Source: Bryoerythrophyllum caledonicum (Eukaryota; Streptophyta; Bryopsida; Pottiales; Pottiaceae). From it: a stretch of 64,000 bases of DNA. The position numbers and the translations under genes were made by a program. The stretch spans positions 16,310,990 through 16,374,989 of the forward strand of contig OZ020518.1 in assembly GCA_963971425.1 (NCBI GenBank), in the 5' to 3' direction. Under the pieces are notes generated by a model, which searched no databases, had not been told where the DNA came from, and saw nothing but the letters and a program-made list of their open reading frames with translations. This document shows, piece after piece, positions 1 to 64,000 of the stretch (positions within the stretch are counted from its first letter, which is position 1; each line of letters opens with the position of its first letter).

Positions 1-355
1 TAGACATCGGAGGCGTCGTCGAAGTCCTAACGCGAATTGTATCACTGTGGAAACACTTTACACTTATTCCTAAGTCGCAAATAACCTCAAACTTGCAACT
101 TGCTAGTTATCAGAAAAGAAACATCATGCCTCCAACTAGTTATTAAGCTTTCAGGCTTCCGCTACAGGGTTGAAATCTGGGTATGATACAGGTCCGATTC
201 CTTATGATTGTGGTGTTTCTAAGTGCTAGACTGTCGATCATGACCAAACCCTGGCTCGAGCTTCACGCAAGTCCTCACTCAACCATGTCATCTTCAACAG
301 GACTTGTTTGCCCCAGGTCACCCGACTATGATACGCGTCCATGGTTACTTCAACA
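1..355. other. 3' flank of the peptide gene; no gene seen
   Basis: This stretch lies downstream of the minus-strand peptide gene that follows. No open frame here resembles a known protein, and I see no repeat or RNA gene. Its 3' part is probably the untranslated tail of that gene. Confidence 0.4.
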
Positions 356-646
356 TCAGCAAGCGACACCTTCGAATGATCCACAGCACACACCCTTTGA
401 GATAGAACATTCGGTGCAGCAGCTGATGGAACTTGTGCACTTATAGCCATCCAAACAAGTACCATTAGCACAACCATTAGGAAACTTATTATCTGCACAC
501 TGAAAATATTGCAGTAAGCGCCTGGGCACGTGTGTCGTGTCCGCCTCCTCCGCCGCACTTGCATTCCCTGCCACAAACGCCGCGGCTGCACCGAGCAGCA
601 ACAGCACGATGATCGCCAGAAGCTGCCTAGCCGACGCTGTTGCCAT
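356..646 (-). CDS. small secreted ten-cysteine peptide (knottin-like), copy A
   Basis: Single-exon frame of 96 residues on the minus strand. Residues 1-31 are a textbook signal peptide: a hydrophobic LLAIIVLLLLGAAAAFVAG core and an A-S-A cleavage context. A short pro-region follows with an RRLL motif, then a mature part with ten cysteines spaced C-x8-C-x4-C-x5-C-x5-CC-x2-C-x6-CC-x7-C. Adjacent CC pairs inside a short, Gly/Asn-rich secreted peptide are typical of cystine-knot folds, but I cannot name the family. A paralogue at 36.6 kb keeps the FPNGC, CC and CCGS positions and the RRLL site, which supports coding status. Both copies lie upstream of an LRR receptor kinase on the opposite strand, so a secreted signal or defence role is plausible. 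RRLL resembles the RRxL site cut by site-1 protease in RALF precursors, but the mature part is not RALF. Function is inferred. Confidence 0.75.
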   Translation of the reverse strand: MATASARQLLAIIVLLLLGAAAAFVAGNASAAEEADTTHVPRRLLQYFQCADNKFPNGCANGTCLDGYKCTSSISCCTECSISKGVCCGSFEGVAC

Positions 647-1804
647 CGATCGCTCTCACCGACTGAGAGAAAACTACTTCAACTATGTTGACTTCTGCTT
701 CGGAGATGAGAGCGTAGAAGTTGGGGCGATGGCTCCGACGAACTCTCACGCACTGGGCCTGCCAAGTCGATGTGAATCATACGAATAATTGGAAGTAATC
801 ATCAGCATTAGACATCAGCAACCTAGGCCTCTCACACGACGTCAAGGTCCATCTTCAGGGACTTTTGCGCCTGATAATACCTGTTACAATAAACAAAACG
901 TCATAGATTCATGAGTCTCTCTTCACCACGGGAAAGCGGCAGATAGGACCCACAGAACTTTCCAGCACATCGGGACACCGTCCAAGGCGTATCCCTGCCA
1001 GCGCAAAATGACGAGACATATTCGTGCTCAATAGTAGATTACAGTCGGATTTTTGTAGGAGATCTTTCGAATACTCGTTCGGTCTTAACCTATCCCCACT
1101 TTCGTGTGGTGTCGTATGCATAAGTGTCAAGGATTCGAGACCACTTGGGTATACCTCCTGAAAAGATGGCATGAAAATCATCAAAATCCGGAGCTGATTG
1201 GTGCAGGCCATGTGCACGGCTGCGAAAGTCAAGTATGCGGTAAGGTATAGCCCAATTCTTTAGATGGCGCTATCTTGAACTGCGCGAACATTGACTTGAC
1301 AAGATTTTCCTGTGTCAGACCAAGCAAATTAGAAGACCCGAGTCCACGCCTCCATCATCCTCGCTCGCTGCATTCTCGCAGGAGTCACGCCTACCCAATC
1401 ACTTCCCAGAGTTGGGGGTCCTCACTTTGCTTCAACAAGGCCTGGGTCCGCTTTTGGACCGAGAGACCTCACTTTTGGACTTCAGAAGCCAACTGTTCTG
1501 ATACGCACTATGTTCCGCAAGAAATAATTTAAGGAAGAAAGGAGGGATGTGCAGGGAATAGGGCCTCATGACATTCAGAAGATGAGAAAGGGGAACACCA
1601 ACCTCCTTAACTGGCGCATATGACGAGTTTCGTGATTCTGCATCCTGTGCATACATCGTAGAGTGTGTCCAGAGGAAAGAAAGAAAGAAAAACACCTGAG
1701 CTTTTCCTAAAAGTGAAAGGGCGTGAGTCGTGACCTCGCATGCGACTTTATGGTCTCAATGACTTGGTTCAAATTGGGAAAGGTGTGAGTAAGATTGGGC
1801 TGTA
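647..1804. other. intergenic; promoter side of peptide gene A
   Basis: About 1.15 kb upstream of the peptide gene. Several short open frames occur on both strands but none has recognisable protein character. I assign only promoter and 5' leader of the peptide gene to the first few hundred bases. Confidence 0.35.
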
Positions 1805-2134
1805 AGGTAAGCCCCCCTAAAACCGACAAGTTAAGGAAATATTTTTACTGTTATTTTTCAGTGATAGCCAATAGAATTACAATTCCAACCCAAGTGGTTT
1901 CATATTTTTTCAATGAAAATTGAATTAGTTATGAGTTTTCAAACTGTGCAACCATGTTTAGTGGGTGGCCAATAGTGTACCCCCCATAACCAACGACCAA
2001 AAGTAAGGGTCTTGACTAATAGCAAACCTCCATTTGAAGCTGAGTTGGTGGTAATGGGATGGAAGAGGGTTGGATATACCCCAATTTTATAGGCGTTGGC
2101 TATGGGTTTTTGTTGGCTATGGGGAGGCTTACCT
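1805..2134 (+). mobile_element. MITE family 1, copy 1 (TA target duplication)
   Basis: A 330-bp non-coding element with terminal inverted repeats AGGTAAGCCCCCC at the left and GGGGAGGCTTACCT at the right, flanked by TA on both sides (1803-1804 and 2135-2136). The same sequence recurs at 15,366-15,738 and, in reverse orientation, at 17,730-36,006, where it is split by the large element. TA duplication and short size are typical of Stowaway/Tc1-mariner MITEs. Confidence 0.82.
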
Positions 2135-2286
2135 TAATGGGGGAGGTTTAGCTTGTATTGGGTAATGTATGATCCAAGAGCATAGATTATCAATACTACT
2201 CCTGCATTTCATTGGTGCAGAAAAAGGGAAACATAAAATTCCTCGTACGCTTATTTTTTCTATATTTCAATCTCACTTTGCCTTAA

Positions 2287-2517
2287 CCCTTAAACGACAA
2301 ATCTTTCTATAGAAATTTTATAGAATCTTTGAATTTTAACACCCATATTTAGCTACCATTTACATTCTAATTATATCACATGATTTTTATTATACATTCA
2401 AAGAATTTTGAAAAAGAAAAATCATTCAAATGAATATCCATCATTAGAAAATCATGGTCAAAGTGAGTTGAAAAATGAAAAAACCAAGCCCCTCGGGCTG
2501 GCTCTGACGTTTAAGGG
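2287..2517. mobile_element. piggyBac-like MITE with TTAA target sites
   Basis: A 231-bp stretch bounded by TTAA on each side (2283-2286 and 2518-2521), with inverted ends CCCTTAAACG and CGTTTAAGGG. TTAA duplication plus termini beginning CCC is the hallmark of piggyBac elements. No coding capacity, so a non-autonomous copy. Confidence 0.7.
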
Positions 2518-2521
2518 TTAA

Positions 2522-4369
2522 TCTTCTCTTTTCTTCTCGGAAAGGACTCTCAGAGAAACTCTACTAATTATGTGGATTAGACTAAGTGTCATTTTTGTGT
2601 TTGTTCATTCAAACCTTTTCATTGGTGTTGTGTTGTAAGTCATAGGAAGAACATAAGGTATGAAAATAACCTCTTTGATCATTCAATCTACAATATTGTG
2701 TGAATATTTAACTATACATTGTAGTCCATCTTATTTGCTAGAAATGATTGATTGATAGTAATTTTGAAAGTTTGGGGATATTATAAAATAATACAATACT
2801 TGTGAAAACCTTGCATAGTATATGAAAATGTCATCTATGATAATAGTGTCAACTTGAAAAGTGGGACCATTGTGCATAATGGTGGTTCAAGAGAGAGTTC
2901 CTAGTTTTTCAATTCACAAGACAATTACTCTCATCAATGTCTACTTGAATTGGAAACCTCGACATGGCAAATATATTGATACCATAATCTTGGAGTTACC
3001 ACATACACATGAGATTTTTTCCACAAATACTAAATTATTATGTGTACTTATAGTGGTAGTTCTACAAAAATTAACGTTTCGGATTAAGCTAAATATTTTA
3101 TCTTGTAAATGAGAAATAAAATGGAGAGTGTAATGAAGTATTATGAGTGTTATTTTACTTATTTTAGAATGAAAGAAGATGGGGTATTTAAAATTTTGCG
3201 GTTTTAAAGATAACTGGATATTCAAGTAGTTTGAAGCTAATAGAAAAAAGATTTTCTAATGAGAAAGGGAATTAAATAATGATGGCGATGCTGAATCTAT
3301 CTTCAATTTAGAATGAGAGTGTCTTGCAACTTGGGATTTGGAGGTTAAAGGCTTTTGGTTGATGTGTGTGCACATCTATTTGCAAAGGGCTTGCGGTTTT
3401 ATCGTCATGAACACATAGTATGGCACTTGGAATACCATAAGAATTTGTCACTTTTGGCACCTACCCGCCGAACCAATTAATTTTCTAGATTGTAGTGGTT
3501 CAGACACAATGGATATCAATGGATATCACCTAGGCATTATATGGGTATCACCTAGGCATTATATTGACATCGCTTAGACAAATCTCTTGAATTAAAATTT
3601 TTTTTGGAACATTCTCCATTATGAAATAATTATGTACAAAATTGTCATTGCATAGGGTACCATGGTTTGGAAGTTTGTACCACTTAGAAAAGATTTCGGC
3701 CTTCACTAATTTTGAGACTTTAGAGTGCTTTGGGCCATAGTGCAATAGACACTGTAATTAAAGGAAAAGGTATGTTCACATCTTGACTTTACTAGGGCAA
3801 TTTTTCTAAACTTATTTGGAAAAGATATGAAGCGTTCTCACCACCGTTTTTTACTAAATGCCAACCTTGTATGGCGGCTCAGGTGGCAGGTCAGGTAGAG
3901 GCTAGAGCAAGATAAGACCAATTTTTGGAGGACCTAGGTTGCAAGTAGCAACGACTACTGCCCGCTTTTTTGTAATTGTGATTCTTCTGGAAATAAAGAA
4001 CCCTCCCGTCTTGGGGTGCTCTTACGTAAGTGGGTAGAAGTTGAACCAGTAGCAAACAACAAGGGTTTCATTAGCAAACAACGAGGGTTAGATTAGCAAC
4101 CTATACATGACATTCGAGGAGCCGGAAAAGAAGCGGTGCATGTTTCAAAGATACTCAAATTTTGTTTTAAAGTGCTTTGTGACGAGGTTTTGAAGCAGTA
4201 TGGCATCATCATGTTTGTGAGGATTTGAAGAGGAGTTAGGATGATCTCTGGCATGGTCTCAAGCAATTTTCTTGATATGGAAGAAGAAATGTGGCGTTAA
4301 GACCACTTTGGCTCTCTTCTTCCGCATTAAGGTGGTTTTGGCTACAATTTTATCCACTTGAGAGAAGTA
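2522..4369. other. AT-rich intergenic stretch, no gene recognised
   Basis: AT-rich sequence without a convincing open frame. It contains a short direct duplication, a unit of the form TATCACCTAGGCATTATA, at about 3,520-3,565. I see no domain, RNA gene or splice-supported gene model here. Confidence 0.4.
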
Positions 4370-4895
4370 AGGTAGAGACAACCAATTCCGATTACTTAAG
4401 CCAGTTGGGGACTCAAATGACATTGTATGTAAAAAACCTTTATGTAGAAAGATGCGGAATTAAGATTAAACTCAACAAATATTTTTTCAAATTTAATCAC
4501 ATAGATTTGGAATTGATATAGAATTTAAAAGCCCAAAAACCATCGGAGCCCATAATCAAACTATAGAGTAGGTGAGATTTATTGCCCTCCTTTGACCAAT
4601 GCCAACAAGTGAGAGTGAGTAAAAAAAGGAAGACATGCCATGGATAACCAACTCATGGAGGGTACCCAATGTCGATCGGCCTTGTTTGACTTTTGACGCA
4701 ATGCCACCAATGAGAGCTCAATTGACGTGGAGCAACCCAAAATTGCACACTCCATGACCCAATGCCGATAATGACTGTTATTTTCAGATTTTTAGTTATC
4801 GGTTTTGGGTCAATTCATGCACCATTTCATGCATTTGCCATTTTCATGCACCATGCCATGCATACTCTACTGATCGGAATTGGGTGCCTCTACCT
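4370..4895 (+). mobile_element. MITE family 2, copy 1 (TA target duplication)
   Basis: A 526-bp element starting AGGTAGAGACAACCAATTCC and ending in the inverted complement GGAATTGGGTGCCTCTACCT, with TA on both sides (4368-4369, 4896-4897). A reverse-oriented copy lies at 60,798-61,342, and the two align along their whole length. Non-coding. Confidence 0.83.
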
Positions 4896-4897
4896 TA

Positions 4898-5982
4898 GCA
4901 CAGGCCTCCATTCAACTCCACCGAAAATATTAGCAAACACCCATCACTAGGTGTGAACAAACTTTACACTCCCAACTTTACATTATTATCTAGTTTGGAA
5001 TGACACAGTGTGAAAAAAACTCGCTAGCAATTTCCTTCTAGTTCTTTGCGAAATATATCGCTCTTGGCAAAGTCCAGGTGTGAATGTACCTTAATCAATG
5101 TAGTATGCAGAGGTATGCTTCTATAAGTTGGGCATATATGCCAGCATATTTAGCCTGGCACTTGTCAGGCACCTAATTCCCTGCCGCAACTAGCTACACT
5201 AAACAGTGAATATAGTGTAGAGGGATTATTGATTTAGATCACTCACACTAATTTCCATCAAAGCATGTGCATGCCAAGTTTTGATTGGGTATTTCTTCTC
5301 AAGCAAGTGTGTGTCAGTCAACAATTGCATGTAAATTTTCAAATAGTGTGGGAGATTTCAAATAGTCTGGTCAATACTATATTCACGGAACGGTGTAGCT
5401 ACTCAACATGACTCATACCTGGCCCACTTGTTTTGAATCCATCAAAGCCGGTCCTGACCAGCCACATTTCGTATCAAAACCAACATATAAATAACCTTCT
5501 GACCACTTCAACGTTAACCAGTGCAAATATCTGTAGTCTACTTCTCTACAGTGCTCTTTTTCAGTTTGAATGGTCTCTGGTTCTACAATGGCAAATAGTT
5601 CCAACATATACACTCTAGCCGCGGAAAAAAATATCACAATTCTCTTTGTTTCAATGCCAAGATAGCAATCATGGCGCCTGCTTAAAAATAGAAACTGCCA
5701 CAGAGTAGCATCCAGCAGCGATATGCAAAACGTGTATGATTCGAACTTTTACCGCTTCTAGGCAGATTGTAATTCATCGTCTGTGTGATTGAGATCTGTA
5801 CATGCCTGTGGTAATTGGTGCTCCCGGTGCATATACGGTGAAGCTCCTGAGATCTCGTTGTCCAGAATGGGAACCTTAGGTTGCCGAAATTAGCACCTAG
5901 TCATTAGCGCATGAATGCACCTGGAGAAGGAGTCCAGTCGTGTCGTGCCCAGTCCCCGACTCAACTCCGAACCCACTTTGCG
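4898..5982. other. upstream region of receptor kinase A
   Basis: No gene seen. The last few hundred bases should contain the promoter and leader of the receptor kinase that starts at 5983. A small inverted motif around TAGCTACACTAAACAG occurs near 5,190-5,225 and resembles the ends of the repeat at 15.8-17.0 kb. Confidence 0.35.
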
Positions 5983-8900
5983 ATGGGTCATGTGCACCAG
6001 CTTGTGGCGCTCTGGGTGCACACCATGTTGGTCGTGTATCTCGTGAAGAGAGCGAGAGGCCAGAATCTGAGCCGATCACAGTATTACAACTTCTCCGACA
6101 CAGATCGTGAGCAACCTAACTCGGCTCCTTCATGATTATTGCTCGTCGGCTCACTAGGTCATTTTGTGGCAATCGAATGGTCGTCACTCGGGTTATGGGA
6201 CAACTCGGAGTGGAATGAGATTTTGCCTTGTGTTGAATCTAGCTTCGTGCTTGGCTCCACGTAGTTTTTCAATCTAGACCATGCTGGTGTGATCATTCGT
6301 GATGTCCTAGGAGGCTAATCTAGTACCTGTTGTTGATACTGGTTGAATTCCAACACTATGAACTTAGTGGACTTGCGGTGATGTGAAAGTACTAAGTATT
6401 GACGCTGAGAGTGATAATATAAAATTATGGCTACGTTCGTTATTAATTGGCGGATCTTGCATTGTGTAATCGTGTAACATTTTCTCTCCTCCACCAGTTT
6501 GTTTTTTTTCCTCTACTTGTGGTACAATTCTAACAGTAAAGCATGTTTAGGATACGAAAATGATATCCAAAAGTGTAAAATGCACATTGAATGGCATCTA
6601 GAGTGTTTTACACAAAACGGCCAATGGAACTAAAAACCGCCAATATTACATAATTAGCTGTACTAATTGTCCGTGATTCACTGCTAGAACCGCCTGAAAA
6701 GAGCGACGTTATTTGAAACGATGTTTGGAAGAGAAGCCACATTTCCAGTGTAGTGTAAACCAATTCTTTTTAATCCATAACGACGTTTCTAACATAGATT
6801 TCTTTGTACTGGTCTAAAGAGATGATCTCGCGTCTTCACTCCGATTGATCACATGGATCACATGTGGCTGTTGTGTGAGCATCTTTACAGGGTATGGATT
6901 GACGAAACTGCTGGAGCAATGGAGCACGTCTAGCACCCCAGACATGGAGAAGAACTTAGCAGGATGGAGAGACCTTTCAAAAGACAATAACTCTGAACAG
7001 TTAAGTCGATGCCCATGCTACAGTGAGTCATGGCAGGGTGTACTCTGTTTGCGTCAGCTGCAGTCCACTCCACCCAACTTCTACTACCAACTGTACAAAG
7101 TCTGGATCGTTGGCTTGTAAGAAATTCTTTCCCTTCCAAATCTGCAGATCATCTCGTCAAATTATACGCTAGTATGCCAGTGTTCTGCAATATCCGGATG
7201 AACTGATATTAGAAAGAAAAAAAAGAGGGACTATCCGATCTGACTCCAGATGTAGAGCCATTCTCTATGATCTATACGTCTAAAGAGGCATATTCATACT
7301 GTAAGTTGTGATGTAATGTTTGATGTCTGGTGCTATATTGTGTCCAGGACATTGACTGATGCGGCTCTCAGAGGCTCGTTGTCAACAGCGATTGGCAACC
7401 TCACCAGTCTAGCCTCCTTGTGAGTGACAAGAAGTACCTAGTATGCTAAATGTAACATGCTTTGTGCAGTACTACTAGTTTCTACCCTGGTCGCATCATT
7501 CTTTTATTTACCCAGTGTAGGTGGCGTTTTCAGCGTGACGAAGGTTTATTTTGCTTGACTTGCCGAACATGCAGGACTATTACGGGGAATAAACATTTGA
7601 AAGGTGTCCTCCCCCTGGAACTAAAGCTTCTTAGTTTCAATCTCAACATCCTGTAAGTTTAATCTTCAAACCTTGTGAGCATCCAGGCATTTGGAGTTAC
7701 AAAAACTGGGTCATACCGTCATTCTTTATAAAAATTACGGCTTGATGCATCACTCTAACTCATCACTACTACAATGAGGGGTCTAAGCAACGTCTTCAAA
7801 CTTGTTCGTGGTTAAAAGAGAAAAAAAACTCTTAGAACTCTGACACGGTTTAAACTTGTGTGTACAAAATCACTTAGTAACAATAGCCTCTGCCTCAAGG
7901 CTGTCTTTAACTTTAGGCCTACATTCAATGCAACAAGGTTTTCTTAAGTTTTAGGTCTACTCCCAATGCAACAGTGCCTAATCTGCTGATGTGAATTTAG
8001 CACGTTATTGATAATATTTGTAAATTACGGGTAGACTTGTGTCACGACCTCGACATGAGTAACCGAATTTGGGTACCCATCATGTTGTTAGGAACCTCCA
8101 AGGCAACAGCTTCAACGGATCGATACCAGCTACACTTGGTTCCTTGCGTCAACTTCAGCTTCTGTAAGTATCTACGGTCCAAGTTCTTAAATATTCGGAC
8201 GATTAAAACCAACAAGCACCACTATCGAGATATTGGAATTTTTTCCGGCTTCCATATGCTTTGGCTTCTAGAAGATCTATGGAATCTATGGATGTTGGAC
8301 AGTTCTCTCAACCAAATATTGTGAATTGAAAAGAAGAAGAAAAAAAAAACGTTCGTCGTAGTCAAATGTCGGTCATGAACTAGTTTGATGTCTCATACTC
8401 AAGTTGATGTCTACATTTTGGTTGTAATCAACTCTAAGGTGAGTGAGCAGCGATGGTACCGAAACTAGTGCTAATTTTCGTGGTGGCTTCACCTTGTTTT
8501 GCCAGTGATTTGAGTGGAAATCAGTTCAATGGGAACCTTGAAGTTGATTTCAGGACTTTGCTGTGGCTGAGGACTCTGAATCTTTCTCGAAACCTCTTGA
8601 GAGGAAACATAAAACAAGAATACTTCCACGGCCTTACAAAGCTGATTTCTCTGTAAGCAAACTTACGAACTCCTTCCCATATTACCCGCTGTGTCTTCGG
8701 TCAATTTCTTGCTGAACTACAGTATTTCAACACCACTTGCCAATAGCGTCTTGACACTGAAGCTCAAAAGTGGTAGTTTAGACGAGCTGCTCAAACGTCG
8801 GAAACGTCCAGAGCTCTTTCATTTGTATGCATTTGGAAAATCTTTCACAACCAGAACCTGTATGCAGAGACTTGTCATCCAACAATTTTACCGGCCCGTT

Positions 8901-11900
8901 ATTCAACTTGACAGCGACTGATTCTTTGAACACCTTGTAAGTGAAACATCAACTCAGTATGGCTATAATTGATATATTCGCAGTTATCATTCCCACTGAT
9001 ACCTTAAAGAAAATCTTTTGGATGCAAAGTGCAATTAATATTTCAAATCAAAATTAAAAAATATACCGTTTTTGTACTCTGAATAGTTCCTAATTCAATA
9101 AGGTGCAATAAGGTGCGTTACATTTGTCACATGAGTAACGAAAAAAAATGGCAATCAATGTGAAAATCGCTGATCATACAATATTAAAAACAACCATTAG
9201 TGAAGTTACTCCTGCAAAGTTCATAATGCACCCCTGTTGAGTTTTGGCAAGTTATGATTCGTCTCTTCTATCCATCTCCTTTGGGAACTTTGGCAGCTTT
9301 TTTCAACCTGTGGTGGAGAATACTGTCCATTGACACCTACAGATTTTCTAGATGTCAAAGATTATGAGAGCCGCTACCTCGATAGCAGGCAGTGAGAATA
9401 TTGACTGATTGATGGTGGTCTTTTTGCGATATATTTCACTAGGAATCTGAGCTCCAACAGTTTTAGTGGCGACGTAATACTGTCAAGAATATTGAACACC
9501 GTCTCCGTCGTCAACCTAAACGAAGTGGATCTTTCAAACAATACTCTTTCAGGCTCCCTTCCTGATTTCAGCGCATGGTCAAACTTGACATACTTGTGAG
9601 TTTTCCACATCGTTTAGCTAAATCTCGAAAATTCAGTGGATTCTGGACTTTGGACTGAACGCAGCATCGGGAGATCTCCGGTTGAATTACACTAGAGATT
9701 TCTCAAATCATCGGGAGATGTGATCGACAGTCATGATTTCTGGACTCTGCGTAGTCTAGTTTAGTTAAATACTTCCATTTTCCTGGTTTCTTGTAATGTT
9801 TTGTATAGAATTTGGATGTGTTCTTGGTGATTAGAGGTGTTTTTCTGGAGTGATTCATGTGAACTGTTTTTCTGCCTTTGTTGCAGGGACTTGAGTGACA
9901 ACCAATTCCAGCCTGCTCCACTTCCAATCTGGATCAAGAATCTTACAAACCTGGAAGTCCTGTGAGTTGCTTTCCCTGCCTAAATTACTACTCTTTAGTG
10001 TCCTTGTTGGGTACTCATAGTGTCCTTGTTGGGTTTTCAGAACATCAAGGACACTAAAGAGTAGTAATCTACACTCAACATGATCAGGGTTGTATTAATG
10101 AACATGCAACTATCCCCACTCGCTTGTTAGATAAGTTCTATGTCTATCACGGTTGTAAATATTCAAGCATATTTGAGCATATTCAAATGTTTGTCATGTC
10201 CGTCACCAATGTTACAGTTAAAGGTCTTAGTCTATCTATGTAGACAACCTCAAACAGAGTCACTATTTGTGTATATGTTGGTGTACTCGTATCTTGTTTC
10301 TTGTAGTATTATTAATCATTATATCTGAGCATAGCAATCATCCTATATCGGAGATGAGGGAATTTGGTATTATTTCTACATTACAACAATATTTACTATG
10401 TATAATTTTTAGGTCCCATCCCTCTAATTCTCTTAAGAACTAGATTATTTATTGTGATTATGTAAAAATTGTTGTGTTGAGTTGAAGAATCAATCAATGT
10501 CTTTTTTTTTTGTTTTGTTTTGCAGAAGGTTGAAAGGAATCAACTTGACTGGTCAAATCCCAGAGGACTTCCTGCGCGGCTTCAAGAACCTAAGAATATT
10601 GTAAATGACACACACCCTCCTTGCATGTCTTCAAAGGTTCTTGATGGTCAATGAGATAAGTAACTTGAACATACTAGACTAAGTGGTACATCAATATTTT
10701 CATTACATTGAGATTAATTCTATACTCAAATACACGCTCTAAGTTTTTGTGGAGTATTACAAATTTGTATATTATTACAAAAAGCATTTAGATAACATTA
10801 TTGAACTTGACATTATGAAATATTATATTTGATTTATCATACTTCATTAGATATTAAGGTACTTATTTGGACGTTGATAAACCTATGAACTCATTACAAA
10901 TTATAAGTTAGATTTAAGTTATTATCATTAATGATATCTTATGCTACTTAAAGTGTTTGTATTCTAAAGATCTTGTCACTGTAAGTCGTACTAATGAATT
11001 AAAATAATGTGATTCAATTTGAATTTAGTCCATATTTATTATTTTTAGTGTTGTAGATGACAATTCCTTAACTCCAAGGTTCATTTCACATTAGTTTGCC
11101 CCACTTGGCTTACATACTATTCTTAAAAAAGGTGATTTGTGAATCAATGCACTAACACAACAATATGTGCACTTCTATAGTGTTAATTTAAAATGATTCA
11201 GGAATCCAAGCTATGATAAAATTTGCTAATACTGAATTACTGTATTTCTTAAAAACATCTTCAAATTACTGTATTACAATTTAAATTTTAGAATATGTGG
11301 AATAAAAATAAAATTATTATTAATCCTAGAAATTTGCTATGCAATGTTGATTTGAAAAACAACATCAGTGGCGTACTCTAATTATTTTATGTCATTGTTT
11401 CAATTGTAGAGTACTTGACAACAATCATCTCAGTGGAACATTTGACATTGAAGATGTTGTTGAACTTCCAATGCTTGAGTTGTTGAGCATAACAAACAAC
11501 AATATTACAGATGTTGTCTACAACAAGTTCGCATCTTTTAAGGCCATAGATAGATTTGGCATCAAGTAAGGCCTTCCAACTTTAATCCTATTTGAACTTA
11601 TTTCAGCTTGATAATATCCATTTTATATAGATAAGTGCATAGTACAATATAATATATTTCACATGGTTTTTTTTATAAACATTGTACTAATATATACTTT
11701 GATAAAATATAGAATTAGAAGAACAATGTGTAGTATACGTCCTTTACTCTTATTATTACAAGTAAAGTGGAAATTTTTCACCTTTATTGCGTATCACATA
11801 TTTGATTTGAGATAAGTCATAGATATAAACAAAGCATTGAAATATTTTAAATATATTTTGAAGTCTATTAAAACAGTCATTTGTGTTCATTTAGAACTTG

Positions 11901-14900
11901 ATACTAAATTTAATTGTTAAAAATCTATTGGATATAAGTAGATATCATCAAACTTTCTAATTTACTCTGTATTGCATTTGTTTCAGTATAAATGGAAATC
12001 CATACTGTGAAAATGCTCGCACTTCACCAGAAGGCACCCTAAAACAATGTGCTTGCTTACAAAAGTGCTTTGATACAAGTAAGATTGCTATACTACAAGC
12101 CTAGGAATTGTATACCTAATTAGATGTATAAATTCACTTCTCTAGGTAAACATTATGACAAATTCAATTCATAAATATGATAGATATGTATAATAAGCCC
12201 TCTAATTCAATGTTTAGAATTTTTTCCGTATATGATTCTATAATACAATAATGACGTTCATCATTTTGCAATGGGGGAACTTTAGACTAAAAATAAATCA
12301 TTAGTAAGTTAGCAATTGAAAATTTTGGGAATATTTATCTTGTATTGTTTGAAAAGTGGGATTTTATTAGATGATCAAAGAAATCTCACTGGTACAAAAG
12401 TAGGAGGTTTGTAAGCAAGAAATCATTAATTACTTCATCAAGTGATAATGTGGACCATTATTGAAGCTAAAAAACATTTTTAAAAGATAGTCACCATCAA
12501 ATTTGAAATACATAGGAGATAATGCTTCAAAATTCAAACATCTTAGTTATATGGCTAATAGTAATGATGGTTAAAATTTGATCCTATAGATTATTTACTT
12601 TTTATTCCAAAGCATCAAGGCATCATACAGAAGCATGTTTTTTTTAATGCAATTTATAACTTTATTTTAAATGAAAAATAAATATGATTCTTGTTGGTAT
12701 TACACAATTACTTATTATCTTTGAATTGATTTCAAAACTCAAATATGCTAAACGAGAATTTGTTACAGATGTTACCCACACTTATGAGAGGACAAGTGCA
12801 GTGGTAATTGCAACAAGTGTTGCTGCTTCTGCTTTGGCAATTGCAATTCTCATCATCAGCCTAGTGTTTTGGAAAACCAGAAAAGAGAAACGAAAATTAC
12901 AACTTCAAGTTCAACATCGTAAGTGTATCATTGAACTCTAGAACTCTATGTATATATTTTTAATTAAGGGAATAGGAAAAGAAATGCAGTAAAATCTCGC
13001 ATCTAAAATAGGTGGTTAGAATAGGTCATAGTCCTAAAATATCCAACTAACATATAAATTACTGATATGTGAGTAAATGTGATTATGTTGTTTTGGTGTT
13101 TGTCTTTGAAGTTATCCTTAAACTTTAATTCCTAGTGTGATAAATAAGATGACACATCTAATTCAAATGACAAACCGTTTTAATTTTCACAATGTAAATT
13201 TTGCAGATTTTGCTGTAAACGAAATCAAGCCTACAATATTCACTTTCAATCAGCTCCGTGTTGCAACTCAAGACTTCTCAGAGAGAACCAAAATTGGAGA
13301 AGGCAGCTTTGGTGCCGTCTACAAGGTAACGTTTTTTCAAGCCAAACTCGTATTAGAAGAAGAAAGAAGAAAATTTACCAAGAGATCTGATATAAAACTT
13401 CTGGCTTGCAGGGTGATCTTCATGGACATGCTGACCCTGTGGCTGTGAAGCAATTATTTATCAAAAACCAACAAAGCATCACGGATTTCTTGAACGAAGT
13501 GGTTTTGGTGACAGCCATCAAACATCGCAATTTGGTGAACCTTCGAGGATGTTGTGTCCGTGAAGACCAGCGACTTTTAGTATACGAGTATTTGGACAAC
13601 AATGATTTGGAATACCATTTGTTCCGTAAGATCATACTCGCTACATCCTTTGAATGCATATCTTGGTTAATTTGCCCTACTCACCGCATGTCCCCTTTAC
13701 TAGCTAGTCCGTCAGGGATCTCTTTTGTATATTACGAGATATAGGAGCAACAAATTAGTCACTGGATTAGTTCTTTGATGAATAGTGGATGTGAAAACTT
13801 GATGCAGGTCGAGGAATGAACCAACACTTGACCTGGCCAACACGGTTCAATATATGCTTGGGAGTGGCCAGGGGCTTACACTACTTGCATACATCCGCTC
13901 AACCGAGGATTATCCACCGGGATATCAAAGCCAGCAACATTCTCATGGACAGCAATTTACAACCAAAGATTGCAGATTTTGGGTTGGCTTTGTTCTTCCC
14001 GGATGAACAAAGTCATATCATAACAAATGACATTGCCGGTACGAGGTACGTACATGCAAAATTCAAACTCTTTGTGTACTTCTGCAAGTTCATAGTCTCG
14101 AGTCTAGAATGAATCTAAAATATGCATCGTGGCTGTGGGTTACAGATATTGGTACTTGCCCAGTAATAATTCTAAATATTTGATTAAAATCCAAAGGATA
14201 TTTGTGATACTTGGGGTCTACCCAGATAATACTTATGGGGTATATGTGTGCATAACATATTGGTGCATAATACTTGCAGAGGTTATTGGGCACCTGAATA
14301 TGCAACCACGGGCAAACTGAGCGAAAAAGCCGATGTCTATAGCTATGGCGTCCTCCTTTTAGAGGTGGTCAGCGGAAGGAAGAACCTCGATTACAGCTTG
14401 CAATCTCACAAAGCATACCTGAGTGATTGGGTAAGTCATATGCACTCTTCTGTTCTTCAGGCCATTCAAAATAGTCTTACTTTATTATTCAGTTCGTTTA
14501 ACTCCTTTATTATGCAGGGAGCTAATAGCTAATATATCCAATATGGTAATGAATGCCAAAAGAATCCCATCTTCCATTTTCACCACCTAAGCATTTTAAT
14601 CCTTCAAGGACGATGGGCCCGTTTGACCGGTGGCTGAATTGTATTCAATTCAACCGGCCAAAACCAAATCGGGAAAGGTGGATGCATGTGGACACTCGAG
14701 GATCGCGGAGTTGGTTCACACGACCCTATGGTGATCTGTTGCTACTCTCCAAAGATAGCTATAACCATCTAGTTTGGGTTGGCTCGTAGTTACCAGCTGA
14801 GATTACTTTTCTCATGAGAGTGGTGTTACCCTTGTACCATGCACAGGTGAGAGAATTGTACAACGACTCGAACGTGATGGAAATTGTTGACCCAGCACTT

Positions 14901-15323
14901 TCATTGAGCAAGGAGGATGATTTGGAGGTGCGGCGCATCATCAACATAGGTCTACTATGCATCCAATTCGAACCCGAGAGAAGGCCCACTATGGGTGCCA
15001 TCGTGGCAACTCTGGAAGGGAGCTTGAACTTGGACGCGGAAGGCATGGAACACAATTTGTCTCGGGGGGAAGAGCCAAGTTTGGCATGGGCGCATCATCT
15101 CTCGGAGGAACAACCGCTGCGAAAGGAAGATCCGTCGCGGATGTTTTCATCCGACGTGACGGGGTCCTCATCCATGATCAGTTTGGTGTCTGTGGGGAAT
15201 TTCAGCAGCTCGCAGGGATCGGGCTCCGCGCAGAAAAACCTAGTTTGTCAAGGAGGGGGGACATCCATGGGGGCACCTTGTGGTGGGACAATAGGTTCGT
15301 CAATCATAACCTTTGCTCGCTAG
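5983..15323 (+). CDS. LRR receptor-like kinase A (18 exons, 895 aa, intact)
   Basis: Exons: 5983-6106, 6891-7116, 7348-7419, 7575-7652, 8092-8163, 8506-8652, 8868-8936, 9443-9595, 9887-9961, 10526-10600, 11410-11565, 11987-12078, 12769-12918, 13207-13325, 13412-13625, 13808-14045, 14280-14430, 14847-15323. All junctions are GT-AG and phases match, giving one open frame of 896 codons ending TAG. Order: signal peptide (1-31), LRRNT cap with CPC..SWQGVLC (about 42-117), LRRs (118-415) mostly one per exon with splits after the final Leu of each repeat, juxtamembrane CxC segment (about 418-446), transmembrane helix (about 456-478), kinase (about 509-785) with GEGSFG, VAVK, HRDIK, DFG and APE, so probably active, then a Ser-rich tail. 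The ectodomain ending NGNPYC resembles the HPCA1 group (LRR-VIII-1), while the kinase reads like LRR-VIII-2. It should sit in the plasma membrane and sense an apoplastic ligand. The paralogue at 38.5 kb has the same exon structure. Confidence 0.93.
9596..9886 (+). repeat. intron 8 of kinase A with a stray copy of the 14-bp palindrome
   Basis: This intron holds CGGGAGATCTCCGG at 9668-9681, a 13/14 match to the palindrome dispersed through the 17.9-kb element. Two copies of TTCTGGACT flank it (near 9639 and 9740), similar to the hairpin near the left end of that element. It may be a relic of a short non-autonomous relative. Confidence 0.5.
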
Positions 15324-15365
15324 GTTTGGATAACTCAGCATTGCTCCAAGAAAGCTGATCCATTA

Positions 15366-15738
15366 AAGTAACCCCCCATAATTGACAACTTAAGTAATGC
15401 CCATACATGGAGAGAACAAATAAGAATAGACATTTATTTCTTAGTGATTGGCTATAGCCAATAGAACTGCACTTTCAACCCAAGTGATTTCATATTTTTC
15501 CGATGAATTGTGAATTAGTTATGAATTTCAAAAGTGCGTTGCCATGTAAATTTGTCAGTGGCCGCCAATTGGTACCCCCCACAAGCGCCAACCAAAGATA
15601 AGGGGTCCTATGTAATAGCAAACTTGCATTTGGATGGGTGATTGGGTGGTAATGGGATGGAAGTGGGTTGGATATGTGGTATACCCCAATTTTATAGGTG
15701 CAGGTTATGTGTTTTGGTTGGTTTCCATGGGGTTACCT
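15366..15738 (+). mobile_element. MITE family 1, copy 2
   Basis: About 373 bp aligning end to end with the element at 1,805-2,134, with degraded termini AAGTAACCCCCC and GGGGTTACCT. It lies directly after the stop codon of receptor kinase A and probably overlaps its 3' untranslated region. Target duplication no longer clean (TA versus TG). Confidence 0.75.
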
Positions 15739-16109
15739 TGAATACTTTTGAATATGCTCAAAACTCAATTCCATACTATGTTTGACTAAGGAACTACACT
15801 AAATATTGCATTTAGTCTACTAAACACTAAATACGAACATGTACACTAATTGCAAACTGCGCAATTAGTGTAGTGGCTGAATACTATATTAAATGCCAAC
15901 TACTACACTATTTGGAAATTCCATTAAAGATTGATATAATTTTTTTCTACTCCTAGTCCTTTAGTGTATTAAAAGTAGAAGAGAATTATATGTACATTTG
16001 GAGTATTAGAAGTGAAGAAGAGAAAAAATAAATCTTGTAGAGAAAAAATTGGAAAAAACAACAATTTGATGAAAAAGAACAACATAAAAATATCAACAAC
16101 TTTGAATAC

Positions 16110-16715
16110 AGAACAATTAAGAAACACCAACAATTGAGAGAAAACAACAATTTGGAGATTTAATTTTGGAAAAAGAGAATATAGATATGGAAGGAAAGTG
16201 AATTTGCAATCCAGAAAAAATAAAAACATTTGCAAGAAAGAGATTAGAAAATAGAAACTGAGGTTTTGAAAGGAATGAGAATTTTTTTTTTAAATGATTT
16301 GTCAAAGGGCTTATTTGAAAAAGAAAAGATTTGAATAACAAAAACCATGAAAAAGGAAAAATTTGAAAAACAAAACATTTGGAAAAGAAAACCTCTGAAA
16401 AATTAACATTTAGAAAATGTAACCTTTGAAATTTGAACTTTTTGAAAAAGTATTGTTTTGAAAAAGTAACATTTTGAAAAGTTATCATTTAAAAAAGTTA
16501 TCATTTCAGAAAAGTTAACTTTTTGTAAGCTTTTTAAAATGTTATCATTAAAAAAAATAAACATTGTGAAAAAGTAATCTTTTGAGAAAATAATATTTTG
16601 AAAAAAGTTATATTTTGAAATTTTAATCTTTTGAAAAAATAACCTTTTGAAGATAACATATTGAAATAGTATACATTTGAAAAAGTAACCTTTTGGAAAA
16701 AGAAGTCTTTTGGAG
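16110..16715 (+). repeat. degenerate minisatellite, TTTGAAAAAGTAAC-type units
   Basis: About 600 bp of imperfect repeats, each 14-18 bp, built on TTTTGAAAAAGTAAC and variants, strongly A-rich on the plus strand. Long open frames rich in Phe/Phe-Ser on the minus strand are by-products of this composition. Confidence 0.75.
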
Positions 16716-16738
16716 GTGTCTATTTGTTTTTAATTTCA

Positions 16739-16855
16739 TTCAATTAAGGCATGACGGTGGGTAGGCGGTTGATTAGAAGTATTTTATTTTTTAAATTATC
16801 CAATTAAGGCATGGAGGCCAATAGGCGGTTGATTAGAGGTATCATTTTAGTTCAT
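16739..16855 (+). repeat. two tandem copies of a ~57-bp unit
   Basis: The unit begins CAATTAAGGCATG and contains TAGGCGGTTGATTAGA. It occurs at about 16,739 and again at about 16,800, with small differences. Confidence 0.75.
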
Positions 16856-17036
16856 TTTATTTTTCTTGGCACATAAAAGTTGATTGGGAGTATCATGAAT
16901 ACCATGGACGGCTAACACTATTTGTCAACTTCTTTGCAATTAGTATACTATTTGTCAACTTAACTGGAATTAGTGTACTAGGGTAAGTACACTATTTGTG
17001 TTAGTACACTAAATGCAATATTCAGCGTAGTGGGAA

Positions 17037-17729
17037 TTTTTTTCCCTTCAATTTAGTGCTAATTGGGCCCACTTTCATTTATTGTCCGTAGTCAAAAATT
17101 GGATAGATTCCACTTTTCGTGCATATTTGTTACCAATTTCACACAATTTGATCATTTTCATCCACGTAGGTTCATTCTCCAAATGAAAGTCAATGATAAA
17201 ACAATAAAATAAAATTGGACAAAATAGAGCCAAGAACAATATTTGCCAAAATTGAGAAAGCTATCTTGCTCTACATAGCTAGAAAAATTCCACTAAATGT
17301 AATATTGAGCTAAATGAAATGTTGATCATGTTGCCAACGAGTAGTTACTTAACTCAATGAGATAAAGGCTAAAATATTCTAGTAATAAATTTTGACATAA
17401 TTTGCAAGCTTCACGCATAAACCGTTTGTGCTAAAGACTTTTGACATAATACTTGTGGTGAAATTCTTACTCTCTATACTAGTATTGTGGAAGAATGTAT
17501 ATGAATTATTTGAATGACAACTTACTACACTAAACTTGGTTTTTCTTCATTACTTTTCTTTAATACTTCAAATTACAAATAATTTCTTGGAGATGAAATT
17601 TAAGCTGAGTTCTAAAATCTACAAGTTTAACTGTTTAAGCAATGTGGTTTGTATTATGCAGAATTTGTCTTAAACTTATAATATTTGCTGTGTTTGCAAT
17701 TTTTCAAGAGATAGAAAACATTACATTTA
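17037..17729. other. AT-rich spacer, no gene seen
   Basis: Strongly AT-rich sequence between two mobile elements. No open frame, repeat or RNA gene that I can support. Confidence 0.4.
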
Positions 17730-17847
17730 AGGTAAGCCCCCCATTAACCAACAAAAACCAATAGCCAACGCCTATAAAATTGGGATATATCCAACCTTCT
17801 TCAATCCCATTACCACCAACTCAGCTCCAAATGAAGGTTTTCTATTA
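17730..17847 (-). mobile_element. MITE family 1, copy 3, left part (split by insertion)
   Basis: Reverse-oriented copy beginning AGGTAAGCCCCCC. It matches the family until TCTATTA at 17,841-17,847, where homology stops abruptly and the large element begins. The rest of the same MITE resumes at 35,757, so this is one MITE interrupted by a 17.9-kb insertion. Confidence 0.85.
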
Positions 17848-17886
17848 AAGGCTCTTTACATCTAGATGGTTAGGGCTGGAGCCCAA
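17848..17886 (+). repeat. left terminal inverted repeat of the 17.9-kb element
   Basis: Starts AAGGCTCTTTACATC and contains TGGAGCCCA. It pairs with the right end at 35,716-35,753. The match is imperfect, about two thirds of positions over the first 38 bp by eye. Confidence 0.75.
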
Positions 17887-18396
17887 AAAACTCCCCAGTT
17901 TTGATTGGAGTAAAGAATTGGTACCCCGGAAATGGATTTACATCAAGCAAAATGCGGGCTATGGCCCAAAGTTATTTCCGTAGATGAGAAATCTAGTTGG
18001 AATCCTACATGGCAGATTTGAATAGTCTTTTACAGATCTTAAGGAGACTTATTTCCTACAACCTCTAGGAGGTTGTATTTCTGGAAGGCCAGGAGAGTAT
18101 TTTTCAAAACCTATTTCAGCCAATCATTTATAATATTTTACTACTGACATTTACTGTTGACATTCACCGCTGACATTCACCGCTGACATTCACTGCTGAA
18201 GTTTATAATTACTGCTGATATTTATTGCTGAAATTACATTTACATTTTTGTAATTTAAATTCGTTTGGAAACTTTACAAATTTCTTTTGAAAATATAATC
18301 TAACCGTACTACAAATTCTTTCACTATGGGGTAGTTCTTAAAAGAGCCCATTTTCATATAACTACTTAGAAATTCAGCCTAAATGTTGTATTTAAC

Positions 18397-18426
18397 TATT
18401 TCTGGACTTTGCAAAGTCCAGAAATA
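18397..18426. repeat. 30-bp perfect palindrome near the left end
   Basis: Two 15-bp arms, TATTTCTGGACTTTG and its exact complement, meet with no spacer. One arm is found again in inverted position near the right end of the element (35,389-35,407, TAGTCCAGAAATAGTTGAA), so it belongs to the subterminal structure. Confidence 0.85.
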
Positions 18427-18509
18427 ACGAAGAAGGATTTCAGTGTAGTAGAATTGTGGCACCAAAGAGATTGAAAGGGATACAGATAAAATTAATCTTA
18501 ATCATTCAG

Positions 18510-18707
18510 CCGGATATCTCCGGATGATTTCAGTCAGACGATACGAATCGATTACAGAGATAGAACCTTGCTCAAGGCGAGGTACGGTATTATCGACAGA
18601 AATCCTACTGACTCGATTTTCTTCCCAGGGAGTACTTAGGGGTTGCCTTGAGAAAAGGATTTTAGAGACATGTCATGGATGCCGTTAAATCAGCCGGAGA
18701 TATCCGG
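18510..18707. repeat. palindrome variants, left cluster
   Basis: Two variants of the dispersed palindrome: CCGGATATCTCCGG (18,510-18,523) and CCGGAGATATCCGG (18,694-18,707). Each differs from the consensus by one or two bases but keeps both CCGG ends. Confidence 0.85.
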
Positions 18708-18890
18708 TCGAAAGTAGGAAAATCAGAAAACATTTGGTCATTTTTCAAAAACAAAATTGTTTTTTCGGAAGGGAGTCCTTTTACAACACCATCACATACT
18801 TGATCAACTCTACGAGACATCAATGACTAGTCTCAGTAAAACTCCTGGATGAAAGACCAATACCTAACCTAGCACTACCTCTGAAGACTT

Positions 18891-19328
18891 CTAAACATCT
18901 TTCCAGTGCGCCGGCGCGTACATGTCCGAATCAACATCAGACCCTGTGTCACAACCACTTTGAAATGGGCTGCAGCCGCCCTCTGAAGAAGATTCCTCCT
19001 TGTCATCATACCATGGGTCGTCCTCCTCCTCTTCTTGAACCGAAGGACCTCCGAAGACAGTCTCATCTTCATCACAGTCGACCTCGTTCTCATCCTCCCC
19101 TTCATAGTCGCTGCCGTCCTCTTCCTCTGGAACATACTTGCTCTGAGCATCCTCCTCCAATTCGTCCCGAATACGCCGATTGGAACCTATCGCCCTTATC
19201 TACCCGACTTGAAAGCGAAGCACTCGTCCCTTCTCCGAATCCTAAGCGTCGCTCACCATCCTTCGTGAAACTCTCCGGTCTATCAAATCAGACTCTTCCC
19301 TCTCCCTCTTCCTACTTGCAAAAGCCAT
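18891..19328 (-). pseudogene. acidic ORF of unknown function, two in-frame TAG codons
   Basis: From the ATG at 19,326-19,328 a frame runs 145 codons to TAG at 18,891-18,893, interrupted by TAG at 19,242-19,244 and 19,200-19,202. The N-terminal part is basic (SRKREREES). The rest is Asp/Glu-rich with runs such as PEEEDGSDYEGEDENE and QEEEEDDPWYDDKEE. No domain is recognised. Highly acidic low-complexity tails are common on nuclear and DNA-binding proteins. It lies downstream of the DUF7869 gene on the same strand and could be its terminal exon or a separate small gene. Confidence that it is or was coding is moderate, resting on composition and the absence of other stop types. Confidence 0.4.
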
Positions 19329-19907
19329 CTCCTCTCTCTCAACCCTGGCTATGGACTAACAAAACTAACAAGTTGAAAGACAAAATATATGAATTGGTGC
19401 AGACCTGAACCCTTTCTTATACTATCCTCCCTACCAACCCATTAATTACAGTTCTCGAGCGTAGATAAAAGAAGAGTCATTGATATAAGTCGCCATAACA
19501 CCGAGACTGATAGAAATAAAGGCAGCTTCCACAGACACGAATGACCAACATGGTAGGCCACGCGTCAAGCGTGCTGTCGTAACGTGATGTGCAAAGTACA
19601 ATCTCCGCCGCCAACCATTAGCATCACTTCAATGATAAGAAGGTCCTCGTACAACTGATATGAAGTGTGTAATTGACCGCGTATTTTCATTTTAGTTGTG
19701 GCATGTCAAAAATCTAAGAAGGAACCAACCACGGGAATAACCAAAAGGTCTCTGATACATTGTTGAAAGTTCCATCGTAAAATAAAATGCAGTATCGTAG
19801 TCGCAGAAGATCTCCAGATATGATTCAATACTATTCAGAACACCTAGGTAAGCTCAAAATTGGGAAATGTGGATCCTATTGTTGAGAATGGGGGATGTGA
19901 ATCTCCT

Positions 19908-20214
19908 ATCCGGAGATCTCTAGCTAGATCTCACCGACTTAAACATGGCAATATACGAACATCCTTACGTCCACAAAATATAACTTCCATAGCCGGAGAT
20001 CTCCCATAAGCTTTCGGAGAGACGTGAGGGTCCAAAAATATACCGTTGGCATAATCCAGTCAATAGTAACTCTGTCACTCCTCAATGTACCCAAATTACA
20101 GTGAATGGAAGAGCACACTTTTGGTCCTCTTCACGATGACTGGCGAGAGCTGAAAGGAGGGATGTCGAACTCGGGCCCAGATAAATAAAAGCGTCCACAG
20201 CCGGAGATCTCCGG
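19908..20214. repeat. palindrome cluster between acidic ORF and transposase
   Basis: Contains a perfect CCGGAGATCTCCGG at 20,201-20,214 and half-decayed copies at about 19,909 (CCGGAGATCTCTAG) and 19,993 (CCGGAGATCTCCCA). All lie outside recognised exons. Confidence 0.85.
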
Positions 20215-20401
20215 TGCTCTCGGTGTGGACGTAGCAACTCCACGAGATTTTTCACAAAGAGAATTTCACAGAACTGAATTATACATAGAGGGACTGATCA
20301 ACGTATCAGGGATCAGCGGCATTCGCTTTCTCTAAGTTAATAAGCGCTGCTTCTTTCATTTTCCGAGGAATGGACCTCGTAAGTTGGTTAACTTTGCTTG
20401 A

Positions 20402-22748
20402 CTAGGTCGCAAACAACACGAAACTCACATGACACCAAACATGCTTCTTTTGGTCCGCAACCCAAGTGGCTTCCCAACAGTCCTGGTACTTCCTCTTCAG
20501 ATTCTTCTGTTTGTTATCAGGCTCCCAATACTTAACGAGGAATTTTCCGTAGTTGACATTATCATCTTCCCTGACGACCTCCGAAACTACTCTTTCCTGC
20601 CAGACAGGATAGATTTCAGGATCACTAGGTCTTACTAAAACCCAGGAGCCATGACGAATGTCATGCCAAGGATTAAAAGTGGACTTGGGGGCTTCATTTG
20701 CGGGTCCGCAGTAAGGCTCAAGAACCTCATCCTCGGGAGTGACATCCTCTGGTTGTGGAAGCAATCCTAGCGGATTTTCACCTCCCACATGAGGGCCTCT
20801 CCAATCATGGGTAGACCAGAATCCCTCTTCGAATTCGGAAGGCTTCTGGAGAAGTGGCTTGTCTAGCTCGTCGATGACATCCTTCCAATACTGTAAGTAT
20901 GGGCGGATGGAATCCGCGTACCCTGCGCACTTAGTCATTCTGGACGCCCAGTAGTCAACGTACTTCCGAAGCCCCGTCTTTATAAAGTTTTTGTTCTCCG
21001 TCGCTTTCCTGGCCTTGTCTCTGGCAACATCTTGGTTTCCAACAGGGCTCTGCTCCTCATTACTCCATATAGGCTTGAAAGGAACGGGATTGGGAGATCC
21101 TATTGGAAGCATGGGACGTCCGAAGTCATCAACCTTCCAAAGTTTTATCGGCTCTCTGTTCATGGGTAACCACTCTGCGTCAACAGTAGATTTCTTGAAC
21201 TTCATGACCGGAACACCGTCATTGTCAACGAAGAACTTGAAAAGATGCATATCACTAAGTCCCACCAGACGTGCCGCCCCGTTGCATAGTTAGCCATCGA
21301 CGTACGATTTGAAGTCGGCGACCTCTTGGATAACTTCCGGCATGAAGGCTAGTTTCTGTGACTTCATGAATGCCTTCATAAAATCCGCTAGAATATATGT
21401 ACTGCTTTTCTTCATTTCTTTCGATAGATGACTAAAGTAAGCATCAATATCTTCATGCGTATGTCCGACAACCAAGAAGCCAACCTGTATCTCCATGAAA
21501 ACACCTCGAGCAGTTAGCAGTGATAAGAATGCCATCAAGTATTGGTTCTTGTTGTCCTTCGCTGAGTTGTCAAGCTGTAGAAACAATTTCGGTGGCAAAG
21601 GTTTCGGTCCCTTAAAAGCACTCGGCTCCACGGGCTCTAAAGCGTCGACGCACCTGCTTTTTTTCCTCATGAGCGCCGCGAACATCGAGTTTGGAGGAGG
21701 GTGCTCGAAGAGCGCGCGCGTCTCATGTAAAGGTGCTCCCTTAAGCGGCCGAAAAAGTTTTGTCAGAGAGGAGATGGTGGCGTTTGAATCTTCAGGCCAT
21801 AATACAAGAGCATAGTGAGCATACGCTCCGTCGACATGACCGTGAGCCACCATTCCAGTGACATTTATGGGAAGCTGTCCGAGACCAGATGTCGCCTTAG
21901 TAGTCCTCCACATGCGAGGAAGGGCCGTCTTCGTCGTGTCCATCTTGTCGTGAATGACACAAAGAAAGGTCAGCTGCTTCGCCTTCGACTCCTCTCTCCA
22001 TGTCGCGTAAAGCTTCCGGCAAGATTGCTGGTGATTCAAGTAAGCCTGCCTGTTGCTATAGAATAGCTCGTAAGCGGGCGTTCCCTTTGGAGTCGTCAGT
22101 AAGAACTGATTGAATTCATCACAAGTACTGCATTTTGCAAAGGTGCTTCCAGATGGCTTAATAGCAACATTCCCGAAGAATTCCTTTCTAACCCTACTAA
22201 TCGTGGACTAACTTACAGGAGGAAGACCGTAGGAGTCGTTTGTCTGCAAGATGAAATAATTACCAAGTGAGAAGAGGATTTCAAAAGAACAATCCAACAG
22301 ACAGTGCGAAGTATAGAGTAAAGCAAATGAAGGTCATTTCATGTCAATGATGACATAGCCGGAGATCTCCGGTTCAGAAACTAGGACTTCGGTCGACTGA
22401 AGAAAGACAGTTCTAATCCATAGAATTATGCAGGGACTGATAACGTACAACATTGACACTGGCTCGAATTTGCTTCCGGTTGTTTCCCGCAGGAAGATAC
22501 TTGAGAGTGTCAATCCGACCATTCCCGACACTCCGCATTTGGTGAGGCATTTGATCCGTGTTGTCATTAATAATCGACGTCATTGACCCCATCGCTTGTA
22601 TAGTGGCAAGTCGTGGGCGCTTGATGCCCTTGTTACGGTGAGTTGCATTGATGATTCCTCTACTGAAATGTGCGATGTACGAGTGAAACGTGGACTTCCG
22701 AATTCCATGGATTGTGTACCATGCAACGGAGCAGACGTCCATTCTCAA
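20402..22748 (-). pseudogene. DUF7869-like (predicted DDE-type) transposase, damaged
   Basis: Read on the minus strand: exon 22,748-22,449, GT-AG intron, exon 22,243-20,402. The first exon carries a VCSVAWYTIHGI..STFHSY segment followed by a Pro/His-rich linker ending TLKYLP, as in proteins that carry DUF7869. The second has a CSTCDEFN zinc-ligand pair, then the conserved core LQLDNSAKDNKNQYLMAFL and FLVVGHTHEDIDAYF with Asp, Asn, His and Asp residues in the usual order. The C-terminal 150 residues contain a small beta-rich module (WVLVRPSDPEIYPVWQERVV to KYWEP) like those thought to bind chromatin. From memory DUF7869 is linked to transposon proteins; catalysis is inferred. Damage: in-frame TAG at 22,208-22,210 and TAA at 21,290-21,292 with homology continuing past both. 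Likely the mobility gene of the element. Confidence 0.72.
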
Positions 22749-24171
22749 TAGAATGACGTACTTTCTCTTCCGGTCCCCGTCAATGGAGTGAAACTGCCCG
22801 CCTACCGAGATCGCATACTCCTTTCGGTCTTCAAAGGATTTGTCATAGAATTTCTGTCTAACAGAAAGAGTCTAGGATTGTTGAAAATATTGGCAGCATC
22901 GTTTGGGACAGTACCTTTCCGAGCTGACTTTGCGAATTTCGTCATCCATAGTCCTCTTGGTGTACAAAGATTCCTTCTTGTTGAGGTCTTCCTGTCGGGA
23001 AATGAAGCGGTAAGGCTCCTTTGCACGACCCCCCAAATAAGCACCAGAATCAGGTTGTAAAGGCAGGGATGCAAAATGATCTATTGTGCTATTCAAAGAC
23101 CTCCCGGAAGGAATACAACATTCAAGAATGGGCCACGATTCATGACTCATAATTCTCTCCGTGTCCCCCACAAAAACGTCGAGGACAGTTACACCAATGT
23201 TATCTTCTCCCAAGCATCCACTACGGAAATGATCCACTGGTAACAACGCCATGATTCTTCCAGAACAGAGTACTAACATATTCCCATCCAATCGCTGCAC
23301 TTCAAGTCCAACCCATCGCTCTCGTGGTACGAAAGGGGACTCGTAAGACCAGAGATCTCCGGTTGGAATCTTCACATCTGCCCTTCTCCATAGGACTGCC
23401 CGCCGAAGTGTGAACAAGTGAACCGTATCCGCGTTGGAAGGGTATGAGTGGAAATTCTTCCGCCAAGGACGTTATGGCCGTTGGTCTAAGTAATACGAAC
23501 TCACTGGAACCGACCGGTATGTCAACTCCAAGCCATTGACCAACTGGGTGAACCTCGACAATTGACGCTTCTCCAATTTCGCCTGAACCTGGCCTCAAAA
23601 GGTTCACGGACAATCCTGACCACAAAACCTCCGACCTTCCAGTAGACTCTTCGGATGGATCATCTTCTTCCGTGTAATCCGCTCGTCCGAAATCGGGGCA
23701 CTCAGTTGCGACCATGGCAAGATCGTCCGAGTCACTCTCCCACCAATCAGAGTCAGACATTCTCCCGACCTCCGTCGGTGGATGTTCGGCTGGTGGCCAA
23801 TAGCCTTAGTATGTGAATAAGTGGACGTGGATTCGAACTGAAAAACCAAAGTGAAAATTGTAGGGTGTGTCTAGCCGGAGATCTCCGGATGACTGGATAA
23901 TGATCAATAACGACCACTTCTTGTGTAAGTGAGGATGAGAAGGGTGAAGCTAGAAGTTCCATTCGTATCTAACCGGAGATCTCCGGTTCATCCGAACCAG
24001 GTTGCCGTGATATCTTTCAATGGTCATTTCGCACTTGAATATCCGGAGATCTCCGGGAACCCTGGGCTAGTAAAATGGGACAGCCAGATGTTTTTGGGAT
24101 AGTTGTCGTGGCCTACAAGCGAGCATGGCAAAATCCAGACTGTCACGGCTAGAACAGCCGGAGATCTCCGG
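22359..24171. repeat. palindrome cluster around the transposase 5' end
   Basis: Five perfect copies of CCGGAGATCTCCGG at 22,359, 23,875, 23,973, 24,043 and 24,158, plus a variant inside an open frame at about 23,347. The first copy lies in the transposase intron. The other four sit within 300 bp just upstream of the presumed transposase start, the place expected for promoter or operator sites. Confidence 0.9.
22872..23760 (-). pseudogene. possible N-terminal exons of the DUF7869 gene, frameshifted
   Basis: Two overlapping minus-strand frames: 23,760-23,302 starts MSDSDWWESDSDDLAM and is acidic, 23,417-22,872 continues as a beta-rich segment (ERWVGLEVQRLDGNMLVL) ending near a cluster of Lys/Cys residues. 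They overlap at about 23,400 in different frames, consistent with one former frame and an indel. They sit directly upstream of, and on the same strand as, the transposase exons, so may be its amino end. No domain recognised. Confidence 0.4.
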
Positions 24172-25237
24172 TTTGCTTTTATGTCGTCATCGAAACATAT
24201 GCCGTACGGAATATTCGAGGGTGTGGCAGAAAGATTCAGTCGCCAATCCCTGAGAACTGTTCGGATTTACACCCCGATCAGGCACGTCATCTTATTTCTC
24301 GAGTCAATATTTATTAGGCGCTCGGGATTTGATTGTACATTAGGAGACGATTTAGTTACTGAATCACTACACGACAACTCCCGATCGACTTTAAAGACAG
24401 AACGAAACACAATCTACACCAATCCTCTCAATTTGAATGCGGATACGGAATTTTACGAGGAAACAAACCTAACACTCCTGGAATACTCTAAATTGTTTCC
24501 CTGCATAATTCTAGCACAATGTCGCGCACGCAAACACTCTCACTGACTGGCTCAGCTCCCACAGTATCCTAAACCTCCAGAGCAAAAAATGATGAGAGCT
24601 GAGTTGAAGGATACTCTTATCAACCTCCTCGTCACCTCCTGGTGGGAAAATTCAGGCGCTCAAATTTGAAACGAATCTTGGGCATGCATACTCTATCATA
24701 GTCACTGCTGTACACCATCATAATAGTGCGCATTCTTCGACGTGCCCACGACCGAGGCCACATTCCACTCATGATAAATGAAAGGCTCGTACTCTTGAGA
24801 TGACCGTATTGTAAGGAAACCATCTAGTTCCCAGAGTGCTGCAAATTAGAAAACGGAAGATGAAGTATGCCCCATGGTGTATCTTTGTGTTTACTAGGGC
24901 CGTATCACGTCATGGACTAAGTCACAGTATAATGTAATCGTATTAAACTTCTCGTACTCACCATTGTAAATGAAATTATATCCTACCCATGGAAAACAGT
25001 CGGCCCACTGCTACCCACTAGTATTGTTCAACTGACACTACAGGACACAAGTGGAACGTCGACATTCATTTCCAATGTGAAATATCTCAAAAATTTCCTA
25101 GTTCGACAGAAGCTATTTGTCTGCTTTTGAAGATACGTGCAGAAATAAATAACTGAGCAGATGCTTTTAGAAGTACAACAACCTGGTCCTATGAAAACGG
25201 GTAAAGCTTCCGTGGTAAGGCTGGATAGTGCATCACG
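24172..25237. other. no gene recognised (inside the element)
   Basis: Contains a plus-strand open frame of 147 codons at 24,103-24,546 without recognisable features and probably accidental. The rest has no open frame of note. This spacer separates the minus-strand and plus-strand gene groups of the element. Confidence 0.35.
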
Positions 25238-25345
25238 GTTTAGGATTTAGGGTTTAGGGTCTAGGGTCTAGGGTCTAGGGTTTAGGTTTAGGGTTTAGGG
25301 TTAAAAGTTCAGGGTGTATTGTTTAGGGTTTAGGGTTTAGGGTTT
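25238..25345 (+). repeat. interstitial telomere-type tract (TTTAGGG)n
   Basis: About a dozen TTTAGGG heptamers and one-base variants (CTAGGGT, TTAGGTT) in two blocks, 25,238-25,312 and 25,320-25,345, fading into GGTTCACGGTTCA-like derivatives up to about 25,420. TTTAGGG is the common telomere repeat of land plants and some streptophyte algae. The tract lies inside the mobile element. Confidence 0.9.
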
Positions 25346-25657
25346 CTACTTCACGGTTTGGGGTTGAAGGTTAAGGGTTCACGGTTCACAGTTCACCGTG
25401 GAAGGTTCTGGGTTCATGAAGGTCGAGGGCTTATATCACCTTTAAATCTATAAATTAAAATTATTTTGATACTATGAACTATAACCTTAAATTTATCGAT
25501 AACTATAACTTTAAAAAAAACTGGATACAATAGCGTGTAAGGAAATTTAGCGATAATTGAACTTTAACTATTTAAGACTTTGATACATTATAATTTAGTT
25601 AGAGGGAGAATAAAGAAGAGAGGGAGGATAATGGATTTAATTTTAGAGTAGACTAGC

Positions 25658-25905
25658 TCTTGGCGCTTGCTTTGCAATGCATTAGTCCAACCATTTTTAT
25701 GTATTTTTTATATTTAAAAATACTAAAAAATGAAAGGTGGAATGATTCACTGTACAGTTGACACCGCGGTTCAAGTAGCGTTTTTGTAGTTCACAGCATG
25801 GTTGACTACGCGATAGTTCACTTCGTGGTTTATTGCGCAAATTATGATTTTAGTAGTATGGCTAGGAGTTGGCGCTTGCTTTGCAACGCATTAGTTCAAC
25901 CATTA
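25658..25905 (+). repeat. two copies of a 37-bp unit
   Basis: TTGGCGCTTGCTTTGCAA, followed by a C/T-variable GCATTAGT(C/T)CAACCATT, occurs at 25,658-25,694 and 25,869-25,905 in direct orientation about 210 bp apart. Confidence 0.8.
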
Positions 25906-26044
25906 ATGTAGTTTTAATATCACAAAATATTTAAGAAGAAAGGTAACAACAATGTATACATCTCTTTGAAACCTATGCATGATTTAATAATGTAATAGAA
26001 TAGAATAGAAAAAATAATTATACTATTACAATAGTACAATATTA

Positions 26045-26835
26045 TTAACCAAGGATGGATATTGAGTAGGAGGGGAAAGTAAAAGTAAAATAAATTAAAA
26101 TCAAGGGAGAGGGAGAGTAAGGGAAGGACAGTAATTGAGAAGGAGAGTAAGAGAGGGAGAGTAAGGGAGGGATTTATTTTAAAGTAGTTTATATTTATAG
26201 AATATCCCACTAGGGGAATTTAGGGAATAAAAAAAAAGTCAAAATTAGAAAAGAGATGGAGAGGGAGAGTAAGGAAGTGAGGGAGAATAAGGGATAGGAA
26301 GGGAGAGTAAGCGAGGAAGAGTGCGGGATTTTTTTTAGAGTAGTTATTTAATTTTAGAATGTGAATTTATTGAAAGAAGGGAAATCCAAAAAAATAAAAT
26401 TCAAGAGGAAAATAGAGATGGAGATGGAGAAGGAGAGGAGAGTAAGAGTATAATAAATTAAAAACAAGTAGGAGGGAGAGTAAGGGAGGGAGAGTAAGGA
26501 AGAGAGGGAGAGTAAGAGAGGGAGAGTAAGGGAGGGATTTATTTTAAAGTAGTTTATATTTTTAGAGTATGTAATAAGCGGAATCTAAAAAGAAAATCAA
26601 ATGTAAAAAAGAGATGTGGAGGGAGAGTAAGGGAGGAAGAGTGCGGGATTTATTTTTAGAGTAGTAGGTTAATTTAAGAATGTGTAATTATTGAAATCAC
26701 GGGGAGTCTAAAAATTACTAGAATCAAGATTAAAAATGAGATGGAGATGGAGACGGAGGGGAGAGCAAAACTTAAATAAGAAAAACAAGTGAGGGAAAGA
26801 AGGGAGGGAGAGTAACGGAGAGGGAGATTAAGCTT
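26045..26835 (+). repeat. purine-rich array, GGGAGAGTAAGGGA units
   Basis: About 800 bp of plus-strand purine-rich sequence built on GGGAGAGTAAGGGAGGGA. It is organised into longer units (roughly 160-210 bp) each ending in an AT-rich stretch of the form GATTTATTTTAAAGTAGT (26,168; 26,324; 26,530; 26,644). Strong purine strand bias over this length can adopt triplex structures. No coding content. Confidence 0.8.
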
Positions 26836-28552
26836 TTTCACTTATGACGTTTTAAATTCAAGTATAATGATTACTCTAATACCCGGTGAACCTGAGTATC
26901 TACTGTAGTCATATGTAATACCCAAGAATCCGGGTATCAATACGTCTTGTCACGCATGCTCACGACATTGACAATGTCATGATTGTGAAATGTACACGTT
27001 GTATATGTACGTGATTAGAGCTGATTTTTTAGTTCACCCACTATCATCATGAGCCGTCATACCCTTGAGCCGTCGAACTTGTCCTTATTGGGTTAGGGGA
27101 ACTCCAAGCATCAAACCTTTCTTGTTTTTTATGGGTTCTGTCTTTTTTATGTGGTAGGTAGTGAGCGCAAGTGGCGGGAGGGGTTTTTTTCGTGGTTTGC
27201 GCAATAGGCGTCAATGCATTAGGTTAGGGCGGTGTGCGCTATGAGAGGCTGTCGGTGTGCGAGGTGAGTGTTGATAAAAGTGAGGGACATTGAGCATATC
27301 GTCGAGAGGTTGTTTCTGGATATAGACTGAAGGTTGGAGAGCAGGACTGGAACAGAGAGATTGAAATAGGCATTTAAATTTAGCGAGCGCCTTGGTTCAC
27401 CAGCGAAGCGGAAACGACGTTGCGGTTGAGGGTGGCGTCTTCACGAACGACCACGACGAACGGGTGCGCCGAATCGGTCAATGAAGAGGTATGTACTGTC
27501 TCACAGATTAAAATTCAGTGTCATCAAATATCGTAGTTGCCTAGGACTACTTAGAATTGGCACTGGGGCAGATGTAGGGTTCGGTAAGCGCCATTAGGGT
27601 TCAAGAGAGTCGAGTAATTTTGATGTTGTTAGACGTTGAAGCGGAATTGTAGGGCTTAGGGTATAGGGTTCTGGTGTTCAGTGCATTCAGTATAGAAGGT
27701 CCGTAAATGAGCATGTTATGCATATTATGCGTGTAAATGAGCATGTTATCCGTAAATGAGCACTGTTGAAATTTATTTCGCGGAAATCTTGTCAATCAGA
27801 TGTGGACCTTAAATTCTAGGGCATCTGAAAAATTGTAGAGTTTGTGAAGCTGAGTTGTTGAATGTTGATGTTATTCAGAGCTGTGAATTTGCTTTGATCC
27901 CGAGCAGTTCCTCGAGGAGGTTGGGAAATGGCGACTGGAGCTAGAACGTCGAGTGAGACTTCATGGAAAGGAGACCGGTAAGTCCACAACATTGAACTGT
28001 TTCCGCTGTGTCCGAGCGACCGTGCGTGGATTCTTTATTTGAGTGTGATTCGAATTTGTTCATTTGATTCCGAGCGGGTGTATGACAATAAAGTACACTT
28101 AAATAATGAAGAGAAACCTCAGAAGTTGAGTACTAGAATTCAGATGTCTGTTAAGCTTTAGTTGATTGAGTTTTTGTTGTCCCTTGATCAAAAGTGTGTT
28201 TCAATTCATGTATATGCGTGTGATTATGGTATTGTACGAACGTTAGAATGTGCTTGTCCATACTGAGTCTTTCGAGTCCGGTCCGATTCAATGAGAAGAG
28301 TAATCCATGTACAAACGTCACATTTGGTGTTCCATCGGAACATTTGCAGATTCACTTTCCTGTGTGTAAGGTCGGTTATTGAAAGCATTGTGTGAGCATT
28401 TGATACGTCTCATTGTGTTTTCTATTTTGAAACATGAAATTTGAGTATGTAAAACTTCCAGAGTAGTATGTCAAACTTCTTTGTGAATGATTGTGAATAT
28501 ACGCGTGATGGTCACTAGCGATTAGTGCAATGTTATTCCGTACTTGTTGCAG
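26836..28552. other. no firm gene; possible 5' exons of the ParB-like gene
   Basis: No long frame. A short candidate exon at 27,908-27,977 (FLEEVGKWRLELERR) lies between an acceptor-like GAGCAG and a donor GTAAGT and could belong to the gene that follows. Support is weak. A short duplicated run around GTAAATGAGCATGTTAT occurs at about 27,705-27,765. Confidence 0.25.
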
Positions 28553-29016
28553 CCGGAGATCTCCGATTGCATCCCGAACGGAATACGGAGTTCCAATAAT
28601 CAGCCGGAGATCTCCGGATAATGTCGAGGTCTGATGAGTCTTAAAATATTTATCCACGATTTAGTAAATCTCGAAAATAGCCGGAGATCTCCGGACGTTA
28701 CGAAGCAATGCATATGCGCGCGTAGAAAGATGTGGATATCGTGAAACTCTTCATTCTGGTCATCATCCGGAGATCTCCGGTTCAAGAAAGAAATGGATCC
28801 GTCTGATCCGCACCGAATCGTTCCTGGACGGATGCACACGACTTCCACAAATCACCCGGAGATCTCCGGATACTTTTGCAATGGGATTGAACAAAAACGA
28901 ACGCCATTGCTGCTCAAAATCCGACATAGAGCTGTAGATCTCGGGACGTTTCAAGTAAGTTTCAATACCCCCTCACGCCGACTACAGATCTTGCCTGCCG
29001 AACCGGAGATCTCCGG
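28553..29016. repeat. dense palindrome cluster upstream of the ParB-like gene
   Basis: Perfect CCGGAGATCTCCGG at 28,604, 28,681, 28,767, 28,856 and 29,003, plus a 13/14 copy at 28,553. Six copies in 464 bp with intervals of 51, 77, 86, 89 and 147 bp. The flanks of each copy are unrelated, so only the 14-16 bp core is repeated. They sit directly before the first clear exon of the plus-strand gene, mirroring the cluster before the transposase. Confidence 0.92.
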
Positions 29017-29249
29017 CTCAGCGCATGCAAGATACTTCAAGCGATTTGAGATCATTCGAGTGTCTGTAGATCTGATAATTGTGCGAAGACCTCCCCTAGC
29101 TGGGGCATTGTTAAATTGATTTAGAAGCTTGTTTTATGTCTTCCATCCCTAGGAATACATCCGGTTTAGAGTGACGGACTCCCCATAGATTACCGGTTAA
29201 TTGCAGTGATTTCTAACTGCATTTGGGTTCTTTCGAACTCATCTTGCAG

Positions 29250-32200
29250 GGATTCGTGGACAACCACACGTCCGACTGAATGTCGTCCCGGGAAGCTTGG
29301 GGCGTTTGTAGAGTTCTGGCTCCTTGAGTTTGTCTATAGAGGAATTCACAATGTTGGCTACGTCTACACATGCCGACAGAGCATTAGCTAGTGGGGAATG
29401 AAGCTCTTGAAAACCGCTAAAGAAGCCTGGAAATACGTCCCCCAACTTCGGATTGGGAAACGGGGACACCCCGACATTCGACTCGAGGTTCTAGAGATGC
29501 AGGGTCTTGACGACGAGGTCTGCCTCCTTGTCGTCCAGGAGAACGTGGACTCATCCACCGAGCCTCTCATATACGGCTTGATCCTGGAGACATCTAAGAT
29601 TTCGAATGCGATGGCGGAGACATGTCAGAATGAGAACTTCTTATATGGCCCTCCCACGAGTGATACTTGGAGGCCGGAGTACATAAATGAGCAGTGGAAG
29701 TGCATGGCAGAAGCACAAGAGAAGTCCCGAAAGCCCGTTCCAGACCCGACACCCATTCTATCTCTGACACCAGAATCAACCCCGGGAAGAAAATGCAAGA
29801 CCACCTTGAAAACTTCGACCCCAGGTTCCTCGTCGCGGGCGGAGAAGGGAAAGAAAGCGAAGGCCAATGAGCCTGGCCTCGCAATCGAACAGTGCCTAAA
29901 CTTCACACAGGCTGACCTCGCCAAAATGAAGCAGACTGAAGTTGAAGCAATTGGCAAGGTTCTCGACGGCGCGTTCAAAAACATTTACATACTCAAGAAT
30001 AAGCCTTTGACAGTAGAAGACCCTGTCATGAAGAAAGATGTCGTGAAGCTTGTTCATTTCAATAACCTACACAGGGCCCCCCCTGGAGGATTAGTGTACA
30101 GGGGCATCCTGAAAGAACGGCTCGAAGGAATCATCAATGCAGTTCGCGCGTCCTCGAAGGCCACGGCCCTTGAGATTCACACTCGAGTCTTGCCACTAAA
30201 GAAAAAACCTGAAGGAACTAAGGTGGAGTTCTTCGCGACCAAGCCGACGAAGGAGGACTGCCTAAGGGACACGACACACTTTTACATTATTGGTGGTCAA
30301 CATACTGTGGAGGCGCACAAGATCTTGTCAAACGAACTGCCAACAACGTGGTCGCTCGAAGAAATCTCGCACTTCTCTATCATCCCGGTTTGGACCAAAC
30401 GGAACTCCAAAGACATGACCCTTCTACAACTCTCGCGCGCTCTAAATCAAGATTTGACGGGTCTGCGGAAAGAACAGAGTTTTACCGAGCAGCTGCAAAC
30501 GTGCAGAGTGAAGTGGTTTGAGTTCGGAAAACCCGCCCCCCAACTCTATGGTCGTCCACAATCTGACGAATTCTCGGTAAGCTTACATTCTCCGCTTGAA
30601 TATATTTCAATATTATCAATGCGCTCATTCTTCAAGCAACCAATCCAATCTACTGGAGATCTCCGGGTGCTCACACACTGAGTTATATATTATTGCAGAC
30701 GTTCCAACGGCAAGTGGTGCCGATGGTTTTCACTCACCTCGGCAAAACTGACCCAAAAGACGCGAAGGTCCCTCTTCTATTCGAGATGGATGACGCGGTG
30801 GTCCAGAAGTGGATCCGAATCGATAGGATGTTCGTCGCTGGACTCCTACCAGACTCGAAGGGGAAGACTACCGACCCAGCTAAGCTGAAGCGGAAGCCTC
30901 TGGTGCTGAACGACTTCAAGCCACTCTACAAAATGCGTGGTGAAGACCTGGACTACCTCGCGGAGTTAGTGCTCGCGAAGAAGGTCTGTGTGAAGTCCTC
31001 CAAAGCGGCAAACCAAGGTACTATGAAAGGGCAGGCCGAGACACTCGAAAATGCGGCGAACAGGGAGAAGAGAATCCGGGCAATGAAGAATGAACTGATG
31101 TTAAATTACAAGTCGCACCTCCTTCCCTCGAAGGCTGCTGACTTCGTCCCTTACACGAAGGAGCAGTGGGACGCCTTTGCGGAAGAGTGGGATATTGGAC
31201 AGGTTCAACTCGAGTCCTAGGTGGACGCCGCTAATCACTCTGCCAAGGGTAAAGCTTGGCTTGAGGGTCAACTGAAGGCGATCAACAAGGAGACCGACCC
31301 CACCCCAAACGTCCTTGTGTCCATTTGGAGTCAACACATTGTTGAAGATGCTGCCGAGGCCACACCCACGGATAACATGTCCCTGTTCGAATCCAAATAC
31401 ACCTGCAGGGTTATGCTAGAGAGAGGGGGCGAGATCGCCGAAGTACTTATCATGCCGGACATTCAGGAGTGGCGTAACGTCAATGACCCTCACTTTTACT
31501 TCTTTTTCCTCTATCGCGTGAAAGACGACATATGCCGTGCACAGGTCCTGGATGCGTTGGACTTCAGAACCATTTTCGACCATCTGGAAGTGGACACGAA
31601 GGACGGGAGGACGAGGGTTAGATCACCGTCCGTTCTTATCACCGATGTCGCGGGATTCGTTGAATTGAAGAGGTACATCAGTCTTCGGCAGAGAGAGTCC
31701 AGGGGCAAGGTGAAATTGTGGGCGACGCATGTGGTCTACTACTTCCCCCACCCAAGTAATTGGTTTTCGACCCCAGTAATCGGGGTCGAGGAGGCAGTGT
31801 ATTGTGTATTCATGTATGAATACGACTCGAGCAAGACGCCTGCTCAGTCATTCAAGAGGCTCTACAAAGTCCACCCGGACAAAATGCCGGCCTTTTTTTC
31901 AGCTGCTCAACATCCAGAAACCATCCAGCGCTGGAAGCAAACCGGTATCCCACAGCTGAGGATCTCGGTCCTCGATTTGTTGTTCACGGGGTTCATTAGA
32001 GAGGGTATGGTGGTTGTCAATGTCCATGGTGGACCACATTTAACATACCTCGGCTTGGTAAACAGGACATCCTTTCCAAGCACTTCAACGTCAAAGATTT
32101 CTGGTCCGTATTCAGTTATATGTTATGGATGACGCCTTACGCAGGTTTTATCTTGCAGACTCATGACGCGCGGGTCCTCGAGATTGTGAACAGCGAAGAT

Positions 32201-32380
32201 GCCAAACTCAAGGCAGAATCCTACGCAGAAGAAATATTCAAGTACCACTTGAATATCTTAGCCGACATACCCGACGCCGTTGTCGAGGAGGCAGAGGAGA
32301 CTGCCATCACTGGGTCAACCCCAGGCGTTGGTGTTCTAACACGGGCAATGTCGAAGATGAACTACACCGGCGAGGGATAA
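29250..32380 (+). pseudogene. ParB/sulfiredoxin-like domain protein, damaged
   Basis: Exons 29,250-30,576 and 30,699-32,380 joined by a GT-AG intron; a clear ATG lies at 29,398. The N-terminal half has a short globular region then a Ser/Pro/Lys-rich linker. In the middle, FYIIGGQHTVEAHKIL resembles the GxHRxxA nucleotide-binding loop of ParB-fold proteins. Later come charged helical segments (NREKRIRAMKNELM). ParB folds bind nucleotides and, in bacteria, palindromic DNA; here that is only a suggestion, but the gene shares its element with many palindromes. Damage: TAG at 29,389-29,391, TAG at 31,218-31,220, and a frame change near 32,050, with sensible protein on both sides of each. The intron holds a palindrome variant at about 30,655. 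Function unknown; probably regulatory or mobility-related. Confidence 0.55.
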
Positions 32381-32402
32381 CGCCTAAGAAAACTACATGA
32401 CT

Positions 32403-32527
32403 CGGAGATCTCCGGCTGTTCATACGTTTAGGATGCCCTCCATATTTTAAGGCTCTTCTTTCTCATGGCCATGCTCAGGTATAGTTCGGCCGGTAGACAA
32501 GGATTACTTTGAACCGGAGATCTCCGG
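32403..32527. repeat. two palindrome copies after the ParB-like gene
   Basis: A 13/14 copy (CTCGGAGATCTCCGG context) at about 32,403 and a perfect CCGGAGATCTCCGG at 32,514-32,527, between the ParB-like stop and the next exon. Confidence 0.9.
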
Positions 32528-32597
32528 GTGTATCATATCGTTTTCTTTTGTATTGCATCCTAATTTTTTTCACACTGACTTCGTCAATGTGACGCAG

Positions 32598-33423
32598 ACG
32601 CCTGATGCCACGATGATTGAAGTTGATGTGCGGTATGAACCGAGTTCATCAGCGGCACCCAATATTGGACTCCAATCCTTGGCCAGAGCCGCGCGGATCA
32701 TCGGTGTGGGCACCCCAATCGACCCCATATAGGTAAACGTTGATGAACCACCTCTTCCTATCAGGCGTGCCTCGCCTAGTTCGACAAGCAACTCTACTCC
32801 GGACGCTAGACTGGGTACTTCTGAAAAGGAAACCTGTTGGCATTCCGGCATGCCACGTTCTCCTCCGCCAAATCGGGACGATGACACGGCAATGTCCGAT
32901 CGCCTGGACTTCGACGACATCCAAAGAGCACCTGGAGATCTCCCGCTGGACGACCCTTCGAGGACGCGTCCAAAAGTGGAGGTTGTGTCCAAGAGTGCCG
33001 AGGACTTGACGTTGCGTGACACCGACCAAACGATTGATGAGGCATCTACGCAACAGACATTGCGTGAATTACATGCTATGAGCCCTCTACGCAGCCCTCC
33101 GCAGAGCCACGGGCAGTTGGCTCAAAAAGAGAAGAAGAAAGCAATCGCGAAGAATCCTGCGGCGAAAGCTCCTCCTCCTCCACCTACAATTCGGACAAGG
33201 GCCCAAAAAGATAAGGTGAATAGTTACTTGTCCATCAAACCTTCTTCATTGTTCTAAGGACAGTTCACTCGATGCAAACCGTATTCTTACCACTTCATTA
33301 CTGGTATTCAGGGGTCGGCAGGATCAATACAGTCGAAGGATGTCGGTGACAGAAACCCCGCACAGACTGCTCAAGTCGCTGGTGTAGCTCAGACTTCTAG
33401 GGATACTCCACCTACTGTCCCAG
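32598..33423 (+). pseudogene. low-complexity exons upstream of the NIF-like region
   Basis: Exon 32,598-33,215 (206 codons, with TAG at 32,730-32,732) and a second possible exon 33,312-33,423, joined by a GT-AG intron. The protein is Ser/Pro/Asp-rich and then Lys/Ala-rich (AQKEKKKAIAKNPAAKAPPP), so disordered. It may be the amino-terminal or linker part of the phosphatase-like gene that follows, or the tail of the ParB-like gene. No domain recognised. Confidence 0.4.
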
Positions 33424-33566
33424 GTGCCTAATATGTACATTCATACTTACGTGCCATCATCTATACAGTGCTCATTCTTCCATCGAGCATTTCTAGATTG
33501 TGAGTGCAGAACACTTCTATATGTATAATTGAAATTTCTCTGTGCTGAACAACTTCCTCATCTTAG

Positions 33567-34082
33567 TCTACGTACTCGTATTTTGGGTTCAAGTCCGACA
33601 AAGCTTACTACAATCGTCCGAGAGCCTCCAACCGAGGATCAGGTAACATCAAATTGGAGTTGCGCAAGAAAGGTGCTGTCATTCCGGAAGGCGTCACAGT
33701 CCTGACGCAGGCCCATTGCACATCAACATCATATACGCTCCCATCCCATCCAAAAAAGCCAATTTTCCTTAAGGACCTGACAGTTTATAACACCAAGGCA
33801 TGGCCCAGGTCTCCCAAGGATGTCTTGCTTGTGGACGATACCCCACTAAAGAACGTCCTTAACGATCCATTCAGCGCAGTTCACCCGCCATCATGGACTG
33901 GGTTGTCGAATGAAACCTGGTTGTCCACCATTTTTCTCCCATGGCTCTCCGGACTGCTAGCGTCAAATGAGGATGTTCCCGACTTTGTTAGACGGAATCA
34001 TTTGATGTTTGCAAGTGATCCAGGAGACAAAAATTCCAAAGAGGCCCGCTCCATGGTGAAGGGCATAATTCCGGCGCCTTAG
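33567..34082 (+). CDS. FCP1/NIF-type phosphatase domain fragment
   Basis: Open frame from an acceptor-like CTTAG at 33,562-33,566 to TAG at 34,080-34,082. It contains TQAHCTSTSYTLPSHPKKP, then FLKDL, then DVLLVDDTPLKN followed by an AVHPPSW segment. This is the order seen in the second half of FCP1-homology (NIF, HAD-superfamily) phosphatases of plants, where the VDD.P motif supplies the late catalytic aspartates. The amino-terminal DxDxT nucleophile motif is not visible upstream, so the domain appears truncated and may be inactive. In the host such enzymes dephosphorylate protein substrates including the RNA polymerase II tail. Its presence inside a transposon suggests capture of a host gene fragment, unless the element uses it. 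Confidence 0.6.
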   Translation, partial: STYSYFGFKSDKAYYNRPRASNRGSGNIKLELRKKGAVIPEGVTVLTQAHCTSTSYTLPSHPKKPIFLKDLTVYNTKAWPRSPKDVLLVDDTPLKNVLNDPFSAVHPPSWTGLSNETWLSTIFLPWLSGLLASNEDVPDFVRRNHLMFASDPGDKNSKEARSMVKGIIPAP

Positions 34083-34437
34083 AACAATGAATTATACTGG
34101 ATATTATAAACTGTATGCTTTGTAAATGTTAAGTCAAGAAGGTCTGTGGGATTTTGACCTTTCAATTTTGAAGATAAATGTTGTTGTCAATAACGTTATT
34201 TGTTGAGGTCCTTCTTTTCATTTGTTATTGTTAGTGTCTCGCCCCCAAACTTCACCTTCCAATATCTGTGAACACTTTTGAGTATTCTCCTGACCATTTC
34301 GACTGCCGAACGTTGGTATGGGAGGGGCACCCAGAGATCTCTGGTCGAATTCCTGTCACTTGAACTCCTCCTACCATATTTTCTCTTCATTCCAATGTTC
34401 AATTTCTAATTCGATGGTCTTGCCTTCTTATTTGCAG

Positions 34438-34968
34438 GTCATAATCATATCTTTCCGCGGTCCTCTCTGCTCGGATGAGGTCCTTGACTCAGCCAAATCC
34501 CGCTCCACGCAGTTGCCTTCCTTTGATGACACGGCAGATGTTGTTCGAATACTACTGCGGTATTTCAATGTCGTGATCTAGTCTCCTATGCGTCCAGATA
34601 GGCTCATGGAGGCGGCCCAAGTGTTATTGCCCCCAGACATCTTATCAGATATTCTTTTTTGCTATGCCAGCAAATAGACTCGAAGGCCTAGCTTTGTTAG
34701 GTTTCTCCGCATCTTCAAGAAGGCCTCATTTAATCCTCAAACAAGGCATTATTTGTAGCCTAAGTGTGTTGTTGTTGCAGATCTAGATCCATTCAAGAAT
34801 TCTAGAAAGGCTATAGTCCATTATCTAATGTATGGGAGACACCATACAGGACGGGTAGAGGGCATTTGTAAAGCATTTAAATTAGAATAGTTGAATCGAT
34901 TTTCCGTAGATTACACGTGCCTCTTAGCAACGGCCACCCTTTATTTATTGTATGACACTTTTTTATAA
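34438..34968 (+). pseudogene. frame interrupted only by TAG codons, unknown
   Basis: From an acceptor-like TTTGCAG at about 34,438 one plus-strand frame runs 177 codons to TAA at 34,966-34,968 with TAG at 34,579, 34,675, 34,756 and 34,888 but no other stop. Segments such as RLMEAAQVLLPPDILSDIL and SFVRFLRIFKKASF look protein-like (amphipathic helices). No domain recognised. Either a decayed exon in which CAG codons became TAG, or chance. Confidence 0.3.
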
Positions 34969-34995
34969 TGAAACAGTTTAGTATTGGACTCTTAC

Positions 34996-35350
34996 TCTAA
35001 TTTCATGCGGAGATATCCGGTTGCATGTTCTATCAATTGCGAGTAATTTCTGTCCGCAGCTCTGTCCCATTTTTCCCTACCACATTTTTCCCAACCACAC
35101 ATTTGCGATGTACAGTATGTCCATCAATTTCTATTCTCAGGACTCGGTTCTTTTTCTGAATTCCACCTTGATATTTTCCCGGAGATATCCGGTTGCATGC
35201 TGCGGACACACGTATTGTCTAAATTCAAATTTGGTTTCACTAGCCATTTCTTCCTTCATAAGTGTCATTGGTGATACATTTAATGCTTAAAAAGTACTCT
35301 AAACTCCTCGACTTTTATGCTTCACTATCTTTTAGGAGGCACATCTCCGG
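34996..35350. repeat. palindrome variants, right cluster
   Basis: CGGAGATATCCGG variants at about 35,006 and 35,180, both followed by TTGCATG, and a half copy (ATCTCCGGAT) near 35,344. These GATATC variants match those at the left end of the element (18.5-18.7 kb), so the variant form marks both extremities while the perfect AGATCT form occupies the middle. Confidence 0.75.
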
Positions 35351-35438
35351 ATCTTTCTTTTAGTCCTTAGTCCAGAATTCACCTCATAGTCCAGAAATAG
35401 TTGAATTGGGCATCCAAGTACACAATGGGCCACAACCC

Positions 35439-35630
35439 TTCTATTCGGGTTTACATCTAAACTTTGGGCCTTCTATTCGGATTTACATCTAAACTTTGGG
35501 CCTTCTATTCGGATTTACATCTAAACTTTGGGCCTTCTATTCGGGTTTACATCTAAACTTTGGGCCTTCTATTCGGGTTTACATCTAAATTTTGGGCCTT
35601 CTATTCGGGTTTACACCTAAACTTTGTGCC
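35439..35630 (+). repeat. subterminal array, six 32-bp units
   Basis: Six head-to-tail copies with exact 32-bp spacing (starts 35,439, 35,471, 35,503, 35,535, 35,567, 35,599). Each has TTCTATTCGG, then GTTTACATCTAAAC or its ATTTACATCTAAAC variant, then TTTGGGCC. The GTTTACA core is shared with the terminal repeat. One degenerate inverted counterpart lies near the left end (about 17,936-17,975). Arrays of this kind next to a terminus are often transposase-binding sites. Confidence 0.92.
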
Positions 35631-35715
35631 ACAACCCACTTCGAACTCCCTTGTTTGGTGGAAGATACCCTACTTACAATGATTTTATCCTTCAAGCGGG
35701 GTACCACTTGTGTCT

Positions 35716-35753
35716 ATGGGCTCCAACCCAAACCTTCACGTGTAAACATCCCC
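35716..35753 (-). repeat. right terminal inverted repeat of the 17.9-kb element
   Basis: Reading inward from 35,753: GGGGATGTTTACACG, then TTGGAGCCCA. It pairs with 17,848-17,886. The adjacent TTA at 35,754-35,756 duplicates TTA at 17,845-17,847. Confidence 0.78.
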
Positions 35754-35756
35754 TTA

Positions 35757-36006
35757 GTCAAGACCCTTACTTTTGGTCGTTGGTTGTGGGGGGTATCTAC
35801 TGCTGGCCACCCACTAAACATGGCTGCGCAGTTTGAAAATTCATAACTAATTCATTTTTCATCGAAAAAATATGAAATCACTTGGGTTGGAATTGTAATT
35901 CTATTGGCTATCACTGAAAAATGATAGTATAATTATCTCCTCTCTCCATATTCCTTCATAATTATCTTACACATTCCTTAACTTGTCGGTTTTAGGGGGC
36001 TTACCT
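35757..36006 (-). mobile_element. MITE family 1, copy 3, right part
   Basis: Continues the reverse-oriented MITE begun at 17,730, ending GGCTTACCT with TA outside. Together the two halves rebuild a MITE of about 365 bp. Its alignment to the copy at 1,805-2,134 defines the insertion point of the large element to the base. Confidence 0.87.
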
Positions 36007-36085
36007 TAACCAAATTAAATACTTCAACCTTACATTGCATTTTTGGTGTGTGTGTGTAACCCAAAAAACCTGAGCTACACACCGA

Positions 36086-36140
36086 ACCTCCAGGACTTGT
36101 GATAGGCTTGGGAGAGGTTCGGCAATCGTCATCCTCCTCG
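36086..36140 (+). other. motif shared with the PHIP1-like upstream region
   Basis: AACCTCCAGG, GATA and GGTTCGGCAATCGTC followed by CCTCCTC occur here in the same order as at 61,409-61,476, upstream of the PHIP1-like gene. Role unknown; it could be a repeat remnant or a shared promoter element. Confidence 0.55.
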
Positions 36141-36411
36141 TCTCACAGGACACATTCTCCGAGACACGGCGCTTGGTTGGAGCATAGACACACTGCATTT
36201 CCAACACACGTCTACGCAGAAAAGGCACGCTTCCATCTCTTTACAGAATCAGTGTTTTGCATAAAAAGTTTATTGTCCGAATTGTAGGACACAGTGCCCG
36301 GATTCTCAACACTCACGTGAAGAGATCAAACACTTGATAGTGCTCTAACAGCACAAAGAATGTGTAAGTTCCTCTACATGTCGATGCTGATGGAAACTAA
36401 GACTCACATGG

Positions 36412-36566
36412 CTAGAAGCCTGGTAAGTTGCTCGAAGGTAAGCTATGCACGTCGATTGCCTGCTTGATTATTGCTTCTGTGAGATCCATCTTACACTAGA
36501 AGCCTGGTAAATTGCTCGAAGGTAAGCAGTTCACGATTGCCTGCTTGATTATTGCTTCTGTAAGAT
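36412..36566 (+). repeat. direct duplication of ~72 bp downstream of peptide gene B
   Basis: A unit beginning TAGAAGCCTGGTAA and ending TTATTGCTTCTGT occurs at 36,412-36,482 and 36,495-36,564 with a few differences. It lies 3' of the minus-strand peptide gene, probably in its untranslated tail or just beyond. Confidence 0.8.
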
Positions 36567-36613
36567 CTAGTGCCGGTTCAATCCCCTGATCTATTATCCT
36601 TCCCAGTACCATT

Positions 36614-36925
36614 CTACCAGCGACCAGTATTGCAGTTCATGCCTTGCCAGGATCCGCAGCACCTTCCTTTCTCACACCGGTAGCTGCAGCAATCGTTGTC
36701 GTCCCTGCACCGGCTCCCGTCGTAACAAGACATACCACTCCGGCAGCCATTAGGGAACTTCCGTCGAACCTGAGACGCACATCCTGCATTGTAACTCCTC
36801 TCCAGCAGACGCCTAGCCGTGAACACCCGCGGATGTGACTCCTCCGAGGGACCATCTCCAAGACTCGCCGTGACACAGCTGAGCAGCACCACCAGGACCA
36901 TGATCCTCCACACTGGCGTCTTCAT
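36614..36925 (-). CDS. small secreted ten-cysteine peptide (knottin-like), copy B
   Basis: 103 residues from the ATG at 36,925; the frame is open 24 codons further up to an ATG at 36,997, but the hydrophobic signal peptide (VWRIMVLVVLLSCVTASLG) starts only at the inner Met, which I prefer. After an acidic pro-region come ARRLL and a basic mature part with ten cysteines, C-x11-C-x5-C-x5-C-x5-CC-x3-C-x4-CC-x7-C. The DDNDCCSYRCEKGRCC stretch is typical of cystine-knot peptides. It is a clear paralogue of the gene at 356-646, sharing RRLL, FPNGC, CC and CCGS. As in that copy, an LRR receptor kinase follows on the opposite strand, here starting only about 1.55 kb away. The pair could share a promoter region. 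Likely an apoplastic signal or antimicrobial peptide; target unknown. Confidence 0.78.
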   Translation of the reverse strand: MKTPVWRIMVLVVLLSCVTASLGDGPSEESHPRVFTARRLLERSYNAGCASQVRRKFPNGCRSGMSCYDGSRCRDDNDCCSYRCEKGRCCGSWQGMNCNTGRW

Positions 36926-38477
36926 CCGGCCTTCCGAGTACGCAGCTGCAAGAGTAGAGCACACACAGCCACTTCTACCAACCCTGCCGGCCCTCACTTA
37001 CTATTTCAAGCATTTCAGAAGTTGGTGAGTAAGTCGGGTCTCACAAAGACAAGAGCACCCTTATCCACATTCTACGGCGACACCTTTCGAGTGAGGAGCG
37101 ACAGGGTTCCTTGTAGTGTGCTTACCACACAGAACTCCGAACACGCACCTTGACGTGTTGACGAAACGACAGAATATGTTTTGTTCGGTGTGGGAGAGTG
37201 TTCATGCAAGGGGCGAGATCCTGACTTTATTCACTCGACGGAGCCCACGTGCGAGATGTTTGATGAGTATTTAGCTTCTCCTTTACCGATTTGGAGGCTA
37301 GGGCGTAGCCTGAAGGTGGATCCATGTCATATAGTACTCTCCAGCTAGCAAACTATTTGTGGTGAGGAATAGAGTAGTTGGGAGCTTGAAGATCCGAAAC
37401 TGCTACGCTGGCACTCACGTAACTCACGTTTCCACCTCTATTTTTAGTTAGTATTAATTGGTTTGCTCAACCACACCCCTCGTTGCCAATGGACGGGGAT
37501 GGATGGAGGTGTGAGAATTGGGCAAAACTTATCTTTGTATTGAAATAGTTACAGAGAGATCTGTGAAACTCAGTGAATGTGGTAAAATTATTTTGATTGA
37601 AATCATTTTATGCATGTGTGATACGAGTTGAGATGCATCAACTTGATAGAAAGTTTGAAGGCTCTTGTCATGCATACATGAAGGTTTGTGAATTTTGAAC
37701 GACACGACTTGCCACGGCATGCAAAAACGCCCAAGGTTTTAGAGTAAACTTTAAGCTTTCTAGTTTAGACCTTAGTTTAGTACATTGCATATGTTACCAT
37801 GGAAACGATGGAGAATGGATTCTGCTAAGTTAAGTGCTGGAGAGTTCCAAACTCAGCATTCATAAAGCATATCCAGATAGGGTGCTCTTTCAATGCAATC
37901 TATTAATAATTTTCTTACTGCGAAGTAACTCTCAATGAAAGTCCACCTACTTCTTCAATTAAAAAGGAAATATATATTCAAGAGCCCATATTCGGAATCC
38001 AGTTAAAATATAATTGGTTATAATATAAATCAATAAACTTTGAAAGCGAACAGAGGTTTTCCATTTTCAGTTGGCGCCAACTTGCCAAATTCTCTGAACC
38101 TGTTTTATCGATAGTTCACTACAGAACTTGACTTCTACAGTTTTTAACAGCGCGCCACCAAGATTACCGCAGATCATAAGAATCGGGACAAATGGACGTG
38201 AAAACAGCATTTCGCTACATTCTCATTCTATTCTTGGCACAGCATTAGCCAACAATAGCGAGAATATGAAATTGCGTCTATTGTAAATATATATAGGTTC
38301 AGCGTTGACATTGGCCTTGATTGCATGTGCCACCAGTTGATGCTCCAGGTAGCTCATCAATCTCGAACATGGAACAGTCTATGAGGTTTAGGGTACGTGT
38401 AAGGACTTTGCAGGAGATGGCCGAACGTCGAAGTTCCTTACTCTGCTAAAGCTCTTCTTTCGGCCACGAATGTGGAG
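36926..38477. other. divergent intergenic region between peptide B and kinase B
   Basis: About 1.55 kb between the start of the minus-strand peptide gene and the plus-strand receptor kinase. No open frame of note. It should hold both promoters and is the natural place to look for shared control of the two genes. Confidence 0.5.
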
Positions 38478-41400
38478 ATGGGTCATGCGTATCAGGCTGT
38501 TGGAATTTGGGCAGTGTTGGTCGTGCTGGTCTCGCACCTCGTCAAGCACACTCCAGCGCAGCAACAGGTGTTCACCTTCCAGGATACCGACCGTAAGTTC
38601 CGACTTCTCCCTCTGTCGCTGCAAAGTTGTGAACTAGGTCGACTGCTGTGAATGTGAGATTATTTTAGTTACATGTGTGATGTGCAGTGTATGGACTGCA
38701 GCAGCTTTACGAGGAGTGGAACAAGAGCACGCCCGAGCCGGAGAAGAACTTGGCGGGATGGAGAGAGATTCCCAACCTCCTCGAAAGCGGCGTATCAGAT
38801 CCAATTCCTTGTCCATGCTATGTAGAGTCGTGGCAAGGTGTGCTCTGTCTCCGGCAGCTGGTGCCCACCCCACCTGGATTTTTTTTCCAGGAGCATAACG
38901 TCAGTGTCGTCGGCTTGTAAGAATATCTTCTCACTTCTCATTCCTTTTTAACACATTGTTGAGATTGTGTCAATTGTTCAAGGAGAGATAGCACAAACTT
39001 TCGCTATGTGAGAACCGCTAATATGATCTACGCACATCCATTGATCAATGTCGCAATGTGAAGAAATGACTCTTCAATATTGTAGTAAAGCCTTGATCTG
39101 TTGATTTCTGATGTGAAAATCAATGCTTGTAAGTAATTCGTGTCTGAATTTATTTCATTGATTGTGCCCAGGACACTCACGAGTGCATCTCTCGAGGGCA
39201 CGTTGCCACCAGCAATCGGCAACCTCAGCAGTCTGGTCTCCTTGTAAGTGCTCCAACGATGTCCATGTGTGAGACTTTAGTCCGTTTCCTAGACTTGAAT
39301 TGTACAGTACAAGCTTTTGTAGGTCTTCCCAGGAAGCAGAGTTCCTGTAGACTCACAAGCATACGATATCTCTTTTTTCACATCAACTTGGTCGGTAACA
39401 CCTCACTTTTGTGCTCCTGTCTTTCGATTAGAACTTTTGAGGAGAATATTGATTGTGTCACCGTCAATTTTTGAATCGAGTTCTGTTTCATTCAAGGTTT
39501 ACTCGACTCATAGATTTGTTGCTATGCAGGGTTATAACAGGCAATAAAAGACTGACAGGCTTACTCCCTCGAGAACTGCGGCTTCTAGCTTATAATCTGA
39601 ACGTCTTGTAAGTATATTCAAAAAATCTTTTCAAGGACTCTGCCATTGCAAATACTACGTTATCAAAGTTGCAAAGTTCCCATTAAAAATACACATGAAT
39701 CTTGGATTTCCAATACTAAAGAGCTGCACTCATTTTACTGTCAGGGACCTCCGAGACAATGCCTTCAGAGGATCAATACCAAGAGCACTTTCCACCTTGC
39801 AACAACTTCAGGAGCTGTAAGTAGTACCGTTGTTCCCTCTTAACATAGTTTGTACGGTGATTAATATCAAAACGAATCCAGTGTCCGGTTAATACTCTGT
39901 TCATATTGAGTAATAAAATGGATATGAAAACAAGTGTGAAGGCTGCCTGTGTGTGTGCTAATCTTTCGGTTGTCCTTTCTCCTTGCTCTGCCAGTGATTT
40001 GAGTAGGAACAGGTTTGGTGGGAGCCTAAAAGTTGAATTCAGAAAGATGCAATGGCTACGGACTCTGAATCTGTCTCGGAACTTGCTGGGAGGACGCATA
40101 ATTCAGGACTATTTTCATGATTTGGATAAACTGATTACTCTGTAAGTTGCATGCGTATAATCGGCTTCGTAATAGTCCAGGTGCAGCTTTCATATTCTGA
40201 GGTTTTGGTGGCATGTTTCGTAGCTAGATGTCCTTGCTTACTTTGGTTGGATCATCTTCCACATGTGACTGGTGCAGAGATTTGTCTTCCAACAACTTTA
40301 CTGGACCCCTCTTTAACTTGACAAAGAGCCCTTCTTTGAACTCCTTGTAAGTATCTTCATGCCATTCTTATCTGTTAGCAACATCCTGGTTATAGTGACA
40401 ATACTTGTAGCGTATTCTAGAATAATTTGTAAAATTCATGCTACCATACATAATGGGAGTTGATGAATATGGAGTTCCACGTTGGGAATTTTGGAGGGAA
40501 ACACTAACTTGATCTAAGTAGAGGTTCGAGTTTTACCTCATTTTTGTAAGCTTCGTTTGAAGTTGATTGTGTATGTCAAGCATGCTTGAGTATTGGTTAT
40601 GTAGTTGAAGTGGTTGAAGTTGCTTTGCTTAGGTATGGTAATATGAAGTATAATTTTGTTGGTGTTTTGTCATTTTTGTGTGCAAGGAATTTGAGCGACA
40701 ATAGGTTCAGTGGAGAAGTAAATCCCTCAGAGATTTTGAACTTCACCAATAGCTTCAACTTGAAAGTGTTGGACCTTTCTAACAACTCACTTACTGGCCT
40801 TCTGCCTGATTTTGGTGCTTGGACTAACTTGAAAATTTTGTAAGTGTATCTGATTATCAAATTTTTATTTTTTGAAAGCCATAGTTATTTGTGTTGGATT
40901 GAAATAGTTATTTGTGTCAAACAAATAATAATACTCCTTTGTTGGTCTTGAATGTTTATAAACTTCTGAATAATCATATGTGCTATGCTTGCAATAATGT
41001 GGCATATTTTTTACTTTACCAGAGATTTGAGTTACAACCAATTTCAAGCTGCACCATTTCCAGCATGGACTAAGAGTCTCAAAGGAGACTTGCAAATTTT
41101 GTAAGTTTTGGTCAAACTTAGTACAATAGTCTATCAATGTATCTGCAATAAAAAGAATTGGTATTTAGTATTGAATAAAGTGCTTACTAGATTTGTGGTG
41201 CTTGTAGTATGAGATTTGTAGAGTGATTAGGAACATTATATTGAACTTTGGTGTATTTTGTTAGTCATAACTTATTGTGTACTGAAAGGGATGAAATCTT
41301 TGCGTACATGTGCAGAAGGCTACAAGAAAATAATTTGATTGATCAATTTCCAAACCAATTTTTTCAAGACTTCAAGTATCTCAAGATGTTGTAAGTGTAA

Positions 41401-44400
41401 CTAATACTTGAAGTCTTGAATTCAAGAAAAGGTTCTAAACTTACTTTGTGGCCTTTTGGCATCCTTTAGTTGTTTTGCTATTATATATCTCTATGTGCAT
41501 CTAAAACCAAAAATAATTGTAATATGTTCAAATGATCAAAGCCCCAATGTAGACTTTGAAATCAGCCATCAAATATTTTAAACAATTTTGAAATAAATAA
41601 AATTCTTTAGATGTTCAAATACAGGAGCTGCAATGTTCTTCTTGTTATTCTAATACAATGTCCTTTTTTAATTTCATGAAAATTGCAGATCCTTCGACAA
41701 CAATCAAATCAACGGAACATTTGACATTGGAGACATTGTTGGACTTTCAAAGCTGCAATCAATAAGTCTTACAAACAACAACATTACAGATGTTGTTTAC
41801 AATGGTTCAACTTTTAAAGCGATTGAGAAGTTCGGCATCAAGTAAGATATTTGAATTTATTTCATTGACTTTGTAGATATCACCAAAACACACTTTTTTA
41901 TCCTGAACAAATCAACATATTTAACATAAGTTGCAACATGTATCAGCCTCCAAGGAAACCCGGTCTGTGATGACATTCTACCACAAGAGTACTTAAAACA
42001 TTGTGTTTGTGAGCGAAAGTGCATTGATCCAGGTAATACTATTTTATCCAAACGCAATGACATGTGTATGGAATTCTTGATTGTTGATACCACTTTTGTA
42101 CAAATGTGCTTTTAATGTAATGAGGTAGAACAGGATCTAATTATGGCGATACCGTTTTATTCAACCATATTGTAATTTGTATATATCGTTGTCGAATGTG
42201 TTTCAGAAATCCCAAGTTCAAGTGAAAAGTCTGTCGCGTTGCTTGCATCAAGTGTTGCCGCTTCTGTATTGACAATATTCATTCTCTTCATCAGCCTAGT
42301 GGCTTGGAAAACCAAAACAGAGAAACACAAATTACAGCTTCAAGTTCAACAATGTAAGTCTTATATTATTCTATGCAAGCGCCCTGTATATCTAGAAAAT
42401 TTACCCTTCATGAGAAGTCATTGTCTAGTATAGTATGAATTTGAGTGTTTCAACTGATATTTTGCAGATTTTGCTGAGAAAGACATTAAGCCTACAATTT
42501 TCACTTTCAATCAACTTCGTAATGCAACTGAAGATTTTTCCGAGCGCAATAGAATTGGAAACGGGAGCTTTGGAATTGTGTACAAGGTAACCCCTGAACT
42601 CTTTAAACTCTATCATGAATTATGGTTTATTTTTTAACACCCAAAGTGCGCAAGCATTTCTATTTGATGTTCTTCCAAAGTCTTAACAAGTCAAATGCAT
42701 GAAGACAAGATGAAGGAGAGGATTAGTCCTGCAGACACTATTTGAACACTTTTTAAAATGCGTTACGACACAATTTAATGGTTGTACATGTGCAGGGTTC
42801 TCTTCAAGGAACTAATGAAGAGATTGCCGTGAAGCAATTGTTCACGAAAAACCAACAAAGCATCACCGAGTTTTTGAATGAGGTGGTTGTTGTGACAGCC
42901 ATCAAGCATCGCAACCTTGTCAATTTGAAAGGTTGTTGTGTTTGTGAAGACCAAAGGCTTTTGGTTTACGAGTATCTGGACAACAACGATTTGGCACGCC
43001 ATCTATTTGGTAAGAAAAACATCCGGATCATCGTATTAGCCTGTAAAATAATAAAACAACGGAAAGTAGACACAAACAAATAAATTTCTTAATCGCTTTA
43101 AAAAAATAGAGATTTGCCAAGAAAACCAATATGACATTCTGGTTATTTTTGAACATGTGTTCTTTGCATGTTGAGAGTTTCCAGAAGTCATCAGAGATGT
43201 TGAGAATTATGGTAGCATTTCACGTACTTTTGGGAAGAATAATGTCCAACATCATAGATTTCAGAGATATACTAGATGCCATATTTGTGAAATGCCGCTA
43301 TACTTTTCAACATCTACTTGATAGGTAATACAATAATCACTATGATTTTTTATGAAGTTTTTCAGCTTATGTACGAGGTCCAGAAGGTGTAACACTTGGA
43401 AAGGGAGAGCCACATGGTGACTGACAAAAAATCTGAGACTTTCGTTTTACTTCTGCAGGAGGTCCAAGGGGAAAGAACCGACTCTTGGATTGGCAAACAC
43501 GGTTTAGTATATGCTTGGGAGTGGCCAGGGGCTTGCATTACCTTCATACATCAGCTCAACCAAGGATCATCCATCGAGACATAAAAGCCAGCAACGTTTT
43601 GTTGGACAAGGATTTCCTACCAAAGATTGCAGATTTCGGGTTGGCTCTGTTCTTTCCAGATGAACAAAGCCGTATCATCACAAGTGAAATTGCTGGTACC
43701 AGGTGAGTTTCAGCAAGCCCTTGTCATAACCGTGGGAAATCGATCAACTCAGTTGGCATGAAATGCAAGTATTTTTAATATATATATGCTCAAATGACCC
43801 CACCTGAGAATCTCACCTCTCACGAAGCACCTCAATCTATCAAACGTCATAGCTTCGAAGCCCGAAAAAACCGCTTCTCATGTATTATACTTCATGAAAG
43901 AAACACTAGCACAGACAGGGCTGTTTTCGACACTTTTACAGGGAACACAAGTTTTCGAGACTGTTTTTTACGATTCTGTTTACGACACTTCACCAAAATG
44001 TGTAGAATTTTGATTGGCATAGACATGATCCCCATTTGTACCAGTGAATTTAAGCTGAATGTTACCGGCCACTGGATAGTAAATTCAAAATTATGATTAC
44101 TGAGATCATGCACATTTGCAGAGGTTATTGGGCACCTGAGTACGCAACATTAGGCCAACTCAGCGAAAAAGCCGACACCTACAGCTATGGAGTGCTTCTT
44201 CTGGAGCTGGTCAGTGGAAGAAAGAACCTCGATCACAGCTTGCCAGAGCAGAAACACTACCTCTGTCAATGGGTACGTCAACAAGTTACATACTACTGCC
44301 TTTCAATTACACCTTCAGATCCAAATCATATATACTCTCACAAGAGAAACGTCTAGATATGTCGATGTTCACGAGGCGCTTGATGTCATAAGTCTGGACT

Positions 44401-44737
44401 AACGAATCCATTTGGCAATACACAGGCAAGGGAACTGTACATCCAAGCGAACGTGACGGAACTTTTTGATCCATCGCTGGCCCTAAGCAGAGACGAAGAA
44501 GTGAGAGTGCGGCGCATCATCAACATAGCCCTGCTGTGCATCCAGGTGGAACCCGAAAGAAGACCCACGATGGCTGCGGTTGTGGCGACGCTCGAAGGAA
44601 GCCTGAACTTGGGGCCCGAAGGAATGAGACAAGTTTCTCAAGAGATCGAAGAAGCACAGCTCTCGCGGGAAGCTATCTCCGTTGAAACGTTCGGTGAGAA
44701 TATGGGTTCTTCAACCGTCAGTCTGCGCGCTCGCTAG
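38478..44737 (+). CDS. LRR receptor-like kinase B (18 exons, 837 aa, intact)
   Basis: Exons: 38478-38592, 38688-38916, 39172-39243, 39530-39607, 39745-39816, 39995-40141, 40278-40346, 40687-40839, 41023-41100, 41316-41390, 41689-41841, 41947-42032, 42207-42353, 42468-42586, 42796-43009, 43459-43702, 44122-44272, 44426-44737. All GT-AG; the sum is 2,514 nt in one frame ending TAG. Signal peptide (1-28), LRRNT cap [13 protein letters not shown], about a dozen LRRs, CxC juxtamembrane segment (VCERKC), one transmembrane helix (about 453-475), kinase with GNGSFG, IAVK, HRDIK, DFG and APE. Exon count and phases equal those of kinase A, and most exon lengths are identical or within a few codons, so the two arose by duplication. 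Introns are much shorter here. The main protein difference is the tail: 104 codons in the last exon against 159 in A. Probably an active plasma-membrane receptor. Confidence 0.94.
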
Positions 44738-45823
44738 GTTTCAGCAGCTTGCTTTCGGTAAACCCTCAATTACTTGTGATTTTTGGCATGGAATGACCTC
44801 ACTCAAGATAGAATATAGTTCCATACAACTTATGCAATGTATAGAGGAAAATTACGCAATGTCAACATACGTTGACATATTCCACACACGGAAGGAAAAA
44901 AGGTATATTACATTCTTCAAGTGTATGTATTTTATAATTTGCACGGTCAAATTTTACAAAATGCTTTGAATGTCTTCTTGTAGCAATAAAACTTCGAGAT
45001 CCTTCAATTGAAAATAGCAAAATTGTACTTATATGTCTCATTATATTTCATCTTAATGGAGCACTTTAGAGGAGTGGTTTTGCTGAAACATAGTCATAAT
45101 TCTTTAGGGCTCAAGAATAAGGAGTCTATTATGGTAAGGACACCAAGTGTTGCAAGCGTATTACTAAGGAGTCCTTATGATAAAAAAAAATTGATTCAAG
45201 GATTTAAAGTATTGTAAGGATCACAAGCGTAAATTTTATCTCTTTGTTTAGGTTGTCAAATCTTATAAGGTAGACGACCTGTTTCCGATCACCTTAAGCA
45301 ATTCAACATACTTCTGGTGGAGTAACAAATAGGCAAAAAAATTTGCAGTGTAGGGAAATAGATTTGAAGGTCACATATTTTTAATGTTGGGGCAATATTG
45401 AATTTACTATGAATTTTCAAAGTGAAGATTCTCTCCAACCCGTTCTCGCAATATAGACTGACCTATTTCCAAGAACTGTAAAACTAGATTTTGATGTTGG
45501 TGCTACTTCATATCAAGAACACATGATAACCAAAAATCAAACTCTCTTGCTATTGGAACTGAACACCATGTGAACTTTATACTGCGCTAGTAAAACCTAA
45601 ATTAATGTGAACCAAGCAGCCTGGTTACAGGAGCATGAAACTCGGAGGTCGTCATGGCCAATCCCTATTACCGGCCAGCCAGCTCGCCAATCCCGCCCAG
45701 CTGGAATGCGAAACCAAACCCCATGGCCATTCCACTCCCGTGCACCCTGACCAAGTCCGCTCGGAGAACCTTTTATCTTTGCTTCCCGCCCAACGGCCAC
45801 GGCTGGTCGGCAACGTCTCCATG
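44738..45823. other. 3' flank of kinase B, no gene seen
   Basis: AT-rich to about 45.55 kb, then GC-richer as the pogo-type gene begins. No supported feature. Confidence 0.4.
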
Positions 45824-48612
45824 CTAGTGCTCTCTGCGAGGAGGGAGCGGCCATGGTTGAGGATGCATGGTTGCAGCTGGATATGGGAGGGGGAATTGAG
45901 GCATGGCGCTCAAGTGGGGAAGCATGGCTGACGGTTGAGACGACGGCGTAGATTGCAAAGGTGCGCCAAACTGATGGAATGGGTGATTGAATACGAACTG
46001 ACCATTGGAGGAAGATGCATACGGTGCGGGGTGCTGGTTGAAGAATGAGAAATCTGCTTGCTGCGCCTGCATGTCAGCATTGGGGCTCCTCACGTCTTCG
46101 CCGCCGCCACTTCGCACAGGGCGAGAGTCAATTTGTCGGGCCTCTGCGCTCTCTGCCGCTATGGAAACCTCTAGATGCCGCGACTCCCTCCTTCCAAGCG
46201 CCCTGGCCGCCTTCAATGCGCGCTCACGCGCGAGCAGCGCCGCGCGCTCCGCTTTGATCCGCGCAGCCTCCTCCCGCTCAAGCGCCTTCGCACGCACAAC
46301 CTCTTCACGCTCCTACGCTTTCCTTGCCCGAGCTTCGGCCAACTGAACTGCGCGGGCTTCCCTCTCCCGTCGCTCTTCTTCGCGTTCCAAGACCTTCCTC
46401 CGTTTCATTTCTTCCCTCTCAATTCGATTTCTTTCCTTCGCTCTGGCCGCTTCTTCCTTCTTCTCTTGCAATTGTTCAACTGCGCTCACGTAAATGTCTT
46501 ATGTGAGCATGACGGACTTTGTGAAATCCACGATTGGATCGATGAATCGTCGTCTTGGCGCTCTTGTTGTGATTGTAGGAAGCGTTAAAAAACGCATGAT
46601 GGACTCCGGGTTGCTTAAGGTGGGATCGAGCCCTACTATCTCCTCGGCGATGGTGGAATCAAAGGTATCAGCATCGACAAAAAAATGCGATACAGTGGAG
46701 GCGGGAATCTGGTCTAGCTCGGCTGCAATATCGACTCCTGCGGAACCAGGTAAGTGCTCCTCGGTACCACTCCCGACGGAGTTTGGTTGGTCGTGTTCAT
46801 GGCCGTGATGTTGTTGGTCCAGTCTCTGCTCGTCGTCTTGCTGGTCGTGTCCATGGTCGTCTTGCTCGTCGTCTTGTTGCTCGTAGGCTGCACTCGGCCC
46901 CAAATGAACATTCATGGCATCCATGTTAAAGGGTAAAATGCCGGTGCTACTAAAGCCTTTTTGATGTTGTGGAGGGTTAATGCCCTCCTCAACATCAATG
47001 ATACCCAATGCGCAAGCGTATGTTTTGTAGCAGGTTGGTTGAGGTTGCAAGAAGTCCAAAAATCTCTATACTCCTTGAAGAATGTCTTGAATGGCTTAAA
47101 TACGCTCACGTCTAATGGTTGCATTGCGTGAGATGTATGGCTTGGTAGAGTTAATAGGTCAAGTCCGGTGTTGCGTGCTTCCTGAACCACATCCAAAGTA
47201 ATATGACTTGCATGACCATCAAGTATGAGCAAGTGTCTCTGATCAATAGAAATGCCATCCATCCGTCGCACACTTTCTGTAAAGTGGGAAATCCAAGTAC
47301 TGAAGAGATAGCTAGTCATCCAAGCTCTTGGTTGCATGGACATAGTAGCTCATGGTTCACAACGTTCTATGTAATTTTGTCGAAAACGCATGCCTTTGAA
47401 CACATAAAATGATGGTATTGCTAACCCAGTTGCATTCATACAGACAAGAACCGAGAGCCATTCTCTCTGATTGGGAACAATCGAGTGGACACGACAAGAA
47501 CCCCTGCGCGCAATGACAATACCGCCGCCATTTCTTCCCGCTTGCACGCCCGTCTCATCACAGTTCCACACGTGTTCTGGAGGATACATATGTAAGATAT
47601 ACAAGTAATTTAAATTGTCATTAAAACTCTGCACATTTTCTTTGCATCATCCATTTGCCCTTGATGCCTCTAGTGCCTACGACACCCTTAGTGTGAGGTC
47701 GGGATGCCAGTGCTTAAACCACTGTAACGAGCCATCCCCCGGTATTCCATTCTTGAATGGCGTGATCCTGTCCTTGGTTATTTCGAATACCTTCATTTTT
47801 AATCCTATGGGACTCAAACTAAGGCCTCTCTCACACATATTGACCAGGTATGCAACAATCAGCTCTTCTTTAGTTGGACTGAGCACACCCACAAGACCTC
47901 TCTTTCTAGACTTTCTCTCACCATAACACCACTCCTTGAATGTTGAATACGGAATGCCATGGCACTGGGAGGCTTGCCGCATGCTCATACCTTCATCATA
48001 AGCTGCAAGCGCTCATGCCATTTGCTCCTCTATCCATTGCTGATTTTTTTTTAACTTTCAGCTCCTCTCCTCAATGCTTGTTGTCGAGGTCTTTGCTCAC
48101 TGCTCTGCTGCGTGTTGGTGTTCACAGGATCCGCCAGGTCAGTGATATCTTCCACGGATTGTGTCGATGTGGCTTGATGTTGGGCGTCGGCTCTCATGTT
48201 GCGATGACCATAGCAAGACAATGGGTTGGTGAAAACGGATACACCGCTCGGAGTGAAACATTGACCGTGTTGTATGCCGCCGAAGCCTTGGTTGTTGCCC
48301 TGCGTGGCCTTGGAGCGTTGCACCCTACCCCGGAAGCCCACACTCTGCCCGCCCCCCAAGCCCTGCGATGATGCAGCTCGAGCCCTCCGTGAATCTCTCA
48401 GTTTATGGATTGCCTACAGCGGTGTGTAGTCGAACAGGCGCTCTTCGGTGGGAGTCTCCTCATCACTCTAGCTATTGTCTCCATCCCACACTCCTAAACT
48501 GTCACCAAACTCTTGGTTGGGAGCAAACTCCTCATCATTCTCCTCATCAGTAACTAGCATGTGATCACTCTCTTCATACTGCTCGTTTCTAGTGAAACTC
48601 TGAGGTGCCATG
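45824..48612 (-). pseudogene. pogo/Tigger-type (Tc1-mariner) DDE transposase, decayed
   Basis: Minus strand from an ATG at 48,612. An acidic N-terminal region is followed by a CENP-B/Psq-type helix-turn-helix (GMSMRQASQCHGIPYSTFKE), then the catalytic core: VWNCDETG (first Asp), LLILDGHASH (second) and HAMQPLDVSVFKPFK (third), the DDE_1 pattern. After the core come GILPFN and a long Glu/Arg-rich coiled coil with a Pro/Gln tail, reminiscent of plant pogo-like proteins. The enzyme would cut and reinsert DNA at TA. It is broken by TAG at 48,468, 48,414, 47,677 and 46,313, TGA at 48,013, 47,647 and 47,350, TAA at 46,499, and frame changes near 48,045 (poly-A run) and 46,955 (AAAAAG). Inverted ends were not found by eye. 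Confidence 0.88.
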
Positions 48613-49055
48613 TTGCACCGTTGAAAGGCACTCCTGAACTTAAAATTTTGAATACAAATCCACTCAATGTTATGTGTGTCGTGCACAACCGCATCGTACC
48701 AAGATAACATCGTGCTAATCAGGTGAGAACGCACAGTCAGAGACAACTCGAGAGTAACGGTGACATAACCACCACCGTTACCTCTATAAAACAATAATAC
48801 AATGCACACTTACACACTTTCAGCAATCCAGACTTGGGGAAAAAGAACTAAATGACCCATGACCTCGTACATCAAGAAGTAGTAAGCGGTCTCCAAGTAC
48901 CCCTTTACTCGCCCCCTTCGCCCGTGCTGAAGCCCCTTTCACACCGGCGAACCACATAGTTTACATGTAAACTGAATGATAACCGCGAATGAAAACCTCT
49001 CAAAACCATAGAATCACTGTAATCCACATGAAAAGGCGCTAAAAGACTTAACAAA
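48613..49055. other. spacer between pogo-type and Gypsy elements
   Basis: No gene seen. On the minus strand it lies downstream of the Gypsy integrase, so it should contain the 3' end of that element. A purine-rich run ending GTAAAGGGG (minus strand, about 48,900-48,925) could be its polypurine tract. No LTR could be paired with the 5' side. Confidence 0.35.
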
Positions 49056-49140
49056 CAAAGGGTAGGCCGGGTGCAAGTAGAGCCCCATCGTCAATCGCCT
49101 CTAACATATTTTTAATGCTAGACTTTGTCCACTCAGACCC

Positions 49141-50559
49141 TCAACGTGCTAAACACTCAGGACAAGACCATTGATCCACTGGTACTTCCAACAGAGGTGG
49201 AGTTAAGCATTCTAAATGCCACCCCGTAGAACATAAGTCACAAATAACCATAGTGGCTGCCCTTTTGGCACTACCACGCAACCGACAACGTAATCCAGCA
49301 GAGATGTGAGAGAGACCAGGGTGTATTGTCCCATCAATGTGTGGCAAGTGACAAGGTCCACAATTACGTGTGTGATCCTTCCACTTCTTGCCATCACGAC
49401 CCTCCAACACTAACACTCCTGAGTCCTTCACCTCACGAACTCTCAAGATTACCCTTCCTGCTGTCACATCCAAGGTGGTGGGCACTACTTGCTGCAAATA
49501 CACATAGTCTCCAGGTGTGAAACGCCGCACCTTCGGTCGATAACCACCTCCCCGAATTGTAGCATAGCGCAACGTATCTCGATGTTGAGCAATGGAGAGG
49601 TTCTCCAATGCCATAGGCATCACCCTTTTGAACAACTCTGCACGTTGCTCACACACTTGAGCCCACGTGTCTGGATTGTCCATGTTAGCCAACACGGTGT
49701 CAGCATCTGCTTGAATGGCCTTCGGTAAAACCGGGTGCCTTCCAAACAATAGATAGTAAGGTGAAAAAGACGCCAAGGATGCCTGTTCGCTGAACCGATA
49801 GCCCATTGCTATCCATGGTAGCTGTAAATCCCAATCCTGGTGATGTCCTTTCTTCAAGCTGTACTTCCGGAGCCCCCTCTTGACGGTTTGCACTATGCGC
49901 TCCGCCAATCCATTTGCTTCGGGGTGATCCCTCGAAGTAGTGCGATGATCTATCATCGCTTGCTCACACAACGTCTGAAACTCACCCAAGAATTCTCTTC
50001 CTTGGTCTGTAAGTACCTCTACTGGAACTCCAAAGCGACTCAGAACACGGTCAAGAAATGAATATACAGCTCCCTCACTAAACTTATCAGGTAATGCCAC
50101 TAACTCTATCCATTTCGAGAAATGCTCGATGATTACCAACACATACTTGTTGTGTCGAGGTGTCACTGGCAATGGACCTGCAAAATCCAAGCTCCATCTA
50201 TATCCTAAGCCCATAATTGGCAAAGGTTGTAACTGAGGCATTGGAGCGTTAAAAGACGCTCGTACCCGGTCACACACCATACACCGAGCCACTAGAGCTT
50301 GCACTTGGGATTGCATTCCACGCCACCAGTAGTGAATCTGAAGTAGACTATAAGTCCTCCGCACTCCAAAGTGTCCAAGGTCCTCATGTGTGTCTTTAAT
50401 CAGTTTCACTCTTTCTATTGGAGTTGGTACTATCTTCTTAATACCATCTGGCCACACTCTGACAAGGTGAGTCTTCTCCCACACAAACCTCTTAGCTCGT
50501 TGTAGAATCCTATCTCTCTCCTTATGAGACCATGAAGCCACCGTTTCTCCATCTTGCAA
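49141..50559 (-). pseudogene. Gypsy integrase with C-terminal PHD-like finger
   Basis: Continues in frame after TAG at 50,563. The HHCC zinc domain (HEDLGHFG and later CMVC), the DDE core (LDFAGPLP, VLTDQGREF, DHPEANGLAERIVQTVKR) and the usual C-terminal beta module (RFTPGDYVYLQQ) are present. After that come a CGPC pair and a segment CDLCSTGWHLECLTPPLLEV then WSCPEC. Its spacing (C-x2-C, x4, H-x2-C, x14, C-x2-C) and sequence match the second half of a PHD finger, a histone-tail reader. In chromoviruses a chromodomain occupies this place and steers integration, so the finger may play the same part. The reading frame reaches TGA at 49,141; past it the frame stays open to TAA at about 49,056 with protein-like sequence, so the true end may be there. 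Confidence 0.9.
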
Positions 50560-50562
50560 AAA

Positions 50563-52266
50563 CTACATCACATTTGTATCTTCGTGAATATCTCTGGTGC
50601 CCCCAGACTCCTCACCTCCATCCTCATCTACTGTGGCCACAATAGCTTCCCCAGTGTTGTCTCCCTTCATTGCCAATATCCCCAGAAAACCCGAACAATG
50701 CCACCCTGGCAACGGGTCGGTTTCACCCTCAGTATGCCACCTAGCACCTGTATCATCCTCTTGGTTTGGAATTGGATTGCGGCTAAGGCCATCTGCATCC
50801 ATATTAACCAAACCTGCCCTATGAACCACCTTGAAGTCATACTCCATCAACATCAAGGCCCACCGTGCCAATTTTCCTGTCAATTTATCAGACTCCATCA
50901 ACCATTTCAACGACTGATGATCAGTAACTAACAGAAATTCGTTACCATAAAGGTAACACCGAAAATGAGCAATTGCCCATATCGCAGCCAAACATTCCCC
51001 CTCATACGAGCTATACTGAGCCTCAGCATTGTTGTTGGACCGGCTGGCATACGCAATCACAAATTCCTTGCCATCATCATCCATTTGCGTCAATACTGCA
51101 CCAATCCCCAACGAGCTCCAATCTGTGTGTAGCTGGTATGTCCTTCCTGCTATAGGCCTCCGAAGTATTGGTGCTGATGCCAAACGGTCTTTCAATTGTT
51201 GAAAGGCCGCCTCTTGCTCGACTCCCCAGATCCAAGGTTGATCATTCCTTGTCAACATGGTTAATGGCTTGGCAATAGCACTGAAAGTTTTGACAAACTT
51301 TCTATAATAGTTACACAACCCCGGAAATGCTCTCAACCTACCAACATCTCCTGGTCTAGGAATAGACATCACTACTTCCACTTTGCTAGCTACCACACCT
51401 AATCCACTTGGATAAATCATGTGGCCTAAATACTCAATGCGATCAAAGTAGAATTTGCACTTACCAGGGTGCAACTTTAATCCATGAAGCCTCAATCTAG
51501 CAAAAACCTCCATCAAGTGTAGTCTATGTTGTTTTCGATTCCTACTAAAGACAATGATGTCATCATTATAGCATCTCACGAAATCCAACCCCGAGAATAC
51601 TCTGTCCATGACCCTTTGAAATTCTGCTGGAGCATTCTTCAATCCAAACGGTAGAAACTTCCATAGAAACAACCGGTCCTTCCCATCCCTGTCAATGCCC
51701 CAGAACGCGGTCTTCTCCTTGTCTTCCTCTCTCAATCCAATCTGGTGGTATCCAGAGCGTAAATCCAACGTACTAAACACCTTGGCATGGCCAATGGCCT
51801 CAAAGTTCTCCTCAGGAGTTGGCATTGCATAACAGTCTGACTTAGTGAATTTATTAATTCTCCTATAGTCACCATACATCTTTTTCTCAGTCCAATTACC
51901 ATAAATGTCCTTCTTGGATGGCATAATCGTTGCTGATGCATACTCACAATCTGGAGGAGCCAACTCCACCAACCCTGCAGCCATCAATTCTTCAGTGCGA
52001 GCACGAATCATCTTCCGCTCCATGTCACTGTACTTATATGGCTTTCGATAAATTGGTGCTTCGTCAGTTAAGTTAATACGCATTTCTTGCCCCTTCAACA
52101 CTCCCAAATCATGTAAACTGAAAGCAAAGCAATCTAAATACTCCTTCAGGAACTCATGTTCCTCCACCTCCACTGCTCCATCCGCCAGGCCTACTCTTGG
52201 TTTCCAAGTGTCCTTAGTCACCACCTCCTTCGGTTCCTTTAGAGCAGGGTTTTCCACCCTTGGTTG
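50563..52266 (-). pseudogene. Gypsy reverse transcriptase and RNase H
   Basis: RT palm motifs are clear: YSDMERKMIRARTEELMAAG at the start, STLDLRSGYHQI, FLPFGLKNAPAEFQR, and the active site RCYNDDIIVFS (YxDD type). RNase H follows with LHTDWSSLGIGAVL, YEGECLAAIWA and LVTDHQSLKWLM, then the NMDADGLSRNP end typical of this domain. It is open from the in-frame TAG at 52,267 to the next TAG at 50,563. It copies the element RNA into DNA in cytoplasmic particles. A short acidic linker (VDEDGGEESGG) leads to the integrase. Confidence 0.95.
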
Positions 52267-53706
52267 CTATTGAATCCCCAGTGAAGGAGACTCCCCTCCT
52301 TCCTCCTCAATAACACTCCCAAGTCCTTCCAATTGACCCAATTTGTCAATTTCTTCCATGTGAAGAGCTGTGTGTTCTTCCAAGAAGATCTTCTCCACAA
52401 CATCCTCCAAATCCATCCTCTGGTGAGCCAATCTGTTCCCTTCACTCCAGTTCTCTCCTTCATAGTGAAGATCTATTGCTGTGGTAGTCGCAAAATTATT
52501 TGCGGTATCCCACATGTTCCGTGGATGAGGTGCAAAGGTCCTCTCGCCTCCAACCACCTTGCTTGTCACCCTGACAGAGGCAAGTGGTTCTCCTGCCGCC
52601 CGCAACTCATAATAACCCATGTAACTAGTTAAACTAGAAGCTAACCGCTTCTGTTCTGCAACCACTAATGAAACAATCCAAGTCAAGCAATTCAAATCCA
52701 TGGCCTGACCAAGTAAAAATCGTCTCTGTGGTTCTAAAATCCCAAGCACATCGGTGGTGCCAGTGGGAAACCCCATGGCTCTCTCTCTCTCATCTGCATT
52801 GGGCTCTACCATCTCCTGAGACACTGAATCCCAAACAAGTCCAGGTCCATTATCCTTGAAAGCATAAGACCTTGCAAAACTAACCAACGTGGGCAAGGCC
52901 CTACGTGGTTCCCCCTTGCGGTTAACCACCGCTAATGGGGCCTGATCATCGTGATACACGCGCCGTGGTGTCTTGTGAGGATCCAAAATGTCACTCACAT
53001 ACACATCTGGGCGTTTAATACGACCCACCGCGGACTGTAGCAACTCTCCTGGTGCCAGGTTTGTCCACCACAAGCGTGGTCTATGTGCCCTGGACCCTAC
53101 TGCAGCCGCATCAATTAACACTGGCAATCCCAGATTCTGATGGATCTTATGCATACTCTCGAGTGTCTTGGACCTCGAACTGCTCACCACGGGCACGTTC
53201 TCCACAATATAACCAGGCGGTTGCCTCTGAGAAGTCTGAAGCAATCGAAGCACTCGAATCATGTCAAAGAACCTGGAAGAACAGGAATCCTTTAACCCAT
53301 TCTGATTGCCTGCCATAGACATGCCTTGGCAAGGCCATCATGCAATGACAAGGTCCACATGACCCACTCGGTGAATGTCATCGTCTGACAACAAGGAAAT
53401 ATCACCCGCAAGTGTAGAGAAGGAGGTTTTGATGGCATTAGTGGCCAACAATTCTGGGAATTGAGTCCTCAGCCTCCGTGTGTGACGTTTGGCCACATGC
53501 CTTGCTGTTTCATCCACATCCACGTAAATGTAGCGCTTAATCTTGATCCCAGCTTGTAAAACAGCTGCCAAGCCTGTGCCAATTCCTCCGAAGAGCTCCA
53601 ATAATACGATACCATCCATTGGTGCCTTCCAATGGATAGTAGCAGTGTCTAACGGAGGCCCCATGTCTTGGTCAACTCCAGTCTCCTGTTGCATCTGTGG
53701 TAGCAT
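52267..53706 (-). pseudogene. retrotransposon-borne DNMT3-like cytosine methyltransferase
   Basis: Motif I LELFGGIGTGLAA binds AdoMet; motif II region VDVDETARHVAKRH; DLVIA then WPCQGMSMAGN, the Pro-Cys motif IV with the catalytic Cys; GYIVENV (motif VI, ENV); GSRAHRPRLWW (motif VIII); ERERAMGFPTG and LLGQAMDLN (motifs IX-X). Details such as PVLIDA before the Arg-rich motif and GFP..TTDV resemble the DNMT3 group. Such an enzyme would methylate DNA de novo and might mark the element's own copies. A TGA at 53,338-53,340 falls inside motif IV, just before the catalytic Pro-Cys pair, so this copy cannot make the whole enzyme without readthrough. A C-terminal stretch of about 130 residues linking to RT has no recognised domain. 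Confidence 0.9.
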
Positions 53707-53715
53707 AGATTGTTG

Positions 53716-55186
53716 TCATGCCTCTTCCACTGCTAACTCCGTGGCCTCCCTCAACTGGGTGGTGTTACTCCACGCCGCCTCAATCCCAGGTTTGTATCCT
53801 TCCTCCTCTCCACCACTTGTGTTGCCCATATAGACATCCACCTTCGCTGAAATGTGGTCAACCATAGAAGGATCCTCAAAACCTGCCTGAAACCATGAAG
53901 GTTTAATGTTCATACAACCAGAGAAGGCAAACACGTCAGCTAAGTTACCAGTAAGAACTCGAACAAATCGAGCTGGTAGCTGAGCCTTCCGCCCATCTCC
54001 TGCTTGCCATCCTGGTCTATAGCTTGCTGACTCCGTCCAGAAATCCAAGGTGAATCCCATAGGGTATAGCACCGCCGAGCCTACCAAGACGTCATACGAC
54101 TTGGCTTCAATAACGATCGCCTTCACCTTCATAGAACTGGCATCTGCCACATCACTTTGGTTAAGTTGTAAAACTAACTCAGCCCTTGTGATCCCTGTGG
54201 CGTGCTCTGTACCCCCCATGGATGTGCTAATGGTCCAGGGACACTTCTCCAAAGTATCCCCAGTTAATCCCAACCCTTCCATAGCAGACGCTCCCAACAT
54301 CAAAGGTTGAGCTCCCGAATCCAGAAGCACACGTCGAGGTACAAATATCCTCTCCTTAGGCCCAACGAGTTGGAAAATACCTTGGGAATTATCAACCACT
54401 ACCACACCAGGGGTAATGGATGATCTCTCAATCGCAGGTCTAGCGGCCATTGTCTTCACACGCATGGCTGCTGAAAGCAGCCCCTCGACGTTGTCACTCT
54501 GGTTCTCCTCTGCTTGGATGATCTCTGTCTTCAACACATTCACCCCCGTGAAGTTATCCAACTCACACCTTGAGGCTACACTTTTGAAAACCTCTCCCAC
54601 ACTGAAGCCATCCTGTGACAACATCTTAGCAGAAAATAACGAGGCTTCCCACACGGAAGTAGTTGCCTCCATAAGTGCTTCAGAACCTCCTATGAGTCCT
54701 CCAGCTTGTGGTAAGGCTCGTGTGGGTGTCGCCACTGGTCGTGGTGGAGGAACCATGGACGACGTAGGTACCATCTCTTCTAACGTGAAGGATTGTGGCA
54801 ACCTGGCTTGTCGGTTATCTTTTCCATGGTGTGGATCGAGAGTCGGAGTAGCTCCACGTGGAATATCCTTAGAAACTGGAGTATGGCTCCGTGTGAGAGC
54901 ATAGGCCTCCTGTGCCATCCTTAATGGCAAGTGCCATGCCACTCAACATAAAGTCTCCAAATTCATCATCCATTGAGCTAAAACCGCCCCCAGCATGAAA
55001 ACTGGGAGTAACCTGAGGCTTGCTACCCACCACATTGGTACTGGCACTCATAGCTTCCATCCTGGCCTCCAACTCGGCGAATTTGGCCTTCCAGCTCTTC
55101 TTCTCCCCTCCAGTGGTCTTGGACTCCTTGTCCTTGCCTCCTTTAGCTCCCTTACTTCCCGTGGGCTTCAAGTCTGGATGGAGCTT
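53716..55186 (-). pseudogene. Gypsy Gag tail and aspartic protease
   Basis: Two minus-strand frames overlap (55,171-54,869 and 54,942-53,716), joined across a one-base frame change near 54,920. The first is Lys-rich followed by a short coiled coil (KAKFAELEARMEAMSAS). The second contains the protease: RRVLLDSGAQPLMLGASAM with the catalytic DSG, then a flap region and DVLVGSAVLYPMGF. It would process the polyprotein. It runs without a break except TGA at 53,716 into the methyltransferase. Confidence 0.85.
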
Positions 55187-56332
55187 CTAGCAGCTGGCCT
55201 CTGCATGCCCCTTGGCACCACAACCCGAGCAAAAACCTCCAGTCTGAGGTGTGGAAGTCTTACCTTCCTTGCAATCCTTCTTCTGGTGTCCTGGCTTCCC
55301 ACATTTGAAGCACAAGGCACCAGACTTTGCAGTATACGAAGGAATGGCCACCTTGGCCACCTTAACCTTCTCTGGGACCTTCTCTTCTCGTTTGAAAAAG
55401 CCCATGGCTGCCTTCTCTTCCAGTAAGTTTATCTCAATCCGCTCTGAAGTCTCAAAAACAAACCGTAGTGTCGTGGGTACTCCCAATCGCAATGCCTCAT
55501 TGCGAACCAAGGTCTTCAACTCCTTATCCAGGATACTGTACCAATGTTGCACTGCCTGTTGTTCTGTAACTCCGTGAGTAGCTGAGATTAGTCTCCTTAA
55601 TCTCGCATGAGCCTCTCTAAGAGACTCGTCACCTCTACGTGTGAAGGAACGTAGGGCCTTCATCTTATCCGCCTTCTGTCCTTGGTAGTCTCTGTGGAGT
55701 TGCACGAAAAATTCCATGGTGGGATTGAATGGAGGTGGATGATTTACCAGTGCCTCTGGCTGCTCCACATCCTCCGTTGAGCTCATGCCTTCCTCCATCT
55801 TCCCCTTGGACAAGAGTGGGGGTGTCACCCTCGGTGCTCCACTGAACACGTCCACGTAGTTCGGTGCGTAGAAGTCCCTCCAGGCCATGATTTCGGTGAA
55901 ATGAGCTGCCTCGAACTCTCCGTAGTCCGCCAGTGGCGCTCCCTCCAGACACCCAAACAAGGCTCTCCACACCATATACGGATTGAAGTTGGGGTTACGT
56001 GACTTCTGGAGTTCACACCACATGGTGAACTCCCTCTTGAAGTCATCGACTTCGATGGTGCCCGTGGCACCTGAAAATCTTCGTACCCCTCTTTCTCCAC
56101 CTCCATATGGTGAAGTCATTTCCTCCCAATCAAAATATGACTGGTAAGGCTTTGTGGGTAACACTGGGACCTGAACACCCACTTGCGGGCTTTCTAAAAA
56201 TTCCTCCTCTTCCACCAGTGGCAAAACACTCTCCTCTACCTCTTCCGATTGACCACGAATTTCAGACAACACTCTCTCACTAGCATCTACTGAAAAGGGG
56301 GTGTTTCTACGTGTAAACCCGGAACCCTTCTA
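55187..56332 (-). pseudogene. Gypsy Gag with two CCHC zinc knuckles
   Basis: Gag-like helical domain around residues 120-260 (FFVQLHRDYQGQKADKMKAL to HWYSILDKELKTLVRNEALR), followed by CFKCGKPGHQKKDC and CSGCGAKGHAEASC, both CX2CX4HX4C knuckles that bind RNA. A TAG lies at 55,187-55,189 directly after the second knuckle and the same frame continues into the Lys-rich tail. Upstream an in-frame TAG at 56,330-56,332 precedes further coding-like sequence. Gag would form the particle shell. Confidence 0.9.
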
Positions 56333-56358
56333 GTTCTCCAGATTGCTAGTTTCATGAT

Positions 56359-57000
56359 CTACTCGAACAACTGCCAGGCTTCATGGGTCCCTCTCATCTG
56401 TGGAGCATAGATCGTAGGTGTGACTTCCCAGTCCAATAACTCTAACGTAAGAGTATCCCACACACTCGAGGCACGCTCTTGCCACGTATTAATCTCCCAC
56501 TGCCAGGTAGTGTGGAATAAAAATCCTTCACTCTCGAACTCGGTGAAAATGAAGGAGAAGGTGGGTAACTGGATTCCTGAAGAGAAGTCCTCGACCTCTA
56601 CACTATATCTGGATCTAGAATTCCGTAGAACCACGGCCTTACCTCCAATCACTAAGTCTTCGACCCCCACTTGCCCACGAGCACGGCACAGCGGTGTTGG
56701 AATTCCCTCCTTTGTCCGAAGTGAACGAATCTTTTGGACCCCACCTAGTGAAGTCCAATACTTCACTGATTCTGCACTCAACACCTTCGTGCCTGGTTTG
56801 TGCAAACTCTGAGGCCCCGAGCGAGATTTTGCTATGGGAGTAAATTCAAAGTCCTCGTGGCTACCACTTGCTGTGGCTGGAGAACCTTTCACTCGTAAGC
56901 TCTGCAAACAATCGATCAAGGTGTCCAACACCTCGCCATCAATTTCCACCTTCGGCCCACTAGTCCTCTCGGGTTTCTTGGACTTACCTCTTCCCTCCAT
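56359..57000 (-). CDS. N-terminal ORF of the Gypsy element, unknown
   Basis: 213 codons starting MEGRGKSKKPERTSGP and ending TAG just before the Gag frame, in a different frame. Basic start, then a region with IDGEVLDTLIDCLQSL and a beta-rich middle (GKAVVLRNSRSRYSVEVED). No domain recognised. Position suggests the leader part of Gag, separated by an indel, or an extra ORF. Confidence 0.55.
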   Translation of the reverse strand: MEGRGKSKKPERTSGPKVEIDGEVLDTLIDCLQSLRVKGSPATASGSHEDFEFTPIAKSRSGPQSLHKPGTKVLSAESVKYWTSLGGVQKIRSLRTKEGIPTPLCRARGQVGVEDLVIGGKAVVLRNSRSRYSVEVEDFSSGIQLPTFSFIFTEFESEGFLFHTTWQWEINTWQERASSVWDTLTLELLDWEVTPTIYAPQMRGTHEAWQLFE

Positions 57001-57189
57001 GGTCCATAATTAGAGTGTCAAATATCCTTGAAATTCTTAAACCATATTAATAGAGTCCCTGCGAGCTTCCAAACGTCCACTTTGCACCTACCAAGCGCTG
57101 TGTATGCAATCACCCCTCATAATAAACTTTGATCTTCACATGCAAGCCTTTCCTGACCTCATACGAGTATGGCAACCACGCATGCGGTC

Positions 57190-58215
57190 CCAGTGCGGGT
57201 ATCGTGCTCAAATCTAAGCATATACCATGAACCCGTGTGTCTACAACCAGGCGGGTGATTCTTACAACCAATTATCAGTCCCAAACTCGGTTACCAACCC
57301 CCGCAGCCGGTCATCAACCCGACTGCCGGTTATTAAGCAACTGCAGGTCATCAACCCCACAGCCGATCAACAACCAAGAGGGCCGGGTTTCAACCAAGCG
57401 ACCCGGGCACCAATCATGTCCAGGGTATCAATCCCTGGACCGGTTATCAACACTGACTAGGTTATCAACCCTGGTCAGGTTATCAACCTCTACCCTGGCT
57501 ATCACTCTTGCAGGGTACCGGCTCACACAAGGTATAATCAATCTCAATCCGGATACCAGCACAAGTACAAGGTATCAATACTAGTGGAGGGTATCCATCG
57601 AAGAAACGGGTATCAGCCGATGTAAGGGTATCATCCGCGGAAACGGGTATCAGTACAGAGCAGGGTATCAACTCACAGGTGTTGATATGCTCTCAAAACC
57701 GGGTGTAAACATCGAAATCCACGTAAAATGTGCAATCCGGGTATCGAGGAGCCAGCTGGATATCATACCTAGGCGGGTATCCGACCCATGCGGGTATCCA
57801 TAATCCTACCAGGCGGGTATCGGTTCTCAAACAGGGTATCACTCCAGTCAGGGTATCACTCCTAAACCGGGTAGAAATAGTACAAGAGGGTATAATTGGC
57901 AAACCCGGGTATCAGTACCCCCACGGATATCAGTCCAACCGGGTATTATCCTCACCGGGTATTATCCTCACCGGGTACCACCTCACGCCCGGGTATCATA
58001 TCTCAAACTCGGGTATCTAACCTGCTGCCGGGTATCAACTACTGCTAACTACGTTCCAGGGTATCAAATGAACCAGCCGGGTACTAGTAAGTGGCAGGGT
58101 ATCCGTACACACCGAGTGTCAGACCAAACAATGGGTATCAACCCCACAACGGGCAGCAGTATAATACCGGGTATTTGGAAGGAGCAGGGTATAAGTAATA
58201 AGTGTCGGGTAGATT
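57190..58215 (+). repeat. degenerate array of CCGGGTATCA-like units
   Basis: About 1 kb in which GGGTATCA, GGTTATCA or GGTATC recurs roughly every 13-25 bp, dozens of times, with unrelated bases between. Cores are best preserved from 57,420 to 58,200 (for example three near-identical CCTCACCGGGTA units at about 57,935-57,985). It lies just 5' of the Gypsy coding region on its minus strand, so may be the element's leader. Any long open frames in it are by-products. Confidence 0.8.
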
Positions 58216-59335
58216 TACAGTTGACGTGAACCCTGTCTGCGCGCGCAGACACCAACGGCGCCGCACCAGAGCACGCGTCTTCTTCACGAAACGCCGCACG
58301 AGCTCCAACCCACCCACAACGCAACAAACAGGAGTATGCCCGCGAGTAATCTCTACAAGTCCAGACGCCGCAAATCTACCTGTGGCCCAAAACCAAAACA
58401 CCTGAACCTGCACATACGACCATCATACACAGAATTCGTAACCCCAGCCTGCACTCCTGCCTTCTTGCACACGGTGCTGCTGCTACTGTGATGCTCTGCT
58501 GAATCTCTCACTCCGACTCAAACGTGCGTCGGCCGTGGCACCCTATTGGTCGGACTCAAAAGTAGGTCCCTACCGACACCCTCCATCGCCACAGTGCACC
58601 TACTGTCTCCCGACGTCTTGTGCACGTGAACACTTCCTCCGACGTCCTCCACACCCTGGAGTGCTTCCCCAACCACCGAAAGCTCGACTACCTTTGCGCT
58701 TCAGTACTCCTGGTCACTCCAGCTCCCGGAGCCCGAACTTCCACGGCCACCACCACCAGCAGGCCTCTCGACCGGAGCCGCACAGTCACTACTCGCGCTA
58801 GCAAGACGTCACTCTTGTACCGACGACGCTCCGCCTTGCCTAGCACCGACCTCTTGCGACGCGCCGGCCCAGCGACTACGGCACCCAGCGCCGTGGCTCA
58901 GATCCAGCGCTGTGGCTCAGATCCATCGCCGGGCTCACCTACTCCGCCACTGCAACTCAACCGTCCAGCGCGCGCTCCGTGCACCAGCAGTACTCCTGCG
59001 GAGTCTCGCCCTTCCACGCGAGCACCACCACTGTAGCAGCAACGCCGCACGTCACTGCAGCAACTCGTCCGTGGAGTCTTCGACACAAACCGAGCACAAT
59101 GTCGCCCAGATTCACGATCACTACTCCCGCACTCAACCTCGCTCGTTCGCGCTTCAGAGTCAACGTTCAGAGCCCTTGCACGCTGCCTCCAGCAAGCTCC
59201 AACGTCAACAGTCCGTCCAAAGCGGATCTTGCTTCATCCACCAACTACGGATGAATCTCCAAGTCAACGGGATTTCATCTATGTTGGTTGGCACATGGCC
59301 ACTCTCTACCACTCCTTTCCAACCTTATCTCTAAC
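58216..59335. other. GC-rich stretch without recognised gene
   Basis: Higher GC than its surroundings, with several overlapping open frames on both strands that are rich in Ser, Thr, Arg and Pro and lack features. Probably leader or terminal sequence of the Gypsy element, or a decayed region. No domain, repeat or splice pattern supports a gene. Confidence 0.35.
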
Positions 59336-60797
59336 ATTCATCCCTTCTCCTCTAAGCATGCTTGAGGTTTTGCAACAAAAATTTCAGCACTAAAACATTG
59401 CTCAAAAACACCCTAAACACAACATTTTGAGGGTTTTAAGTGTCACTAAATCACTAGGAATACACTCATATCTTAGTGATCATCTTTCTCAAGTAATAAA
59501 CAAGTAGAAAATACTCATAAACTACACATAGTCAAGCCAATGCCATTCTTAAAGAATGGTCGCATAATAACAATGGGGTTAAAGAAGTGCACGCACGCAC
59601 ACACTCTCTCACTCCATCAAGTCGGAGACTCAACTTGAGAAAGATGAGTCTCCCCACACTACACGTGGAGGTCATTTGGACTCCAAGTCCCAAATGAGGT
59701 GTCAAAAGACATCACCAAGGCCCTAAAAGTCAAAGAACACTAATACTAACTCTATTTAACAACTAAAGCTAGCATCTAGGGTTTCCTTGGGCCATTTAAC
59801 CTCCTAGTTGGTTTACAACGCGTAAATCAACCTCCACAAACCCTCCAACGCGTCGAACCTGACATGTGGTTGAGAGTCGAAGCTTCAATGTTGTGTGCAA
59901 GATGTGGCTTGAGTGCAGGGCGCCCCATTGTCGCTCTCTTATTCACTTCCTACCAAGATCTGGATCTTGATTTTTTGCTCAGAAGTGTATAGATTACCAT
60001 TAATTTTGGAAAGTGATTTTGTTAATTTTGTTGTGTCATGCTCAACCACTCTCACGCCAAATCTTGCACGCCCAAAGTTAGATCATCAACTCTGACGCCG
60101 CCCATTCCAGTTCATACACATGATGGTTATCATAATAACTCGGTAACAAGTTTCCATTCTCGGCGCCAGCCATTTCATATTAATAGGAAACCAACATCCT
60201 GTCATCCTAGAAACATGTTTCCGTCACTGTTTACAAATGAATTCAAAAATAATGCAAGCTAATTCACGGAAATAGGTTGCCCTATACTGCGTGATTGGTG
60301 GGCCTGATCGGAAACATGTCCTCTACCTTAGTCCATTGTGCAAAAAATGTGAGTGGTGATGAGGGAGGCATTCAACAATCTTTTAGGGCCAATGAGCCTT
60401 TTTGGCTTGAGAAAATCTACGAGTGTTTTGGATCATGCAGAATGACATCTATGCACTAGATACATTTCTGCACAAAAATCTACAAGCTCATTTCACGAAA
60501 ATCACTGCAGCTCGCCTATGCTTGCATCGATTGTCATGGCAATGGTCTCAATAGATGCCCATCTTCCTTCACTTTAAAGCATGGTCTATTTTTTCCTTCG
60601 AGGTCACCTATAGCGCTTGCTACAAAGGTTCTTGTGCTAAAACGACCCATATATGATAAGAGTCAATTTTTGAATATTGTTGGCACAAACTTGTTTTTTG
60701 AGGAATTTCAACTACCAAGATAGACAATATTTTGCAAGATCAAACCATACGGTTCTTAACCCTTGAACATCATATTGGTCCACTGGTGGCCACAATA
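59336..60797. other. intergenic, no gene seen
   Basis: AT-richer sequence with no supported open frame. Possibly contains the missing 5' LTR of the Gypsy element, but I could not match it to the 3' side. Confidence 0.35.
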
Positions 60798-61342
60798 AGG
60801 TAGAGGCACCCAATTCCAATAAGCCACCCAATTCCGAGTAGTATAGTATGCATGGCATGGTGCATGAAAATGACAAATGCTTGAAATGGTGCATGAAGTG
60901 ACCAAAAACCGATAACTCAAAATCTGAAAACATCACTCATTATCGGCATTGGGTCATGATGTGTGCAATTCTGGGTTGCTCCACCTCAATTGAACTCTCA
61001 TTGGTGGCATTGCCTCGAAAGTCGAACAAGGCCGATAGGTATTGGGTATGCTCCATGAGTTGGTTATCCATGGCATGTCTTCTCTCTTTTACTCACTCTC
61101 ACTTGTTGGCATTGGGTGAACAAAGACACCAAATCTCACCTACTCTACAGTTTGATTATGGGCTCCGGTGGTTTCTCGGCCTTTAAATTCTATATGAATT
61201 CCAAATCTTTGAGATTAAATTTGAAAAAATAGTTGTTGAATTTCATTCCTAATTCCACATCTTTCTGCACAAATGTTTTTGACATACAATGTCATATGAG
61301 TCCCCAACTGGATTAAGTGATTGGAATTGGGTGCCTCTACCT
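60798..61342 (-). mobile_element. MITE family 2, copy 2
   Basis: A 545-bp element, reverse oriented to the copy at 4,370-4,895. Ends AGGTAGAGGCACCCAATTCC and GGAATTGGGTGCCTCTACCT are perfect inverted repeats over 20 bp. TA flanks the left end; the right flank is CA, probably mutated. It lies about 600 bp upstream of the PHIP1-like start. Confidence 0.85.
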
Positions 61343-61958
61343 CAGTCTACATGAAACAAGGGATTTGAAGGAGGGTTGGTACTTAACCCAAACCTGTCCC
61401 CCGGGCCTAACCTCCAGGTGCGGCGATAAGACTAGGGTTAGGGCTGGGGGCGGTTCGGCAATCGTCTCCCTCCTCACCAAGAGAGGGGCGGCTTCTCAGA
61501 AGCTAAATAAGAAGCTCTTCACGACCTCGAGATCATTCAGCCCCTCGCGCCGCGTTTCGCAACCCGTAGTGTAACTCACTAGAGGCCCAGACAGGAGCTT
61601 TGAATGTCGGAGTGGTCATACAGACCTTTCGATTCTGTACTTCTGCGTTGCGTTTTCGATCTGCCGTTGCTTGGAAGTCTGTACCTGGCCGTTGTTTCTT
61701 AAAGCTGGCGTTCCATCCAGCTTCCTCGACTCATGAGGTGTGTACTGCCGGAGTCTTGGAATGGCATCATTCTGTGGCGATATAACATGATTTCAGGGGT
61801 TTATCGTGGTTTATTGCTTATCTGGAATTGAGACACGGTTTGTTTTTTATTCTGTTTGGGTTTAGGGTGTAAGGATTATGGTTTACGGAGTGAGGGTTTT
61901 TGAGTTGAAGTAGCTCTCTGGTTTGTGTCTGTCTTTCAGGTGAGCGGCTTTTGTTGCA

Positions 61959-63894
61959 ATGGTACTCTCTAATACGAAGCTGAAGAGGAGGAAGCGGGAG
62001 GAAGCCGCGGCTGTAGCGGCGCTAGGTCCACCGCCTGATGGCAATGCGGCCCCTTCAACGGATGTTGTAATGACTGATAGTTCGGCTGTTCTTTCTGCTA
62101 GGAAGAAGAAACGACCTAAAGGGAAGAAAGAGAGCGGAGGTGAGGGGAATGGAACGGTCGTCGATGCTTCTGCAGACGGAGACAACGGTGTCGTCTCGGC
62201 GCCGGAGGTTGCTGTGGATGGAAATGGTGTGCCAGACGAGGGAGTGAAGTCACCTAAGAAGCGGAAGAATGCGCCAGAAGCTGAGGCTGCTGGGGAGAAA
62301 CTGCCGTCTACTGCTGGAGAAGATACTGATGGAGCTGCGGCTCCTGAGGCTACGGCTGAGCAAGGTCCAGGAGGGGAGGTCCCGAAAATTAAGAACAGGA
62401 AGAAGCCGCGATGGGAAGTTGACGAGAGTGGGAAGAGGATAAGGCCAAACAAGCCCGAAGGAGAAGGACCCTCCAGGAGCGTCAGAGCGTCCACACCCTC
62501 CGAGAAGGACACGGACATCAACGGGTCATCGGAGAAAAACAGAGATGCAGCTGATTCGGCCCCCGACGGCGAACGAATCCATCAAGGGGATGAGCCGTGG
62601 TTGCAAAGTAAGAGGAGTAAGAAGAAAAAGAAGCTGCTGGATAAATGGGGTAAGAAAATTGAGGATACAGCAGCCGTCGCGGATGAGCATGATGCGGATC
62701 AGGAAGCACCTCCGAACGGTTTCAGGTGTGTGGTTGTCAATGTAACTATCTAGAGCATGATATGTCGTTTAGCCTTTAGCATTGAGTGTCCTTCGAGTGC
62801 CTCTTTCAATTCGGGTGGTATCTCTTACGAGTGCTTTAGAGATCTTATTGGACTTGTTTCGCTGTTTCAGCACGGAGGAGAAGGTGGATCCCAAGAAAGT
62901 CATGGTAGGGGGCATGCCCTATTACATTACTGAAGACGATATTCACGAGTTCTTCAAGGAGTGCGGCACCATTGCTGAGCTGGATTGCATGACCTTTACC
63001 GACACTGGCAAGTTCAAGGGGATAGCATTCATCACGTTTCGGGTAAGACCTGATCTACACTTACACTTGTGGCCATACTTGGTTCTTGGAGTTCGCATGA
63101 AGTCGTGATGTTTACAGAGTGTGTCATCGAATGCCATCGTTATGTCTTAGTGAAGCATGCAAGTGATGGTTATATTTTAGGAAGAACAGATGATTGCCAT
63201 TTGCAGTCAGATGCTGTGAACACGATAATGCTGATGCATGCCACACATTTTAGAATTTTCTACTTTTTCCCCTCTCTGCATTAACGCTCGAACATGCACA
63301 TGATGGCATATTATAGGAAGACCAGATGAGTGTTTTGTGCATTCACATGCTGTCAACACGATAATTGCTGATGCATCTACCTGCCATTTCTCTTTCTGTC
63401 TTATAACTTGATTTGGTTTCATGGGTCTGAAAGGCATGCGAAGGATGACTTATCATCATACCTGTGAACAGAACTTATCATGGTTTTGATAGATCTGGGT
63501 GTTCCACGCTTCCATGACTCTGATGCTTGCCTTTTGACAAGATTCAGTGACACAGTATGCCAACCAACTTCCTCACAAATTGTATATCAAGTTTCTAGCT
63601 GTTTGTTTGCTCGTAAGATCTCATTTGAGAAAGTTAAAAGCTTTTATTGCTGGTGTGCAATGATGACTTATTGTTTTACCGAGAACAGGCTTCCACCTAA
63701 ATGGTGGAACCTAAATGTTCCCACTTCCATGACTCTGATGCACACCCTGTGACTTGAATCCGGATGTAGAAATATCTCTATCTTAAGTTTGTTATCTGAG
63801 TGTTCAACGTCCTGGCTGAAAGACTTCTTTGGCTTGTCGACTTGCAGACAGAGGAGGCTGCGAAAAGGTCTTTATCATTGGATGGTGCTGACAT
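61959..63894 (+). CDS. PHIP1-like: PHIP1-like RRM RNA-binding protein (3' end beyond window)
   Basis: Exons 61,959-62,725, 62,871-63,042 and 63,848-63,894, GT-AG with matching phases; the gene continues past the window. The first 255 residues are Lys-rich and disordered (MVLSNTKLKRRKREE, ARKKKRPKGKKES, a nuclear-type basic tract, and KRSKKKKKLLDKWGKK). The RRM follows: MVGGMPYYITEDDIHEFF as RNP2 region and GKFKGIAFITF as RNP1, then TEEAAKRSLSLDGADM. The RRM wording matches plant phragmoplastin-interacting protein 1, which has two RRMs and a zinc knuckle and binds mRNA near the forming cell plate; the missing 3' part should encode the second RRM. An acceptor-like TTTCAG at 61,935-61,940 suggests a leader intron. 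Appears intact as far as visible. Confidence 0.85.
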
Positions 63895-64000
63895 GTAAGT
63901 TACTTCGCAGATTTCAGTTTCGTCTGCTGCGCAATTCACAAGGAAGGAGGTAAAATAGTTTTTCATCAATGCACGGCGACGTACTCATGTATGTTCTCAC

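Follow-up and report, generated by a model that had tools for sequence, protein, structure and literature searches.

VANDAL elements of Arabidopsis carry short motifs, specific to each family and dense in its promoters and introns, to which the elements' own protein, VANC, binds; such a motif is rare elsewhere and differs between related families, and VANC reduces methylation of the family that encodes it (PMC5735166, PMC10398659). En/Spm elements have subterminal motifs bound by TNPA (PMC2613891). In the literature searched, sequence-specific anti-silencing is described for one set of transposons, the Arabidopsis Mutator group. A sequence-only reading of the locus studied here had stated that no DNA transposon with its architecture has been described. 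Given the motifs of VANDAL and En/Spm elements and the proteins that bind them, that statement is unsupported.

The locus is a 17.0-kb transposon with a conserved, family-specific palindrome array. On balance, and with moderate confidence, we favor the view that the array is likely bound by an element-encoded dimeric protein, which is predicted to keep the element expressed and unsilenced.

Boundaries and genes of the transposon

The window (the whole 64,000-nucleotide stretch of DNA analyzed) contains one copy of the transposon, W, which was compared with copies A, B, C, D, and E from the same 437-Mb source genome. W is 17,031 bp long, its ends being placed by this comparison (Table 1). Both ends are common to A, B, and E, while C and D share the left end only. 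The family termini are ATGC...GCAT (ATGT at the left end of W), and 4-bp duplications are exact in three complete copies (CCTA, TTGT, and AAGG); in W, they read CTAA/CCAA. The transposon is nested inside an 875-bp TTA-duplicating inverted-repeat outer element. The locus had been delimited by a split MITE and a TTA duplication (17,845–17,847 and 35,754–35,756), and both are real, an intact MITE paralogue at 1,803–2,137 representing the empty site. The boundaries inferred from them, 17,848 and 35,753, belong to the outer element, and the ends of four other copies rule them out as ends of the palindrome element. A TTA duplication and GGG ends are marks of PIF/Harbinger elements; that identity, which the TTA and the GGGG ends had prompted, can hold only for the outer element, if at all. 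This element had no Pfam transposase match in a six-frame scan of 17,848–35,753 and is compatible with a non-autonomous member. At least 72 transposase-exon copies, W included, are present at ≥90% identity (the best 72 of 4,384 candidates); both copy surveys took best-matching sequences only, 72 of 4,384 and 48 of 5,127 candidates.

Table 1. Positions, in the window, of the transposon, its genes, and its palindromic sites.
Feature	Position	Strand	Remarks
Palindrome-bearing DNA transposon	18383..35413	.	Ends compared across A–E
Outer element, left part	17848..18382	.	Absent in A–D; TTA duplication and empty site
Left 4-bp target duplication CTAA	18379..18382	.	Partner CCAA at 35414–35417
Left terminal inverted repeat	18383..18412	+	ATG(C/T)...TTTAACTATTTCTGGACTTTG
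Subterminal site, AGATAT	18510..18523	.	Starts at base 128 from left end in 6/6 copies examined
Subterminal site, AGATAT	18694..18707	.	
Four palindromes 3' of transposase gene	19804..20214	.	19804 (imperfect in aligned copies), 19910, 19993, 20201
DUF7869 transposase gene	20402..23774	-	Exons about 20402–22237, 22452–22850, 22931–23774
Palindrome in transposase intron	22359..22372	.	Perfect in 28/30 copies
Palindrome within transposase exon 1	23349..23362	.	Decayed in W, perfect in 28/30 copies
Four perfect palindromes 5' of transposase	23875..24171	.	23875, 23973, 24043, 24158
Cluster 5' of ParB-like gene	28553..29016	.	28553, 28604, 28681, 28767, 28856, 28932 (3 changes), 29003
ParB-like gene (label by eye)	29398..32380	+	Candidate motif binder; exons about 29398–30573, 30699–32057, 32159–32380
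Palindrome in ParB-like gene intron	30653..30666	.	
Two palindromes 3' of ParB-like gene	32402..32527	.	32402, 32514
Open frame with imperfect palindrome	32733..33257	+	Palindrome at 32932
NLI/FCP1-like HAD phosphatase gene	33567..34082	+	Probable C-terminal part
Palindrome	34331..34344	.	Decayed in W, perfect in A, B, D
Subterminal site, AGATAT	35007..35020	.	
Subterminal site, AGATAT	35179..35192	.	222–225 bp from right end in W, A, B, E
Right terminal inverted repeat	35384..35413	-	
Outer element, right part	35414..35753	.	Six 32-bp tandem repeats
Probable family relic	9620..9790	.	Sole outside near-copy (9668)

The transposon is large and multi-genic, encoding a transposase, a ParB-like protein, and a probable FCP1-like phosphatase. 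The transposase matches DUF7869 (Pfam PF25273, E = 1.5e-40, 139.3 bits against a curated cut-off of 26) and has a DDE/D RNase H fold. In W, its gene contains two in-frame stops and one frameshift; exon 1 is open in A, B, and D. The protein is 26–45% identical to proteins of Physcomitrium, Ceratodon, and Riccia, and the DUF7869 proteins of mosses and liverworts share their domain with this transposase. These bryophyte relatives point to a probable streptophyte host. A likely transposase role can be assigned to DUF7869, a name under which the literature searched yielded no described transposon family. At E 0.05, DUF7869 was the sole domain matched when 17,848–35,753 was scanned against Pfam in six frames. 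The phosphatase frame of W has an NIF hit (E = 0.005) below the curated cut-off, and is related to a protein of a sister family that matches NIF at E = 1.9e-16.

The ParB-like gene of W has one in-frame stop, in exon 2. Its product has eight metagenome relatives, among which IIGGQHT is invariant, and a relative in the sister family (E = 3e-5). We take its GGQH motif, by eye, to resemble that of ParB, and the clustering of palindromes near the gene for a GGQH-motif protein recalls ParB–parS. No ParB profile match was found in Pfam, NCBIfam, PHROGs, or PDB sequences, and the six-frame scan of 17,848–35,753 gave no Pfam match to a ParA-like gene. The partition-like arrangement proposed earlier is unsupported, since none of the libraries searched finds ParB. 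Because the predicted structure is unusable (pLDDT 40) and no library match to ParB exists, the protein is a candidate binder by virtue of its gene's position and its fast divergence.

The palindrome array and its two site classes

The 437-Mb source genome contains 2,718 occurrences of the palindrome CCGGAGATCTCCGG, versus 3 of a reversed control, and among the matches listed, 50 of 50 (of the 2,718) fall in four copies of the palindrome transposon. The family confinement of palindrome density, which the sequence-only reading had put forward for checking, therefore holds among these matches. Its count of 12 perfect copies and about as many altered ones was likewise correct: 12 perfect palindromes and 14 with 1–3 changes lie between 17,848 and 35,753, and the near-copy at 9,668, with one mismatch, is the sole one elsewhere in the window. 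A profile built from 19 sites has 25 matches inside and one outside, versus a mean of 0.33 (maximum 2) in 30 Markov-simulated elements; the simulations and the reversed-control genome count rule out a chance origin. The array consists of ~20 palindrome copies, mainly noncoding, and four subterminal variant copies, with 24 of the 26 sites outside estimated exons (p = 1.5e-4 over 17,848–35,753). The crowding noted before the two genes is real, with four perfect copies in front of the transposase and six, with 0–1 changes, in front of the ParB-like gene.

The stretch around 9,668 is probably a relic of the same family, as judged from motif scores. With the palindrome masked, ~140 bp around it reached a left-end motif score of 39, while none of 261 control windows exceeded 28; the right-end score, 28, was below the control maximum of 35, so that the right-end half did not pass. 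When both ends were pooled, the best control window was the overlapping one at 9,577 (score of 35). Among prokaryotic contigs, the only one with closely spaced motif copies (L010; three copies 48 bp apart) was rejected as an unrelated in-frame coding repeat with 69% GC. Nine viral contigs hold the 18-bp site once each and none contains clusters; the viral contigs yielded no relative of either the transposase or the ParB-like protein.

The extended symmetric site is A n CCGGAGATCTCCGG n T. In the 12 perfect copies, A at −2 (or T at +15) is present in 21 of 24 half-sites (p = 8e-9), which contradicts the earlier claim that the flanks are not conserved. Beyond 4 bp, the flanks of the perfect sites are random on average (0.279 versus a background of 0.279; 0.45 for the most alike of 66 pairs), and the sites therefore did not spread with their neighborhood. 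Two classes can be distinguished: internal sites with AGATCT, and four subterminal sites with AGATAT at near-fixed distances from the ends. In W, AGATAT is found at 4/4 subterminal and 0/22 internal sites, and the subterminal class is kept in 16/16 aligned cells (W, A, B, and D), and also in E.

Changes at the sites of W affect the CCGG arms (19/208) more than the AGATCT core (4/156, p = 0.015; 0/156 once the subterminal class is removed). This bears on the possibility that the sites have a role in DNA modification or structure (as a methylation target, a cruciform, or a replication or boundary signal), with no cognate reader. The CCGG at each end and the perfect palindromic symmetry would fit such a role. 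However, the sparing of the core and the conservation reaching A(−2) are what a protein footprint would produce, and paired changes would be tolerated in a pure cruciform. As regards a methylation target, CpG is retained rather than lost. We consider this possibility very unlikely.

Constraint on the sites and CpG content

The palindrome belongs to the transposon and stands under selection. In a comparison of eight regions, which covered 22 of the 26 sites (all except 18510, 18694, 23349, and 32932), included copy C in three regions, and dropped columns in which W has a gap or fewer than three letters are present, pairwise divergence was 0.050 at the sites (106/2130), 0.173 in 20-bp flanks, 0.144 in other noncoding DNA, and 0.098 in coding DNA. 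With W excluded and columns containing any gap dropped, 18/273 columns varied at the sites versus 666/3,322 in noncoding DNA (Fisher 2.7e-9). In the whole-element alignment of W, A, B, and D (C and E left out), the corresponding values were 0.050 at the sites (102/2039), 0.164 in noncoding DNA within 150 bp, 0.107–0.114 in other noncoding DNA, and 0.090 in coding DNA. A survey of 30 transposase-gene loci (W and 29 others), covering all 30 loci supplied by the transposase-exon copy survey, gave a mean pi of 0.0147 for five sites, versus 0.1404 for noncoding and 0.0675 for coding DNA; pi was calculated on the 29 loci, without W, columns of fewer than 20 letters, and site 19804, and one locus reads N at site 19910. 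Site 20201 was unexceptional in this survey, 6.5% of noncoding 14-mers being conserved at least equally.

Other copies do not lack the palindrome, an outcome that would have counted against a functional role: most sites are kept at the same positions. Site 23973 is missing in A, 29003 is missing in A and B, and 32514 is lost in B, while three of the 26 (19804, 28932, and 32932) are either imperfect or absent throughout the four aligned copies. The element copies are related (85–93% identical to each other) and have most positions in common, as they would if the array had arisen in a recent founder and been inherited neutrally by all. Yet change at the sites is about 3–10-fold lower than in adjoining noncoding DNA, and lower than in coding DNA as well, and the flanks of different sites are unrelated. 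Neutral inheritance is contradicted by these data and is extremely improbable; rescuing it needs an alignment artefact common to the eight-region and 30-copy comparisons.

The element has kept its CpGs, whereas the DNA around it has lost them. The observed/expected ratio is 0.86–0.89 in W, A, B, and E (C and D, which lack the right end, were left out), versus 0.38 (2,232 bp), 0.34 (3,126 bp), and 0.56 (996 bp) in the flanks of A, B, and E, and 0.62–0.67 around W. The excess of CpG over other C transitions was 1.18–1.54 in six pairs of element copies versus 2.9 in six pooled host-repeat pairs, a control of 45 CpG cells (23 changed) whose individual pairs range from 0 to 4.3. CpG varies weakly with distance from a site (Spearman −0.34, p = 0.023); 5' of the transposase, no CpG peak is seen (0.89 masked). 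Within sites, CpG transitions are 2.6 times as frequent as other C transitions (40/498 versus 24/774), and the sites are therefore not immune to deamination. CpG retention, which serves here as a proxy for the protein-dependent loss of methylation known from VANC, could reflect recent spread or foreign origin.

A sister family and comparison with known systems

A sister DUF7869 family in the same genome, of which two copies were read, one of them over 20 kb, has an identical gene order and a different palindrome, TTTAGCTCGASTCGAGCTAAA. In the 20 kb, 13 perfect and 25 imperfect (1–5 changes) copies of this palindrome are present, clustered 5' of the sister transposase and ParB-like genes, while CCGGAGATCTCCGG is absent at up to two changes. 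The two families' transposases share 35% identity across 592 residues, whereas their palindromes differ entirely. The sister family also carries a 46–47 bp tandem array, and its CpG observed/expected ratio is 0.77.

These observations bear on two further explanations. Palindromes are common targets of dimers and the element depends on host transcription; the sites may thus bind a host dimeric transcription factor, the element riding on a host regulatory program. However, the perfect motif is confined to the family among the matches listed (50/50, with 2,718 genomic occurrences against 3 for the control), and the sister family, in the same host, has an unrelated palindrome in corresponding places. 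We regard a host factor as distinctly unlikely. Alternatively, the sites may be autoregulation operators of the transposase, whose N-terminal region would bind them, control both promoters by repression or activation, and assemble at the four subterminal sites during transposition, with no anti-silencing. The subterminal sites lie at near-fixed distances from the ends, as do accessory sites of transposases, palindromes cluster in front of both genes, and TNPA provides a precedent (PMC2613891). Most of the sites, on the other hand, lie well away from the ends, within introns, 3' of genes, and in a single exon, and the palindrome is wholly changed between families whose transposases retain 35% identity. 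The operator explanation is possible, if doubtful.

Binding by an element-encoded dimeric protein, as the sequence-only reading had suggested, remains the best reading, and the motif swap seen in the sister family strengthens it. The sites are best read, by analogy, as self-recognition sites, VANC-like in function and unrelated in sequence. A dimeric protein encoded by the transposon would bind the palindromes and so mark the regulatory DNA of its own element, which it is predicted to keep expressed and unsilenced. The first candidate for this binder is the rapidly diverging ParB-like protein, and the second is the N-terminal region of the transposase. The internal AGATCT sites may act on transcription and chromatin, and the subterminal AGATAT sites in transposition. 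Palindrome and reader would change together, such that each family acts on itself alone. A more speculative version, which we think less likely than the operator explanation, is a new DUF7869 transposon superfamily with a private palindrome and reader in each family, in which the ParB-like protein would load at the palindromes, spread over the element, and exclude silencing, with several mutually blind self-recognition codes evolving in parallel within one genome. The palindrome is simple enough for in vitro testing.

Like CACTA/En-Spm elements, the palindrome transposon is large and has repeated short motifs that include subterminal copies; TNPA is element-encoded, whereas the binder here is predicted. 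Unlike them, it has neither CACTA ends nor a 3-bp duplication, having ATGC...GCAT and 4 bp instead, and most of its sites are internal, beyond the subterminal few hundred bp. With VANDAL/VANC, it shares a motif that is family-specific, noncoding, and different between related families. The VANC motif is 9 bp long, in one orientation, and tandem-expanded, whereas the sites described here are dyad-symmetric, 14–18 bp long, and have no shared flanks; the tandem-repeat accumulation typical of VANC motifs is not seen, the flanks being unrelated. The transposon also differs from VANDAL in its DUF7869 transposase and 4-bp duplication, its Mutator (MULE) match of 12.8 bits falling short of the cut-off of 27.6, versus 139.3 bits for DUF7869. 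Here, an unrelated type of transposon exhibits a VANC-like logic, with a private regulatory motif that is swapped between sister families and with CpG retained, which suggests a convergent solution.

Boundaries of the palindrome element and neighbouring features

The sequence-only reading had placed the palindrome element, a DNA transposon with a DUF7869 transposase gene and a gene labelled ParB-like by eye, at 17,848–35,753. Comparison of the window copy (W) with other copies in the same genome (A–E) moved these boundaries inwards, to the equivalents of 18,383 and 35,413. The outer 535 bp on the left are absent from all four other copies read (A, B, C, and D), and the outer 340 bp on the right are also absent in 3/3 copies having the right half. 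Left ends of A–D coincide at the motif located at 18,383 in the window, and A and B have their right end in common at 35,413 (C consists of the left half only, and homology in D stops shortly before the right end). Copies A, B, and E have exact 4-bp duplications (CCTA, TTGT, and AAGG, respectively) and ATGC...GCAT inverted repeats at their ends; in W, the left end is ATGT and the duplication is CTAA/CCAA. Since the ends of other copies differ from the outer boundaries, the window contains three nested layers: a MITE interrupted by an 875-bp, TTA-duplicating inverted-repeat element, which is itself interrupted by the 17,031-bp palindrome element. Both the TTA duplication and the splitting of the MITE, as noted in the original reading, were confirmed: a paralogous MITE at 1,803–2,137 is intact. 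Copies A, C, and D also carry the left-end hairpin, as does B with one change; the right end of the element has no counterpart of it.

Features of the window
Feature	Position	Strand	Remarks
MITE family (≥3 copies in the window)	1803–2137; 15454–15743; ~17725–17847 + 35754–36008		third copy split
Diverged segmental duplication	8468–15047; 39955–44626		blocks 72–84% identical
Probable relic of palindrome-element family	9620–9790		by eye, within an intron of one copy of the receptor-kinase-like gene
Outer 875-bp element	17848–18382 + 35414–35753		imperfect inverted ends; TTA duplication; 13-bp array in left part, six 32-bp repeats in right part
Palindrome element	18383–35413		17,031 bp
Near-perfect hairpin at left end	18399–18425		DNA fold z −6.8
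Possible small gene, very acidic protein	18900–19350	minus	between left end and transposase; frame has stops in W
Predicted BAH/SH3-like barrel, transposase C-terminus	~20405–20680	minus	after the DDE core
Interstitial telomere-type repeat	25237–25345		TTTAGGG-like; inside palindrome element
Degenerate GGGAGAGTAA minisatellite	to ~26830		follows telomere-type repeat
Ty3-type retrotransposon	49141–57009	minus	frames include C5 cytosine methylase domain (E 4.8e-8) and PHD finger

By eye, the duplicated segment resembles a receptor-kinase gene; the one frame tried gave no Pfam match. Gypsy elements with DNMT are known from the charophyte Klebsormidium (PMC5890265); the word PHD is absent from the main text of that paper.

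Confinement and constraint of the palindrome sites

The reported count of the 14-bp palindrome, CCGGAGATCTCCGG, was reproduced: 12 perfect and 14 near copies (1–3 changes) lie inside the element, and one near copy lies outside. A site profile gave 25 matches inside the element versus one outside; at the same score, simulated elements gave 0.33 matches on average. In the source genome, the perfect sequence occurs 2,718 times, versus three for a reversed control. The first 50 of these matches listed, which cover contig C1 up to 6.79 Mb, all fall within element copies (16 in A, 16 in B, seven in C, and 11 in D), and none of the 50 lies outside them. With its palindrome masked, the stretch around the outside near copy scored 39 with the left-end motif, versus a maximum of 28 in 261 control windows; with the right-end motif it scored 28, and the controls reached 35.

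An alignment of eight regions (W, A, B, and D throughout, C in three) covered 22 of the 26 sites. Pairwise divergence was 5.0% at sites (106/2,130 cells), 17.3% in 20-bp flanks, 14.4% in other noncoding DNA, and 9.8% in coding DNA. When the window copy, which had defined the sites, was omitted, 18/273 columns were variable at sites versus 666/3,322 in noncoding DNA (Fisher 2.7e-9). Across the full element length (W, A, B, and D), the corresponding values were 5.0% for sites, 16.4% for noncoding DNA within 150 bp, 10.7–11.4% for other noncoding DNA, and 9.0% for coding DNA. Among 30 copies aligned around the transposase gene, the sites (named by window start position) were perfect in 28 (22359 and 23349), 27 (19993), 26 (19910), and 22 copies (20201); mean diversity was 0.0147 at these five sites, 0.1404 in noncoding DNA, and 0.0675 in coding DNA. 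The weakest site, 20201, is unexceptional alone, 6.5% of noncoding 14-mers being equally or more conserved.

Most W sites are kept in the alignment of A, B, and D; 23973 is missing in A, 29003 is missing in A and B, and 32514 is lost in B. These three copies showed no perfect or one-mismatch site without a W counterpart. The array is thus for the most part inherited from a common ancestor.

Site classes and the palindrome of a sister family

The claim that the sites lack conserved flanks held on average, the flanks of different sites being unrelated (the most alike of 66 pairs, 28604/28681, reached 0.44–0.45 versus a background 99% point of 0.37–0.38), but failed at one symmetric position: an A two bases before and a T two bases after the 14-mer are present in 21/24 half-sites of perfect copies. 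This extends the predicted footprint to about 18 bp, A n CCGGAGATCTCCGG n T. The window copy is changed at 19/208 positions of the CCGG arms and, the subterminal class being set aside, at 0/156 of the core. That class consists of four sites within ~410 bp of the ends with AGATAT instead of AGATCT, in 16/16 aligned cells of W, A, B, and D, and also in E; C, read at its left end only, agrees. Base 128 is the start of the outermost left site in each of the six copies, and in W, A, B, and E the outermost right site lies at a distance of 222–225 bp from the end. We infer that internal AGATCT and subterminal AGATAT sites may form two functional classes.

A second DUF7869 transposon family in the same genome (at least 48 copies; transposase ~35% identical) was read in one copy over 20 kb (L058+L056) and in another over 10 kb (L057). 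Its gene order is the same but mirrored: transposase, ParB-like relative (E 3e-5), and phosphatase (E 2e-9). CCGGAGATCTCCGG was not found in these copies at up to two changes. The sister palindrome is TTTAGCTCGASTCGAGCTAAA, with 13 perfect copies and 25 with 1–5 changes in 20 kb, clustered before the ParB-like gene (6,415–7,600) and before the transposase (14,453–15,110); variant copies lie near the element's end, at 18,385 and 18,481. At up to six changes, L056 contains 20 sites versus 0–1 in twenty simulated 10-kb sequences. No such site occurs in the window element, or in the window outside 17,848–35,753.

A putative reader and comparison with known systems

We propose that a dimer encoded by an element gene would bind the 18-bp palindrome upstream of the two main genes, within introns, and downstream of genes, as well as the variant sites near the ends. 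An element-encoded reader is favoured over a host factor by the change of palindrome from one sister family to the other. Because only ~100 residues of the ParB-like protein are still recognisable between families, versus 592 over which the transposase aligns, the ParB-like protein would be the first candidate. The barrel predicted at the transposase C-terminus might read chromatin.

In W, A, B, and E, CpG o/e of the element is 0.86–0.89; flanking values are 0.62–0.67 around W, 0.38 for A, 0.34 for B, and 0.56 for E, and the value for the window's Ty3 element is 0.52. With sites masked, the ratio is 1.45 in the 551 bp upstream of the ParB-like gene and 0.89 in the DNA before the transposase. 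The excess of CpG over other C transitions is 1.2–1.5 between element copies, 2.6 within palindrome sites, and 2.9 between host repeats (23/45 vs 88/507 cells; six pairs scatter from 0 to 4.3). The pattern fits low methylation of the element in recent history, but an element that spread recently or came from a foreign source would give a similar picture.

A literature search by name found no paper naming DUF7869, and no comparable element appeared in titles and abstract beginnings among the matches listed. The sequence-only reading knew of no described DNA transposon with this architecture, which is too broad: going by the cited accounts, the arrangement of family motif sites resembles that of VANDAL transposons, where a VANC protein relieves silencing of its own family via a private motif (PMC5735166, PMC10398659), and, in part, that of En/Spm with TNPA (PMC2613891). 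The transposase-side TTTAGCTCGASTCGAGCTAAA array has a 46–47 bp period and looks like tandem growth, as is described for VANC targets. The system is VANC-like in its logic, whereas its element, site, and proteins are of a different kind.
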